From Linnemannia elongata (taxonomy: Eukaryota > Mortierellomycota > Mortierellomycetes > Mortierellales > Mortierellaceae), in assembly GCA_036320915.1 (NCBI GenBank), contig JAXBDG010000001.1, positions 124,001-188,000 on the forward strand: DNA of 64,000 nucleotides, written 5' to 3'. The notes beneath the pieces are model-generated. The model made no database searches. It saw nothing but the letters and a program-made list of their open reading frames with translations, and was not told the DNA's origin. Position numbers and translations under genes: made by a program. Positions within the stretch are counted from its first letter, which is position 1. The number at the start of each line of letters is the position of its first letter. Shown one piece after another: positions 1 through 64,000 of the stretch.

Positions 1-1298
1 CTTGCTCGTCGTACTCAGCGAGTGTCTCCAATATAACGGCAAGGCCGCGTGTACTTGTGTGAGTAGTGTCCCTATGCACCTGGAGGTAAGCGCCATCGCG
101 CCAAAAAATCGCTCGAGCTTCTTTCATTCACTAAGAGCCAAAACAGAAAAAACAAAAGAGCATAGCAAAACACCATGCACGCCATGGCTCATACCATGGC
201 CCATGCCATGTCCCACCTTACACCCATACACCATGTGTCCATGCGAACATGGTTATGCAAGGAATGTGAGAGTAACGTTCATGTCTTGCAAACAACTCAA
301 AACAAAAAAACATTGTTGAGCTGGTGTACAGGACAAGAGAGCTTTTTTTCTGACGACAATGATGACACACTATCCACTCTCAGGCTCAACTCTCCTACCC
401 GAGGTACCAACATGTACACAACAACGAGAGCACTGCTGCTTTTTTTTCCCCTTACTCCTTCAAGCACAACGTTTTGTCATTATTATTTTTTCTTCGATGA
501 AGCGCTTTTTCCTGGTGTTGTTTGTTGTCATGGGAATGGCGAACTTACAAAAATAAAAAGTGGTGGCGTTTCTTGTGAGTAGCTCTCTTCTTCCTGTTCA
601 AGAAGAATGGTGGAGTGTGGTGATGAGTGTGCTGGTTGGTTGTAAATCGTGATCGGTGCTGGTCGAGAAGGAAAAGCCGAGATGATAGTGACGACCACAG
701 GGACCAAAAAAGAGAAGAAAGAGTCAAAAGTACGCGTATCGCGAGCTTGTTTTAAAAGGGCAGTCGTGTCGATAGAGAAAGACGAGAGAAGAGAGGGGGG
801 TGTGGATCTGCAAAGCAAGAGAGGTAGGAGTAAGAGGAAGTAAAGAAGAAGAAGAGACAAACAGAAATGAAAGTGACCAAGAGGGGCGTAAAGGGTTATA
901 ATACTGCACAAGCGAGACAAGAGACAAGAAATGTATGTATGTGGAGAGAAGAGAGAGGATGAAAGGGGAGATTGATCTCAAATTGGTTTGTTCCATGATT
1001 GATGGACATTGAGTACAAAGGAAAAGATACCTTCCTGGCTCGAGGCAAATATCTTGCTTACTCAGTCACCACCTTGCCCAGGTCATGTTCACATCCCACA
1101 AACTGGCACATGCTCCAATTGTTGTTTTTGTTTTGTTGTTCATAAGCTGTTTAATGTTTGTCGCTTGTTCGTTGTTTTTATTCGTTGTGTCCGGGTGTGT
1201 GCGTGCAAAAAGGAGATGAAAGGAAAACAAAAAAAATGGATGCTATGTTATGAAAATCATGAAGAAAAGAAATGGCCGTCAATGAAATCTAACAGCAA
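1..1298. other. Non-genic left edge
   Basis: No convincing gene is seen. Open stretches are short and low in complexity, with repeated CCATG/CATGCC words near 170-220 and purine-rich DNA at 660-900. It holds the 3' flank of the minus-strand carnitine acetyltransferase gene. An open stretch at 2-84 followed by GTAAGC could be the end of an exon cut by the window edge, but nothing supports it further. Confidence 0.5.
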
Positions 1299-4200
1299 CT
1301 ACTTATTACTGGAGTTGCTGAGGTTGGAATTGGCACGGCGGGACCGGAGACGGCCAAGGACACTGTCCTCGCCCATCAAGATCGCCATAAACGTCCTCTT
1401 GGCGCCAGAATCACTCCTTGGCCTGCCACCGCCTCCCATCAATTGGCTCGACGATCTTGTCCTGTTTCCTTGCTGCGTCGAAGCTGAAGACGAAGAGTTG
1501 TTCGACAGCAGCGATGCTGAACTGGCAGAAATCGAGGTCGAGTTGTTCGTCGGCAACTGAGGTTTGTTGGTCTTGGCTTTGGGCGATCCGGGCGTCACGT
1601 CATCAAACGCAATGTCGTCAATACCAGACCAATACTTTTCCTGTGCCATCGCCATCGCATTCCTCGCCAGCGCTGTCCTCAACACAGGGTCATCCTTTTG
1701 GAAGAACAGACTCGTCCTTGGTGCAGGCTTGGACAGTGATGGTGGGGAAGGACTACGCGAAATCAGATCCTCTCCACCCGACCCAAAGAAACCAGGCGAC
1801 GTCGTATCAATCATAGAAAGGATCATGTTGGTCGACTCCTCGCCGTTGGCAGCAGCAGTAGCCATCGCCTTCTCCCTCTCCTCCGCAGCAACACGAGCCG
1901 CTTCTGCTGCTGCTGCTGCAGCTGCCAGAGCCGCCTCGGCCGCCTCAGCCTTCTCAATCTTGCGGACCTCTTCGAATGTGAAACGCATGTCCTCCAAAGC
2001 CTCAGCAATATGCTGACCAAATTCTTTGGATCCCAGGCCCAAACTCGTCACACAGAAATAAAGCTCCGTCTCCTTGACCATGTACGCACATCCGTACCCA
2101 TCAGGAACGACCTCTCCCCAGCCATACGCAATAAAACAATCGTCCGAGATCTGGGAGGTGGATAATCTCCAACGGCATGTCCTCGCAAAGACCGGGTCCT
2201 GGAACATGGCGGGCACTTCCTCCTCTGGCCTACGAATCAACCGCAGACCCAACAAATGACGATCAATGGCCTGTCCATCGACGGCCCAGGCAGTATACTG
2301 GGCATGGCGAGCCACTGCTGCGCGACAAGCAGCAGCCCTGGCCTTGAGAGACACGTCAGGGTTGTCCATCGCCTCGCAGAACGCCTTGCTCTCAATCGAG
2401 CACGAGCGGGCTGTCTCTGTCCGTCCATGACGGTACTTGCGCGTCGCAGCCGATTCGTAGGTCGCGACCAGCTCTCCGTGCTTGCGGTAGTAGGCCAGCT
2501 GGAGCGCCATCTGGACATAGGCGTCGGGCGACATCTTGAAGGCCTTGATGAGACCCTTTCCGTAGCCCTTGAACTCTGTTGGAACCATCTGGTGAGCATC
2601 GACGGTCTCCTTGAATGTCACATGGGCATTGGCGATGGCGCGGTCGAGGGCGGGGCTGGTGATAAAGTTAAGGGGTTGAGGCTTGTCTAATGCAGAGGCG
2701 CACTCGTAGAGGTCCTCAGCGTTCAAGTTCCTGAAATCAGGCAGGTTTCGAGCCTGGGCCTCATCAATCATGAATCGACAGAGACGGGAAGTAGGAGTTG
2801 CATCCATCTTGGAGTGCTCTCCGTTCATACCAGCACGACCGTTGGCAAAGACAATCAATTGGAAACACTTGTCGAACCAACGGGAAGCACCATCACCGTG
2901 CCAGCAGGCGCGCGAGAATTCCTCCGAGGTTGAGGGTGAACTAGAGTCGAGGCAGAGAACAAACATCGAGGACTCGATCTTGGCCATGTGAGCCTTGTTG
3001 GAGGTGTGAGCCTCAAAGAGAGTGACACGGTCCTTGGCAGCCTGGTCGCGATGGGTCGTGGAGAGGATACCGATTTGGGGGACGGAGGACTTGTCGTCGT
3101 CGGCCATCTTTTTGATACGCTCGAGCTGGATCATGATCTCGCGTGGGGAGAGGACCGAGTTGGGCTTGGAGGGAAGATGCAGGGTCTCGAAGATGTAGAA
3201 CTTGCCGTTGCGGACGACGCAAATGTGGTTGTTTGTCTCTGTGGGGAAGCCGACAGCGGAGTCAGCACATGAGCCAGCGATGCGGGTGTAGTTGAAAAGG
3301 TACTGGTACATGTTCATACAGAAGGGCGCATTCCTCGCCATATCCGGGGTCAGGGTGCGCCTATTTTGAATAGGTTGCATGAGATCGAAAGAGAGATAAG
3401 CGATTGTCAGCACTTGTTTTGTTTGTCTTTGCTTGCTGTCCGTGTTTCCTTTGTCCGTGTGTGTGCGGGCAGTGTAGGTAGAGTAGTTGTGCGAATAATC
3501 ATGAAAACTCTACGCCCTCTCTCCCTCTTCCTTCGTAGGCGAACTCCGGAAATCCAAAATAGGAAGAAGCGCGTGGGATAGTGTACCCTAACACAAGGAA
3601 CAACATAAAAGAAGAGCCACCCACACCCACACCCACCACCACAACTACAAGGATAAACAATCACCACCACCACGCCCATGTTTACACAAAGAGCATATAA
3701 GCAAGAAAACAAAGCAATAATAAAAAGCCGACAATCTGCCATGAGGCATGAACACAAACAGAAGATTCAAAAGAAATTGCAAACGTAAACAAAGGATGGT
3801 AGGGTGTGGATGTGGTCGATCGTATCTGATGAAGGGTGGAAGTTGAAAATGGAGGACAGAGCAACAAGAAAGAAAGGAAACCCATATGCCTTACTTTTTC
3901 CTTGACTGTGCCCCTGCTCTGCCCTGCCCTGCGCTCTTTTTTTATATATATTTTATACGCATGCCAACTCTGTATTTGCTTTTTGTAAATGTGATTACAT
4001 GTTGCTCTCATCGATTCTTTTTTTTTCTTCTCCACTCAACTTTAGCCCTTTTTTTCCTTTTTCTTTCACACCTTGGTTTCCCTTTAATTCTCGTTGCAGA
4101 ACGAAAATAATCGAACCTCCTTTCATATGTCAGAGGCAAAACGAGGAGAACGGGGGAAGAAAGTAAATCGAGTAGAAAGTTCATTCACAGCTCGCTCTTC

Positions 4201-4967
4201 TTCCCACTCTTTGGCCTCAATTGCATGCACTAACATACACCGCGACACAGGTCGCTTTGTTCTTTCCACACTTTGTCCTCGATTGATAATACTAACTTCC
4301 ACAGCTGGCTCTCCTCTTTTCGCAACATTGACCTTCACACTGATATAGACATTTTACAAACAAGAAAAACTTACGTGGCGATGAGTTGGCGGAACTCGAT
4401 GGCGAGACTGACAAGCAAGGCAGCACGGGCAGTCTGCGTAGGCATACGAGGATCATCCTGGAACCCAAAGTAGTAATTCACAAAGAACGTCGAAGGATCA
4501 CGATGAGAGAAATAAGCCCAATCATCCCACCACTCCGCCAACCAACTCGTCCCCCGCTCCTCACATTCACGAGCATGTTCCCTCAACCGTTTATCAAGGT
4601 CGACACCCAGGGGGAGTAAACCTTTCGGTGGCGAAGGTCCCTGTCCTTGGAAATCTTTGACTGCAGCGACAGTGCGCTGGTACTCCTGATCGGTTGTCAG
4701 AGGACGGACTGTGTCGAGGTAGCGGGCCAGGGTCTGCTCGAGTGGGGGAATGGGTAGATTAGGCAGTTTGTCTTGTCCCTTGTCCATGATGGAGCATTCT
4801 TGAGCAAGAGTGAGTGGAGGTGGGATGGCACTGATGGTGAGTGCGGCGAGGGTCGGGGATGACTCTGGAGAATTGGTGGCGGACTTGTTAAGGTCCGGCA
4901 GGGGCGCTGTTGCGAAGAGCGAGATCATGGGCGCACGCTTGTTGTTGTTTGTGATATGTGGCGGCAT
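1299..4967 (-). CDS. Carnitine O-acetyltransferase (choline/carnitine acyltransferase family) with long C-terminal extension
   Basis: Transfers acetyl groups between CoA and carnitine, normally in mitochondria or peroxisomes. I read two exons, 4967-4375 and 3360-1299, joined at a GTAAGT donor and an AAAATAG acceptor, giving about 884 residues. The start is the ATG at 4967; the open frame upstream of it is Ser/Leu-rich, UTR-like sequence. Family landmarks are LPNLPIPPLEQTLARYLDT near residue 75, the PFCMNMYQYLF block right after the splice, the catalytic His of NGEHSKMDATP near residue 380, and the YESAATRKYRHGRTE substrate motif. After the enzyme fold comes an Ala/Glu-rich coiled coil and about 200 Ser/Pro-rich residues ending in SNK, which is not a standard peroxisomal signal. 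The tail is longer than usual for the family. The intron is about 1 kb, long for this genome. Identity is certain; the first exon boundary is well supported by frame. Confidence 0.9.
3361..4374 (-). other. Long intron (about 1 kb) in the carnitine acetyltransferase gene
   Basis: This stretch is bounded by GTAAGT (donor, minus strand) and AATAG (acceptor) and joins two halves of one enzyme in frame. It contains T-rich tracts and no recognisable coding sequence on either strand. Confidence 0.7.
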
Positions 4968-7525
4968 CTTGGCAGTTGTCGAAAGTGATAAATGTACAGG
5001 GTTATTGCGACGATTAAAAGTCAAGATAAGAGTGAATGAAAATGCCTTTTGTGTGTGTGCAGTGAAATGAGTTTTATGAATGAGTGTAATGAGAGTTGAG
5101 GTACAAGAGTTGAAATGAGTAAAAAAAGAGCGGAGAAGTGGAGAAGGAAAGGTTTCAGGTATGAAGGTATGAAGGTATGAAGAGAAGAGTGGAGAGTGGG
5201 GTTTGGGAAGGAAGAGTGGGGAGTGGGGAGTGAAGAGGAAGAAGGAGTCAAGAAAGACACGACCGAGGACGAACGAGCAACAGCGGAAGGGGAAGAGGTG
5301 GAGAGTGAAAGGAGAAAGAGCAAGGAAAGGAAGAAAAAGAGATGTCTTTTTATACCTGTCAATGAACTTGACCCTCGTGCCCTTCAATGACCTATTGATA
5401 TCGTACCCTACCCTACCCTATCCTATCCTATCCATCATCATCATCATCATCACCCACGTTTTGCTGCTCCATTGCTGATGGTCTCGAACTGAGTATCGAT
5501 ATTGTTGTTGATTTTATCGCTGATCCTTGTTGTTGGTTTTATCACTGATCGTTGTTATTGATTGATTGCAGATCCATAACCCTTTTGTCCATCATTGTCT
5601 GTAGTTTTATGGTTCTCCATTGATTCAATGCTTCAGGATACCCTGAAATCCTGCATAGAATGAAAACTCCAGGGGTAGTCCACATGTACCTCTAAATAAT
5701 CTGCAAGAGTCCGAAGTACTCATTCCCCTGCTAACGACCATCCACATGCAATCAAAAGAGATACATACTCCTTCCCTCCTGCATGCCTCTTCCCTCCATC
5801 TTTCCTAGTCTCGCCCTTTTTGAACCAGGGCTCCCTTTTTTCCTTCCACTCTCCCTCTCTTTTGCTTGACCTTTCCATCCCCTCGGAGCCAATTGCCAAA
5901 TCGAGCCTTCCCTCCCCCTCTTTCTTCTTATCCTGCTTCCTTCATCCTGTCCGTGTCGACAACTTATCGTCATGCGGGTCCTGCGTAGAAGGTCATCCTC
6001 ATCTTCATGTTGTTATTATTGTTGTTGACACCCTGTCCGAATAAGAAAAAACCTACCCGGGGTAAGAACATATAAAAAAGAGCTTGTTAGCACAATAACT
6101 TTCCTACACTCCTCATCACTTGTGGTCATGGACAACTCCTCCGTTCTTTTCCCTTTCTTTCCCCTTCCCCGGACTTTTTTTTTAAGAAGTACAGCACTCG
6201 AGTCGCGTGCACAATCCTCTATGTCTTTGATTTCTTTGTTCCGTGAAATCCCTTCTGAAATCTGTGGAGAAAAAGATTTCTATGGCTCGACTTCTTTTTG
6301 GCATGTGGTACCGTAACGTCTGTGGGGGGGGGGGGGGGGGGGGGGCGAGGAGGGAGGAGGAGGGAGGAGGAGGGAGGAGGAGGACAGGTTGCCATAAAGG
6401 TTGGAGAGCAGAAAAGTGGCACAAGAGAGCGGGGGAAAATAAAAACAACTTTGCTCCCCTACTAGGTACAATATGCAGCTCGAAAAAGAACCGGGATGCA
6501 AAGGCAGAGAGGGATAGAGAAGTAGCCAATTAGACCGACCTGTAAGATCGCTGCTACCTTGGTCCCATGGCCATTTCGCCTTTCGCCACTCGTTGGTTTG
6601 AATCATCCATGATTCATCCTTACTCCATGCTATGATTGATCAAAGATGGTTGATAGTGCTGAAGCGTGCGAAAACCCCCCCCCCCCCTAGTGTCCTGAAA
6701 GTCATTGGAAATCACCAAAGGTGTCGAATGGTTGCCTGAAAAGAGTGGAAAAGATTGAAGATCGAAAAGGGTTACAAAGAAAGGAGCAACAGCGGTATTT
6801 ATATGTTTGTAGCCCTCATGTTCTCGGCTCGAAAAATGATCAAGTTACACTCAACACGTATATCCCCCGTTACGCTCGCCGTTTGCCCGCCCTGTACACC
6901 AACTACTTTACAATTCACAACCAGCAAAGCATGGGTCTGCAACCTCCAACCATAGTAAAAGCAACAACACATAAGAGCCGCCCGCCGCGCCCGAGAGACT
7001 GGGTCAACTTTGTTGTTTATGATGTGTGTGTGTGCCCTACTGCTTCCGAAACGGTCCTTGTTTACTTTCCGTGTGGCGAAGGAGAGAGAGAGAATGAAGG
7101 TGGACCCTGCATTTGAGCCAAATCATCAACAACAGAACCGTCAACAGGAGGGACAGTTCGACGCGTTGACCGTCTAAAGAATAATAACATTTACGTTCCC
7201 ACCCATAGCTTCAATGCGTCTTCTATCGTAAGTAACATGCAATCAACATTCCTTCTCTAAACACACCCAATTGCGATCAGAACTTTGCTCTCCTCTTCTT
7301 TCTCTCGTTTCCTTCCACCCTTTCCTCCCTCCTTGTTGAAGTAATCACTTCCCTCTATAAATCACAAGTAACGTGACTCTTCTTGCTCACCCGATTACAT
7401 TTACAAAGGATTGATGGCAAAAAAAAAAAAGTCTGAATGAAACGCCCAGGCGGCTGCAAGACCCAAGATCCGAATCTAACTTCGATCTCCTCTCTTTCCT
7501 ACATCCCCATTCCATCCATCAAACC
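4968..7525. other. Intergenic region between divergent genes
   Basis: About 2.5 kb with no gene I can support. It holds purine-rich DNA (5100-5340), a short (TACCC/TATCC)n run followed by (ATC)n near 5400-5450, a 22-G run with an AGGAGG-rich array (6324-6382), a C-run near 6675, and CT-rich promoter-like DNA before 7526. Confidence 0.5.
6324..6382 (+). repeat. 22-G homopolymer plus GGAGGA-type microsatellite
   Basis: A run of 22 G residues at 6324-6345 is followed by reiterations of a GAGGAGGGAGGA-like unit. Such DNA can form G-quadruplexes, and homopolymer length here may be unreliable in the assembly. Confidence 0.85.
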
Positions 7526-8630
7526 ATGTCGTCTGCTCAGAAGGTCCTCCTCCTCGTCGGACCCCCCGGTTCGGGAAAGTCTACCTTTGCCAAGGCTCTC
7601 ACCAAAGTCTTCCCCGTACGTCTACTTCTGCATTCAAGCAACAACTGCAACCAACATAAAGCTATAGCCCTAAAGGAAACAAACGGCCTCTCCTGTCAAC
7701 TCCATGGACATCCTACAAAAAAACGGAAGGCAAATAACATCAATTGAGGGCTAATAACTTCAATTGAAAGCTAATAACGTCAATTGGAAAAAAAACCATC
7801 CAAAATAGAACTTTGTCCGTATTAACCAGGACGATTTGGGCGACAGACAAGCCTGCGAAGAGTTGACAATGTCCGCCCTCCAGGCCAACAACCGGACCCA
7901 ATCCGTTGTCATCGACCGCTGTAACTTTGACCAGGACCAACGCAAAGTCTGGATCAACATTGCCTCCCAGCTTTCCATCTCCGAGGTCAATGTTATTATC
8001 ATGGATACCGAATTCTATCACTGCAAGAAGCGTATCCTTGCCCGTACCAACCACCCAACCCAGGTCGAGGGCGCCCAGGGAATCGATGTCCTCTACAAGT
8101 TCATGGAGATGTTGACCCTCCCCACTTACTTTGAGGGCATCACGAAGATCATGCGCTTGGAGCCCCAGGCGACGGCAGAGTACTCGGACGAGGCTGTCAA
8201 AGAGATCATGGAGAACTTGTCCAAGGTCGAGAAGCCCGAGAATTTGCAGGCCCCCCGCTGGCAGAAGGAGGATTATTACTTCAAGACCCAGTACCACCGT
8301 GACGAGGAGGCTTACCGTGCTCGCAAGGCTGCCCAATATGCTGCTTCGCAACAGGCTCAGAAGACTGCTGGTCATAAGTCAGGATTGGAGGTCGATGAGG
8401 AAGGGTTTGCGGTCAAGAAGCGTCCTGGACACAAGGAGGAGCAACCATCGGCACCTGCCCCTGTTCGCCCCCCACTCTTCGGTGCTGCCGGTGGTGGATG
8501 GAGAGCTCGTGAGGCTGCCAAGCAGCAGGAGAAGGCCCAGCAGGAACCCAAGAAGTTCGGACCCACCCTTTATGAGGTTCCTAAGCCCGCCGTCACCAAC
8601 CCCTTCGACCTCCTCGGCGACGACGAGTAA
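7526..8630 (+). CDS. P-loop AAA_33-type kinase-like protein
   Basis: Two exons, 7526-7615 and 7809-8630, separated by a 193-bp GTACGT...TAG intron, encode about 303 residues. The N-terminus has a Walker A motif, GPPGSGKST, at residues 12-20; the second exon opens with RINQDDLGDRQAC and then VVIDRCNFDQDQRK, the signature of the AAA_33 polynucleotide-kinase-like family also found in PNKP-type enzymes. It probably phosphorylates a nucleic-acid or nucleotide substrate, but the substrate cannot be read from sequence. The C-terminal third is charged and Gln/Ala-rich, likely disordered, and ends in NPFDLLGDDE; NPF is a known EH-domain-binding tripeptide. The splice is supported because it restores the QDDLG block. 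No phosphatase domain is present. Confidence 0.85.
7730..7789 (+). repeat. Three tandem 20-bp units inside an intron
   Basis: Units at 7730-7749, 7750-7769 and 7770-7789 share the consensus GCTAATAACNTCAATTGANN. Each carries the palindrome CAATTG and a CTAAT-type branch-point-like word. They lie just upstream of the acceptor of the P-loop kinase-like gene. Confidence 0.9.
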
Positions 8631-9125
8631 CTCATCGGCACGTTCATGTATTTTCACACCGCTGCCGTCAACATCATCATGGATAGTCGAATTCTGGATA
8701 ATGCAGGAGCAGGATCGCTGAAGATGGCAAAAAAAAAGGGCGCATATTTGGGTACCTGCCACTGTTACGCCTAATTTTTGTCCGGAGGCGAGGCTGAGGA
8801 TAATAGAGTGCTTTTTGTTGTCAGGATTCTTGGACTACAGGATATTTATCTCTTTTTACCCCGGGGCTACTTCATTTTTATTTTTTAGAGCGACCTTTTT
8901 CTGTTGATTGTCTTTGCCACTACATTCATCTTAGAACATCATACAATTATTTACTACCTCAATTGTTTCCCCCTTCCATACATTTCGCAATCATTTTCAT
9001 TCTTTTTTTTACTTTTGTTTTATTTATGCTGTTTTTACCAGGGTTTCTACTAATAAACCCGCACTTTCCCTCTCTCCCAAACTGACCAAAAAAAAAAGAA
9101 AAAAGAAAACGCCCTAAAAATGACC
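8631..9125. other. Intergenic, convergent 3' ends
   Basis: About 500 bp between the 3' ends of the P-loop gene (+) and the first F-box gene (-). It is T-rich and A-rich with no coding signal. Confidence 0.6.
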
Positions 9126-11003
9126 CTAAACATGCCAATGCCGCCACCGCCCAAGGGGACTCAATAGCTTCCTCAACGGAACCCCCTGCGAATGCAACCA
9201 TTCTGCCGTATCTTCGTTCACCTGCCTAATTCCCCTGATCACCAACCATTCTAGGTGTCTACACCCGACGAGCGATCGGATCCCTTCGTCTGTGAAATCG
9301 TAGCAGTTTTTTAAAGATAGTTTTCGGAGGTGGGGGACGTACGATCCTGTTTGTTGGCTAGGTGGTTGTGGGTGCGGAAGTGGGAGGGTTGTTGAGGTGG
9401 ATGCTGATGATGATGAGAAGGAGGAGGAGGAGGAGGAGGAGGAGGAGGAGGAGGAGGAGGAGGAGGTGGTGGTGGTAGCGGACGTGAGGATTGGTTGTAG
9501 CGACTGTGAAGGTCCTGCGAGAGTATGAGGCGATCCTGTATTGTTGTTGTCGTCGTTGTTGGCAGTGGCAGTGGCAGTGGCGGTAGGGATGTGATACGGT
9601 GGAGCGACTTGCGCTTCCTGAACCATCATCGTCGCCATGGGCGCTTGACCAGCAATTCCTACAATATCTCCAACTCCAGCGCCTTGCCCCTCCACCCCAT
9701 CACCAAACGAAACCGGACTCTGGTCGCCAAAAGCAATAGCCTTCAGGGCCTTCACCGTGAGGCCATAACACTGATCCAACCGCAACTCTTCCAACTCGGG
9801 CGACCTCCTCAACAGCGCAATCAACTCTTCGTCCTGTATCCTTGTATGGATAAATGATGCCTTCTTCAGCGCCAGTACCTGTACTGTCGACGGTGTGGGG
9901 GAAGATGAGAGGAGGGGACGGGTGAGGGTGAGGGGTGAAAAGTCGTCGAGGGCTGTACACCCCGCGAGGCTAAAGTCCTGGAGGTGCGGTAACCAGGCTT
10001 GGATTCCCTCCAAGTCCTTTAGTTGTACACAGTCCTGGAAATCCAGTTCCTGCAGCTCTGGCCACGTTGTTGTTGCTCCATCGTCCTTGTCGATAGTATA
10101 GTCGCTTGATGGGTAAAAACGCAAATGTCGAAGAGCAGAGTTCCTCACAACCAACGTCTGCACCTTGCTAAAGGCGCTTAGAGTCGTCCAGAGAACCTGC
10201 ACCGACTCGACCCCTTCCCAGTCTTCGAGCAAGATTGTACGGACTCCATGCGCAGTCCTGGGGTTGAGCGCCAAGCGAGTTAGGAAGGAGAGGAATGATG
10301 TCTCGATCTTTGTCCAGGGTGAGTGTTTGGGCAGCTGTTGTGTTGCTGTTGGGGACGTTGATAAATTGTCCCACTTGTGTTGTTGTTGTTGTTGTTGTTG
10401 CTGGATAGAGCGAGGGATGTTGGCAGATATGGCCACCGACGGTCCTGCTCCTCCTGGATCTAGTCCAGCCACCGCCCGAGTATCCTCGACCCAAGAACTG
10501 GTAGACGAGAGCAACGTCGCTGCAAGAGACTGCCGATGCACAATCAGATTCGCATCCGAGTTATGTTGAAACACACTCTCCTTGGACCCTGCTCCTGCTC
10601 CTGTACCTCCCGGCAGCGCAGCTCCACCACCACCACCGAGCCCAAAACTAGTCCTTCGAAGCTGCAACTGCTTGGCACTACTCCCAATACCACCTCCAAC
10701 CTTGAAGAGCAACTGTTTCGAGAATTCAAGTCGGTGCCAGAAAACGGGTTCGAGGACTAGGGTGTTAGTCCATGAAGAGACGAGGCGGAAGGAGAGGAGG
10801 ATGGGCAGTGGGAGGGATGATAGGACTTGGAGAATGAGTTCCGTGGGTAGGGACGTCAGCGTTGTGGTTGCTGGTGGTGAAAGTTGTGGTGGGTGTTTGA
10901 AGGAAGAGGTGCCCGACTGTGCTGCAGCTGTGGTTTCCGGCTCCGTGTCCATGTGCATATCGACGTCCATGATTTGTAACTTTTGCGGGTTGCTTGTGTG
11001 CAC
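9126..11003 (-). CDS. F-box/LRR protein
   Basis: A single-exon reading frame of 625 residues; a second in-frame ATG lies 11 codons in and is an equally possible start. Residues 50-95 match an F-box (LPTELILQVLSSLPLPILLS, then an RLVSSWTN segment), the module that binds Skp1 in SCF ubiquitin ligases. The rest contains irregular LRRs, seen as ELEELRLDQCYGLT and LRKLSLKNCYDFTDEGIRSL near the end. Between them are low-complexity runs of Gln, Gly and Ser; the poly-Ser run near 9417-9470 comes from a trinucleotide expansion. It probably recruits a substrate for ubiquitination; the substrate is unknown. A second F-box/LRR gene follows in the same orientation. Confidence 0.85.
   Translation of the reverse strand: MHTSNPQKLQIMDVDMHMDTEPETTAAAQSGTSSFKHPPQLSPPATTTLTSLPTELILQVLSSLPLPILLSFRLVSSWTNTLVLEPVFWHRLEFSKQLLFKVGGGIGSSAKQLQLRRTSFGLGGGGGAALPGGTGAGAGSKESVFQHNSDANLIVHRQSLAATLLSSTSSWVEDTRAVAGLDPGGAGPSVAISANIPRSIQQQQQQQQHKWDNLSTSPTATQQLPKHSPWTKIETSFLSFLTRLALNPRTAHGVRTILLEDWEGVESVQVLWTTLSAFSKVQTLVVRNSALRHLRFYPSSDYTIDKDDGATTTWPELQELDFQDCVQLKDLEGIQAWLPHLQDFSLAGCTALDDFSPLTLTRPLLSSSPTPSTVQVLALKKASFIHTRIQDEELIALLRRSPELEELRLDQCYGLTVKALKAIAFGDQSPVSFGDGVEGQGAGVGDIVGIAGQAPMATMMVQEAQVAPPYHIPTATATATANNDDNNNTGSPHTLAGPSQSLQPILTSATTTTSSSSSSSSSSSSSSSFSSSSASTSTTLPLPHPQPPSQQTGSYVPHLRKLSLKNCYDFTDEGIRSLVGCRHLEWLVIRGIRQVNEDTAEWLHSQGVPLRKLLSPLGRWRHWHV
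9417..9471 (+). repeat. GGA trinucleotide expansion inside a coding sequence
   Basis: An array of about 17 GAG/GGA units on the plus strand encodes the Ser run of the minus-strand F-box protein. It is likely to vary in length between isolates. Confidence 0.85.
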
Positions 11004-11485
11004 CCAGGCGAGGGATAGGTCTTTCGAGAGGGAGTTTTCGTTGGGTTATGAGAATAAGTGGTTTAGGAGGGAATAGGAAGAAGAGTGAAGAGTGAAGAGC
11101 GAGGAGTGAAGGGTGAAGGGCGAGAGAGAAGTTAAAAGCGTGTCCATGTCTCTTTATCATTTTTTTCTTATGACATCTTTGTCGCTCCACTTCGCCGAAA
11201 CGCGATATCGAAATGACTGCTTTTTGCGTCACATTCACAAACCACCATGCCACAAGGCGAAAAAGGTAAATGAAAAGCACGCAAAAAGGATCAAGAATGG
11301 GAAGCTCTGAACCCAACCACCTCGTCTGCAATTTTGCAAAAATTGCTGACCCAAAAATTGCAGACGAGGTGGTTGGGTTCAGAGCTTCCAAGAATGGGGG
11401 GTTTTTTTGGGTGGGTCTGTTCTAGTGGTATCTACTACAACATCTACTTTAAAGGCACAAAAAAATAAAAGAAAAACAAGGTGGC
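11004..11485. other. Intergenic between two F-box genes, holding a MITE
   Basis: The region contains the promoter of the first F-box gene, the 3' flank of the second, and the hairpin element at 11301-11388. Nothing else is recognisable. Confidence 0.6.
11301..11388. mobile_element. 88-bp MITE: perfect hairpin with 9-bp target-site duplication
   Basis: The arms 11301-11335 and 11354-11388 are exact reverse complements over 35 bp, separated by an 18-bp loop. The element is flanked by the direct repeat CAAGAATGG at 11292-11300 and 11389-11397. Long terminal inverted repeats with a 9-bp duplication fit a Mutator-like (MULE) derived miniature element. The perfection of both the arms and the target duplication indicates a recent insertion. 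It has no coding capacity and would depend on a transposase elsewhere. Confidence 0.9.
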
Positions 11486-12760
11486 CTAAGTCTTCTTGTG
11501 CCAGACGAGCTTGTATCCTTCGGTGGTCTCTGGGTCGACGTACTTGGCAAGGCCCAAGGACTTGAACCGCTGGTCCATCAACAGACCCTGGGCCAACTCG
11601 ACAATCACCAACACCTGCAAGTTTGGGCAGAACAACAACGCCTCAAAGAACTTGCTCGACGTCGCTCCAGGGGCCACTAAATGCAACTGCTCCAATCGTC
11701 TGCAGGATTTGGCGACAGCAATCAAGGACTCTTGACGAAACGTCATCCCGGTTTCGGTGGTCCCCGCTCGTGGGAGGATAAGGTTGCGGAGGTACCGGAG
11801 CTTGGCCAGGGTCTGGAAGGACAGGTCCGAGATCTGGTTGGCGTCCAACAGCGAGATATACTCGAGTCGCAAACAATTCGTCGTCAGTTCGATCAAGGCT
11901 TCGTCGTTGAATTTGGCTTCAAAGGATTCGAACCAGGAGACATTGAGGTGGCGGAGGTTAGGGCAATGCTTTGCAAACTCGATCATCTCGGCCGCTCCCA
12001 GGTTGTCGTCCGAATCGAGCAAAACAAGTTTTGTCAGCGCCTTCCCACACGTCCGAGCCAGTTGTTGAAAAGTCTCCGAAGGAATGTTCTTGCAGCGCTT
12101 GAGGACCAGTTCAGTCAGGGGGTTAGTATGGGTCGCAAAGATGTGGAGAGGATGTCCGTTCCCGACGGGTAGGACGGGGCAAATATAGTTGGTCAAAGTC
12201 AGCATTGACAGGCGACGACAGGCCTCGGCGAGGGCATTCCAGGGGATGAGCCCCTCCTCGTTTTCGTTCGAGAGTTGAAGCCCTGTCGCAAAGACAAGTG
12301 TCAAATCCCGGAGTCGCCTACTACAGTGTTCCGACAGGGCGAGGACGACATCGGGGGTGATCCAGTTGATGACGAACTGACCGTTCTGCTTATCAACAAC
12401 GTCGTGAGAGTCAATGATCTCGATCCTCTTGACAAAATCGCCATACTCGTGAGTCGATGAGAAGTCGGCATTCTCGGTCTGTTGGATAAATGTCTCGAGT
12501 AGCTCGCCCGCGTTCCAGCCGTGGAAAGTCCGTTCCTGCCAGAGAAGTGGGGAGGCAATGGCGTTCCATGACTTGCAGACGAGCGAGACGGGACCGAGAT
12601 GGTTGTGGATGGTCCGAGTGCGGTGGTTGAGGTAGTCATAGTGTTGGACGGAAAGGAAGGAGAAGATGTACCGGAGGATGTTGGGTCTCAGCGAGTGGAT
12701 AGTTGCGGGACCTGTACGCTCCACTTCCTGGTGCTCAATTGGTTCTGATGTTGGATCCAT
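11486..12760 (-). CDS. F-box/LRR protein (second of a tandem pair)
   Basis: A single-exon gene of 424 residues. The N-terminus, SLRPNILRYIFSFLSVQHYDY followed by SLVCKSWNAIASPLLW, is an F-box. The remainder is an LRR fold of the cysteine-containing kind, with repeated segments such as CRRLSMLTLTNY, CPNLRHLNVSW, CLRLEYISLLDANQISD and CRRLEQLHLV. It likely serves as the substrate receptor of an SCF ubiquitin ligase. Its domain plan resembles the neighbouring F-box gene at 9126-11003, but sequence similarity is low, so a recent duplication is not indicated. Confidence 0.85.
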   Translation of the reverse strand: MDPTSEPIEHQEVERTGPATIHSLRPNILRYIFSFLSVQHYDYLNHRTRTIHNHLGPVSLVCKSWNAIASPLLWQERTFHGWNAGELLETFIQQTENADFSSTHEYGDFVKRIEIIDSHDVVDKQNGQFVINWITPDVVLALSEHCSRRLRDLTLVFATGLQLSNENEEGLIPWNALAEACRRLSMLTLTNYICPVLPVGNGHPLHIFATHTNPLTELVLKRCKNIPSETFQQLARTCGKALTKLVLLDSDDNLGAAEMIEFAKHCPNLRHLNVSWFESFEAKFNDEALIELTTNCLRLEYISLLDANQISDLSFQTLAKLRYLRNLILPRAGTTETGMTFRQESLIAVAKSCRRLEQLHLVAPGATSSKFFEALLFCPNLQVLVIVELAQGLLMDQRFKSLGLAKYVDPETTEGYKLVWHKKT

Positions 12761-13827
12761 CTTTATGATTATTGTGGGTTGGGTTGTTGTGTCGTGTGAT
12801 AGAATGTTGACCTTTTGCTGGTTGTTGCTTTCTCGTGTCTTTCCTCCTGTGTGTCTATGCCTTGGTGTTGGTGATTATGAATAGTCAAGTCAGACTCGAA
12901 AGGCGACCCTATTGGTGAGAAAAAGGGTACGGCTGGATATGAATGAGCAAAAAAATAAAATGACATGCTGTGTTTCGAGTGAACCCATAGGTAGGCATGG
13001 CAACAACAAGATTCCACTTTTTTTGCGAGGATGCGGCTCGTTGGTTGTTCTATTCTTCTTTGATGAGCAGTTTTTGTTTTTCGTTGTTGTTTACTTGTTG
13101 TACTGCTCACTGTTTTCTTACTTGCCTTGTGTATGGGATGGAAGGATGGTTGGATGAGAGCGAGAAAGAGGGTGCAGTGAAGAGTGAAGAGTGAGGAGTG
13201 AAAAGAAAGTGAAAAGAATAAAAAAGAAGAAAGAGAAACTGGTGACGCTAGATAAAAAAAAAGGGGGGGGAGCAGATAACGAGAGAAAGAAAGAAAGAAA
13301 GAAGGAAAGAAAGAAAAAAAAAAAGGAGGAAGAGGATGTTCACAGGGAAACGAAAAAACAGAACTGAAGAAAGAAGGGAAGGGGAACGGAGAGAGAGAGA
13401 GAGAGAGAGAGCACAAGGTCAATTTGCGAGTGTCTCATCCATCCATCCTATCCCTCCCTCCCCCCCTCTTCCCTGATTCCCTGATTCTCAGACTGAGCAG
13501 AGTTATTGCTGCCGTTCATGGTTCGAGACCCGCATGGCGCATTCACCACCTGTCTGTCTGTTCTACTCTACCACAGTGTTCTATTCTGCCTCAACGGCCT
13601 TTCTATCATTTTTATCAGTTATTATTTTGCCTCTTCTTTTTGCATTTTCGCTTCTTTGCTTTTGCTCGCCACTTCCTCCTTTTTCTCACTCTCTCTCCCT
13701 TGCTACTTCTCTCACTCACAACCTTACAACCTCCATTCTCGCCAATACCTACCCCACCTCACACCCAACACCAACACCCATACCTACACAACCAACCACC
13801 AAAAAAGAGCGCCCCTTCATCATCATC
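12761..13827. other. Intergenic between divergent genes
   Basis: About 1.07 kb of GA/CT-rich DNA with GAAA and (GA)n tracts around 13200-13410 and a pyrimidine-rich leader before 13828. It probably holds the promoters of the F-box gene (-) and the MAPKKK (+). No gene is seen. Confidence 0.6.
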
Positions 13828-16800
13828 ATGAGCTCATCCCCTCGCTCATTCACCTTTTCCGCTTCAAGCGGAACACCCACCCCCACAACCCCAACCTTCG
13901 ACATCTACTCTTACTCAAATGCATCCTCATACTATGAGATCATGCGCCAGTGGGACGACGACGGCATCGCCACCTGGCTCCACGACAACAAAATGGCCCA
14001 CTACGACAACCTCTTTGTCGGTAAGGGTCTCTTTTATTGCATATGCAAGAGAGAAGAGAGTTAATATTTCAAGGCACCCAGATGTACTCACTCAGACCCT
14101 AATACATATGATACGATAGAGCACTGTGTCAGAGGAGCGGCGTTGCTGGAACTGGACCATTATGCACTCAAGGAGATGGGCATCTCGTCGCTGGCCGACA
14201 GGATCAGGATACTTGCTGCTGTCAAGACCTTGCGCATTCGTTGCCTTGTGGTGCATCCTTTGAGCAATGGCGGTGGTAGCAATGGGTACAGTCAATACCA
14301 AAGCAGCTCCAACAAGGTAACCTTTTGGGGTCTCTTGGTTTTGTTTTCGGGAAGCAGGAGCAGGAAGACATACAATGCCAATGAGTCGTAGATACTTTTG
14401 GTTAGGAGCGTTAGGCGCAGAGTCCCATTGTTAACAGCAGGAACAGGGAAGGCACTCGTTGTCAGGAGAACCGGCCTGTGCACAGGAGCAAAATTGACCT
14501 TTATGGCATTTGCGTTTCATCAGTAACAGGAACATGTATTGATGAGCATAGCAGACCACCATGTGCGGATAATCAACATGAAATACGGGAGAATTGCACT
14601 GAGGACTCTTGATAATGGCCAAGAACAAGTTGGCACGTACAGCCCTTCATGGCACACAGGGAAACTGTACTGACAGGCATGCGCGTTCATAATTGTTCAT
14701 CATAGGAAAAGCTGGAGGTCCCTTCGATCACAAAGAAGGAATCACACGGACTTGGACTCGGCGGAGAGGGCTCGTTGCTTAAGTCGCTCAAACGCTCAGG
14801 GTCTTCCAAAGCTTTGAACCTGAAACGCGCAAACTCCAAGGCCCTCGGTCGCTCCAATTCCAAGAAACAATCTAACTTTGAAGAACCCACTTCGCCCAGA
14901 ACACCGGTACGTTTACTTCTTGTTGATATAAAAGCTTGAAAGGAGTATTCAACAGGCACGCAACGGTCGGCGAAACGACTAATGCGGACTATTTTCTATT
15001 CAACACTCACAGAGGTCCTCGCATGAGGGAGGCATCATGTCACTAGAGTCTGTCAAACACGTAAGGCTCAAGCATCATTGCCTCAGGAATGTGATAGTTG
15101 GAACTCTTGTATCTCAGGATTGTAACTCATGCTCATACTTTTTCGTAATTGGAAAATAATAGAGATGTATCAGAGTGTTCGATGATGGTGGACAGTCAAG
15201 GATTGTCAATGTGCACGACGTGATGGACGCGGGTGCAATCTATACCCGAGTCTTGCACAAGTTCAACATCACTGACGATATGGAAAAGTACTCCATGTTT
15301 ACCCTTGGAGAGACTGGTGATGGTACGTCTAAGAGTAGCTTTTGTGGCATGCTGGCTCCCACAGCCTTAACGACTTGCATTTTCTAACAATGAATGTCTT
15401 TACTCTTACTAGCACGGAGTTTAGCAGACGAGGAGTTGCTTAATATTTGCAAGAGTCTAGATCGACCAGAGAAGGAACGACTCATACTGCGCAAGAAGCA
15501 CCTGCCTGTGAGCCATGACGTGTTGAAGAGACGCGGTACTGCCAAGAGATCAGGACGAGGCGGCACTGACCTCGCGTCACCGACTGCCAATTCGTTCAAG
15601 GAATCGTCCTCGCGCATGCAAACTTTCTTTGGACAACGACCCCCAGATGAGATTATTGAGAGCAACTTGGCAGAGTATTTCCCTGGACACCGCAAGGAGC
15701 TATTGCGGGAGGTCAGCAATGTGCGCAACTCGCTCTTTTTCAGAAACTCTCAGTACATGAGTAGGAGCTCCTATATACCCCGACATTCATACCTGATCGA
15801 GCCCGGCCAGGCGGATGTCCTTTCCCAGTCTTTGGCTCACTTGTCCCTACAGGAAGCTGATGAGACCGATGAGACCGAGGAAGTCGAAACCCCAGCCCCA
15901 AGCTCTCAATCTAGCCCTTCACAGAACCAAGTCTATGGACAGCAATCGCCAGCACAGTCTACAGTGGTAGAGTCATCGAGACCAAACGACAAGCAGGAGC
16001 TAGATGAGGAGGAGGAGGAGGAAGAAGAAGAGGAAACGCTCCCTGCCGAGGAGTCGTCTACCAAGGATGGATATGGCGCAAGTATACCCGGTGTGGTCGT
16101 CTCTGAGCACTTGGACACATCAGAGGTCAAGGGTCGAGAACCGGCGACTATCCAACGCTCTTCGAGTATCAAGAGTCAAGAGAGCGCCATTTCTAATGCG
16201 TCAAGCGGGTCGGCCTCTGAGGCCGTTGCGAGCACGTCTTCGGACTTTCCTTCGAAGCGAGATACTGCCGCACGTATGTCACGGATCTCGTTGGCCAGTC
16301 AAAAGTACCACAACTCTGCATGGAACCGCTCTTCTGGATCGATTGCTTCGCTGGCTTCAATCTCACCCCGGGTGCAGACCAACCCTATGGCTGAGCTCAT
16401 TCCACGACCCCGACAGCCAAGTGGAAGCAAACAGCGCGGGGCCTCAGAGAGTGGTACGAAGAATGAGAACGCGGTCATTCCATTGGAGAACGATTACTCG
16501 TGGTGGATCCGAGGAAAGTTTATTGGAGCAGGATCGTTTGCACGTGTCTCGCTCGGATGGCATCGACAGCACGGCACGTTCATGGCGGTCAAGCAAGTGG
16601 AGCTGGCGGTGAATAACTCGCAGAAAGAGGACAAACAAAAGATGCTGGTTGAGGCATTGGAGCGGGAGATTGATCTGTTGAAGCAACTGCATCACGAGAG
16701 GATTGTGCAGTACATTGGATCGGACATTGAGAAGGGTCACATCAACATTTTCCTGGAGTATGTTCCCGGAGGCTCGATTGCAACACTGTTGGCGAACTAT

Positions 16801-17819
16801 GGCCCGTTCTCGGAGGTGCTTGTGCGGTCGTTTGTGAAGCAGATTCTGGAGGGACTGGATTATCTGCATGAGTGTGATATTATCCATCGGGACATCAAGG
16901 GCGCCAACATTCTTGTCGACAACAAGGGCTGCATCAAGATATCCGACTTTGGTATCTCCAAGAAGGTCGAAGAGCGTAAGTCTTTTGCCTTATGAATATT
17001 TTTGGTGGCGTTCTTGTGAGAAAGAAGAAAAAATATTGAGTGTTTCGGTTTCGAATGATATGGCCTGATCAATGGTATGGGTGATGGAGTATTGATATTT
17101 CTTTTTATTTATATTTTCATATGTGAATCAATCATTCAATTAATGGATCATAGACCTAAAGTCGATCCAGGTAAAGTCAAGCCGACCATCGCTGCAGGGA
17201 TCAACATTCTGGATGGCACCCGAGGTGGTCAAGCAGATCGAGACGACCTACAAGGCCGATATCTGGAGTTTGGGCTGTCTTGTCGTCGAGATGTTTACAG
17301 GCACACACCCGTTCCCCCAGTTCTCGCAGATGCAGGCTCTCTTCCAGATCGGCTCCAACTGCACCCCAGATATCCCCGAAGACATTTCCGACGATGCCAA
17401 GGATTTCCTCAAGATGGCTTTCGAAGTGTAAGTGCCTGAGTTCCTCTTTGTTCTTCTTCGTTTTCTTGTATTCTATAGATGACGTCGTATTCTCTTTGTT
17501 GATCCATGTTTTTTTGTCTTTTACCATGTCTTCATTTTTGTTCATTTTGTTCCTGGGTGTCGATCAACTATTCTTGGTATTCTTCTGTTATGTGGCGCTG
17601 TATCTGATCTTACTGTTTCTCCTCCTTCTAACCTCTTCTCTCTCTGCTTTTTCTTATTTTTCTTGTTATCTTTTTGATCGCCGTTGTTCGTCATCTATTC
17701 AACTGAACCCCACCTGTAACTCCTGACACCTGAAAAATGGATCGCATTACAGAGATTACCATATCCGACCATCGGCGAGGATCTTGCTGGGTCATTTGTT
17801 CATCCAGCAGCTTTCATAA
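13828..17819 (+). CDS. MAP kinase kinase kinase, STE11/Byr2 type (SAM-RBD-kinase)
   Basis: Eight exons keep one frame: 13828-14020, 14120-14316, 14706-14906, 15013-15060, 15163-15322, 15413-16975, 17154-17427, 17753-17819, encoding about 900 residues. Exons 1-2 hold a SAM domain ([19 protein letters not shown], then [15 protein letters not shown]). Exon 5 encodes a Ras-binding-type domain beginning [16 protein letters not shown] Ser/Glu-rich linker leads to the kinase domain from about residue 628: Gly loop [15 protein letters not shown] lysine, HRDIKGAN catalytic loop, DFG, MAPE. The last 22 codons restore the RPSA..LLGH.FI end of subdomain XI. By family it acts at the top of a pheromone/osmotic/filamentation MAPK cascade, with the SAM domain binding a Ste50-like adaptor. 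Exon 4 is a 48-nt micro-exon. Confidence 0.93.
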
Positions 17820-18352
17820 AAACTCTTTATTTATTTTTTTCACAGGAAACACCAGTAATATACATAAAACGACTGAGTCGGCAAACAATGGACAAAATTA
17901 TCCATTTTTTTTCCTTTTCTCCCTTTCAACCAATGTTTCAGGACCAAGGCCTTGGTTCTGGTCCTTTCGGTCACTTTCTGTCTTACTGTATTTTCTGGAG
18001 TCAGTCAAGAAGGGGAGGGGGGGTGGAGTAAAAGGTTAGGTGTTGGTGTGATAAAGTTTTGCGCTAGAAAAAAAAAAGAAAAAAAAAGAAAAAAAAAGAG
18101 ACCTGAGCGAACTGTTCGTTTAAGTTTTCCTCTGACATCTGGAACACTCTCAGACGGGCGAGTGAGAGAGAGAGAAAGAGAGAGCGAGAGTGAGAGATAC
18201 TCGATCCGCTGTCTCGTCCCCTTCCTTGTGATTTTCAATCACGTAAAGAGTGTATGTACATTGAAAGAGTAGAGACCAGGATAGTAGAGAAATTAGTATA
18301 TTCCAGGCTTTTGGTTCAAAATAAGCAAGAGGAGGGGGAAGAGATAGAAATG

Positions 18353-18398
<46 letters not shown>

Positions 18399-19920
18399 CG
18401 TTGCAAGGGTCAGACTGCAAGAACCTTGATGCGGTCTCAGACATGGTACAGAGAAAAAATTGCAAAGAAAGAAAGAAAGTACAGAAAAGATTCTGGAAAG
18501 AGAGGTCGTTTCGCAAGATATGAGTGAGGATGACTATAGGAAAAAGAAAGAATAGAGAAAGCCAAAAGAGAGAAATTGACTGTGTGTGGGTGTGTGCATG
18601 CAAAGTTTGCTCTTATTGTTTTCCTTTGTGTTTTGGTAAGGTCAAATAAGGACTAGCCTCATTTGATGGACTGACAGACAAACGACAGAAAGGATATATG
18701 AAAAAAGCACTGGCCATGCTACAAGCACCGAGGGAAAGAGAGATAGAGAGAGTTGTTTGTTTGTTTGTATGTATGTATGTATGTATGTATGAACGACATA
18801 AATGAATCAATGGGTTTGGGTGTGAATGGGTCAATGGGTGTGGAGGCATAAGGTGGGGTAGGTTGCGATCGATGGAAAAGGCCTTTCGTATCTTTGAACC
18901 ATATGTGTTAGCCGTTGAGCGATTAAGAGAACGTGAAAAAAAGAAGAAAAAAAAAAAAAAAAAAGTGTTCAGTTCCTCCGGGGAAGTGTCTCGCTTCTCC
19001 TTCTTTCTTCTCGGACGGTCAGAACTTGTCAGTCGAAGAGATCAAAGAGAGAGAGAGAGGGAGAGACGGAGATCTATCATACACACTCCTTTTTCCTGTT
19101 GCGTATGCACCACACCAGTCTCTCTCTCTCTCTCTCCCTCTCTTATTTTTTCTCTTTGTCTTCTTCCAGACGAGGGCAACACTTTTTCCATCCTTCGCCA
19201 CTTTACACATTCATTCTTGCTCAGACTCATCGTCTTCTTCCTTTCCTTTTTTTTTTTTTTCTCTCACTCTCTTCCTTTCGTTTCTTTGCACTCCCTTCAT
19301 CCACACCTCCTCTTTGGCTCTCATATTCATCTTCGCTCCCTCCATAACGGCCATTCTCTCTTTTCACTCTTCTCATTCACAACAATCACCTGACCGTCCT
19401 CTTCTCGTCCCTCAATTCTATTCACACAATCACCCATCAACATTCTCACACACATACACACACATATACTCAATCAAACCGTTGTTGGTAAGAAAGCCTT
19501 TTCTTCTTCCTTCCTTCCTTCCTTCCTTCCACTCCTTTTCGCTTCACTCGTTTACCCTGGTTGCCGTTGTCGACTCGGCCTTAAGAGTTCCCCCCCCTAG
19601 CCTCTGCTTTCGATTTGCTAATCATCTTTTTTCATCCCTATTTCTCTCCTTTTCTCTTTTATTAGTGATCAATTACACGACCTTTCTCTCCAAGCTTCTA
19701 CCTTGCAACTTTTCTTCATCGTTCGCTTCGTTTGCTTTTCTTCCTGTACTTATATCCATCACATAACCAACGACAATAACAATTATTGTGAAGCACAAGC
19801 GCAGGTGCCACCACTATTCTTATTCATTTTTTTTCTTTTTCCTTTTTTTTTTTTCTTTCGCTTTCTTTGTTATTCTTCTCGCAAAAGAAGAGCCCTTTCC
19901 CTATTTTGTGTTCCCGTCTC

Positions 19921-19956
<36 letters not shown>

Positions 19957-20933
19957 CTCGTCTTGCTTTTGTGCTTGCCGCATTACCGAGCTACTGTCTT
20001 GTCATCGGTAAGTCATCTTTGCCTTCTTCATTCCTTCATATAAACATCAGATCGATAGAGAAAGAGGGAATGAGAGGCGTGAGGAAGCGTGTGAGCTGGA
20101 CCAAGAAAAGAATAATAAAAAAAAAAAAATAAGAACCCAAGAGAGAGATGCATGCGAGCAAGTAACCATGCGACAATACAAACAGTGCAGAGGGACAGTC
20201 TACTTTATTGCGATTGATTCTTCCTGCCTTTCCGTCCTTTCATCGACTCCTTTCTTTTATTCTCCTCCCTTCATCTTCTTCTTCATACTCTCCTTCATCA
20301 TCCCCATCATCATTTTTGTCGTCGTCGTACATATCGCCACCTGTCAACAAACAAATCCGCCCTTTTTTCTTCTTTACTGTTCGATCTAAGTGTGCAATTA
20401 GACATAACACAGAGAGAAAAGCTGTTTAGCCCTTCCCTCTCTCTCCTCTCTGTTTGTCTCTCTTCGCTCTCCCTTTTCATCATAATCGTCAACGATGCAA
20501 AAACAAACAAACAAACAAACGGGAGATGAATAACAAGAAATGAAGCAGAATGATATCATTCGCAAAAAATGAATGGGATGCATGCAATAAACAACCAAAC
20601 AAGCAAACAAAGGATATCCACATCCGGGGGGAAGGGCATTCACTCATTCATCGTTCATCATTCTCCCCTGTTCACAATTGTAACAAGTGTAACAAGGTTG
20701 AAATGACTGCAGTCTGTGCATTATTACTTACCAATGTTGTATATCTTTCTGTGTAATCCATTTGATTTATTAACGTTCTTGACTTTCTTTCCTTTTTTCT
20801 TTCTTTTTTCCCATTTCTTTAATTGAATGGAAAAATGGAACAGTCGCTCGTTCACAATTCACACAAGCCCACTCTCGCTCTCCCTCAGTGTCTCATATAA
20901 TATCCGACCCGTCCAAAATCTAAATCGATCATC
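17820..20933. other. Gene-free low-complexity region
   Basis: About 3.1 kb with no supported coding gene. It contains (GA)n near 18155-18195 and 18356-18394, (ATGT)n near 18765-18790, pyrimidine-rich stretches with many short Ser/Leu/Phe frames (19090-19800), and a 34-T run at 19923-19956. A GTAAGT at 20008 and a CAG at 20841-20843 could bound an intron in the 5' leader of the SAP-domain gene; this is inference. Confidence 0.55.
19923..19956 (+). repeat. 34-bp poly-T tract
   Basis: An uninterrupted run of 34 T residues in the presumed 5' leader region of the SAP-domain gene, possibly a nucleosome-excluding promoter element or an old poly-A tail. Confidence 0.9.
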
Positions 20934-23900
20934 ATGTTCATGCCGCAACAACGGACCGGGTCCAACAACAGCATCAACAGCAACAACAGCTTGCTGACCC
21001 AGGCACTCTCTGCCGAACAGGCACAGCAACTTGCTCAAACCCCAAACGAATTGCAGCAACAACAATTACAGCAACAGCAACAGCAGATGCTCTTAATGCA
21101 ACAACAACAACAACTGTACCAACAACAACTACAACAACATAATCAACAGCAACAACACCAGGATCCATTTCAACTACTCTCGTCTTCAGCACCCATCGAT
21201 GTCAATGCCGCAGAGAGGATGAACGCAACCGTCACCACAACCGGATTCATCCCCGGCCACAAGGGCGCCGTCAACGACTTTGACTCCACAAGCACAGGGG
21301 ACTGGACCACTTTCTTGGCATCGGAGAACATGGCCGAGTCCACCGACGCAGATATGGAGCAGATGCTCCAGCAGGATACCAACGAAGAGAACTGGACAAC
21401 AGCCAATCGCAACCATTTCAGCATGCCCAACCCTCCTTCCTTCATGGACCGAGCCGAACGCCAGCAAAAGCGTGAGATCCCAACAGAGATCCAACAACAA
21501 CATATCCGTCAGCAGCAACAGCTCTATCAGCTCCAGCAGCAACAGCAGCTGCGACTCCAACTCGAGTTGGCTAGTCAGACACATCTCCCTCAAAGTCCTG
21601 CTCCAGGCGGCTATACTCCTGGTCATTACAACCAAAACTCTTACTTCCCACAATACGTCAATGGACTCGGCCAATTCCCCTCAGGACAATCTCCAGCTGG
21701 CTCTCCACTGTCTCCAGGAAACTATGGCGGTGATGATTACTTTTCGTCTCACGTTGCTACTCCCGGACCTGCTGCTTCACCCGGCGGAACCTCCAAGATC
21801 AAGTCAAGGCCTCGTCCCTCGACTGCTGGCGCTCGAGTTTCCCAGGGTGGTATCAAGGCACTCTTTGGTCAGGCGATTCCCAAGAACAGCCGGGCTTCTC
21901 TCGATCTCAAGGCCGATCCAGCCTTGCAGCAGGGTGTTTCTGGTCTGAACCTCAAGGGTGTCGATTCCAAATTGGCTGCAAACAAAAGGACGTCGGCAGA
22001 GGCCAGTGGTCATAGCGCTGCCATCAATGCTGCTGCTACTGCTGCTGGTGCCCAGCGATCAATTCAGAGTGCGACCACCACCCCAACAGGAGAGGTTCCT
22101 CCTACCATGACCCTTGCAGAACGTCGAGCCGCTGCCACAGCTGCTGCCGCTGCCAGCCAGAACCAACGGAGGGTTTCTCTTTCGACTACACCCACCAAGG
22201 GATCGCTAATCCCTCCCAACCTTGGACTGGATGCTCAGGCAAAAAAGATGCAGCTGCCACCCAACTTGACGCCCGGAAGCGATTCCTATCCTCTCTCCAG
22301 CCCAGCGCTTCTTTCAACCTCAGCCTCGTCACCTGCGCCTATTCAAATTGGCCGAGTCATCCCACGCAACTCTTCCTCCCAGACCCGGACAGAGGAGCAG
22401 CAGAAGCAACTGGATGATGCGATGGAGCGTGTCGACTTTGATGATGTGACTGTGGCCGAACTGAAGGAGATGCTGCGCCAGCGTGGCAAGCATGGTGGAG
22501 GCAAGAAGGCTGACTTAATCAAGCGTTTACAGGGAGAGATTGACCAGATCCGTGCCAACCGCCATGGAGGTGGCACCCGTCCCAATGTGACACCCGGTAA
22601 TTCAGCCCCTATGCCTATCGGCTCGCCCGTCGCCAATTCGCTTCACAGGACCATGGGAAACATGCATCTTGGATCGCCTCCAACTCACTCTCAGCTATCT
22701 TCGTCCCCCACCAACCGCCGCTACAGCCCCTATGGAGCTGGCGCTCCACTGCCTTCGCCTGGCGGCACTGGACATGTGGTCGGTTCTCTCCCTGGTACGG
22801 TGACCCATGGTTTCCCTACCAATGGTCAGTCTCAAGCCGGAGCTAACCAGGCGCCAACTGCTGGACTCTCGAGCAGCCTCCCAAGGAACATCGCCATGCC
22901 TACTGTTCGCGAGACGAGCCCTTTCCCCTCTGGATCCCCTAGGATGTCGTCGTTGCTTGGATCGTCGTTCATTTCGTCTGACGGTACAGTGCATCAGAAC
23001 CCTGTCCACCCCCACAACCGTCAGCAGACACCTGCTGCCAACAGACGTTCGTCGCCCGCAGGTTACCCCAGCCCCGCTGGAAGTAGCCTTCGTAACAGTC
23101 ATAGCCCGGAGTCAAGTCCTATGGACGAATCTGAGTCGACGCCGGGCGCCATGGAGCAGGATGAGCATAGCCCCAGTGCCATGGATATGGGCATGCTATC
23201 AGACCCCAACTTGCTCGCTATGAGCGGAGATGCTCTTTCGATGGATACGGCCTTTCTCATGAGCTTGAATGGTGCCACCGCTGAGGGCCAGGACTTGTTT
23301 GCTCTGCATGAGGGTCGCGAGCCCTCTGTCTCGGTTGCTTCTCCCTCACCTACGCCATCCTACAGCTCGGTTTCGACCTCCAAGAGTCAATTGCGACAGC
23401 ATAGTCCGTTGAACCAGCAGCTGGCCAATCATCCTGTCGATTATGGCTTGAGCCATTCACATGCCCTCTATGACGATGCCTGTGTCCCCCACAGTGCCAA
23501 CAGCATCGACTTCCAGCGCGTCGAAGATGGTACGTAACACTGCTCGATCTGAACAAGCATTCTGGCTGTCCAATATGAATGATTAATGAATGTGAAATAA
23601 CTAACACGTCTTTATGTGTTGTGAACGATAGAATTCCTGGCATTGTCTCCGGCTTTGATCACGGGCCACCCAATGGATCACGCATTGGGATCGCAGAACG
23701 CGCCGAGCAGTGTCAGTCAAGTCCTCCAACGTCAACAGGAGGCGTTGAACCAAAAGGCAGCAGGCAACGCCATGGCCAGTCAACCACCCAACTACTTGCA
23801 TGCCCCTCAACAGGGCATGTTTGATTTCGACAGCCACTTCACGAATGTTAGCGGTAGCAGCAGTAGTGAAGATCAGCACCAACAGCAGCATCAGCCTATT

Positions 23901-24011
23901 AACCAAGATGATTTGGACATGCTGCTTTTGGGACCTCAAGGCGGGATTTCGTTCCATCAGCAGTCGTCGTCGTCGAACGATCCTAACTTAAGCAGGGATG
24001 GTTTCTGGTAA
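20934..24011 (+). CDS. Gln-rich SAP-domain nuclear protein
   Basis: Two exons, 20934-23529 and 23632-24011, with a GTACGT...ATAG intron, give about 991 residues. The N-terminus is dominated by Gln tracts made of mixed CAA/CAG codons and Asn/Ser runs. A SAP domain lies near residues 500-540: VDFDDVTVAELKEMLRQRG followed by KKADLIKRLQGEID, the helix-turn-helix that binds AT-rich scaffold-attachment DNA. The rest is Ser/Pro-rich and disordered, and the C-terminus has acidic and Gln-rich segments (DDLDMLLLG) resembling activation domains. It is probably a transcription or chromatin regulator; no catalytic domain is seen. A long, T-rich leader precedes it. Confidence 0.85.
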
Positions 24012-24467
24012 ATGTTTTTTATTTTTATTTTTTATTTTTTATTTATTTATATACACTTCTAGACATGAAGGTCTTTTTTTGTTGCTTGTGTTTTCATACC
24101 AGTTTCTGTTGTTTTTTTATTGTATTGTTTTTGTTCTTCGCCCAATCGTTTTTTTTCCAAAAGCAAAAAAAAAAAAAATCCCAAAAAAAAAAAATTCAAA
24201 AAAAAAAAAAGTTTGAAATATTCCCCTCCCCAACTTCATTAGATCAGATAGACAACTTGATAAACCATCATTCTTTTCTCGTTTCACTTTCCCCCCCCCT
24301 TGAGCTTTGAAGCTAGTACTCTGTCATTCCACTACACGCTCATTCAACCTTATCAGTGTCTGAGCATGGGAATCAATAGAAAAATGCGAAAATGAAAGCG
24401 CTTAGTAGATTTAATGCAGAATAATGGGTGAGAAAAGAAGATATGAAGGTGATAAAAACTCCAGGGT
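24012..24467. other. Intergenic, convergent 3' ends
   Basis: T-rich and A-rich DNA with three A-runs near 24165-24212, between the SAP-domain gene (+) and SCO1 (-). No gene is seen. Confidence 0.6.
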
Positions 24468-25100
24468 TTATGCAGACGCAGATGCAGACGATTCCGAAAG
24501 ACGCTTCTCACTCAACTTTGGCAAAACCTGTCCACCCTCTTCCTTAAACTTTGCAATATGGTCCTTAACACTCTGGGAGACAAACTCGGCAGTATGATCC
24601 TTGGCATAACAATCGACAAAGGAACCGTCGGGAGCCATGAGGTAGAAGAAGATGGAGTGGTCGACAAGGTAGTCTTCTCCTGGGTTGACTTTAGGGGGTT
24701 TTGAGAAGTAGACGCGGTAGGATTTTGCGACACGGGCGATTTCTTCGAGTGAGCCCGTCAATCCGATCAGGTCCTTGTGGAAATCTGTTGAGAAGTGGGT
24801 GGGATGAAGGCATGGGGAAGGATAAATGATGTTAGTGTCGATGTTTTCGTAGATGAGTGAGGTCCAAAGTGGCCGGAGGGGGGGGGATTGAGTTGTTGGT
24901 TACCTTTGACATATTCGTTGACTTCTGCGACGGTGTCGCGTTGAGGATCGCAGGTGATGAAGATGGGCGTGATCACGTCCCCAATCTGAGGGTCAGCCTC
25001 TATTCCAATGGGGTAGCCATGGGTAAAAGGTAAATAAGGTAATGAGGGGAGCAATTAATTAGTGTGCTGCATTGAAAAAAAAAATTAGTGGCGTCAAATG

Positions 25101-25135
<35 letters not shown>

Positions 25136-26167
25136 GCGCCCAAAATCCCAAATGCGGCATATCCGGCTTAGAACAGAGGGAGAAACGCATTCCGATCCCC
25201 TCCCCTCCTCTTCTTCTCCTTCGCAACACTATCCGGTTGCGAAGCAGCCATGGTCAACCAAAACAAAAAGCAACTAAATAATAACCAAGACAGAAAAAAA
25301 AAAACTTACTGACGGTATCAAGGACCTCCGCCATCTTATCCAACTCCTCAGGACAGATATCGGGGCAGTTTGTGAATCCGAAATAGATGAGCATATAACG
25401 TCCCTTGAAATCCTCGTTGGTTGTCCGGATCCCGTTCTGATCAATGAGGGAGAAGGGGCCACCGATTTTGGGTTTTCCGTATGTTGTGCTTTCCTTCGCC
25501 AAACGTGCCTCTTCAGCTAATTATTTCGTTTTTTTTTTGGAAAGGTAGAGAGGAAGGGATCAAGTGTTAGTGAAATCGGTGGAGGAGTGATCTTCGATGA
25601 AAGGGGATGATAAGAAGTGGTGGAGGTGATTAGGAAGGAAAGAAGGAAGGAGGAACGAACCACGGGCGATCTCGACGCGCTTCTTCTCTTCACGGAAGTA
25701 GAGCAACAATCCTGTTCCTGTTACCGTGAACACCGCGAACGTCTTCCAGTTCAACGCCTATTTTTTCATCAACACACAGATCGAAACCAAAACGATAAAA
25801 AAAAAGAGCTTGTTAGCGCGCGAAAAGGGTATCAGTAGATCGACGATGAAGCAGATCGCAAGGCAATTGAGGATAGAGAAATAAAGATGACATACACCCG
25901 CGGCACTGGAGGTTTGGGCACGGGCACCCTCGGGCTTGGAACTGAAGCCGCGGGCAGCGTTGAACAAGGGCGAAGGGGTGCGGAGAGGCGTGACAGGGGT
26001 TGACAACCTAGGGGCGGCAAAGCGAGGAACCGCAGTCCTTCTAATGAAAGCTGAGCATGGGAATAACGGGTTGAATGCGAATTGACTGTCAGCTAGGGTC
26101 CATTGTAGGTGAGGCGTATGAATGTAGGCTGACTTGAGAATGTCATGCTGGACCTACATCGCAACAT
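24468..26167 (-). CDS. SCO1: SCO1-type copper chaperone for cytochrome c oxidase assembly
   Basis: Six exons keep one frame: 26167-26158, 26050-25896, 25757-25661, 25516-25310, 24999-24904, 24784-24468, giving about 293 residues. The protein delivers copper to the CuA site of Cox2 at the mitochondrial inner membrane. Visible features are an Arg-rich presequence (MLRSFIRRTAVPRFAAPRL), one membrane segment (TFAVFTVTGTGLLLYF), the copper-binding CxxxC in TNCPDICPEELDK, the family motif FITCDPQRDT, and the conserved His in LVDHSIFFYL. The first exon is only 10 nt; I chose it because the splice produces a clean presequence, and no other in-frame ATG exists. Intron 4 (25309-25000) contains a 30-T run. 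The gene is head to head with QCR2. Confidence 0.92.
25105..25134 (+). repeat. 30-bp poly-T tract in SCO1 intron 4
   Basis: A run of 30 T residues (A on the SCO1 coding strand) inside the intron 25309-25000. Confidence 0.9.
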
Positions 26168-27007
26168 TCTGAATTGTGAGAAGGTAAGTTTGAGCGACTT
26201 CGGGCAAACGGGCGAAAGGCGCATTTAAAGCGAAATTTTATCAACGTCACCGAATTGAATTATGCAGGTAGGTTAGTCGCATGCCCTACAACATGAAATT
26301 TGCACAGGGATGAGAGGAGGGTTCGGAGCAAGTTTGTTTGAGGATCCGGAAATCTCTCTTTTGATCGTAACTTCTCTCCTCTCCTCCCCATCCGACCCCT
26401 AATCACACACAACAACGGTAATCATCTTACGTCTGCTCACTCTTACACTTACACTCTTACAACTCACTCGGTAATCCCTCAAAGGACAACGACAAAACCA
26501 ACAAGCTGAGCCAGCAACAAAAGGATCGACACATTTGCTGGATTTAAGGAACACGCCGGAGAAAAACGATAAAATATACAGAAGGCCATCACAACAAACA
26601 CGGAAAATAAGCAACCTATGGAGTGTGCTTCTTCAGGGATGCATCACTCTGATCGGCCTCTGTCCCTGGTTACTCCTCAGTCACTTCAGGCACCAGCAGC
26701 AAGAAAAACGAATGACCATGAGCACAATACACCATCAAAACCAGAAGCAGACAAATAGCACTCGGACCTGTCCCTTTATCCAAAGGAAAAGGGAACAAAC
26801 GCGTCCCTTTTCTGCACCTCCGGATCCGAACCTTCCGAACATATCCATATCACACACACATACAACATCCCTCCTCTTCCGTTCTTTCACTTCCTCTCTC
26901 CCCTCTTCAGAAACACCTACCCCACAACCCTTCACGCTTATCGACTCACACTCCCTTCCTCTCTTTGCCTCCTCCCCTTTTCCGTCGCGTTCTCATTATA
27001 TAGAAAA
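26168..27007. promoter_or_regulatory. Divergent promoter region of SCO1 and QCR2
   Basis: The 840 bp between two start codons on opposite strands. Both genes act in respiratory-chain biogenesis, so a shared control region is plausible. No specific factor site is claimed. Confidence 0.5.
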
Positions 27008-29078
27008 ATGTTGTCCATCTCCTCCGCCCGCAAGACCTTGAACTTGGTCCCCACCGTCCTCAAGGCCGGATACGCCACCGCCGTCTCCAAGACTGGCAAC
27101 GGCGTCAAGGTCGCTGCTATTGACGAGAGCTCCCCCACCGCCTCCGTCTCCCTCGTCATCAACGCCGGTGCCCGTTTCGAGCCCCAGGGCAAGGCTGGTA
27201 TCGCCCACTTTGTCAAGAACTTTGGCTTCAAGGTAACCATCCCTCTAGAGCAACTATTCAGGAACGAGCGCTAGCTTTGTCGCGAGCGGGATCTTTGGCC
27301 TTTTTTTCCCTAGGCGTGCGACTTTTCATTTTCAGGAAAGGAGGAGTGCGAGAATTCATCGGGATCGTGAACCCGACCGCACGATAGTTGGCCTATAGAT
27401 TCTTGCAGGATTATTCCGTTGAAGACGACAGTTGTCACCACACAGAGCTGCAAGGTCGCCCCTGCGCTGTAAGAGAACGATAGCCAAGATGCTCATGGGC
27501 TACCGTGAAGACTGGACGTTCAATGGTGTCTCGTCGTCGTTCAATTGACGAATATATCCACGGAGAATGCAACATAACGATTGCCAAAGAAAAAAAAGAA
27601 TCAGTCGCAGGACTTTGGCAATTCTGGATACAGGATACGACTAGCACCTACCACGAGCCCTCGACTTCACCTTCCCTCGACATGGGAATTCAGTCAAAAC
27701 AAGAAGGCACGACGACTGACCCGCTCCATCATTACATGTTGCAAATTGGATTCATTAGAACAACGGCAAGCGCTCCGCTTTCCGCATTGCCCGCGAGACT
27801 GAGCTCGTTGGTGGTGTCCTCTCTGCCAACCTTGGCCGTGAGAACGTCACCTTCACCGCTGAGTGCTTGAAGGAGGATGTGTAAGTTCTTGGTTCTTTCT
27901 CGAGCGTGCATTGGATACTATCTAGCAAAAACAAATGGCATTGGCAAACATGAGATATCTAACCAATTGACACTCTCAACATGCTAATAAATAGCCCATA
28001 CTTCGTCGAGGTCTTCGGTGACCTCGTTGCCCAGACCAAGTTCGCCGAGCACGAGTTCCACGGTGTCGCCCACGAGGTCGCCGCCGAGGTTTCCTATGCC
28101 GAGGCCTCCCCCGAGATCACCGTCATCGAGGCTGCCCACAACGCCGCTTTCCGCACCGGACTCGGCAACTCTGTCTACGCCGCCCCCTACGCCGAGATCT
28201 CCACCTCGGACTTGAAGAAGTTTGCCGCCGACAACTTCGTTGCCAACAAGATTGCCCTTGTTGCCACCGGTATCTCTGAGGCCGAGCTCAAGAACTTGGC
28301 CAACTCTGCCTTCAGCCACGTTGCTGCTGGCTCTGAGGCCAAGGCTGAGGGTGCCAAGTACTACGGTGGTGATGTCCGTGTTGCCCAGAACACCGAGGCT
28401 GGTCACGTTGCCGTTGCCTTCCAGGGAGCTGCTGCCGGTACCCCCGAGTTCTACACTGCCCAGGTCCTCCGCTCCTTGCTCGGAGGTGACCGCTTCGTCA
28501 AGTGGTCCACCGCCGGTGTCTCTCCCCTCTCTGCTGCCGCTGGCAAGATCGGCCACGGTGCCCAGATCTCTGCCTTCAACTTTGGATACTCTGATGCCGG
28601 TCTCTTCGGTGTCTACGCTCAGGCTGACCACAAGAACATTGCCGAGGCTGCCAAGACCGCCGTCGCCTCCTTGAAGGCTGCCTCCAAGTCTGTCTCTGCT
28701 GACGAGTTCAAGCGTGCTTTGGCCCAGGCTAAGTTCGAGACCGCTGCCCGCTACGAGACCCGCGCCGCCTCGACCGAGATCCTCGCCGCCCAGGCTATCC
28801 AGGGCCACAAGGTCTCTGCCTCAGAATCCCTTGCCGCTTTCGACAAGGTCTCTGCCGCCGATGTCTCCAAAGTAAGTTCTCCTCTTTTTATGATGTGTCT
28901 CGCTTGTTTTTGTCTTGGCACTGAATGATGCGCAATTGCTGTCTGAAATCTCTTGCTAATTATTATTTATGTTCATGCTTGTCTTCAATAGTTCGCTGCC
29001 AAGCTCTTGAGCAGCAAGCCTACCACCGTTGTCCTCGGCAGAACCTCCGAGCTCCCCTACGGTGATGCTTTGTTCTAA
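27008..29078 (+). CDS. QCR2: Cytochrome bc1 complex core subunit 2
   Basis: Four exons, 27008-27232, 27759-27880, 27995-28871 and 28992-29078, encode about 436 residues. The protein is a structural core subunit of respiratory complex III, related to M16 mitochondrial processing peptidases. It starts with a short Ser/Arg/Lys presequence (MLSISSARKTLNLVPTVLKA). The M16 fold is visible from SVSLVINAGARFEPQGKAG through RENVTFTAECLKEDV to the C-terminal half. Where an active peptidase has HxxEH, this protein reads HFVKN, so the zinc site is lost, as expected for a non-catalytic core subunit. Codons are strongly C-biased, as in highly expressed genes. Intron 1 is 526 bp. AATAAA follows the stop at 29172. 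Confidence 0.93.
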
Positions 29079-29446
29079 ATCCTCACTTACCCGCTTACCC
29101 CTTTACCTTTCTCTCTCTCCCACTCATAACTTCCACGACACTTTTCTTCTCTTTTCTATCACTGTCCCAAGAATAAAATATCTCATAGAACCTTCATGTC
29201 GCCCTCTCCCCTTTTTTCTAAAACAACTCAACGCATATATCTTGCCACCGTTCATGTCATGAATCATGACGGAGCCCATCAAAAAAAAATACAAATTGTC
29301 ACGCTTATTATACAATCATACTCTTTGGTACTCAGAAACGAACGCGACGTGTTGCTTAAATATCTTTTATTTCCATTGGAGTCTTTTTTGTGTGTGTGTG
29401 TGTGTATCTGGCGAAAAGAAAAGAAGAGAAGCGCGCTAGATTCATT
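29079..29446. other. Intergenic, convergent 3' ends
   Basis: 368 bp between the 3' ends of QCR2 (+) and the RsfS-like gene (-). AATAAA at 29172-29177 is a likely polyadenylation signal for QCR2, and a short GT run lies at 29390-29404. Confidence 0.6.
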
Positions 29447-30878
29447 TCAACCCTTGACGACTTCATCCAACGAAAGATCCTCCTCCCCTCTCCGTCCACG
29501 TTTACTCCCATGCTCGGCACCCTTTGATCGTCCCGGATCCTCCATCCAGCTCTCTGTCAGTTTCTTTTGCACGTCTTCCCACGAGATTTCACTTGCATCT
29601 TTTAACTTGAGAGGATCCTTGACGGCGCCCCAGAGGCCTTCGAGGTTCCGTTCTTTACGGGTTTCGTGGGTCATGAAGTGGAGGATGATTGAACCTGTGT
29701 CGATGACCACCCAGTCTGGAGTGGATCGGCCTTCCATGAGCGGCGGAGATGTCTTTGGCAGCATTTTCTTCAACTAAGAAAAAAAAAAAAAAAGGTGTGT
29801 AAAGCCAACAGTGAGAAAAAAAGGTAAAGAACGAGAATGAGGGATTGCACAATCACTTCTTGCAGCACAGCAAAAAAGAAGAGTATCAGAATTGTGGAGC
29901 AGAACACAACCTAAGAGATGAATAGAAGAAAAAAAAACTTACGGCGGTGTAGACTTCATCGGCAACGTTTCCAACATGTCGCTCCGAGAGTCCCTCAGCA
30001 ATAACCATCCAATCAGTCCAATCACACTTCTGGCGCATATCCATGACGGTGACATGGCGGGCGCGTTCATGTTCGAGCATCCGAACCAAACCCCGAATCG
30101 CTACCGGCGCGTCCTTCAAGTCGTCGGCGATGTCGTGCTTGTTGGGGGAGGTGGTAGCGGGTTTGGAATGGTGGTGTTTGGAGTGTTTATGGTGTTGGCC
30201 GCGGGCGTTTCGTTTCCAGAGTGGGACAAAGTCTTGTGACGAAACCTTATCGTCATGATCTTCGGAGGTTGAAGTGGTGGTGGTGGAGTAGGTCTTGTCG
30301 ACGAACCAGGAGAACTCTTCTTCGGACCGCAGTTTATCCTCCAACAGCACCGATGTGGTTGTTGTTGTAGATGTTACAATGACCTCGTCTTGTTGAAGAC
30401 CGAGTTCGTCCTTATCGAGGAGGGCAGCAGTATCGTGGGAACTATGACGGCGTTTAAGCTCTGCGGCCGTGTCGAGGTCAACAGAGTCGATGGTCTGTTG
30501 CACGTGGTGGTCGTCTAGGTCTTGGTCGGCTACCGAGGCTGCTTTTCCGCGGTGTGCTGCTGCGGTGTTGTTCGAGGAAGTCGTAGAGGAGGTAGTGGGT
30601 TTCTTGACATTGATGTGATCGTGATGTTTTTCGTATTGTCGGAGATGTGAGGGTGTGGTTGTAAGGTATGCCTTCTGTCCTGGTGTGCGAAAGATATGGG
30701 TGAAAGGTGCGGGTGAGAGTGGTACTGTTCGAGGGGTGATTAAGAGGAGGTTGGATGTGGAGGACGAGGGTGTGGACGCGAGGAGGCGACGAGTAGTGAG
30801 GCTGTGTTGACTGTTTAGACACCGCGTCGTCCTCCTGGCTGTTGATGCTCCTGCATTGCGGATGAGTGTGCTCAGCAT
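29447..30878 (-). CDS. Mitochondrial RsfS/Iojap-domain protein (MALSU1/ATP25-N-like)
   Basis: Two exons, 30878-29943 and 29773-29447, joined at GTAAGT and TTAG, give about 420 residues. The start is the ATG at 30878; the in-frame extension beyond it opens with GTG, not ATG. The N-terminus (MLSTLIRNAGASTARRTTR) is a typical mitochondrial presequence. A long Thr/Ser/His-rich linker leads to an Iojap/RsfS domain at about residues 260-390: CDWTDWMVIAEGLSERHVGN, then STPDWVVIDTGSIILHFM across the splice. In this family the domain binds uL14 of the large mitoribosomal subunit and assists assembly. The large C-terminal domain of yeast ATP25 is absent, so a MALSU1-like role fits better. Confidence 0.85.
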
Positions 30879-31424
30879 GTTCTTTTCCTTATGTATCTTC
30901 ACTTGCTACGTTTTTCCTGAGAGTGTTGAATGTATGTCGCGGAGTGAAAAGACGTGAGGTGATGAATGAATGAAATGAAGAGAAAAGGGGAAGGAGAAGA
31001 AACCTTTTTTGTCCTTTGGTTCTCGGGAAGAGAGTCCTTGTGGAGGAGTTTGCCCGTTAACGCGTGATTGGATTTTTCCTATCCACTTTCATTTCAAGCC
31101 ACCGTTCTTGAAATGAAAGATTTGATTTTGTGGAGAAAAGGAGGGAGACGCGTCGTTCGTTTTTTTTTTCGCGTACTGATAGACCGTGAGCTGACCATAC
31201 ACTGCAGGAGTGTTTCTGAATTGAGATTTGCTAGAATGTCTGTTTATTTTTTTTGTCTGCGCTGGTGGCTAGTGATGCGTGCTACAAGGACAGTAGGTGT
31301 GAATAAATGGGGAGCTCTTATTCAGAACGAAGCAAAACGCGTCAATGTCAAAATGGCGGAGAAGAAAAAAGAAATATCCGTGGGCTAGACCTCTTTGACC
31401 TGACTTTGAGGCGTATGAGCTGGA
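30879..31424. other. Intergenic
   Basis: About 550 bp of promoter for the RsfS-like gene and 3' flank of the first zf-3CxxC gene. No gene is seen. Confidence 0.6.
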
Positions 31425-31904
31425 TCAACCTTCACTGCGTCGGTTGCAAACACCAATCTGACAACCATGACATCTCTCATGGTCATGAAAATCCGTCTTC
31501 TTGAAGACCCACGTCGACTCCAGTCGCTCCCGACGACCTGTCCACAGATTCAACGCGCTCACAACCTTCCTGCCATAGTTCTCCTTATCCACCTTGGGTT
31601 CGACATAGGTTGCACAGCGTCGACACTGCTGGGCATGCAAGATAGCTCGGTATCGGTCATTAGAAGCAAGGAAGAGCTCCGTACAAATTCTGCCAGAGTG
31701 CCATGTGTGAGAAGGGTCGCAGGTCTTGCAAACGAAATGACCAAGGATGGCTCTGGACCCGCCTTGCCCACACGTCAACTTTGTCACGTTCTCGTCGTAC
31801 TTGTAGCAGGAATTGGACTTGCGAGCGATAACGGGATGGAGGTAAGATCCTTCGAATTCCTTGCCTGGAGCCAGTTTGCGCTCTGGCGACGGCGGGGTAG
31901 ACAT
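31425..31904 (-). CDS. zf-3CxxC zinc-binding protein, paralog A
   Basis: A single-exon gene of about 159 residues using the ATG at 31904 (MSTPPSPERK). The frame stays open upstream, but that part is UTR-like and I see no reason to include it. The core matches the zf-3CxxC type (Pfam PF13695), known from fungal proteins and vertebrate receptor-transporting proteins: GHFVCKTC, then HTWHSGRICTELF, YRAILHAQQCRRC, LWTGRR, and a final RCHGCQIGVC. The four Cys pairs should bind zinc; molecular function in fungi is unknown. It is the shortest member of a minus-strand array of five and has almost no N-terminal head. Confidence 0.8.
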   Translation of the reverse strand: MSTPPSPERKLAPGKEFEGSYLHPVIARKSNSCYKYDENVTKLTCGQGGSRAILGHFVCKTCDPSHTWHSGRICTELFLASNDRYRAILHAQQCRRCATYVEPKVDKENYGRKVVSALNLWTGRRERLESTWVFKKTDFHDHERCHGCQIGVCNRRSEG

Positions 31905-32398
31905 CAAAGTTGCAGCGGTGGGTTGGAATCCTTTGTTCACATAGCCGGTTATGATTATGGTTTTTTGGAGGAATAAAGGTTTGAGCAGTTTTCTGTGTTG
32001 GTAGATAGAGGAGGAGTGAGGTATCATTAAGTCAAAAGTCAAGAAAGACAGTGGAGTAGTAAACGTTATGGTTGTGTATGCGACTGTATGTATGCACGGA
32101 CCTTGGTGTCGGTCGAGGAAAGAAGGCAAATCCGAGCAAGGGCATGGTCGCTTTTTTGTTTGGTTTGTTTGTTCCTGAAGGAGAATGCTGAAGATAGGAG
32201 TGAGTGCACGAAGCAAAGAGGGGAAAAGGAAAGAAAATGCTAGCGCTTCGCTTAACATGCAAAAGTTTCACAATGCTGATGTTGTTTCTCTGTTGGTTGA
32301 TGATCCTCCATACCTCTTCTTTTTGACTAAACTACGGCGATGATCAATTTCCTCGGCAGACTCTGTCTAACTTCATCACTCGCCACAGTATCCCCTCT
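31905..32398. other. Intergenic between array members
   Basis: About 490 bp between paralog A and the decayed copy. An open frame runs upstream of A here but is low in complexity. No separate gene is seen. Confidence 0.5.
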
Positions 32399-32655
32399 CT
32401 ATCGAGAACAGATTCCAGTCTGACAGCCATGGTATCTCTCCTCGTCGTGGGGATCTGCCTTTTGAACATCGACACCAACACCAGCTCCCGTCGACCCGTC
32501 CACAGATCCACCGCACTCACAATCTACCTCGCATAATTCTCCTCATCCACTAGGGGCTCAACTAACAACTCACAACCTCGAACTTCTCCGCTTGCAGAAT
32601 CGTGCGGCACTAACCGTTGGACACCATGACGAGCTGCGAACCAATGTCAAAAAAA
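32399..32655 (-). pseudogene. Decayed zf-3CxxC copy
   Basis: Read on the minus strand, this segment matches the C-terminal half of paralog A. A VDEENYAR stretch is interrupted by a TAG at 32524-32526 exactly where the intact genes have Lys; then come IVSAVDLWTGRRE, a frameshift, and YHGCQTGICSR before a terminal stop at 32399-32401. Further upstream, SN..CRTILQA-like sequence is broken by two or three more stops. The first CxxC half is not recognisable. The breaks are described only. Confidence 0.85.
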
Positions 32656-32979
32656 GCCTCTCTTCCTTTTTACCCGGCTTCAAAAAAGAGGAGATAGAAC
32701 CCCAAGCGCGTCTTTGTTTGCCTATAGGAGGTTGTTTGTCGTTCTCGAGGGTGGAGATTGCAAGTGAAAGTGAACCGACCAAGATATGATGAAGAGAAAA
32801 AATCATGCGAGAGCGAGGGGCGAGAAAGGAAGCATACATGCATGCATGTGTCGCCTTGGTTTGAAAAGGCCACACGTCACGATAGAGGAGAGAATATAAA
32901 AAAAGATGGCGCACAAGCGACATAAAAAGGCTTTGCTCATACACATACAATTATTTCAATTTGTTACTTTTTTTTATTG
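32656..32979. other. Intergenic between array members
   Basis: 324 bp between the decayed copy and paralog B. No coding signal; a (CATG)n word lies near 32837-32848. Confidence 0.5.
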
Positions 32980-34158
32980 TTATTCCCAGGGGACGAAGGG
33001 AAGGTCTCGTCGAGGACAAATCCCTTTCTGACAACCATAACACCGCGCACAGTCATGAGGACTTGTCTTGACAAAATCTGTATTGGGTGTCTCTCGGGAC
33101 CTTCGTCCCGTCCACAGATCCAGCGCGCTCACAATCTTCCTAGCATACACATCTCCGTCAATAACAGGCTGGACAAATTGGTCACATGCCTTGCACTGCT
33201 GGGCATGAATGATCGTTTGGTACTTGTCGTTACAGCTGACCAGTACCCGGACACAGATTGAGCCCGATCTCCAGGTACGTTGGTCCTTACGTTGGTTTAA
33301 AGAGGGACAATATGGGTATTTGCAAGTGAACCAGCCGAGAACACACCGAGTCTGGTCACGAATGACGTACGAAGAGGAGGAGGCACCAGAGAGCCCTCGG
33401 TGGTATTGGTACCGATCAACAGCGTGCCGGGCGACGTGTTCGTGTAGGCCCTGTCCGCAATACGTTTGGGGGTCGAGTGAATGTTCGTAGACTGAGGAAG
33501 GGAAAGGAGAGGGCTTTCGGGTGTTGTTTTGCGTGGGAACGTCGCATCTGGAATAGGGATCGTTGTATCGGGTACGGATATCGTCGTCGCTGGCAACAAA
33601 GTCGTCAACACTGGTAAAGGACTCGTCGTATTTAGGTGGAGAAAGGGTGTAAACGGGGTGGTATCCAAGTACAGGATGCCACTGCATGGAGTTGTTGTAG
33701 AGGGGGTCGTATGAGGGTTTGAGAGAGGTAACCGTCCAATAGTGTGTTCCTTGGTAGGGTGAAGCTTGATAGTGTGGATAATTGTCGCTGCTGTCGCTGC
33801 AAGAACTACGGAAGAGATTTGTTGTCAAGAGGACAAGGATATATGTGAAAGTGTACTCGTTCAAGGACGAGTAGGCAAGAATAGGGGTGCCAACGAGGGC
33901 GAGGAACCAGAAAGAGAAATAGCTGAGGAGTTCTGTTGTGAAGAGGACAAGGACATATGTAAAAGTATACTCCTTCAAGGATGAGCAGGCAAAAATAGGA
34001 ATGCCGGCGAGGGCTAGGAACCAGAACGAGCAACAGTTAAGAAGGAGTCCTGTTGTCAAGAGGACAAGAATATATGTGAAAGTGTACTCCTTCAAGAACG
34101 AGCAGGCAAGAATAGGAGTGCCGACGAGGGCGAGGAACCAGAAAGAGGAAGACGGCAT
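32980..34158 (-). CDS. zf-3CxxC protein with triple hydrophobic repeat, paralog B
   Basis: A single-exon gene of 392 residues. Residues 5-118 are three tandem repeats of 37-39 residues beginning SFWFLALVGTPIL, each with two hydrophobic segments (WFLALVGTPILA and YTFTYILVLLTT) around a short polar turn, so the head could form up to six membrane segments. A Tyr/Asp/Ser-rich linker follows, then the zf-3CxxC core: GWFTCKYPYC, TWRSGSICVRV, YQTIIHAQQCKACDQF, LDLWTGRR, and a terminal RCYGCQKGIC. The first Cys pair is spaced CxxxxC rather than CxxC, unlike the other paralogs. A membrane-anchored zinc protein is the simplest reading; vertebrate RTP proteins of this family are also membrane proteins, though anchored at the C-terminus. 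Confidence 0.78.
   Translation of the reverse strand: MPSSSFWFLALVGTPILACSFLKEYTFTYILVLLTTGLLLNCCSFWFLALAGIPIFACSSLKEYTFTYVLVLFTTELLSYFSFWFLALVGTPILAYSSLNEYTFTYILVLLTTNLFRSSCSDSSDNYPHYQASPYQGTHYWTVTSLKPSYDPLYNNSMQWHPVLGYHPVYTLSPPKYDESFTSVDDFVASDDDIRTRYNDPYSRCDVPTQNNTRKPSPFPSSVYEHSLDPQTYCGQGLHEHVARHAVDRYQYHRGLSGASSSSYVIRDQTRCVLGWFTCKYPYCPSLNQRKDQRTWRSGSICVRVLVSCNDKYQTIIHAQQCKACDQFVQPVIDGDVYARKIVSALDLWTGRRSRETPNTDFVKTSPHDCARCYGCQKGICPRRDLPFVPWE
33805..34146 (-). repeat. Three tandem 114-117-bp coding repeats
   Basis: The marker GGAACCAG recurs at 33903, 34017 and 34134 on the plus strand, spacing 114 and 117 bp. The units differ at scattered positions but keep frame, and encode the triple hydrophobic head of paralog B. 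Confidence 0.9.
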
Positions 34159-34618
34159 TGTTGAGGGCAGGGGAGTGAGGCTAAGACCGAAGACGAGATA
34201 GCGAGTGAAGGCGAGGGTGAGAATGAGGAGAGACTTATAAAAAGGAGGTCGTTGAAGTGAATAGGGGGTAAGGTAGAAAGAGATGAGTGAGACACAACAA
34301 ATTCAGCAATCTGATGCCGTAGGATAAAAGAGCATAGTCACTTTTTACTCACGTGCGCAAATGTGGACATGGTTTGGACCATTCAACGATGGTAAATCCA
34401 ACAGACTCGGATCATCGTCTCGTTCATAACTCGTGTATGTTTTATTGCCGTCGTTGTGTCTTTCTGTTGGTGCTGCTCTTCAGGACTGGCGCTGACCGAG
34501 CGAATGAAAGCTAGAAAGACGACAGGGAAGAAAGAAATGATCTGCGAAATCTTTTTGCTGTACTGCCCGTGCGTCCTGCGATCTTCTTTTTACATCCGCC
34601 CGCCAAGAAAGAACAAGC
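34159..34618. other. Intergenic between array members
   Basis: 460 bp between paralogs B and C with no coding signal. Confidence 0.5.
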
Positions 34619-35449
34619 TCAAAAGTCGCGAGCACAGACTCCAACCTGGCACCCGTGGCACCTGTTCTCATCATGAGGTCCTCGAGTGACTCTATACCCC
34701 TCCGACCAATACGCATCGCGACGCCCAGTCCATAGGTCCAGCGTACTAATCACCTTGCAGATATAGTTCTCGATATCGACCTCCGGTTTCGCATACTGCT
34801 CACACTTCTTGCACTGCTGAGCATGCAAGATGGCCTTGTAGTTGTTATACGGTGACAGGTAAAACTCGGTGCAGATGACGGCAGAGTACCAGATACGGTA
34901 ACCGTCATGGTTGGTGGGCTGGCAGGTGTAGCAGGTGAAATGGCCGACGATTGAGCGGGCGCCGATACGGACGGACTCGTCTGCGGCGAGGTACTTGTCG
35001 TACGTGTAGCGATAACCCGCAACCTGAGCCACGGCTGGGTGGAGGTATGCGCCGTCAAAATCGTGGCCCTTCTCGTAGTAGACGTATTGGGGCTCGTAGT
35101 GGTCCATCGTCCTCTTGCGCTTTGACTTTTGGTAGGGTGGCTCATAGTGATCTGTTGTCCTGCGGCGAATTATCTCTTGGTAGTATGACTTGTAGTCAAC
35201 GTCGGTCTCGCTGTGATCCATCCTTTCGTAAGGTGGTTGGTCGTCGTCAAAGATCCTCTTGCGAGTCATCTCCCGCGTTTGTGGCTCGCAGTGGTCGCTC
35301 ATCTCGCACCGATCCATATCTCGGTAGGCTGGTTCGTGGCGGTCGCTCCTCATCTTGCAAGTTACCTCTTCGTAAAGGTTCTCATATTCGTCTAAGCTCT
35401 CACTGAAATCCATCAAGTCATAGTCGTCGACATACTTTCTGCGAGCCAT
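34619..35449 (-). CDS. zf-3CxxC protein with Tyr/Glu/Arg repeat head, paralog C
   Basis: A single-exon gene of 276 residues. About residues 30-135 contain roughly six degenerate units of 15-17 residues with the theme TDHYEPPYQ..KRKRT, alternating acidic/aromatic and basic patches. The zf-3CxxC core follows: GHFTCYTC, IWYSAVICTEFYL, YKAILHAQQCKKCEQY, LDLWTGRR, and RCHGCQVGVC four residues before the end. The core is closest to paralog A, while the head has no counterpart in the other members. Function is unknown; the repeat head may be a binding or phosphorylation platform (inference). Confidence 0.78.
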   Translation of the reverse strand: MARRKYVDDYDLMDFSESLDEYENLYEEVTCKMRSDRHEPAYRDMDRCEMSDHCEPQTREMTRKRIFDDDQPPYERMDHSETDVDYKSYYQEIIRRRTTDHYEPPYQKSKRKRTMDHYEPQYVYYEKGHDFDGAYLHPAVAQVAGYRYTYDKYLAADESVRIGARSIVGHFTCYTCQPTNHDGYRIWYSAVICTEFYLSPYNNYKAILHAQQCKKCEQYAKPEVDIENYICKVISTLDLWTGRRDAYWSEGYRVTRGPHDENRCHGCQVGVCARDF

Positions 35450-35964
35450 CGCCTGGTTTTGCTTTGGGTACTATTTTCGAAGATATAGCGGGTAGGGTTA
35501 GTATGAGTATCGGATACTCTCAAGAAACAGTTCCTGGTTCAGACGAAGATGTAAGGGTGTTGGTGAGTTCGGACCGTGTTGTTTCGACTGAGAAGGAGAG
35601 CAAGTGTTTGTACTGGGTTGTTGTGGTTGTGGTTTTTGCTATTGTTTTGTGTGCGTACGAGAGAAAAGGGTGGCTGTGCGAGGAGATGGAAGGACGGGGA
35701 GGGGAGGGAAGAGAAGAGAAGAAGGGAAAGGATGATGATGAAGAGAAGAAAAGGTTAAGATGGGAAGTAGATTAATGACATAAAGATGTGTGGTGATGTT
35801 CACACGTTGATTGCCTTTATATCACTCACATCATTGAGACATGGGTCAATATTGTCTGTGCCTTTTTATTGTCCTTTTTCATCCAATCAAGATTCATCAA
35901 GAAAGAGAGTGGGGAAAGGAGTGAAAGGAAGAGAGTGGAAACAAAATGCTTCGCCTTGCTCAAC
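35450..35964. other. Intergenic between array members
   Basis: About 515 bp between paralogs C and D, purine-rich at 35690-35760. No coding signal. Confidence 0.5.
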
Positions 35965-36474
35965 TCAGCGTCTTCTGCGGCGTCGATTCTTCTTGACATT
36001 GTTCCCAACACAGATACCCTTCAGACATCCATGACATCGGCTACTATCGTGTGGTCCCGTACTCTCATGAAACGCAGACTCATACGCCTCCCTTCGACCA
36101 GTCCACAGCTCAAACGTATCCAACACCTTGTCGACATACTTCTTCTCATTCAACTTGAATCGCGCATACCGGTTGCACTGGTTGCACTGCTGCGCATGAA
36201 ACACAGCACGGTAGGTCTTGTTGTCCTTGGAAAGATACAACTCAGTGCAGACTGTTCCTGAGCCCCAGGCATGTGGCTTGCCGCCGTTGTTGGGCCGGTA
36301 CTGGCAAGCATGGCAAATAAACACGCCAGACATTTTCCTAACTCCGTATCTGCGGCACTCTTCGATGGTCAGGGTAGGGTCGTACTCGTATTGGGATCCT
36401 CCTTCTGCTTGGGCGAGAGCGGCATGGTGCTTTGCTGCATCAATCTCAAGTTTGGGTTTCTTGTTGCGAGTCAT
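35965..36474 (-). CDS. zf-3CxxC protein, paralog D
   Basis: A single-exon gene of 169 residues. It opens with a short basic segment and IDAAKHHAALAQA, which paralog E shares (IDAAEHHAALAKA), so D and E form a subfamily. The core reads GVFICHAC, HAWGSGTVCTELYLS, YRAVFHAQQCNQCNRY, FELWTGRREA, PHDSSRCHGCLKGIC. It ends in a run of six Arg residues after a KKNR segment, which could act as a nuclear localisation or nucleic-acid-binding tail (inference). Confidence 0.8.
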   Translation of the reverse strand: MTRNKKPKLEIDAAKHHAALAQAEGGSQYEYDPTLTIEECRRYGVRKMSGVFICHACQYRPNNGGKPHAWGSGTVCTELYLSKDNKTYRAVFHAQQCNQCNRYARFKLNEKKYVDKVLDTFELWTGRREAYESAFHESTGPHDSSRCHGCLKGICVGNNVKKNRRRRRR

Positions 36475-36818
36475 CTATTACTGATATATAGTGGGCATGG
36501 AATAGGAATGGGCTTCAATGATATGATTTTTTTTTCTTTCCCAGAAATGAGCTTGATGTCGGTGACTATGAAAACGGCATAAACTGTGATAATGACCGTA
36601 CCTGTTGTTCCCACTGGAAAGAAGGGGTTGTTGTTGTGTTTATGTGTATGAGGAAAGGACGTGTGGAAATGTGTATGTGTGTGAGAAAATGAAGTGTGGA
36701 ATTGTGGACTGAAGAGAGGAGAGATGAAAAAGAAAAAAGAAGAAAAAAGAAGAAAGAAGAGCGTAGCGAAGTGAAGGGATGCAAGAGAAGATATACAAAC
36801 AAAGATATGCAGAGTGAC

Positions 36819-36851
<33 letters not shown>

Positions 36852-37058
36852 AGAAGAACGCCATTTCTTCTTTTCTTCACAGGTTACACGCTTGCTTTGC
36901 CATCCATGTCACACTCAGAAGCCAGGGATTCATACTAATGGTTTTTCTTTTATTTATGTCCACTCACATCAATAAGGCGGGAAGAAAAGAAAGAAAAAAG
37001 AAAGGAAAGAAAGAGAGAGGGAGAAAGAGAACAGAAAAGCTCATTTTCGCTTTTCTCA
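36475..37058. other. Intergenic between array members
   Basis: About 580 bp of A/T- and purine-rich DNA with a 29-A run at 36819-36847. No coding signal. Confidence 0.5.
36819..36847 (+). repeat. 29-bp poly-A tract
   Basis: An uninterrupted A run between paralogs D and E. If it were a retrotransposition tail, a coding remnant would be expected just upstream on the plus strand; none is seen. Confidence 0.9.
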
Positions 37059-37913
37059 TTATATTCTGCGGACAAAAGAACTCGAGTACTTGTTGCTGTT
37101 GCTGCTGTAGTTGTACAACCCAAAACCGCTCTCGCTGTCGTCGCTGTTGTAGTTGTACATATCAAGATCGTTTTTGTTACAGATGCCACGTTGACATCCA
37201 TAGCATCGACTGCTATCATGCGGTCCCTTAGAAACATGACTGTCCGGCGTGCGTGCCTTCCTCAAACCTCTCCACAACGCAAACGTATCCAGCACCCTCT
37301 CAACATATTTTTCCACATCCAATTCCAGCTTGCCATACTTGTTACACTTTTTGCACTGTTGGCCACAAATCACGGCTCGGTAGGTGTTAGAACTGGAAAG
37401 AAATAACTCGGTACAGATGACTCCCGACCCCCAAGTGTGTTGTTTCTTGAACTTGCAAGGGGAGCAGACAAAGCGACCGGACATGTTCCTGATACCGTGC
37501 TTGCGACATCCTTCGGCAGTCAAATTGGGGTCGTACTTGTATTGATTTCCTTCTGGTGCTTTGGCAAGAGCAGCGTGATGCTCGGCTGCATCGATTTCGG
37601 GCTCGATCTCGACCTTGGGCGTCTTCGGTTTCTTGGGTGTCCTAGGTTTCTTGGATTTGTTGGGTAACTTCGGCGTGTTAGGCTCTTGGGCTTCCTCTAG
37701 CTCCTTGGGCGATTTGGGTGCCTGTGAGGCCTGTGGTGCATTGGGCGCATTGGGCTCCTTAACAGTCGAGGCTGCCTTGGGAGTCTCGGGAGCCTTGGAA
37801 GCCTTAGGAAGCTTGGGTGTCTGTGACGTGGTAGGCTCCTTAGGGGTGGAGGCTGTCTTGGGAGTCTTGGGAGCCTTGGAAGTCTTGGGAGTCTCAGCGG
37901 AGTCTGTTGTCAT
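37059..37913 (-). CDS. zf-3CxxC protein with Pro/Lys/Thr-rich head, paralog E
   Basis: A single-exon gene of 284 residues. Residues 1-110 are reiterated TPK/APK/EPN-type triplets (TPKTSKAPKTPKTASTPKE), a basic, Pro-rich, H1-tail-like segment. The core then reads GRFVCSPC, HTWGSGVICTELFLSS, YRAVICGQQCKKCNKY, FALWRGLRKA, PHDSSRCYGCQRGIC. The C-terminal 40 residues form a Tyr/Asn/Ser/Asp-rich tail not found in the other members. It pairs with paralog D by its IDAAEHHAALAKA segment. The basic head suggests nucleic-acid binding, but this is inference. Confidence 0.78.
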   Translation of the reverse strand: MTTDSAETPKTSKAPKTPKTASTPKEPTTSQTPKLPKASKAPETPKAASTVKEPNAPNAPQASQAPKSPKELEEAQEPNTPKLPNKSKKPRTPKKPKTPKVEIEPEIDAAEHHAALAKAPEGNQYKYDPNLTAEGCRKHGIRNMSGRFVCSPCKFKKQHTWGSGVICTELFLSSSNTYRAVICGQQCKKCNKYGKLELDVEKYVERVLDTFALWRGLRKARTPDSHVSKGPHDSSRCYGCQRGICNKNDLDMYNYNSDDSESGFGLYNYSSNSNKYSSSFVRRI

Positions 37914-38570
37914 GGTGAGCGGAGGAAAGATGTCGAGAGATAGAGAGAGAGAGAGAGAGGGAGAGAGAGAGGTGTGTGCGGTGGAAGGAAGAAAGTGAAA
38001 GGTGTAAAAAAAAAAAGAAAGAAAGAAAAGGAAGAAAGCAACAAGAAATAAAAGAAAGGAAAGAAAGGACGAAATGGCGAGGGGATAAAGGTGGGCTATG
38101 CCAATAGTGACCCATGGTCAATTTCACATATTGTAGTCAATGCACCCTCCGACCATTCATGCTAGATGGCACAGCATGGGTTGGATTGGTTTGGCTAAGC
38201 GTGTGGAAATGATCATACGCCTTTTGTGCAACATTAGTAGGGAAAAATAAGATGAATAAAGCTCCTGTGTTTATGCATCTTGCATAGCGAGTTCAGCTCC
38301 AAGACTGAGTGTATGAAGAGGAGTTGCGAAGACTTGCAAAAAGAAGACGGGGCCTCTTATTTCTCGACTCATTCGCTCTGGGGCCTTATCTCACTTCTCT
38401 TGTTCTTGACTCCCCAACTTCACCACTTCAGCTTATTGACGCCACCAATTTCCTTCTTCTCGTCAAAAAATGTGACTGCTATTAATTCTTATTTGATTCG
38501 TATTTATCGCGAGGTGTTGTCTGACCAGAATTGCTCCTTCTCTTTTCTAATTTAGCAGACATGGTACAAA
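37914..38570. other. Intergenic region upstream of RPL5
   Basis: About 650 bp with a (GA)n run at 37938-37970 and A-rich repeats. It contains the divergent promoters of paralog E and RPL5. A TTTAG just before the RPL5 ATG may be the end of a 5'-leader intron. Confidence 0.5.
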
Positions 38571-40372
38571 AACATTTCATTTTTGGGACTCAGCCCACAG
38601 AGACAGTCTTCACACAGGGATCAGGCGGGGAGACGTTGAACAGATATTCAACATCCAACGAATACATCCAACCATCCATCCATCCATCTCGTCATACCCG
38701 TTCATTACCCATCTATCCATCACAATCGATTCACTCAGCATTCGACTCTATCAATTCGATCGTTCGAGACACTTTGTTCGCGACTCGATCTACTTCGAGA
38801 CACCGTCATGGCAACGTGGCTCTGACAACTTGGTCGGAATCACGGTGAAAGAGGCTGTGTTCACAATCAGCCAAGGAATCAGAAGGTGGAAGGCAACTTG
38901 TCAAGGGAACTGAGCGGTTGAGTTTCGGCTCGATTGCACAAGAGGAACTGGATTAAGCTGCAGGATCAAGCCTTGGTGGCGATTACATCAGATCAAGTCC
39001 AAGGAAGCTTCAGAGACTAATCAACTTCTGGACTCTTGTTGTGAACTCTTAGCCTTTCATCAAGCTCGTCAAGAACAAGGCTTACTACAAGCGTTTCCAG
39101 GTCAAGTACCGCAGACGCAGAGGTAAGAACCACTTGGAGAGACTTTCTCCTTCCAGGACTTCTTTTCTTAACTGGACACTCGCAACGAACAACAAAAAGG
39201 CAGACAGTGGGATCTCTTCTACACAGGAGGGAAAGAAATCAGATATTCAACCTGGAGACAGGCTGTTCTATTTTTTACCCTTGCTGTGTTAGAGAAGAAG
39301 TGTATTATCTGATGATTACATAGTTCAACCGACATTGAACCGGGTTGGCGCCTGGTCTTCTTGGGGAACAACACAGCACATCTTTCGCTCCTATCTGAAC
39401 ATACACCTTCGACTCAACCCACTTGCCCACTTTGTCGTCCGACTTTGGAAGAAACAAGAAAGCGCGGGAAAAACACCTTGAAAAACAAGTCTTGGACAGT
39501 TCATTAACCGTACACCTCGTTATCAAATGATTCCGTGAAAAATAGAGGGTAAGACCGACTACTACGCCCGCAAGCGTCTTGTCGTTCAGGCCAAGAACAA
39601 GTACAACTCCCCCAAGTACCGTCTTGTTGTCCGCTTCACCAACGCTGACATCGTCTGCCAGATCGTCTACGCCAAGCTCCAGGGTGACTTTGTTCTTGCC
39701 TCTGCTTACGCTCACGAGCTCCCCAAGTACGGTGTCAAGGGAGGTTTGACCAACTGGGCTGCCGCCTACTGCACTGGTCTCCTCGTCGCTCGCCGTGTCT
39801 TGACCAAGCTCGGTCTTGCCGACAAGTACGAGGGTGTCTCCGAGCCCGATGGTACCATCTCCATGACCGAGGCCATTGAGGATGCTCCCCGTCCCTTCAA
39901 GTGCTTCTTGGATGTCGGTCTTAAGCGTACCTCGACCGGTTCCCGTGTCTTCGCTGCCATGAAGGGAGCCTCCGATGGTGGTGTCTTCATCCCCCACGGT
40001 GAGAACCGTTTCCCCGGTTTCGATGCTGAGGCCAAGGAGCTCGATGCCGAGGTTCTCCGCTCGTACATCTATGGTGGTCACGTTGCTGACTACATGCGTT
40101 ACCTCGAGGAGGATGACGATGACAAGTACAAGAAGCAGTTCTCCAAGTTCATCGCCGCCGGTGTTGAGGCCGACGATCTCGAGGAGATGTACCAGGATGC
40201 CCACAACGCCATCCGTGAGGACCCCACCCACGTCCCCACCGAGAAGAAGAAGCCCGCTGCCGGCGAGAAGGTCAAGAACAACCACAAGACCCGCCTCACC
40301 TACAAGCAGAAGAAGAACAAGATCCAGCAGAAGGTCAAGGCCTTCCAGGCCAAGAACGGTATCTCTGCTTAA
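38571..40372 (+). CDS. RPL5: 60S ribosomal protein L5 (uL18)
   Basis: Three exons: 38571-38573 (the ATG alone), 39053-39122 and 39546-40372, giving 299 residues, close to the 297 usual for the family. The protein binds 5S rRNA with L11 and carries it into the 60S subunit. Landmarks are [50 protein letters not shown], and the basic C-terminus [17 protein letters not shown]. Exons 2 and 3 are certain; exon 1 is my choice of the only nearby ATG followed by GT (GTACAA) that keeps frame. Introns are 479 and 423 bp, long for this genome. Codon use is strongly biased to C-ending codons. AATAAA at 40443 follows the stop. Confidence 0.92.
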
Positions 40373-40841
40373 ATGTAGATTTGCTTGTTTTCGATCCTTG
40401 TTTTTTGGAATCCAGCTATTCTGTCTCCCCCAAAGACATGACAATAAAAATAAAAAAAAAAAGAAACAATGCTGTCTGCTCTTTTTTTTTTGTACTCAAT
40501 GCAAAACTTTGTCGATTGCAATGGTTCGAATGTATGGATAGGGAAAGAATGGTCAAGGTAGAGAATTGGTACCAGGGCGCCGGATTTCTTGTCTCTGTTG
40601 GTGAACGGACCGTGGTTGCACGCGTGCTTGATTTTTTCTTTTAGACTATTGCAGCAACTTGGATGTGAAGGAAACACTCCTCGTGGACAAATAGATGTGT
40701 GCTTTCTTGGTTGGTGAGGTCCTCAAAGAACACAAGTTTTTTTATTTTTTTTTGCGTACAGTTGGATAAGAAAACTGTCCCTAAAAGATTTTCGAAGAAA
40801 TGAATTGAAAAGTTACTCAGTCCGAAATATTATTCAGTCAC
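40373..40841. other. Intergenic, 3' flank of RPL5
   Basis: AT-rich DNA with the RPL5 polyadenylation signal AATAAA at 40443-40448. No gene is seen. Confidence 0.5.
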
Positions 40842-41270
40842 ATGACGGGGTTGCACCCACACAAAAAGGCAGTGGGACAGATGACAAAGGCTGATCAACA
40901 TCATATATCGACGATAGCAGACGTGATCAAGGAGAAGACGAGAGCAGTGGGGACAAGGAGGATGACGAGGAGGGAGCAGTGGATGGAGGAAGCTTTGATA
41001 GAGACACAGCACTGTGAGGATGGAGATGAGGAGGCAGAGGAAGAGGAAGAGGAAGAGGAAGAAGAACCGATGCTGTGTCAAGAGATTTTTGATCCTTTTG
41101 ATGCAGTGGAAAAAGTCACTGCCGACTTCAGCAACTACAGTGGCCATGCAGGCGATAAAGGCAATAGCGACAGTATGTACGATACAGCAACCACATCAAC
41201 GACAGCAAACAACAATAACAACAACACCAATACCAAAGAAAATAGTTATCAATGTTACACAATTATGTGA
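40842..41270 (+). CDS. Uncertain acidic reading frame
   Basis: An open frame of 142 residues with a run of ten or more Glu and Asn repeats. It ends one base out of frame with the GPD-family fragment that follows at 41272. It may be the damaged N-terminal part of that gene, or chance. I do not recognise a domain. Confidence 0.25.
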   Translation: MTGLHPHKKAVGQMTKADQHHISTIADVIKEKTRAVGTRRMTRREQWMEEALIETQHCEDGDEEAEEEEEEEEEEPMLCQEIFDPFDAVEKVTADFSNYSGHAGDKGNSDSMYDTATTSTTANNNNNNTNTKENSYQCYTIM

Positions 41271-41271
41271 T

Positions 41272-41513
41272 ATGTGTCCAGCTCTCGTCGGCAAGGTGAA
41301 GATTGTTGGCTGGAGGGAACCTGGACTCAAGCAAGGCACGACTCACGCGATGATGTCGACGGAAGAGTTCATGGACACTCATGTCAACCATGGGTCAACC
41401 CGCAACAACATGATTGTCGCGCCATTTTTCTTCCCCAAATCCAATCTGTCGGGTCCCGACTTGGATTTCTTCATTCGGATCGACGGTGCTCGGCTAGCTC
41501 CTATTTTCGTCCA
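41272..41513 (+). pseudogene. N-terminal fragment of a CRN/REase-like multi-copy family gene
   Basis: The frame reads through CPALVGKVKIVGWREPG, APFFFPKSNLSGPDLDFFIR and APIFVQ, then departs from the family at 41514. The pattern GPD...FF...(P)xFVQ resembles the PD-(D/E)XK nuclease-type region of Crinkler-like proteins that are abundant in Mortierella and related fungi; this assignment is from general family knowledge and not certain. The frame breaks at the conserved VQ, and a matching continuation appears 3.6 kb downstream at 45131. Confidence 0.5.
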
Positions 41514-41742
41514 ATTGGCAAAGAGGGTAGTAGTGAGAGGCAGACTGTGACAAAGACAATAAAGTGGATGCAAACACAAAATTCAGAGGTACGAATACAC
41601 AATAGGTCCCGAAGAGTGCAACGACAAACTAAGAGAGGGGATAGCAATAGAACAAGGGTATACTTCCATGCTTTCGAGCGGCTCTCCTAATCCATAGGTA
41701 GTTGCCAGTTGCATCTTTAGTTATGAGCAGGAAACCAGACAA

Positions 41743-41825
41743 ACACTGGAGACACGTACATACACCGGAGACACGTACATGAGATTTGCCACCAATTCTG
41801 GGTCTACATAATTCTGGGTCTACAA
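41743..41825 (+). repeat. Two short tandem duplications
   Basis: A 19-bp unit, ACACYGGAGACACGTACAT, occurs twice at 41743-41780, and a 16-bp unit, AATTCTGGGTCTACAW, twice at 41794-41825. Both lie near the left end of the putative insertion. Confidence 0.85.
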
Positions 41826-42024
41826 ATGAATGGCTCCATCTTTTCTTCTTTCACACCCTTACAATTGTCATCAAGACCGACCACCCCGCCCGCTCATCTT
41901 CTGTCTACTCCTCCCCTTTTCATTCATCATCTGCTATCTACTGCTACGCCTCTTCTGAGCCAGATAGTGCACCATCACGCCAAACCGGTCGCCATTACCG
42001 AGTCAACAATCTCTTGTAACATCC

Positions 42025-44202
42025 ATGACATACGACTGCACCGTGCCCGCTTGCGAAAAGTCGTTCGCCCAAAAGAGCTCTTTAGCTCGCCATGTCAACC
42101 GCGTTCACACCACCAAAGATGCTCTCCACCGGCATACGAAGCTTAAGCATCACAGCCGTACTTCTGGTGACGATGAAACCGAAACCCCTGTGTCCGCGCT
42201 CCGCCACCAAAGCCTATTCCAAGCTCTCCTGATGGTAAGTAAGCCTTGATTTATAGTATATGCTATTGTTTTCGTTGGAAAGCTGTATTCTAAGTGAAAG
42301 GTAACCAACCTATCATCGAATAGCATTCGAAATTACTGTCGTTCATGCCCCGTCTCGAGGCCACGATACACTAATTCAGCTACATACGGAAAACATCGTA
42401 TTTCCTCGGGGAGCGTTTGTGGTCGACGGTGTTGTACAAGTATGTACGAGCTTATACATGAAAAGGATACTCTGATGGTTTACTGGTAGAATTTGGAAAC
42501 TAACCTGCGAGCCATGAAATTCCATAGATAGCGGGGAAACCAGCTTCTCCCCTCGCGTGGCTTGACAACTTTACTCCTCTGAGTGCACAGCAAAAAAACA
42601 ACTATTCCAAACTTCTGGAGCTCAAATATCAAATCGGCACAGCTCTCGACGCAGGCAGAGTGTGCAACGGGGATGAATGCACAGCGCCAATAACCTGGCG
42701 AAATGTTTCACTTGGTGCAGGAAAGAAGGCCAGATATTTTCAAAGCAAGAAACTTTGCAGCAGATGCACTACACGCAACAGGGCACTCAAGGTAAATATT
42801 CTGCTTGACCACACGCTGTGAGCATGCCGTTTTATGCTATGAGCATGTTGTGCTAAATGTACTACTACTCTGAAAAGTTCAAGGAAGAGTAAGACTCTGA
42901 AGGAGATATGTTGCCGACCTTCGTGCAACTAATCGCCCCAAACAACCAGGTGCCTGAAGCTTTGGAAAACACCTTCTGTGCAATCTGCTCGTGCAGGCAG
43001 GATCGAGAGAACTCGCGCCTCATTCTGGGCACGTCGATCAACACTCCACTGCGGTTCTTCAGCTATTGCAAACGCTGTGACAGAGTACAGCAAGCCAAGC
43101 GACGACAGGAACCTATGGGCAAGTTCAAGAGATGGATCGAGAGCCGACTGGGAGAGTTTGAATCTCCAAACTCAGCTTTGGACACGATAATGACAGTGGC
43201 CGTACAAGGTTTCTGCTTTGGACCTGCAATATATAACTCCAAGGAAGAGCTGTATCTCTGTACCATGGCTAAGGAAGCCTCACCAAAATGCTTCTGGTCA
43301 GGACTCCAGCTCACAGTCGCAGCCAGCGGTGTCGGTTGTCCTACAAAAAAGTTTACAGCTGACCGCATCGTGTTTCATGAGGGATGCGCGTTGCCGTATG
43401 GAGCAAAGGAGCAGTTCCTAGTGGCCAGTTCGGAGTTTGCCAATTAGTAACTGCAGAACAAATGAGCTTGGTCTTCCGCGATTCTATTAAGTTCATGAAA
43501 ATAACGTCAGCGTTGCCCTTGGTTGATAAATCACAATAGCTTTTTCATGGACCGGACAATCGTTCAGAGGATCCAATACCTGAAGAAGATTGAAGAAGAA
43601 TGGGAAGAAGGCGTCAAATGGGCAGATGGAGTCATTCAGGAGCTTCAGGGCGGATTTGACTCCCAGAGCGAGGAGGACGAAGCTTGGACGAACCAATGGG
43701 AACATCGCTGGAAAGTCTTTGTTAAAAACAAGGATTTCAAAGGCCACAGGGAGCGCGTATTATGGACCAAGCACGAATGGCGCTACTTCGTCAAGAGGTG
43801 CCAAGGACGCTCGTTAGTGACTGGGCAAGTTCTTGAGGGAAAGGCTTGTCATATCGACAGGGTTTTCAACTCCGATGACTATGGAGTCAAGAACTGTCTC
43901 ATGATGGAGCAAGGGCTCAACTTTGAAAAGCGCGACATGCTAGAGTTCCAGACCTCCAGCGGTTTCGCTGAGCAGTGTAAACTCCAGTATGGAGTTCTGA
44001 TTTTGCGCAATGCTGTCAGAGAGCTGCTTGGGGACAGCAGGCCACATCGTGATAGGTAAGAAATGGTGATATTTCTTCGTGCCAAGGATCCGTAAAGAAA
44101 ACCACCTTACATTATATTCAATTTAGTTGGCCGAGCCGTGTAGAGACAATGAAGACACTCAAGTATCCTTGGAAGGCGGCCATTCCGACCGGACCCCGCT
44201 GA
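42025..44202 (+). CDS. C2H2 zinc-finger protein with two HNH-like modules, probably broken
   Basis: Six exons with introns of 71-93 bp keep one frame: 42025-42238, 42324-42439, 42528-42791, 42878-43446, 43540-44055, 44127-44202 (585 codons). Exon 1 has a C2H2 finger, C5-x4-C10-x12-H23-x4-H28. Exons 3 and 4 have Cys-pair modules (CNGDEC...LCSRC and CAICSC...YCKRC). Two HNH-like modules follow: CFWSGLQL...ADRIVFHEGCALPYGAKEQF and RCQGRSLVTG...HIDRVFNSDDYGVKNCL, each with an Asp-Arg pair and a downstream Asn/Gln-containing helix. Nuclease activity is inferred from pattern only. Exon 4 contains an in-frame TAA at 42890-42892, so the product is either truncated or reinitiated at the ATG at 42908. 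The gene sits inside the interrupted CRN-like gene. Confidence 0.55.
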
Positions 44203-45130
44203 CACAGCAAGGTAAACTTGATGAACTAGAAAAATAGGCTGTTATCTATCTCAAATTCGGTTTCATTTCACCTAATGCCTTGAAGTAATTCCTTCCGAAG
44301 GTCTCGTCTGTATCTTTTAACATCATCCTTTGGCGGCGTGCTAGTCCCAAGCCATGGATTCGAAAACCACTGCCGTCATAACCGCCTTGCTTTGCAAAAT
44401 TTAAATGCCAAGATCAGATCTCTGAGTGGTAATAGAATCATCGGTTGCATATGAAGCCGCGCCAGACGTTATCGACACAAAAGGCTTGCGATGCCCTCGG
44501 AGCTGTGTCTGTCCCTGTAATGAAACTGACCGTTTCTCTCCCCATAACAACACATACATTATCATAGCAATCGCATACCCCGCCGTGGCTACCAAGTTGC
44601 GAGCTCAATCTGAAATAAAATACCAACATCTGACAAAGGTCAAATGCTCCCGGACCAAGAGCAACATTCGCGACATTAACCGGAGAGTCACACTGACGTC
44701 CTCGACGGCACCAAGTTCTCGTGAAGCGAAAGCCTGAGGACATGCAGGAAGCAGATAGCCATAAGAGGACATGACTGTGTCCTCTGTTCAACGCCACACA
44801 ACACCAACCAACCCCATTTGTACATTAGCCGAATAAATTGCTCTACAGACCGCCATGTGGAAATATTCCAAGAGGGAGATAGGAACATGCGTTTGACATC
44901 ACTACCTCAAACCAGCCACGACATAATCTGGATAATGAAAGACTGGAGAAGGGCAATAAAGTGGAATCACTAGTTCTTAAGAAAGTGTAATTATCACTTC
45001 CTATTATCTGAGTGTTGACAGCTGGCTCAATCTTTAGCTCTGATATCTAAGTGTGTGTGGTGTGTATCTTTCTAACAAACCTTTGTTAATACGCTCTTAC
45101 ACAGGCATTCCAAAGAAAGAACCATCACCT
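44203..45130. other. Non-coding right part of the putative insertion
   Basis: About 930 bp without a recognisable gene; short open frames on both strands have no familiar motif. Confidence 0.45.
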
Positions 45131-45506
45131 GTCCAGATAATGAAGCTGCATCAAGGATCGTCTAACTTCTCGGAGAGGGATTGGAAAGACGCACTCAGCA
45201 CAGTCTCGGCACCCAAAATTGAGGACCACGCAAAGAATTTTTTGCAAGTACTGCCCCGACAACGTCTACATCAGCATGATTGTTGCATACCCTACCAAAT
45301 GGACTGACAAGCTGCCAGCACCTTCAGAATTCCCAAAGGACCCCAGTGGTGTTAAGCAGGTCGTGATCAACGCCAGCGGCAACAATTTCGGCGTCATTTT
45401 CCCCAGGAACATGTGGAGTTTATTGATCGACTCAAGAATGCTCGAAAGCGCTCTGCTGACGACGATGACAGCAACGATGAGGACTTCAAAAAGCAGAGGA
45501 GCTAAT
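45131..45506 (+). pseudogene. C-terminal fragment of the CRN/REase-like gene, frameshifted
   Basis: It begins with VQIMKLHQ and runs through DWKDALSTVSAPKIEDHA. The frame then shifts at a 6-T run (45238-45243) to CPDNVYISMIVAYPTKW and GVKQVVINASGNNFGVIFP, and shifts again at CCCC (45401-45404) to EHVEFIDRLKNARKR and an acidic, basic tail. Both shifts sit in homopolymers, so they are either true decay or sequencing errors. The segment continues the frame of the fragment ending at 41513. Confidence 0.55.
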
Positions 45507-46120
45507 CTCTCACTGCATCTTCCTCTGCCTACTTGACACAGAAATAAAAACGCACTTTTACACTCTATTCTTATTGACTTGATACCGAGTTGATTTTATC
45601 TTCTCCTCAAGCAGCTTGTTTTGTTTCCGTCTCTTGCTCATAAATCTCTTTCCTTTTTCCATCACATCCTTTTGCCACCATTCCTCGCGTTCACACACAC
45701 CTTTTCTTACTTCAACTTCACCCATTATCCCCTTTGCCATTACTCTCGCATTTTCTCCACCTCTCACTTCACCAACCACATCCGCCCCCTCTCTATTGTT
45801 CTTCACATCACTCCACTCGATATTCTTTGACTTTCACCGCCTCCATTGCCATAAATTCTCTCTCGAGAGACATTCTTCACACACAGATACAGACAGCCAC
45901 ACACAGGCATAGACGATGATGAAAAACTCTAAAATAAATCTAAAAACCCTAAACCCTAACAGCCCTAAAAAGCCCTAAAGACCCTAAAGACCCTGAAAAC
46001 CCGAATTTAGCTTCGCTTTCATCATTCTCATCACTTTCTTCGCCCTCGGAACTCCACCCCGACATATATCCTTCAACATATTCATCGCCATCGTTTTTGT
46101 CAACTAAATGGCTATCAATA
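45507..46120. other. Intergenic with telomere-like array
   Basis: CT-rich DNA from 45600 to 45900, then the CCCTAA-like array at 45941-46002. No gene is supported. Confidence 0.5.
45941..46002 (+). repeat. Degenerate interstitial telomere-like repeats
   Basis: Five CCCTAA words and one CCCTGA, separated by A-rich or AG spacers, lie within about 60 bp. Fungal telomeres are commonly (TTAGGG)n, so this looks like a decayed internal telomeric tract. Confidence 0.7.
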
Positions 46121-46650
46121 TTATCTAATAATTTCAAGAGGTGTATCAATCAGTTGTAGGCACTGCCCTAGAGCCACATGTCTAGAGACTTCGAAGAGAA
46201 TTAAGTCTACCGTCATATTATTGTTCTGATTCTGATCGCCTTCGATGCCGCCATAATCCTTTGAAAAGAATCCTCGACCTTTGGGTAGAGGGTAGGGAAG
46301 AGATATCCTAGGTGGCACGGGTGTGAATACTTGATGAGTTGCAGATCACGTCCTAGAATTCCAATAACCATGTCGTCCAGATAACTCGACTCGTGAGCCG
46401 TTCTTGGACCACCGGTGCCAACTTGTCCCATATGGTATGCGCGAGGTGGTCAACTACCTTCTCCGTAGAGTTCATCAAGTCGCTAGGTTCATCGATATCC
46501 AACTGCCTTATCAGCCGGTGGTTTTACTTCACCCAGTCCCAGGCATTGCAAATTTTCTGTTTCTCTTCATCTTCTATCTCGACCTTCATGTCTGACAGCT
46601 TGACCAAACCGCGCGTTCTGACATGAACTCCTAGATGTTCGTTGCTCTTG
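46121..46650 (-). pseudogene. Unidentified broken coding remnant
   Basis: On the minus strand several protein-like segments appear in different frames: KVEIEDEEKQKICNAWDWVK followed by a stop, DIDEPSDLMNSTEKVVDHLA, then in another frame GRDLQLIKYSHPCHLGYLF, and GRGFFSKDYGGIEGD in a third. They resemble one decayed protein, perhaps from a mobile element (a Helitron-like LFPTLYP motif was considered). I do not recognise it with confidence. Confidence 0.3.
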
Positions 46651-46927
46651 TAAAGCCCAACTCTGTCTGACACGAAATGATAAGCCTGCTCGGGTTGCGT
46701 GGGTCAGCTTATCACGAGAGTGGGTCAACTCTCTTGTGTTTAATGGTCATGGTAGACTGTGAGCGGTTGTAAGTGTCAGCGAGAAAGAGGAGGTGAGTGG
46801 GGTGAGAAAAGAAAAGGAGAAAGGAGAAAAGGAGAGAAGCGAACCAAAAAGGGGAAGATCGAGTAACGGGAAGTTCGAAGGAGCAGAGGATTACATAGTC
46901 TGTGGTCTTAAGTGTCTCAGACAGCGC

Positions 46928-48109
46928 CTAATCTTCAATGTCCCCCATCAAGTTGCTCCACAACTCCAAATTGGTCAGAGTCGAGTTGGTCTTAAGTGCC
47001 TCAGACAGCGCCTGAGCTCCATTGTCTCCGATCGAGTTGTTCCACAACTCCAAATTGGTCAGAGTCGAGTTGGTCTTAAGTGCCTCAGAGAGCGCCACAG
47101 CTCCGCTGTCTCCGATCGAGTTGTAGTACAAGTTCAAAGTGGTGAGAGTCGAGTTGATCTTGAGTGCCTCAGACAGTGCCAGAGCTCCGCTGGGTCCGAT
47201 CGAGTTGCTGTTCAACCGCAAAGTGGTCAGAGTCGAGTTGGTCTTGAGTGCCTCAGACAGTGCCTGGGCTCCGTTGTCTCCGATGACGTTGGTTGGCAAC
47301 TCCAAAGTGGTCAGAGTCGAGTTGGTCTTGAGTGCCTCAGACAGTGCCTGGGCTCCATTGGGTCCGATCGAGTTGTTGTACAAGTTCAAAGTGGTCAGAG
47401 TCGAGTTGATCTTGAGTGCCTCAGACAGCGCCACAGCTCCGTTGTCTCCGATCGAGTTTTCCTGCAAGTTCAAAGTGGTCAGAGTCGAGTTGGTCTTGAG
47501 AGCCTCAGACAGCGCCACAGCTCCGTTGTCTCCGATCGAGTTGTGCTTCAAGTTCAAAGTGGTCAGAGTCGAGTTGATCTTGAGTGCCTCAGACAGTGCC
47601 TGGGCTCCATTAGGTCCGATGTGGTTGATCGCCAAGCACAAAGTGGTTAGAGTCGAGTTTATCTTGAGTGCCTCAGACAGCGCCACAGCTCCGTTACCTC
47701 CGATCGAGTTGCACCACAATTTCAAGGTGGTCAGAGTCGAGTTGATCTTGAGTGGCTCAGACAGCGCAACAGCTCCGCTGTCTCCGATCGAGTTGTGCTG
47801 CAAGTCCAAAATGACTAGAGTTGAGTTGGCCATGACGCTAGGAATTACTTTGTATCGTGCAGATGTCGATGGTAGTTTTTCATAGGCAAGGCTGTGAATC
47901 TTTAGGCATTGTATAAGGTGCTTGTTTCTCTCGACAGATTCAATGCTGGGGCCATGTTTCGACAATACGACAGAGTTGTAGAGTGGCGGTGTAAATGAGT
48001 CGTTCCAATCCTGACTCACGCGTGCACAGGACGCGAGGTCTTTTAGATCAAGACTGCTGGCAATGATTGAACGAATCTCAGGGAGATCGAGGGGATGTGC
48101 CCGGAACAT
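46928..48109 (-). CDS. F-box-like protein with ribonuclease-inhibitor-type LRRs
   Basis: A single-exon gene of 393 residues. Residues 1-75 resemble the F-box-like head of many Mortierella LRR proteins (PEIRSIIASSLDLKDLASCARVSQDW). Residues 95-385 are ten full 28-residue repeats with the consensus NSIGDNGAxALSEALKxNST followed by LTTLxLxx, the RI/NLRC-type LRR. The DNA units are 84 bp and nearly identical, so recent amplification and gene conversion are likely. The protein ends after MGDIED at a TAG (46928-46930) located where the other repeats have the CAG of AQALSEAL; the repeat continues in frame for about ten codons beyond, so the C-terminus may be truncated by a nonsense change. The role is probably protein binding or recognition. 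Confidence 0.8.
   Translation of the reverse strand: MFRAHPLDLPEIRSIIASSLDLKDLASCARVSQDWNDSFTPPLYNSVVLSKHGPSIESVERNKHLIQCLKIHSLAYEKLPSTSARYKVIPSVMANSTLVILDLQHNSIGDSGAVALSEPLKINSTLTTLKLWCNSIGGNGAVALSEALKINSTLTTLCLAINHIGPNGAQALSEALKINSTLTTLNLKHNSIGDNGAVALSEALKTNSTLTTLNLQENSIGDNGAVALSEALKINSTLTTLNLYNNSIGPNGAQALSEALKTNSTLTTLELPTNVIGDNGAQALSEALKTNSTLTTLRLNSNSIGPSGALALSEALKINSTLTTLNLYYNSIGDSGAVALSEALKTNSTLTNLELWNNSIGDNGAQALSEALKTNSTLTNLELWSNLMGDIED
46931..47806 (-). repeat. Ten tandem 84-bp coding repeats
   Basis: Near-identical 84-bp units encode 28-residue LRRs. Because of the repeat structure the opposite strand also stays open for long stretches, which is not a gene. Confidence 0.92.
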
Positions 48110-48638
48110 CTTAATCGTAACGGTGAAGAGCGTGATGGGGATGATGACGAGGAGAGTGTTGATGAGATCGCAAGAAGATGCGATAATGAAGAAAAAATGA
48201 GGAAAAGAAAGAGGTAAGGATGTTGTAGAGAATCTGGACTAACAGCAAGGCAGAGTTGACCTTGACAGAGTCAGGTGAAGGAGTGGAGACAAAGATTAGA
48301 GTGGACAGGGGCTGAGAGATGGTTTTCAAGGTGTTGACAGAGTATTATTCAAGTTACTAGGTGAAGAAATGAACTAAGAGAGAAGCTACTACTATTTATA
48401 CTAAAGGGATGGCTATGTGTGTCGAATGAGTATGTCTGTGTATATATGTGTGTCGAATGAGTATGTCTGTGTATATATGTGTGTGTTGTGTGTCTGTGCG
48501 TTGTAATTATTTTTTGACCCAACGATTTCATTGTTTTCTTGCCACCATGCATGATGGCAAAGCAATGGTGGCAAAAAGAGCAATGCCGCATAATTTGCCA
48601 TTTTGGTTGACGTCACCTCACTTTATATTACCTTTCTC
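48110..48638. other. Intergenic with microsatellite-like duplication
   Basis: Contains a 35-bp duplicated GTGTCGAATGAGTATGTCTG-type unit with TGTG runs (48416-48490). It precedes the rRNA fragment; no gene is supported. Confidence 0.5.
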
Positions 48639-48766
48639 AGCTGAGGGATAACTGGCTTGTGGCAGCTAAGCGGTCATAGCGACGTTGCTTTTTTATCCTT
48701 TGATGTCGGGTCTTCCTATCATACTGAAGCAGAATTCAGTAAGCGTTGGATTGTTCACCCACTAAT

Positions 48767-48804
<38 letters not shown>

Positions 48805-49000
48805 CTAGTTTTACCCTACTGATGAAATATTGTTGCAATAGTAATTGAACTTAGTACGAGAGGAACCGTTCATTCGGATAATTGGTATTTGGGCCTGCCT
48901 GAGCAGGCATTGGCCCGAAGCTATCATCCGTTGGGTTATGGCTGAACGCCTCTAAGTCAGAACGCGTGCTAGAACGCGACGATTACCGACAGTTTTCTTG
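48639..49000 (+). rRNA. 5'-truncated 28S rRNA fragment (3' domain), likely pseudogene
   Basis: The sequence from AGGGATAACTGGCTTGTGG through GTTGGATTGTTCACCCACTA and the sarcin-ricin loop word AGTACGAGAGGAACCG to GAACGCCTCTAAGTCAGAA is the 3' part of large-subunit rRNA. It starts abruptly at about 48639 with no upstream rRNA. Several positions differ from the usual eukaryotic sequence, and a 27-A run follows at 49014-49040. It is an isolated fragment, not a functional rDNA unit. Confidence 0.85.
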
Positions 49001-50829
49001 CCCAACTGTACGCAAAAAAAAAAAAAAAAAAAAAAAAAAATGGATGTAGGTCAAACTACTCGGCGGAGGAGATCATACTGCTTGGACAAGCTCTCGCCGA
49101 AAAAAAACAAACTGCGTCACATTTGTTTCATGCACGCCCTTTCTTGGTAGGGGTTCTGGCCGATCTCTTGTTGCTTTTCGTACGCGAAAGTCGACGCAAG
49201 AATATGGTGATCGTACGCGTCGTGTCCCGGTCGCCGTCAGATTTCCAATCTAGAGCGGGTAAAGAGACATGATATAGTTATTTACATCATATTGGTCAAG
49301 ATGTGGATAGGTAAATGTGAATGACACCAAGACGCGACAGGAACAGGAACAACCCCATTCATCCGTCATTACTGAAACTAACAAAATGCAAGACAGACAC
49401 GCTGAGTCGAATCAGAACTGATCTAGTGATCATTGACCAGTATTACTGTCAATTTTGGTGGCGTACAAAAGGGAAAAAGTGGTAGCCCACTAAATTCTAG
49501 TTCTACACTAACCAACAAACTGAGAGAGATAGGTGAGGGCTGCTGGAATTCATAAAGATGGTCACCAGAAAATCATAAAAAGATGGGAGGGGATCGTCCA
49601 TTAATTTGGCGCGGCTCAGCGGTGCCTGAGACAAGCAGTATTTTGTTCTTGTACGATTTATGCGCCAAGGTCACATGCCTACTTGAGCAAAGGAATGCTC
49701 TGAGCTGGCGACCATAGCCTTCAGCCATAATATCACCCCACGTCTACCTTTCATTTGTTCTCAAATAAATTAGGCTGTGCCCTTTGTATTTTCTATTGTC
49801 CTTATGTACCTTTCCCTCTCCGCCTCCAAGGGCGCCATGTTCTTCCTTATTTACACTCCAAACAATGTGTGAAAATTCTACTACAGCCGCAACCAAAACA
49901 CTCCATAACTTTCCTCCATTTACAATGTCACGTAAAAATAAAGGCGCGACGAATGAGAACGTTACGCCTTATTTCAAGAATATTGAGTGTCGCAAAGAAA
50001 TCAATGCGAGCCAACAGCCCTAATTTTATTTTCTTGATCGAGATGGCCTACAACCATGGCCACACGACTCTCCAGAGGGTATGTAGAGTTGGCACTATTC
50101 ACGAGCACTGATCTAAGTCGTGGTGGTGGTGGAGGTGGTGATGGTGCTTTTTTTTTTTTTTTTTCATCCGCTCTTAACGGCACTGTTTTTTGATACCTTT
50201 ATACTTCGTGGCGTTTGCCAAGGTTTTTTTTCAGTCTTCCCGGAAGCACCATTCATTCTATCCGACACTTTCCTGGCCAATGGTTGCACCCAAACATAGG
50301 TGGGAGGGTTGGAAGAAGCAGTGGCACCATTTTTTTTCTGCCAGAGTTTTTCTTTCTTTAGGCGAATTCCTTTGGCACTGTTGGGCGACCGCTTGCTTTG
50401 TCGATGATTCTCAAAGACTACAGCCTTTCGAACACAGGAATGAAACAAAAGAATAGTAAGAAAAAACAAGGGTGCATGCAGCGCCATCACTATCTTAATA
50501 GCCTTGGAGGTGAGGGCTGTTTTCTTTCGATATACGTCTGGATCTTCATTTTTTCACAGAAAACATCTCTACTCTCTGTCTTTGTTTTCCACCCCTTCTA
50601 CCCTCTTTTCTTTGTTTCCTAAACATCAACGCCCTCGAGTTGTTAAAGTCTCCTTCATTCGACTATTCAAGATAGATGCGTTGTTCACTTCATTTCGTTA
50701 CCTTTACCACACCTTGAACACCTACTTCACCTTCATCACTTGTACTGGAGCACAACACAACACGCACCAAAACACATACCTACACACACTCTTGTTTTCT
50801 CCTCTCTTCGTTTTCTCACTTTCACCTTC
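49001..50829. other. Gene-free region
   Basis: About 1.8 kb. It holds the 27-A run (49014-49040), possible continuation of divergent rDNA or spacer up to about 49250, a (TGG)n/poly-T patch near 50120-50164, and CT-rich leader sequence before 50830. No gene is supported. Confidence 0.5.
49014..49040 (+). repeat. 27-bp poly-A tract after the 28S fragment
   Basis: An uninterrupted A run immediately downstream of the rRNA fragment. It could be a retroposition tail or an expansion inside the rRNA 3' end. Confidence 0.9.
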
Positions 50830-52035
50830 ATGAAGCACCTTATCTTTGTCTCTATAGTCTTCACCATCGTACTTCTCTCCATACTCTTCACGACAACCGC
50901 CCTTTCCAACAGCCCGCCACAGTTTCACCACAACCCCCAACAATACTACCCAACCACTACAGACGATTCAGACCTCCAGGTGCACCTCACCCAACGCGAC
51001 AAGGCTTTCTCTGCGTCTGTGGTCAACTACTACGAAGAGCTGTTGGGAGATATGAACTTCACCATCCACGCCCGTGGTCTCGAGGCAGCAATACTTTCGT
51101 CTGACGACGTCGGTCGCTTTTGTGTCGGTATGTCCTCCAACCCCACACGAGTTCAAATCTTCAGAGACCGAACGAACTGCGACGATAATCAATGGACAAC
51201 ACTCTACGTCTTCACTGCCTACAAGAAAAAAGACGAACACTACGCCCGACGCCCTATCTGTGCCGGTCGCGATGATAGCCCCGACCGAAGTATGCTGTTC
51301 ACTGGCCGAACTGCATGTACTATCGACGGGTGGAGCAACGACTTTTCGTTTTACGAGTCTGGTTGTGCTCAGGGCGGGGCTAAAGACGATGGGTGTAACT
51401 ATGAGTTGACGATAATATGGGAAGCGTTTGAGCCTCATCGTATGATGCTCTACCCCCACTATGACGGCCGCCAGCATGGTTGGCAAGAGGCCTACAGTCT
51501 GACTTATAAGTCTCGCTGGAGACCTGGTACCGTCTCCGAAGTCAAGCTACTCAAGCCCCACCTGCCAACCCACAGCACCCTTCACAAGCGCGCCGATATC
51601 CACCCACCCTACGACCTTGCCACATTTCGCTGTGCCCAGGCTCTCATCAGGTTATGGAACCACACTCGAGTCTCTAATTCCACTCCAAGAACCGTCCGTG
51701 GCGATATCGACCCCCAGTTCGGCATCGACGCAAGGCGGAACGGTTTCACTCCGCTCACAGGGGCAGCGTTCCTGAGACTCCACTACAACAAGTACGGTGG
51801 CGCTACTGCGGTTGATGTCATGGTCGGCAGCTACGTACGTGCGTGTGCCACTCTCCCGTACGACACCAACCTCTCAGTCTCGGGAGTTCGTCTGGCTCTG
51901 CAAGAGAGTCTTCGATCAGGGCGTCCTGTACCAGTTGTCCCTCACGACGACCACGAAGCTGGCGATGTGCTGATCAGCATGGTCGACGGTTCTATTGTAG
52001 TCTTTGGTGGGACCGCAGTTTTCAGCATGGTTTAG
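50830..52035 (+). CDS. Secreted protein of unknown function, paralog 1
   Basis: A single-exon gene of 401 residues starting at the ATG at 50830. Residues 1-25 (MKHLIFVSIVFTIVLLSILF) form a signal peptide or membrane anchor. The mature part shares a clear pattern with the gene at 54457: FCVGMSSNPTRVQIF, NCDDNQWTTLYVFTAY, C....SPDRSMLFTGR, W.NDFSFYESGC, WEAFEPHRMMLYPHYDG and QHGW, followed by a WR segment and a C-terminal half ending GSIVVFGG. Conserved Cys residues suggest disulfides in an extracellular fold. I do not recognise the family and claim no enzyme activity. The two genes are in tandem, 2.4 kb apart. Confidence 0.8.
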   Translation: MKHLIFVSIVFTIVLLSILFTTTALSNSPPQFHHNPQQYYPTTTDDSDLQVHLTQRDKAFSASVVNYYEELLGDMNFTIHARGLEAAILSSDDVGRFCVGMSSNPTRVQIFRDRTNCDDNQWTTLYVFTAYKKKDEHYARRPICAGRDDSPDRSMLFTGRTACTIDGWSNDFSFYESGCAQGGAKDDGCNYELTIIWEAFEPHRMMLYPHYDGRQHGWQEAYSLTYKSRWRPGTVSEVKLLKPHLPTHSTLHKRADIHPPYDLATFRCAQALIRLWNHTRVSNSTPRTVRGDIDPQFGIDARRNGFTPLTGAAFLRLHYNKYGGATAVDVMVGSYVRACATLPYDTNLSVSGVRLALQESLRSGRPVPVVPHDDHEAGDVLISMVDGSIVVFGGTAVFSMV

Positions 52036-53856
52036 TAGGTCACTAGTAGCAACAGTCAAGACACATTCCCCCCCTTGTACATAGCACCTCGCCCCCATAG
52101 AAATGTAAATCTCGGCTGTTGTTACCAATCCAGTGCTGTTTATTCTGTGTAATTTTCCTCAATTTTTTACGGTGCAGCGCAAGGGCAATGAAGGTATCTT
52201 CAATTTCCAAACCCAAAGAGACATTCCAACGCACTAACGCCATTCGTCCACCAGGGAGCGACAGGACTGAGCGACAGAGATACTTCTCCTTTTGTATTAA
52301 CAGCACCGGCACTACTCCTTTTCATTCTCCACGTTTTTTTTCCTGTTTATAGAGAGATGCCTTGAAGGCGCGAAGATAAAGGGTTAATGGCAGTCGTTGA
52401 AAGTTGAAGTAGTACGATTTGTACATATTTTATTTTATGTTTCTTCGCCCTCCTTCTGTATCCGGACATGCTGAGATCTTCTTGGGTGAAATGGACATGC
52501 CTACTCTCGGTGTGGGAATACATCGGTGAAGTTTTCGCTTAATGGTGCTGTCAAAGGTGTGGAGGGCATTTTTTTGGGTCATTCTCGTCGATTTTTGTGC
52601 AACGTATATATGCGCTACTTGGAGGAAAGAGAAGGAGTGTGTTCTCGAGCGTGTATAGTTGTTTTTTGTCTGTACCGTTTCTTACGCAAGATGTGAGCTG
52701 TGGTACATGTCCCACTATGAGGTATACTTAGGAATGATCGATTGCTTGAGGGGAGGGGGACGCGAACAGACACGGTATATCTGATGTTGAACTGTAGGCT
52801 CGTTTCCCCATCGCGGACGTACAAAGTGCCCAAAAAATGAGAGCACTGGCAAACCATAGCGCATACTCCGCGCAACAGGGTAAAACTATAGTTTTCTGAA
52901 AGTGACAGCTTGTGAGGAGTCAACCACTGTACCATCCCCTGTTATGCATGCAACCTATCTTCAAATACCAGCCTTGTGACTGACATGATAAGCTGAGAGC
53001 GGGATCCATGGGAATTTACATTGTATCTTTTGCCTTTTTTTCAGGGGAGTGGGTTTGCCGGACAAATCCATGCTGATACAGCACAAACAAACAAGCACTC
53101 GTCTTTTTCAGCATCGAGGGCGTTGATATGTCGGTTGGTCGTATCAATTGCAACAACTTTGATTACAATAAGGTTCAACATCGAGTGATTGACTCCTTGG
53201 TTCTCGCACCCATCCTTCTGCACATCCTGTTTTGTATCTAAGCTTATCACAAGGGAAACAAAGGTGTCATGTTATTTTCCAGCGAATGACCTAACTGGAT
53301 AGTTGTGAATCGGTAGTCCACGAATCCGAAATCGATCAGTTCATCTTTTCAATCCCCCAATATTCTAAAGGTACCTTGTGTTCTCATGCGGGTATCAGGT
53401 TGCTGCATTGTGTTGCCTGATGCATGCACATTCACATCAATTCTTCGATTCTTTCCGTCTCTTGGCCCCCTTTTTTTGCGGAATGAATTCCTTTGTGCGA
53501 CAATTCACAGGAAAACGCGTGGGACTACATGCAAAGGCAATTGCTTTGGCTGTTGTCCACTTGACCTCGCGATGTTGCCAAACAACATCAGCTACTTTGG
53601 CCGTTGGGAGGGGGCGATTTTTTCATCTACAGTCGATTGGCTATGGAGGCGAAGCGCTCTGTGCATTTGAGTGTGAAGATGAAATGGGGGAAAACCGGAA
53701 GATATAAAGTGCGTGGCGTGATCCCTTTCATGTCTCTTCTCCTTCTCTCCTGCCCCTTGGCCCATTCACCTCCTCTGTTTTATTTCCCTTTCACCTTCCT
53801 CAGTTTCCATTCAACGCCGAGAAGGAAATAAAAAGGTCTGGATGGTGCAATGCTCT

Positions 53857-53891
<35 letters not shown>

Positions 53892-54456
53892 CATCCGTCC
53901 GTGATAGTCCCTTTAGGCCCTCTTTATCTTTATTACTCTACGCTGTGTGAGCAATTCTTTTTGTTTGTCCTTCTTGCTCAAGAGCTTTTTTTCTCATCTG
54001 TATTATCTAGGTCTACTTACTCTCCTAAACTGCTGTCTGTTATGATTGTACATAGGAAGACCCAGGCCAAACAAACAAACAAACAGACAAACAAACAAAC
54101 AATCGTTTGAAGCCAATTAAGGGACCAGAACGACTGCACTAACTTATTTTATTTGTCTTTTCTGATCCGATAAATAAGGGAGAATGGCTCCCTCTCTCAT
54201 GTCCCATGGAGGGTGTTGGGAAACCTTTTCCTCATGACAAAAAAAAACCAACAATGTTGGGTCCAGCGTCGAATAAGCGCAACAGGAGTGGGGGACAAAG
54301 CTATCTCCCACCCCTCGCTCTCCCAAATGTCGAATATATACCGGGTAGTATTCTCTTCAGACCCTTCATCGTTTTCTTTCCTCTCTTTTTTATTTTCCTT
54401 TCCTTTGATATCTCCTCCTCTTTCTTTCTCCGTCTCGTCTGGACTCCTTTTCCACG
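52036..54456. other. Intergenic between two secreted-protein paralogs
   Basis: About 2.4 kb with no supported gene. It contains a 31-T run at 53859-53889, an (AAAC)n-like run at 54070-54100, and a TATA-like GAATATATACC near 54332, about 120 bp before the next start. Confidence 0.5.
53859..53889 (+). repeat. 31-bp poly-T tract
   Basis: An uninterrupted T run about 570 bp upstream of the second secreted-protein gene. Confidence 0.9.
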
Positions 54457-55677
54457 ATGAAGAATTTCACTCTCACCGCTGTCCTACTAGCAACCGCCCT
54501 GTCTCTTGCCACTCATGCCGCTCCTCCCCCCGCTCCTCCCCCCGCTCCTACCTCAACTCCCATGAACGGAACTGTCACGGAGGATTCTGCTCTCTTGAAG
54601 CTCATTGTTGACTATGACGAGAAAGCAGCCGCCGCCCTGATCGCTAAGTACGACGCCGCCTTCAAAGGCACCAAATCCCCTCCCCAATCCAACTCCGCCT
54701 CAAGAGCAGCAGCTCCCTCGAGCAATGTCATCCCCTTCTGTGTCGGCCTCGCCCAGAATCCGGTTCGCAACCAAGTTTTCTCGAACAAAGTAAAGTGCGA
54801 CCAAGATGGCTGGAAGACCCTCTTTGTTTTCACAGCCTTTGCCCAACCTGACCCATACCAAGGCTTCAACAAGACATGCGTCGCATACGCCACGAACCCC
54901 GTCCGCAGTCTGCTGTTCTTTGACACCCTTTCTTGCACCAAGGGCGAATGGACGACCGACTTTAATTTCTACCAGAGCGATTGCAAGCCATCCGACACCG
55001 ACCTCAACTGCATCCGCCGGCAATCGGCAACCGTCATGTGGCAGGCCTATGAACCTCACCGGATTCTACTCTATCCATGGTACTGGGGCCAGCAACACGG
55101 ATGGAAGGACCCAGTTCCAATCAGATACATCGCCCAATGGAGATACGCCAAGGAGGCCGAATGGAAGTCTCTCCAGGACGTCATGGCGATCCATGCAGTC
55201 CTCCATAGCCGAACAACTATCACCGCTACTCCAGACGACCCCACCCGCAGATGCCTCCGCAACCTGTTCCAGCTGTTCCCATGGGGTACGATCCCAACTG
55301 CCGGCGTCTCATGGCCAGCAATCGCTCACCCGCTTTTCCCCGTCGCAGCCGACCGGGATGCATGTAGCCGCCTGTCCGCTAAGACCTCCTTCGAGATCAA
55401 CCCCAAGATCTACGAGGGTCACGCATCCATCAACGCCGTGATTGGCGGCAAAATATACGCCAGTGTCACCGTACCGGTCGGGGCGAAATTCAACCGCCAG
55501 CTCGTCCCCTTGGCCTTTGAGGAAAGTCTCCGGACAAAGTTCCCAGTTCCTTTCGGATCCGTCATCACTCGTCCAGAGGCCATTGTTGCCATGGTTCAGA
55601 AAAAGTTCATTGTCATGGGTGGTCCTGAGGCATATGTTGGAGCCTCTGATCTCCCTGATCTCCCTACTCGTCCTTAA
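54457..55677 (+). CDS. Secreted protein of unknown function, paralog 2
   Basis: A single-exon gene of 406 residues. It begins with a classical signal peptide (MKNFTLTAVLLATALSLATHA) and a Pro/Ala-rich spacer (APPPAPPPAPTSTP). The body follows the same plan as the gene at 50830: FCVGLAQNPVRNQVF, KCDQDGWKTLFVFTAF, NPVRSLLFFDTLSC, WTTDFNFYQSDC, WQAYEPHRILLYPWYWG and QHGW, then LAFEESLRTKFPVPF near the end, matching LALQESLRSGRPVPV of paralog 1. Identity is moderate, so the duplication is old. AATAAA at 55715-55720 is a likely poly-A signal. Probably a cell-surface or extracellular protein; role unknown. Confidence 0.82.
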   Translation: MKNFTLTAVLLATALSLATHAAPPPAPPPAPTSTPMNGTVTEDSALLKLIVDYDEKAAAALIAKYDAAFKGTKSPPQSNSASRAAAPSSNVIPFCVGLAQNPVRNQVFSNKVKCDQDGWKTLFVFTAFAQPDPYQGFNKTCVAYATNPVRSLLFFDTLSCTKGEWTTDFNFYQSDCKPSDTDLNCIRRQSATVMWQAYEPHRILLYPWYWGQQHGWKDPVPIRYIAQWRYAKEAEWKSLQDVMAIHAVLHSRTTITATPDDPTRRCLRNLFQLFPWGTIPTAGVSWPAIAHPLFPVAADRDACSRLSAKTSFEINPKIYEGHASINAVIGGKIYASVTVPVGAKFNRQLVPLAFEESLRTKFPVPFGSVITRPEAIVAMVQKKFIVMGGPEAYVGASDLPDLPTRP

Positions 55678-56995
55678 TTGATTTTTTCGTTGTCACTCCT
55701 TGTATTATTTGTGGAATAAAGATACCCTTCACGCTTGCGTTAAATATTTTCTAATTAACATAAATCCACGCAGCCGATATGTTTTACTGAATACTAAACT
55801 TTCCGGATGAACATCTAGTCTTATCCTGTGTCCAGCCGCTGATAATCGCATCCTTAGTCCATTTAATACCAGAGCAGAAGTAAAGCTGAACCAGATGGCA
55901 TTTACCTGTATTCAAAGTAAATCGCCCTACATCTTTATCCTGTGAATACCCTGAATATCGATCCCTTGTCAACTATTGTTGTCAGTACCGCACTGGCTCC
56001 GCAACTTGACCCTGATCCTCAAATCCTGGTTCGTATGTCCTATCACCTGGGTGCTTGCCCCTTCCACCAATGTGTTGCCCTCAAACATAGTTGAAATATG
56101 GTGACATGACACCTATCCCCATCATATCATGCACCATGAATCCCAACAGATGCAAGTAATATTGTGTTTTAGAGCGCGAAACAAACGCGGAAAAAGCTAG
56201 GTGGATTGCAGGCTTTTTTCCCATAAAACATTTTCATTCCCACAATCCATACTTTCTCAAAATGTACCAGCAGTTGAGCCGTACCGTGCATACAAAAACC
56301 CCACCTTTATGTTATTAAGTATGCAAGTATAGTAATTCTTGAAAGACGACTACCCACATGCATATTCATTCTACTTTTACACAGACTCGAGGGGATATCA
56401 ATTCACTGAGGAGCCATACCTTCCGGTCGAATTGTTGCACAGAGGCTAAAAAAACGTATTCGTACTATCTATCAGTAACAAAACATTGAAGAGAAAACAT
56501 TTGTACGTTAGTTTAGCCTATTACCGGGTTATTTGTTTGCTATTGCACAAAGAAAAAAAAATGACAGTGCAATCACCGAGGAACACAATCAATGACTACA
56601 GTGCATATCAGTTTCGCTCTTTTCTTCTACCCTATCGTCGTTTTTTCTTGTTGGTTTGCGAGAATGAGATAGATAGTGTGTCAAGTGAGGTCTGTGTGGT
56701 GGCAATGGTTGCCTTGGTTCCTTCGTTTTTTTCACCACAGCTTCGCCGTCCCTGCGAGTTTGTTCCTGTTCCCTTCAGACTAACCTGCTCAAGATCGGAG
56801 CACAGACGTTTCGAGAAAATTTCGCCCTCCCTGACTTTCCTCCCCAGTCCGCTCTGCTGCTCCTTGACAGCGGTTGGCTTTCAGTGGCTTAGCCCCCTTT
56901 TCAAAAAGGCAATATTGGGCACTCGGATCGTCGTCTCCTTGCCATCAATCCTCCCTCTACATCCTCCACCTTTCACTCCACACACACATTTCGCC
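55678..56995. other. Gene-free region
   Basis: About 1.3 kb between the secreted-protein gene and TIM14, AT-rich on the left and pyrimidine-rich near 56750-56995. No gene is supported; the AATAAA at 55715 belongs to the upstream gene. Confidence 0.5.
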
Positions 56996-57591
56996 ATGGT
57001 AACCACATTTCGCCAAACCCAGAAATTCCATCCTCGTCGTTACCTCCACCACCCATTTGAAACATCAATTAACTCTTTATCCACCTCCTCCTGCACCTCT
57101 ACTTTCAACAAATAGTCAACCCCATTGTTCATCGGTATCGGAATCGCTGGCGCAGCCTACGGCACAAGACTGGCAATTCGTGGCTGGGAGCTGCACGGTG
57201 CAAAGATCATGGCCGCCATCCCCCGCCCCGGAACTATCGGCGCCGGTTCATTTTACAAGGGAGGGTTTGAGGCAAAGATGGATAAGCGTGAGGCTGCCCT
57301 TATCCTTGGTGTCAAGTACGTCCCTCCTTTCTCCTCTTCTCCCCTCTCCTAAATTCTCTCCATACCTGTTCTTTGGCTACACCGTTATGCACTCGACTTT
57401 CCCAACATCATTTACTGACACCTCTTTCCTTATTTTTGTTTTCCATAAATCATAGGGAAGTGGGATTGAACTCTTCAAAGCTGAAGGAGGCTCACCGCCG
57501 GATCATGTTGTTGAACCATCCCGATCGTGGTGGTTCGCCCTTCCTGGCCTCAAAGATCAACGAGGCCAAGGATCTTTTGGACAAGAAGTAA
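56996..57591 (+). CDS. PAM18: Mitochondrial import motor J-protein TIM14/PAM18
   Basis: Three exons: 56996-56998 (the ATG alone, followed by GTAACC), 57116-57315 and 57456-57591, giving 112 residues, the normal size. The protein stimulates the Hsp70 ATPase at the TIM23 channel in the inner membrane. The N-terminal membrane segment reads [19 protein letters not shown], and the C-terminal J-like domain contains [30 protein letters not shown] with the HPD triad, and [12 protein letters not shown]. All splice joints keep frame and fit the family. The gene converges on eIF3d. Confidence 0.93.
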
Positions 57592-58040
57592 ACATCGCAA
57601 CAACTAACAACCCGCCACTTAACAACTCGCAACTACAACACTCGGATTTTATAACCAGACATATTTTCAGGACATACAGTAGCATGGTCTGGATAGAAGG
57701 AGTGTCCGTCCGGTCTCTCGTACTATCTGGAGAAACGCTGCTCCTTGTCCGTCGTTTGGAAACCAACCTCTTCACCATCACCTTATTAGACACCTCGCAA
57801 CCCCCTTGTAACAACAATAAACGATATACAACGCAGCATATTTAATGTGCACCCCTTGCAAAATCTTGTTCTATTGCAAGTGACATCAACATTACGATAG
57901 GAAAAAAAAGAAGAGACGATGTCGATGAAAAATGAATATTTTTGGGGGTTCTACATGGCAAAATCATCATCTTTTAAAACTAAAAACTACTTCCTCAAAA
58001 CGAGCTATCAACCCACAGCACTCAAACAACAACAAAACGC
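57592..58040. other. Intergenic, convergent 3' ends
   Basis: 450 bp between TIM14 (+) and eIF3d (-). AATAAA at 57816 is a likely TIM14 poly-A signal. No gene is seen. Confidence 0.6.
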
Positions 58041-60525
58041 TTAGGCATTCTCAACCTCACCCTCCTCATTATCCTCCTCAGCCTCCTCAAAGGTCGACTT
58101 GGGAACAGAGTAGAGACGGATGACAGGCTTGTTGGGGTCCTTAACCAAGACATACTTGCCCTCTGGCAACTTCAGGGCCAAGTCGACAACAGTCTTGACA
58201 ATGCCCCATCCGTTGGTCACCTGCAAGCTCATCTGCGAAGCAAACTCCTTGGGACGGCAGATCTGAGTTCCGAGAATAGCGTGGCGGGCAGCATCCTTGG
58301 GGTTGGTACGCGAGACGAATCTACATAAATAAGGAACGAAAAAGGGGCCTGATTAATAAATAATTCGATAATTAACAATGCACAAGAAAGTAGCACGATC
58401 GTCAATCGATCACGCAGAAAACAAATTCACAAAAGCCAGAGGATAAGAGACGTACCCGAGCTTCAAGTGGTCGGCACCGGCGAGCATGCTCTGGACGACC
58501 CAGCGGGCAAGCTTGCAGCTGTTGTTCTTCATCTCTGTGGCAACGACGGCTCCGCGCTGGGAGTCGAGCTTCTGTCTCCACTCCATGGCACCACCGGCAC
58601 CCTGGGCACGAGAATCAAACTCGTTCAAGGCCTTGAGGGTGATGTAGGACTCCTCACCCTGAGCAGACTTGACGACAGCATCGACCTCAGTACGGATGAT
58701 AAGCGAGATATCCTCATCCTCGTTGGTCGAGAGGTCGAACTTGCGGTAACGGTATCCAACAAGAGGAACAGACTCCTCATCAGCACCGTAGAAGGGGTTG
58801 CTGTTCTCCAACTCGACAACCTGCTCCGAGTTGACAACCTGGGCAGCAAAGTTGGTGTTAATGTATGTGGCCTCCAAGGACAAGGCAGCGGGCGAGTTGA
58901 TGCTGTCCTTGTCGCCGCTGTCCATGGGTGGGTCGGAAGAGTTCTCGTTGACAGAGACATAGTCGAGCTGGCTGCCCTCCCGAGTGTCGAAAACAACCTT
59001 GTCGCCTGTCCTGGTGATGACAATGTCCCAGGGGTAGACGGAGCGGGGAGCAGTCATCAAGACACCGATAATGCTGTCGGTGGCGAAAACACGCTGCTCG
59101 CCCTCACGAGGAGCCTCAGCAGCCAAGTTGGTGAGAATAGGATCATCCGAGGTGGTAACATTGTCGCGCTCACGGTCAACCTGCTGGAGGACCTTTTCCT
59201 GCTTGGTGTTGACACGGTCGTAAGCCTTGTCGTAAGTGGCAATGGCACCATACTGAGCACTATCAGTTGGAATAAAAGCAATGAATATAACATGCAAAGT
59301 TGTTAGTTTTCAAGTGTTTCCCCTGCTGCTCTTTACCTCAGGTTCGCGCTGTTCAGATGTGTGAAACTTGTACACGTCCCAATATATCCCCTCCGTTGTA
59401 GGCCAGATGTCGTTCCTCAGAACATCCTTCAAAAACATCCAATGGTGTCCGCAGTAACTGTTGATCCATGTACAATGAAAAATGTCGCTTTCCTCGGCAA
59501 CGCGCCACAATAAAAACCCCAACAGACAATAAAAACCAATGCTGCCTTGCGACTTACATATCCTCAGGATCGGCAACCTCAAACTGGAGCTTGTTCAGAC
59601 GAGAAAACTCAATCTCCTCGAGCATGTTCCACTCGGCACCAACCTTAACAGAGGCATCGCGAACACGCTGGTTGCGGTCGAAATCTCTCCAGTTGTTGTA
59701 GCCACGGCGACCGCCACGCTGACCGCCCTGTGCGCCCTGACGGGCACCGCCAAATCCTCCACGGTTTCCACCCAAACGCTGGAACTGGGAGCGCTGCTGA
59801 CCCTGCTGACGGAATCCACCACGGCCTCCACGCTGGCTGGTGGCCGACTTGAAACCGGTGGTCTTCTTCTGGGCAGCAGAGCGGTTGTCGACAACTGAGA
59901 ACGAAGCCTCATCCTCGGTGTGCTGGTAGTTGAAGGCGTTGGCGGCGTTGCTTCCGAAGGGGACATAGGTATCTGAGGAGGACAGAGTTGAAAGGTTGCA
60001 AAGGAGGGTGGAAGGGAACGTGGGGAACGTTGGTTAGAGAAGAGAACTAGTGTTGGTTAAGAAAGAGCATGGAGGGGTGATCTGGCTGGAATACATGGGT
60101 AGGGTGCGTATAATGGAGCGTAGACTGTCGCACATCGACTATTCATACAGTGTTGTGGTGTCTACATCCTTGTTCCCAAAAGTGGCGGAGGTGTGTGTGT
60201 GTGTGTGTGTCCTTAGGTTCCTGAATAAAAAAAAACAAAGTCGCCATCCTGAGAGTTGTTGCGGAGGCGTGAATAGGTAGAGGAAAGAGTGTGTGTGTAT
60301 ACCTCTGAAGTTGCGGAAGCCGGGGCGGCCACCACGCTGATCACCGGCGCCACCACGGTTATCCTTGCCCTGAGCACCCTCAGGAGCAGACCAATCGGCG
60401 ATGCGGCCGAGCTTGTCGGCCTTGGAGTAAGGAGCGTAGGGAATGTCGCTGAACCTGGCGCTGAGGCTGGCGGGGCCCCATCCGCTCTGGGTGTCGGACA
60501 CGGTAGGCAGCTTGAATGCAGACAT
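58041..60525 (-). CDS. Translation initiation factor eIF3 subunit D
   Basis: Four exons, 60525-60303, 59972-59558, 59259-58456 and 58320-58041, encode about 573 residues. eIF3d binds mRNA at the entry channel of the 40S subunit and can bind the 5' cap. Landmarks are SDIPYAPYSKADKLGRIADW near the N-terminus, FQRLGG followed by an RGG-rich stretch, VGAEWNMLEEIEFSRLNKL, ATYDKAYDRVNTK, KARWVVQ-type sequence (CKLARWVVQSMLAGAD), and FVSRTNPKDAARHAILGTQ across the last splice. It ends in an acidic tail. Introns are 330, 298 and 135 bp. The 3' end of the Crz1-like gene lies only 222 bp upstream of its start codon. Confidence 0.94.
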
Positions 60526-60747
60526 GTCGAGTGATGGAGAGTGGAGGAGAAAAAAGAAGAAAAAAAAACTTGCTAAAGATCTGCACACCACTTTGAACAA
60601 CAACCTTCCTTTGCGCACCACACCACTGAGAAACTGCTCTCTATGCCAGCCTCGAGCAAAAAAATCACAGCCAAAACTAAACAAATTGACAATTCGTTAC
60701 GTCACCGAATTATTCTCTCAGGTTTTTTTATTTTAGTTGAAGACACT

Positions 60748-62547
60748 TCATTCAAGAACGGGTGTGATAGAGTCGACACAATTGGCGCGGTTCTTGGAGT
60801 TGTACTTATGTCGACCAAGCGCATCCAGGCGGGAGAACGACTTGCCACATCCACCGCACTTGAACGGCTTGTCTCCTCCATGAATCTTGACATGCCTCTT
60901 CAAATCCTACGGTTTGTCAACAAAAATAAAGTATTAATATTACTTGATATCATTTCCAAATGGGTAAGAAGTAAGATCTAAACAACAAAAAAAGGGTGAG
61001 GAAGGAGACTTACATGGTTGCGTGCAAAAGGAAGTTGGCAATGACTGCAGATAAAGGGCCGCTCGTTGGTGTGTGTCCGAGAGTGGGACTTCAGGTTGTA
61101 CAGGCGTGCAAAGACCTTGTCACAGCCGTCGAATGTACATGGGTACGCCGTGGCTCCCTCTGGAATCGACGCTGCCGTGTTTTGTGTGCTCGATCCTCCT
61201 GTCCTTCTCCTCTTGTGAACATGTGGGGCCGGCGGCGGTGCCATCACCGCTGGTTCCGTCTTGACAGGCTCCTTTGCGGTGCCAAACTGCGATCCTTGTG
61301 CTGGGAACTGTCCCAGAGGTGGAGCGAGAAGGCCCCCATTCGGTACTCCGAGTATGCCACTGTTGGCGATCAATGTGTGAAGGGCTTGCTGGATAACGCT
61401 GGCATCGTCCCTCGAGTCTGGTACCCATTTGATCTGTGTCTTTCCTGTTGCCTTGTCCACCTCGAATGTCAGTCCCTGGTTAGCGCCGGATTCCGCTGAG
61501 CTTGATGAAGGACCAGCCTGTGACGTTCCCTGAAGAGTTTCTACTCAAACCGAAAGATAAATGAACACAAAATGTTTAGTGTGAACGCCATAGATACACA
61601 GACACGAGAACACCAATGATGTTAAAGAACACAATAAAAGAATACACACCTTTGTTGGCATTCGCTTGAGTGGCAAGAAGCACTGCTTGTGCGATTGCTG
61701 TTGTATCCTCGTCCAGTTCTGGGTGCTGTTCTGTTTGTCGCTGGAAGTTATTGATGGCTTCAGTGATAGAGAGAAGAGGGTCTGTGGTTCCAGGTACTGC
61801 GCCAGCGCCGTCGCCTGTGAGATGGGCCGCTGTGTCGTCAGCGTGGCCTGTCGTCTCTGCTGATTCGAGTGTAGTAGTAGTGGTGGCTGTCACACTGCCG
61901 AGGGAGAGTGCAATCAACTGAAGTGCCTGGGCTGCCTGTGTTTGCTCAAAGGCCTCTTGCGCAGTCCTCTTTCCTTCTGTTGTCGTTGTCTGAGTCTGGC
62001 TGGCGATGGACGACAAGACTTGGTTGTAGACATTGTTGACATCGAATGTAGGTGTTGTGATATCGGTCTTGGCAATGATCGAATGGTCGACACTGGCAGT
62101 ACTGGCAGCAACCGAGGCTGCAACAGCGGCCACGGCAGCAGCAGCAGCTCGCTCCTCGGCTTCAATCTGCTCGATGGGTGTTGTCAGAGCCTTGGTCAGG
62201 GCCTTGATATCATCTGCGGTAGTATCGTTGAAAGAGTTGGCAAAGGCTGCCACAGCAGCCACGGCCGCATCCTGGGATGTTACTGGGATAGTCTCCAAGG
62301 TTGCTGCTCCTGTTGCTGCTGGTTGGTTTTGTGTTGTGGAAGCATTGTCTTCTGTGCTTGCAGTTGTTTCTGCCGTAGAAGATGAGATTGGAACTTGTGC
62401 GTCTGCGTTGTGATTGTTGTTGTCCTGTTGTTGTTGGAGTGCGGCGGTGTTGTTGGCGATGGTCTGTTGGAGGTGGAGGAGGAGAGTGTGTTCGTCGAGT
62501 TCACTTTCGTGATGAGGCTCGGCAGTAGTTGGTCTTTCTTCGGTCAT
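60748..62547 (-). CDS. Crz1-like C2H2 zinc-finger transcription factor
   Basis: Three exons, 62547-61650, 61540-61014 and 60906-60748, give about 527 residues. The first 400 are Ala/Gln/Thr-rich and likely disordered. The C-terminus has three zinc fingers: [19 protein letters not shown], then [12 protein letters not shown] joined across the splice to DLKRHVKIH, then [17 protein letters not shown] followed by an irregular end. The YNLKSH..TH, FAR.HD.KRH and RLDALGRH words are characteristic of Crz1/PrzA, the calcineurin-responsive calcium and ion-stress factor. A basic stretch HKRRRTGG precedes the fingers. No clear PxIxIT calcineurin site was identified. It shares a 270-bp divergent promoter with RLP24. 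Confidence 0.85.
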
Positions 62548-62817
62548 GATGGCTTTGCTATGGAGGCTTGGAGGGGTGCATCAAGAAAAAAAAAAGCGGC
62601 TTGGGTCAACTTTTCAACCCTCTTTTTTTTCTCTCTTTTTTCTTCTTTTGCTTGCTCTCGCTTCGGCAAAAAGAACATAGTGACGTCATCGTTTTTTTTT
62701 TTTTTTTTTCCTTTTTCTTTGTCACACAGGATAGAGAAGTATGGGTGGCAAAGGCAGAGAGAGGTCCTTCCCTTTTGCCTTTTGCCACCCCTGCAGTGAA
62801 GAGAAGAAACAGATATA
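62548..62817. promoter_or_regulatory. Divergent promoter of the Crz1-like gene and RLP24
   Basis: Only 270 bp separate the two start codons. It holds a run of 19 T at 62691-62709 (nucleosome-disfavouring) and the palindrome TGACGTCA at 62682-62689, which matches a CRE/ATF-type bZIP site. Confidence 0.55.
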
Positions 62818-63686
62818 ATGAGATTAGAAAAGTGCTACTTTTGCTCATCGACATGCTACCCCGGTCACGGCACCATGTTCGTCCGCAACGACTCAAAGGT
62901 ACTTTTGAGATGAACCCAACAATCGGGAACTGGTCAACATGCGCTGCTTTTCTGTATGCTTGAAAAGAAATGGCTGTAGCAAGGGATAAGGGAAGGGTGA
63001 CCGATACTCTACCTACCCCCGTCCTAGAAAAATCCACATCTCACTAAAGCTCAATCTGAAATCCTCAACGTTGATAGACGTTCCGTTTCTGCAGATCAAA
63101 GTGCCACAAGAACTTCAAGATGAAGCGCAACCCTCGTAAGGTCCGCTGGACCAAGGCCTTCCGCAAGGCTGCTGGCAAAGAGATGACCATTGTAAGTCAA
63201 CGCAGGAGTGCGAGCACGAGTAGGAAGCAGGAGAGAGGAGGCTCATATTATATCAGGAAGCTTTTTTCTATCTCTTGTTTCTCAATAAGCTTATTCGCAT
63301 TGAGCTCAGTTGGAACAACGGATCGGATGGCACGACAAAGGAATGAGCACCGGATACTCATTGTATATCCCTCATATCTTTACAAAAATACTTAATAGGA
63401 CTCGACGTTCCAGTTCGAGAAGCGCCGCAACATTCCCGTCAGATATGACCGGGACTTAATGGCGACGACTATCAGGGCATTAAAGAGATCTCAGGAGATC
63501 AAGGCTAAGCGCGAGCGCGTGTTTTACAAGAACAGGATGTCGGGCAACAAGCTCCGCCAGAGGACCGAGAACCAGGCTCTTATCCAGAAGCACATCCACC
63601 TCGTCGACACCCCCGCTATCAAGAACTTGCCCCAGGTCCAGAAGGTTGCTCAGAAGACCAAGCTCATGGACGTCGACATGTCATAA
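62818..63686 (+). CDS. RLP24: Ribosome biogenesis protein RLP24 (eL24-like)
   Basis: Three exons, 62818-62898, 63078-63191 and 63399-63686, encode 160 residues. RLP24 occupies the eL24 site on pre-60S particles and recruits the AAA-ATPase Drg1, then is exchanged for eL24 in the cytoplasm. The zinc-binding N-terminus reads [15 protein letters not shown], then [12 protein letters not shown] after the first intron, with the four Cys of the eL24 fold; [18 protein letters not shown] and [15 protein letters not shown] follow. The FEKRRN.PV.YDR segment distinguishes RLP24 from cytoplasmic L24. It is shorter than the yeast protein at the C-terminus. Confidence 0.93.
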
Positions 63687-64000
63687 GCTGCTGTCTTCTT
63701 TGTTTATTCCTCCTTCTGTATTCCTGTTGTTTCTTTCCTACTTCTTCGCGCATTTATGTATTCTAGACATTTCACTTTCACTTTTCTATCTACATCTCAC
63801 TCTCATCTGCAAGGCATATCCATCTTCACTGTCGTTCTCGCTTCTCACTCGTTCTTTTTTCGTTTATTTTATGATTAAAAGGAAGAACCAGGTGGGCAAT
63901 TGGGAGCCAAACAAAAAGATGATCTGTTTATGACAATCATGAGCGTGCATGTACCTCCTCGTATGTGTTGTTTATTACCAGCATGCGCTGTGTGTGACAA
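63687..64000. other. Right edge, 3' flank of RLP24
   Basis: 314 bp, T/C-rich, with no coding signal. An ATGATTAAAAGG near 63869 may be part of the RLP24 3' end. Confidence 0.5.

Follow-up and report, generated by a model that had tools for sequence, protein, structure and literature searches.

A likely homing element with a C2H2-HNH gene at the QxK codon of a Crinkler gene in Linnemannia elongata

A 3.6-kb segment that interrupts a Crinkler (CRN) gene of the soil fungus Linnemannia elongata is likely, at a probability that we put at roughly three in four, a selfish homing element. Its C2H2-HNH protein is predicted to cleave CRN genes that lack the insertion, at the point where the Q codon meets the x-K codons. 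We judge so because the segment lies at the same codon in two diverged Crinkler genes, part of it remains in a third, and it is much younger than the genes it interrupts. A homing element without splicing, whose cleavage activity is predicted, is the best reading of these sequences. The window, i.e., the whole 64,000-nucleotide stretch that was analysed, is GCA_036320915.1, contig JAXBDG010000001.1, forward-strand positions 124,001-188,000, and all coordinates are window positions.

Layout of the interrupted gene

An earlier note on this DNA held that a 3.6-kb segment with a C2H2-HNH gene splits a CRN REase gene at its conserved QxK position and that the left and right fragments meet at the same VQ codons, and both statements were borne out. 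The segment spans 41514-45135; the CRN-left piece ends at the VQ codons (41513), CRN-right resumes VQ-(I)-M-K from 45131, and the element is inserted after the Q codon of the motif and before its x-K codons. A second copy of the element, C2, lies in another CRN paralogue of this genome, again at this codon, and serves as the reference in the following list.

41268..41513, + strand: 5' part of the Crinkler REase domain that the element splits (MCPALVG... to ...PIFVQ), recognised by tblastn/hmm similarity to paralogous and other homologous CRN sequences; 224/246 identical to C2
41509..41513, + strand: GTCCA over the VQ codons at the left border, where C2 has GTTCA(G)
41514..45135, + strand: inserted element, 3622 bp, border precision ~5 bp; 3585/3620 identical to the C2 copy, against 91% and 94% outside it
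42025..44202, + strand: C2H2-HNH gene, 560 aa, no internal stop; a single open frame with GT-AG introns and a C-terminus common to P0003/P0004
42025-42238, 42324-42439, 42528-42791, 42950-43446, 43540-44055, 44127-44202, + strand: six predicted exons of that gene
42025..42108, + strand: C2H2 zinc finger in exon 1 (Pfam PF00096, E 3e-4, under the curated cut-off)
42950..43446, + strand: Cys-rich block and first HNH-like block (CFWSG..DRI..YG..N), kept in relatives; PHROGs HNH at E 0.06 only
43540..44055, + strand: exon with the second HNH-like block (VTG...IDR.FNSD.Y..NC...LNF.K)
44451..44771, + strand: 3' half of an older CRN of the RQTL type, now decayed, its first codons being the same x-K codons (ATGAAG); 22.5 + 5.0 bits against a CRN profile
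45131..45135, + strand: GTCCA at the right border, within a GTCCAG common to the window and C2
45136..45503, + strand: 3' part of the CRN REase domain that the element splits; matches C2 at 290/310 positions beyond 45194

The splice sites of the C2H2-HNH gene were picked by us. The claim that the flanks match exactly in frame stood only in part: both pieces carry VQ, but CRN-right has one additional codon (ATA) ahead of its ATG and a frameshift near 45235. CRN-left is itself truncated, homology with C2, C6, and C12a beginning at 41268-41269, and its frame meets a stop at 41550, shortly past VQ, so that the target frame is not restored upstream of the element. Searches of 41000-46000 gave no group I or II intron family at E up to 1; an intein was rejected on in-frame stops and the lack of a Hint match. 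A giant spliced intron was also discarded. The annotated fusions P0001 and P0002 do join the HNH gene to CRN-right, but we treated them as model artefacts because their frame after exon 5 differs from the P0003/P0004 C-terminus. With neither an intron nor an intein signature found, the insertion simply breaks the host CRN gene.

The repeat of GTCCA at both junctions (41509-41513 and 45131-45135) was confirmed in the window, but it is not a clean target-site duplication because the C2 borders read GTTCAG on the left and GTCCAG on the right. The repeat and the recurrent exact site would suit a DNA transposon that strictly prefers one target, the HNH protein being its transposase-like nuclease, and a +2 change in one paralogue (C16, below) resembles a footprint. 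We think this quite improbable. The repeat is inexact in C2, there are no terminal inverted repeats at the element borders (no pair of ≥10 nt with one arm per border), and the Pfam search of the window protein, at E up to 10, gave no transposase or recombinase family, no Hint, and no LAGLIDADG. Moreover, the left end of the element has matches at three places, all of them at the QxK codon.

The target codon and the copies of the element

Uninterrupted copies, sought on the suggestion of the earlier note, do join at the VQ codon. The paralogues at C12:2395 kb, C12:2434 kb, and C10:966 kb read GTTCAG|ATGAAG, ATGCAA|ATGAAC (the K replaced by N), and CTTCAG|ATGAAG, respectively, and six paralogues from other CRN subfamilies are also continuous across the site. 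Among 84 site-spanning CRN homologues, Q is conserved in 79 and K in 81. The header plus NTPase-REase architecture of the target family was found on the intact paralogue L027, which is P0011 (PF20147), and on homologues, not on the window fragments.

Eleven paralogues of the subfamily reach the codon. The element is present in three (window, C2, and C8), the codon is intact in three (C12a, C12d, and C10b), and three carry an indel precisely there (C6 +32, C9 +1, and C16 +2); C1b and C23 were left unclassed because weak protein alignments extend to the left of the codon, and for the same reason we dropped our view of them as right halves starting exactly at it. Three indels at the codon among 22 private events have P 2e-4 for a 3-bp window, assuming uniform placement of events that were listed by hand; they are consistent with the predicted cutting followed by repair. 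It might instead be supposed that the codon is a fragile recombination hot spot at which unrelated sequences landed by chance. In C16 the left half is reduced to ~24 bp and in C23 and C1b it is not recognisable at the DNA level, and no element remnants were found upstream of C16 or C23 or in the C1b gap. Nevertheless, this explanation is scarcely credible when the window, C2, and C8 all have one element sequence at the codon and another species has its right junction as well: protein P0001 of Mortierella sp. AM989 has ...EPSPVQ|MKLHQ, a junction visible from the right side only.

The C2 copy, which is damaged, allows the age of the element to be compared with that of its surroundings. Identity between the window and C2 is 91.1% (224/246) in CRN-left, 99.0% (3585/3620) in the element, 93.6% (290/310) in CRN-right beyond 45194, and 86.9% (874/1006) in the 3' flank; Fisher tests of the step between element and flanks gave 9e-13, 2e-9, and 2e-58. 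Correspondingly, dS is 0.005 and 0.012 in two HNH exons versus 0.235 in CRN-left. By this measure of divergence, the element is younger than the CRN flanks it splits. In C8, CRN-left leads into ~120 bp of the element left end at 79% identity.

The window and C2 loci are segmental duplicates because they share the CRN gene and ~1.4 kb of 3' flank, and their CRN-left pieces are sisters (80/85 support). A single old insertion could therefore have been duplicated along with the CRN gene, with later ectopic gene conversion homogenising the element copies and the HNH gene a mere passenger. We regard this as unlikely. Conversion would have had to halt within a base or two of the left border of the element (mismatches at 41511 and 41513, the next difference at 41537), and among the seven CRN-left pieces the sister of C8 is not an element-bearing copy but the uninterrupted C12a (100/99 support). 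Gene conversion into an empty copy would, in addition, be homing in itself.

The decayed CRN half at 44451-44771 is a further difficulty for that account, as it suggests that the element has resided at this codon before. Its two frames score 22.5 + 5.0 bits, compared with 2.4 bits for the best of 900 shuffled frames, and its counterpart in C1b scores 36.9 + 4.6 bits; there, the decayed CRN 3' half starting at the QxK codon comes after an HNH gene 76% identical to that of the window. An additional 3' target fragment carried by the element is a feature of WHO-type elements (see below). Decayed CRN pieces starting at E325 in C6_1 (8.1 bits) and C12a (5.3 bits) are only suggestive when set against the 4.5 bits of the best of 1200 shuffled frames.

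The C2H2-HNH protein and its relatives

The window gene is intact over 560 codons, and dN/dS values of 0.27 and 0.30 between it and the C1b gene show a pattern of substitution indicative of purifying selection on the family. The protein is modelled with an HNH-like beta-beta-alpha fold, for which the best structural match (VIA) is PacI, at a moderate score; a divergent family member matches PHROGs endonuclease VII at E 1.8e-5, and the PF00096 zinc finger is above cut-off in relatives P0003 and P0005, unlike in the window gene. The 50 Foldseek matches listed for the full P0003 model are zinc-finger proteins, and sequence searches of the PDB gave no meaningful match.

The HNH sequence might alternatively be a Crinkler effector module, its layout arising from domain shuffling among Crinkler genes rather than from a selfish element. 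HNH-type CR C-termini are described in a review (PMC5289972), Actinomortierella wolfii P0008 has a Crinkler header (PF20147) ahead of HNH-like sequence, P0129 fuses a CRN NTPase with HNH, and the C1c and C4 HNH copies stand behind Crinkler headers. We consider such an origin very improbable. The window gene lacks PF20147, which among P0001-P0008 only P0008 carries; it has its own start, a C2H2 finger, and a conserved C-terminus, and it splits a CRN gene at the QxK codon. Prediction artefacts may also account for the fused models, as with P0001/P0002.

The expectation that other copies of the gene would lie at the same codon was borne out for C2 and, from the right side, AM989, but not for more divergent copies. 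Copies at other sites, which the earlier note had named in advance as counting against its proposal, do exist: the eleven most divergent of 14 HNH loci do not interrupt the QxK codon. They are 29-54% identical in exon B (C17 being known solely from another exon), and the exon B tree is weakly resolved, with 4/15 inner branches starred. Six are near other CRN parts: C12a, C6_1, C6_2, and C17 adjoin CRN pieces at other positions, and C1c and C4 are those behind headers. For the other five (two copies at C12b, and C2b, C12c, and C28), CRN queries found no CRN in stretches of ~10 kb. A Pfam search of 88/201 open frames, chosen by us mainly on length, around six divergent loci (L015-L020) gave ordinary neighbours and one Crinkler header, at C4 (tblastn). 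A Pfam match under the cut-off (E 0.006) had hinted at a dynamin-like target behind P0006, but this was not borne out. The eleven loci may represent older clades with other targets. The proposal of a homing-type or site-specific mobile element is nonetheless supported, as uninterrupted paralogues join at VQ, the closest copies are at the same codon, and the element is the younger part.

Proposed mechanism and known systems

The homing reading would proceed as follows. Directed by its zinc finger as the putative targeting part, the C2H2-HNH protein would cut an empty CRN gene in its REase domain, after the Q codon and ahead of x-K, and repair of the break by homologous recombination from an element-bearing copy would copy the element in; repeated visits to one codon would then produce the layering, with an older CRN 3' half inside the element. 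A multi-copy CRN family can probably bear a broken member. More tentatively, and at somewhat less than even odds, the Mortierellaceae may harbour a family of C2H2-HNH homing elements, each clade using a codon of its own in the NTPase-REase genes of the Crinkler family (QxK in the REase, E325, and the codons ahead of xEFPGW in the NTPase), carrying along parts of target 3' halves, stacking in layers, and breaking Crinkler genes. If true, the active site of toxin-like nucleases is exploited by selfish nucleases, which shape Crinkler turnover; such an element would be a direct reason for the Crinkler fragments in these fungi.

To our knowledge, very few cases of homing in nuclear protein-coding genes exist (the VMA1 intein and WHO/HO). 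Inteins of the VDE/VMA1 type home into conserved codons of nuclear genes; the window element differs in having no Hint or LAGLIDADG match and in the loss of the host frame. Separately, the Linnemannia gamsii Crinkler P0105 holds an intein-like block with a homing endonuclease. Among the papers available to our literature search, none contained both "crinkler" and "homing endonuclease".

In the phage ShiLan-type case, an out-of-frame HNH gene in a methylase gene, having no intron or intein parts, is treated as homing in the abstract (PMC11855218). The window element likewise places an HNH gene within a protein gene without such parts, but the phage insertion adds no stops to the host frame, and that abstract mentions neither a zinc finger nor introns, and neither long non-coding stretches nor target fragments carried along. 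The CRN13-class CR C-termini with HNH, as outlined in PMC5289972, similarly tie an HNH-like nuclease to Crinkler genes, whereas the window gene is a free-standing C2H2-HNH gene with no header domain.

The WHO elements of Torulaspora/Lachancea, according to Coughlan et al. 2020 (PMC7282813), are nuclear, lack self-splicing, combine an endonuclease with a zinc finger, and have layers built by repeated visits; for Who6, the authors describe 1-bp indels where the DNA is cut and conversion tracts that are lopsided. The window element is also nuclear and non-splicing, with a putative nuclease, a zinc finger, and layered target pieces. It differs in that its nuclease is HNH-like rather than LAGLIDADG, its target is a multi-copy Crinkler gene rather than FBA1, its insertion breaks the target frame without restoring it, and its cleavage is predicted. 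A non-splicing element of HNH type that breaks its target and carries older pieces of it would be a new form of nuclear-gene homing, and would document in nature how one codon was visited again and again.

The interrupted Crinkler codon

In the window, the left piece of a Crinkler (CRN) gene stops and the right piece restarts at the VQ codons, with 3.6 kb and an intact C2H2-HNH gene between them, much as the earlier note had described. The target's family is represented by an intact paralogue on contig 13, an open frame of 803 aa with the P-loop GCGKT and a PD...QxK motif; scoring the best 7997 candidates of the protein collection gave at least 119 homologues, and many of these carry the Crinkler header PF20147. 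Of the 84 rows spanning the site, 79 have the P, 79 the D, 79 the Q and 81 the K, and we take QxK of the CRN REase domain to be the catalytic end of a PD-(D/E)xK site. The insertion point falls between the Q and x-K codons. Uninterrupted copies join at this boundary as anticipated: C12d reads GTTCAG|ATGAAGCTG across it, and six paralogues from other CRN subfamilies also read through without a break. GTCCA does stand at both window junctions, but the pair is inexact in C2 (left GTTCAG, right GTCCAG).

Loci in the L. elongata (Mortierellaceae) genome (51.1 Mb, 32 contigs); C plus number denotes a contig
Window 41514..45135: inserted element, HNH gene at 42025..44202
C2, C2:2143-2147 kb: second element copy
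C1b, C1:2871-2877 kb: HNH and CRN
C8, C8:1217 kb: CRN piece and element left end
C12a, C12:2434-2436 kb: HNH, with CRN uninterrupted at the QxK codon
C12d, C12:2395 kb: uninterrupted CRN
C6_1 and C6_2, C6:1360 kb and C6:1364 kb: HNH copies
C6, C6:1365 kb: CRN
C17, C17:292 kb: HNH fragment and CRN piece
C9, C10b, C16, C23 (C9:293, C10:966, C16:510, C23:1151 kb): CRN pieces
C1c, C1:2480 kb: HNH
C4, C4:1861 kb: HNH
C12b, C12:3280 kb and C12:3282 kb: two HNH loci
C2b, C2:1067 kb: HNH
C12c, C12:1289 kb: HNH
C28, C28:1702 kb: HNH

The window CRN resembles C2, C6 and C12a only from a sharp edge at 41268 onward, and the sequence upstream is unlike C2; its 5' part was thus lost through another event. 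Elsewhere in the window, 48559-49012 is a copy of the 28S rRNA 3' end followed by a poly-A tract, which looks like an abundant 28S-derived repeat (all 40 places scored, among 311 candidates in the genome, matched at 93-100%); a fragment of its tail lies in opposite orientation at 40737-40784. An F-box/LRR gene made of 84-bp tandem repeats (46928-48238, minus strand) has a relative close to C2, though at another place. A cluster at 31446-37598 (minus strand) comprises at least five open frames related by tblastn, and both frames scanned contain the 3CxxC zinc-ribbon domain PF13695.

Age and probable earlier residence of the element

A search for other copies recovered the same element at C2, in the same codon of a different CRN paralogue; this copy is broken. 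Window and C2 agree at 224/246 positions of the left CRN, at 3585/3620 of the whole element (5' non-coding 508/510, gene 2152/2177, 3' part 925/933), at 57/58 in the opening 58 bp of the right CRN and at 290/310 over its remainder, and at 874/1006 of the 3' flank. The left CRN has a silent divergence of 0.235, the two HNH exons compared 0.005 and 0.012. By these comparisons the element is younger than the CRN targets that it splits. The left identity border can be placed within one or two bases. Past the right border, similarity between the flanks persists for about 50 bp; this might reflect a short tract of co-conversion but is not significant alone.

A decayed CRN 3' half lies within the element at 44451-44771, about 250 bp downstream of the HNH stop. 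It starts with ATGAAG, the x-K codons themselves, and is of a different CRN subtype (KPRQTLST...). Against the CRN profile (83 rows) it scored 22.5 + 5.0 bits in two frames, the best of 900 shuffled frames reaching 2.4, and its C1b counterpart scored 36.9 + 4.6 bits. Most simply, the element would previously have occupied this codon in an older CRN and taken that 3' half along when it moved.

Further events at Crinkler codons

With the element left end as query, three matches were found, every one at the codon. The main rival to homing, one old insertion with a conversion-only history, has to be weighed here against C8, where the left CRN passes into about 120 bp of element left end (79% identical) and then into other sequence. 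The C8 CRN is sister to the uninterrupted C12a (87.5% identity, 100/99 support in a tree of seven left CRN pieces) and lies at a silent distance of 1.09 from the CRN of the window, so that the C8 element end looks like a separate insertion. Directly beyond this truncated end, at about C8:1217.8-1218.3 kb, a long, MITE-like inverted repeat was seen by eye.

Eleven paralogues of the target's subfamily reach the codon (C17, C28:2750 kb and C4:1382 kb stop short and were excluded). Three carry element sequence there (window, C2, C8), three an indel precisely at the codon (C6 +32, C9 +1, C16 +2), and three are intact (C12a, C12d, C10b). The other two, C1b and C23, retain the right half and show weak protein alignments extending leftward beyond the codon, their left half not being recognisable at the DNA level; in C16 the left half is reduced to about 24 bp. 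For three of 22 private events to be indels falling by chance in a 3-bp window, P is 2.2e-4 under uniform placement, with the site position taken from the window and the events picked by hand. Outside this genome, P0001 of Mortierella sp. AM989 is 81% identical and displays the right junction (...EPSPVQ|MKLHQGSS), its left side not being visible, and the Podila humilis CRN model P0091 terminates precisely at the Q (one of 119 homologues looked at).

There are at least 14 HNH loci in the genome: 13 matches to exon B, a lower bound, and the fragment at C17. A CRN piece lies within 2 kb of seven (window, C2, C1b, C12a, C6_1, C6_2, C17), against a rough expectation of 0.05 of 14 that was based on 30 hand-listed CRN places; through shared ancestry, these counts are not independent of one another. 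C1c exon B lies 0.7 kb and the C4 HNH 2.7 kb behind a CRN header, and no CRN was found near the other five (C12b twice, C2b, C12c, C28) with CRN queries in stretches of about 10 kb. At C12a, C6_1 and C17, the CRN picks up again at reference residue E325, and in two of them what may be an older copy with an identical start comes before it; E325 as a site is uncertain because it is close to an intron of another CRN, on contig 10. At C6_2, a CRN NTPase piece stops just short of the xEFPGW motif with HNH next, and the Modicella model P0129 joins NTPase to HNH at about the same place. These loci suggest that other HNH clades use other CRN codons.

C6:1360-1366 kb is a mosaic of five parts, in order HNH, CRN 325-424, CRN NTPase 161-264, a second HNH and CRN 424-690, the last of them carrying the 32 extra bp at the QxK codon. 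The Actinomortierella wolfii model P0008 combines a Crinkler header (PF20147) with HNH-like sequence. The Linnemannia gamsii Crinkler P0105 has an intein-like block within its NTPase, which it splits behind ...ADPRPMLSS in the region of reference residues 208-237. The block includes a LAGLIDADG homing endonuclease, matched by Hom_end at E 3e-20, and a Hint match at E 0.003 that is below cut-off; judged from this protein, a second homing class also strikes Crinklers.

Proposed mechanism and relation to WHO elements

A homing-type element is the reading best supported by the sequences, resting mainly on the step in identity at the borders and on the CRN 3' half inside the element. The C2H2-HNH protein is predicted to bind an empty CRN copy and cut at CAG|ATG. 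Because of the identity step, we infer that the break would be mended from an element-bearing CRN, the element thereby being copied between the CRN halves; it would thereafter be safe, its own site being split. Failed repairs may have left the small indels at the codon in three paralogues, and an element copy would afterwards decay, as at C2. No splicing signature was found for the element, and a Crinkler copy would therefore be lost with every insertion.

In WHO elements, as described in PMC7282813, a 3' fragment of the target behind the gene serves as a second homology arm, and the carried CRN 3' half behind the HNH gene resembles that arrangement. The window element is thus WHO-like in layout, yet it is not a WHO element: it has another nuclease class and another target, and it leaves that target unrestored.
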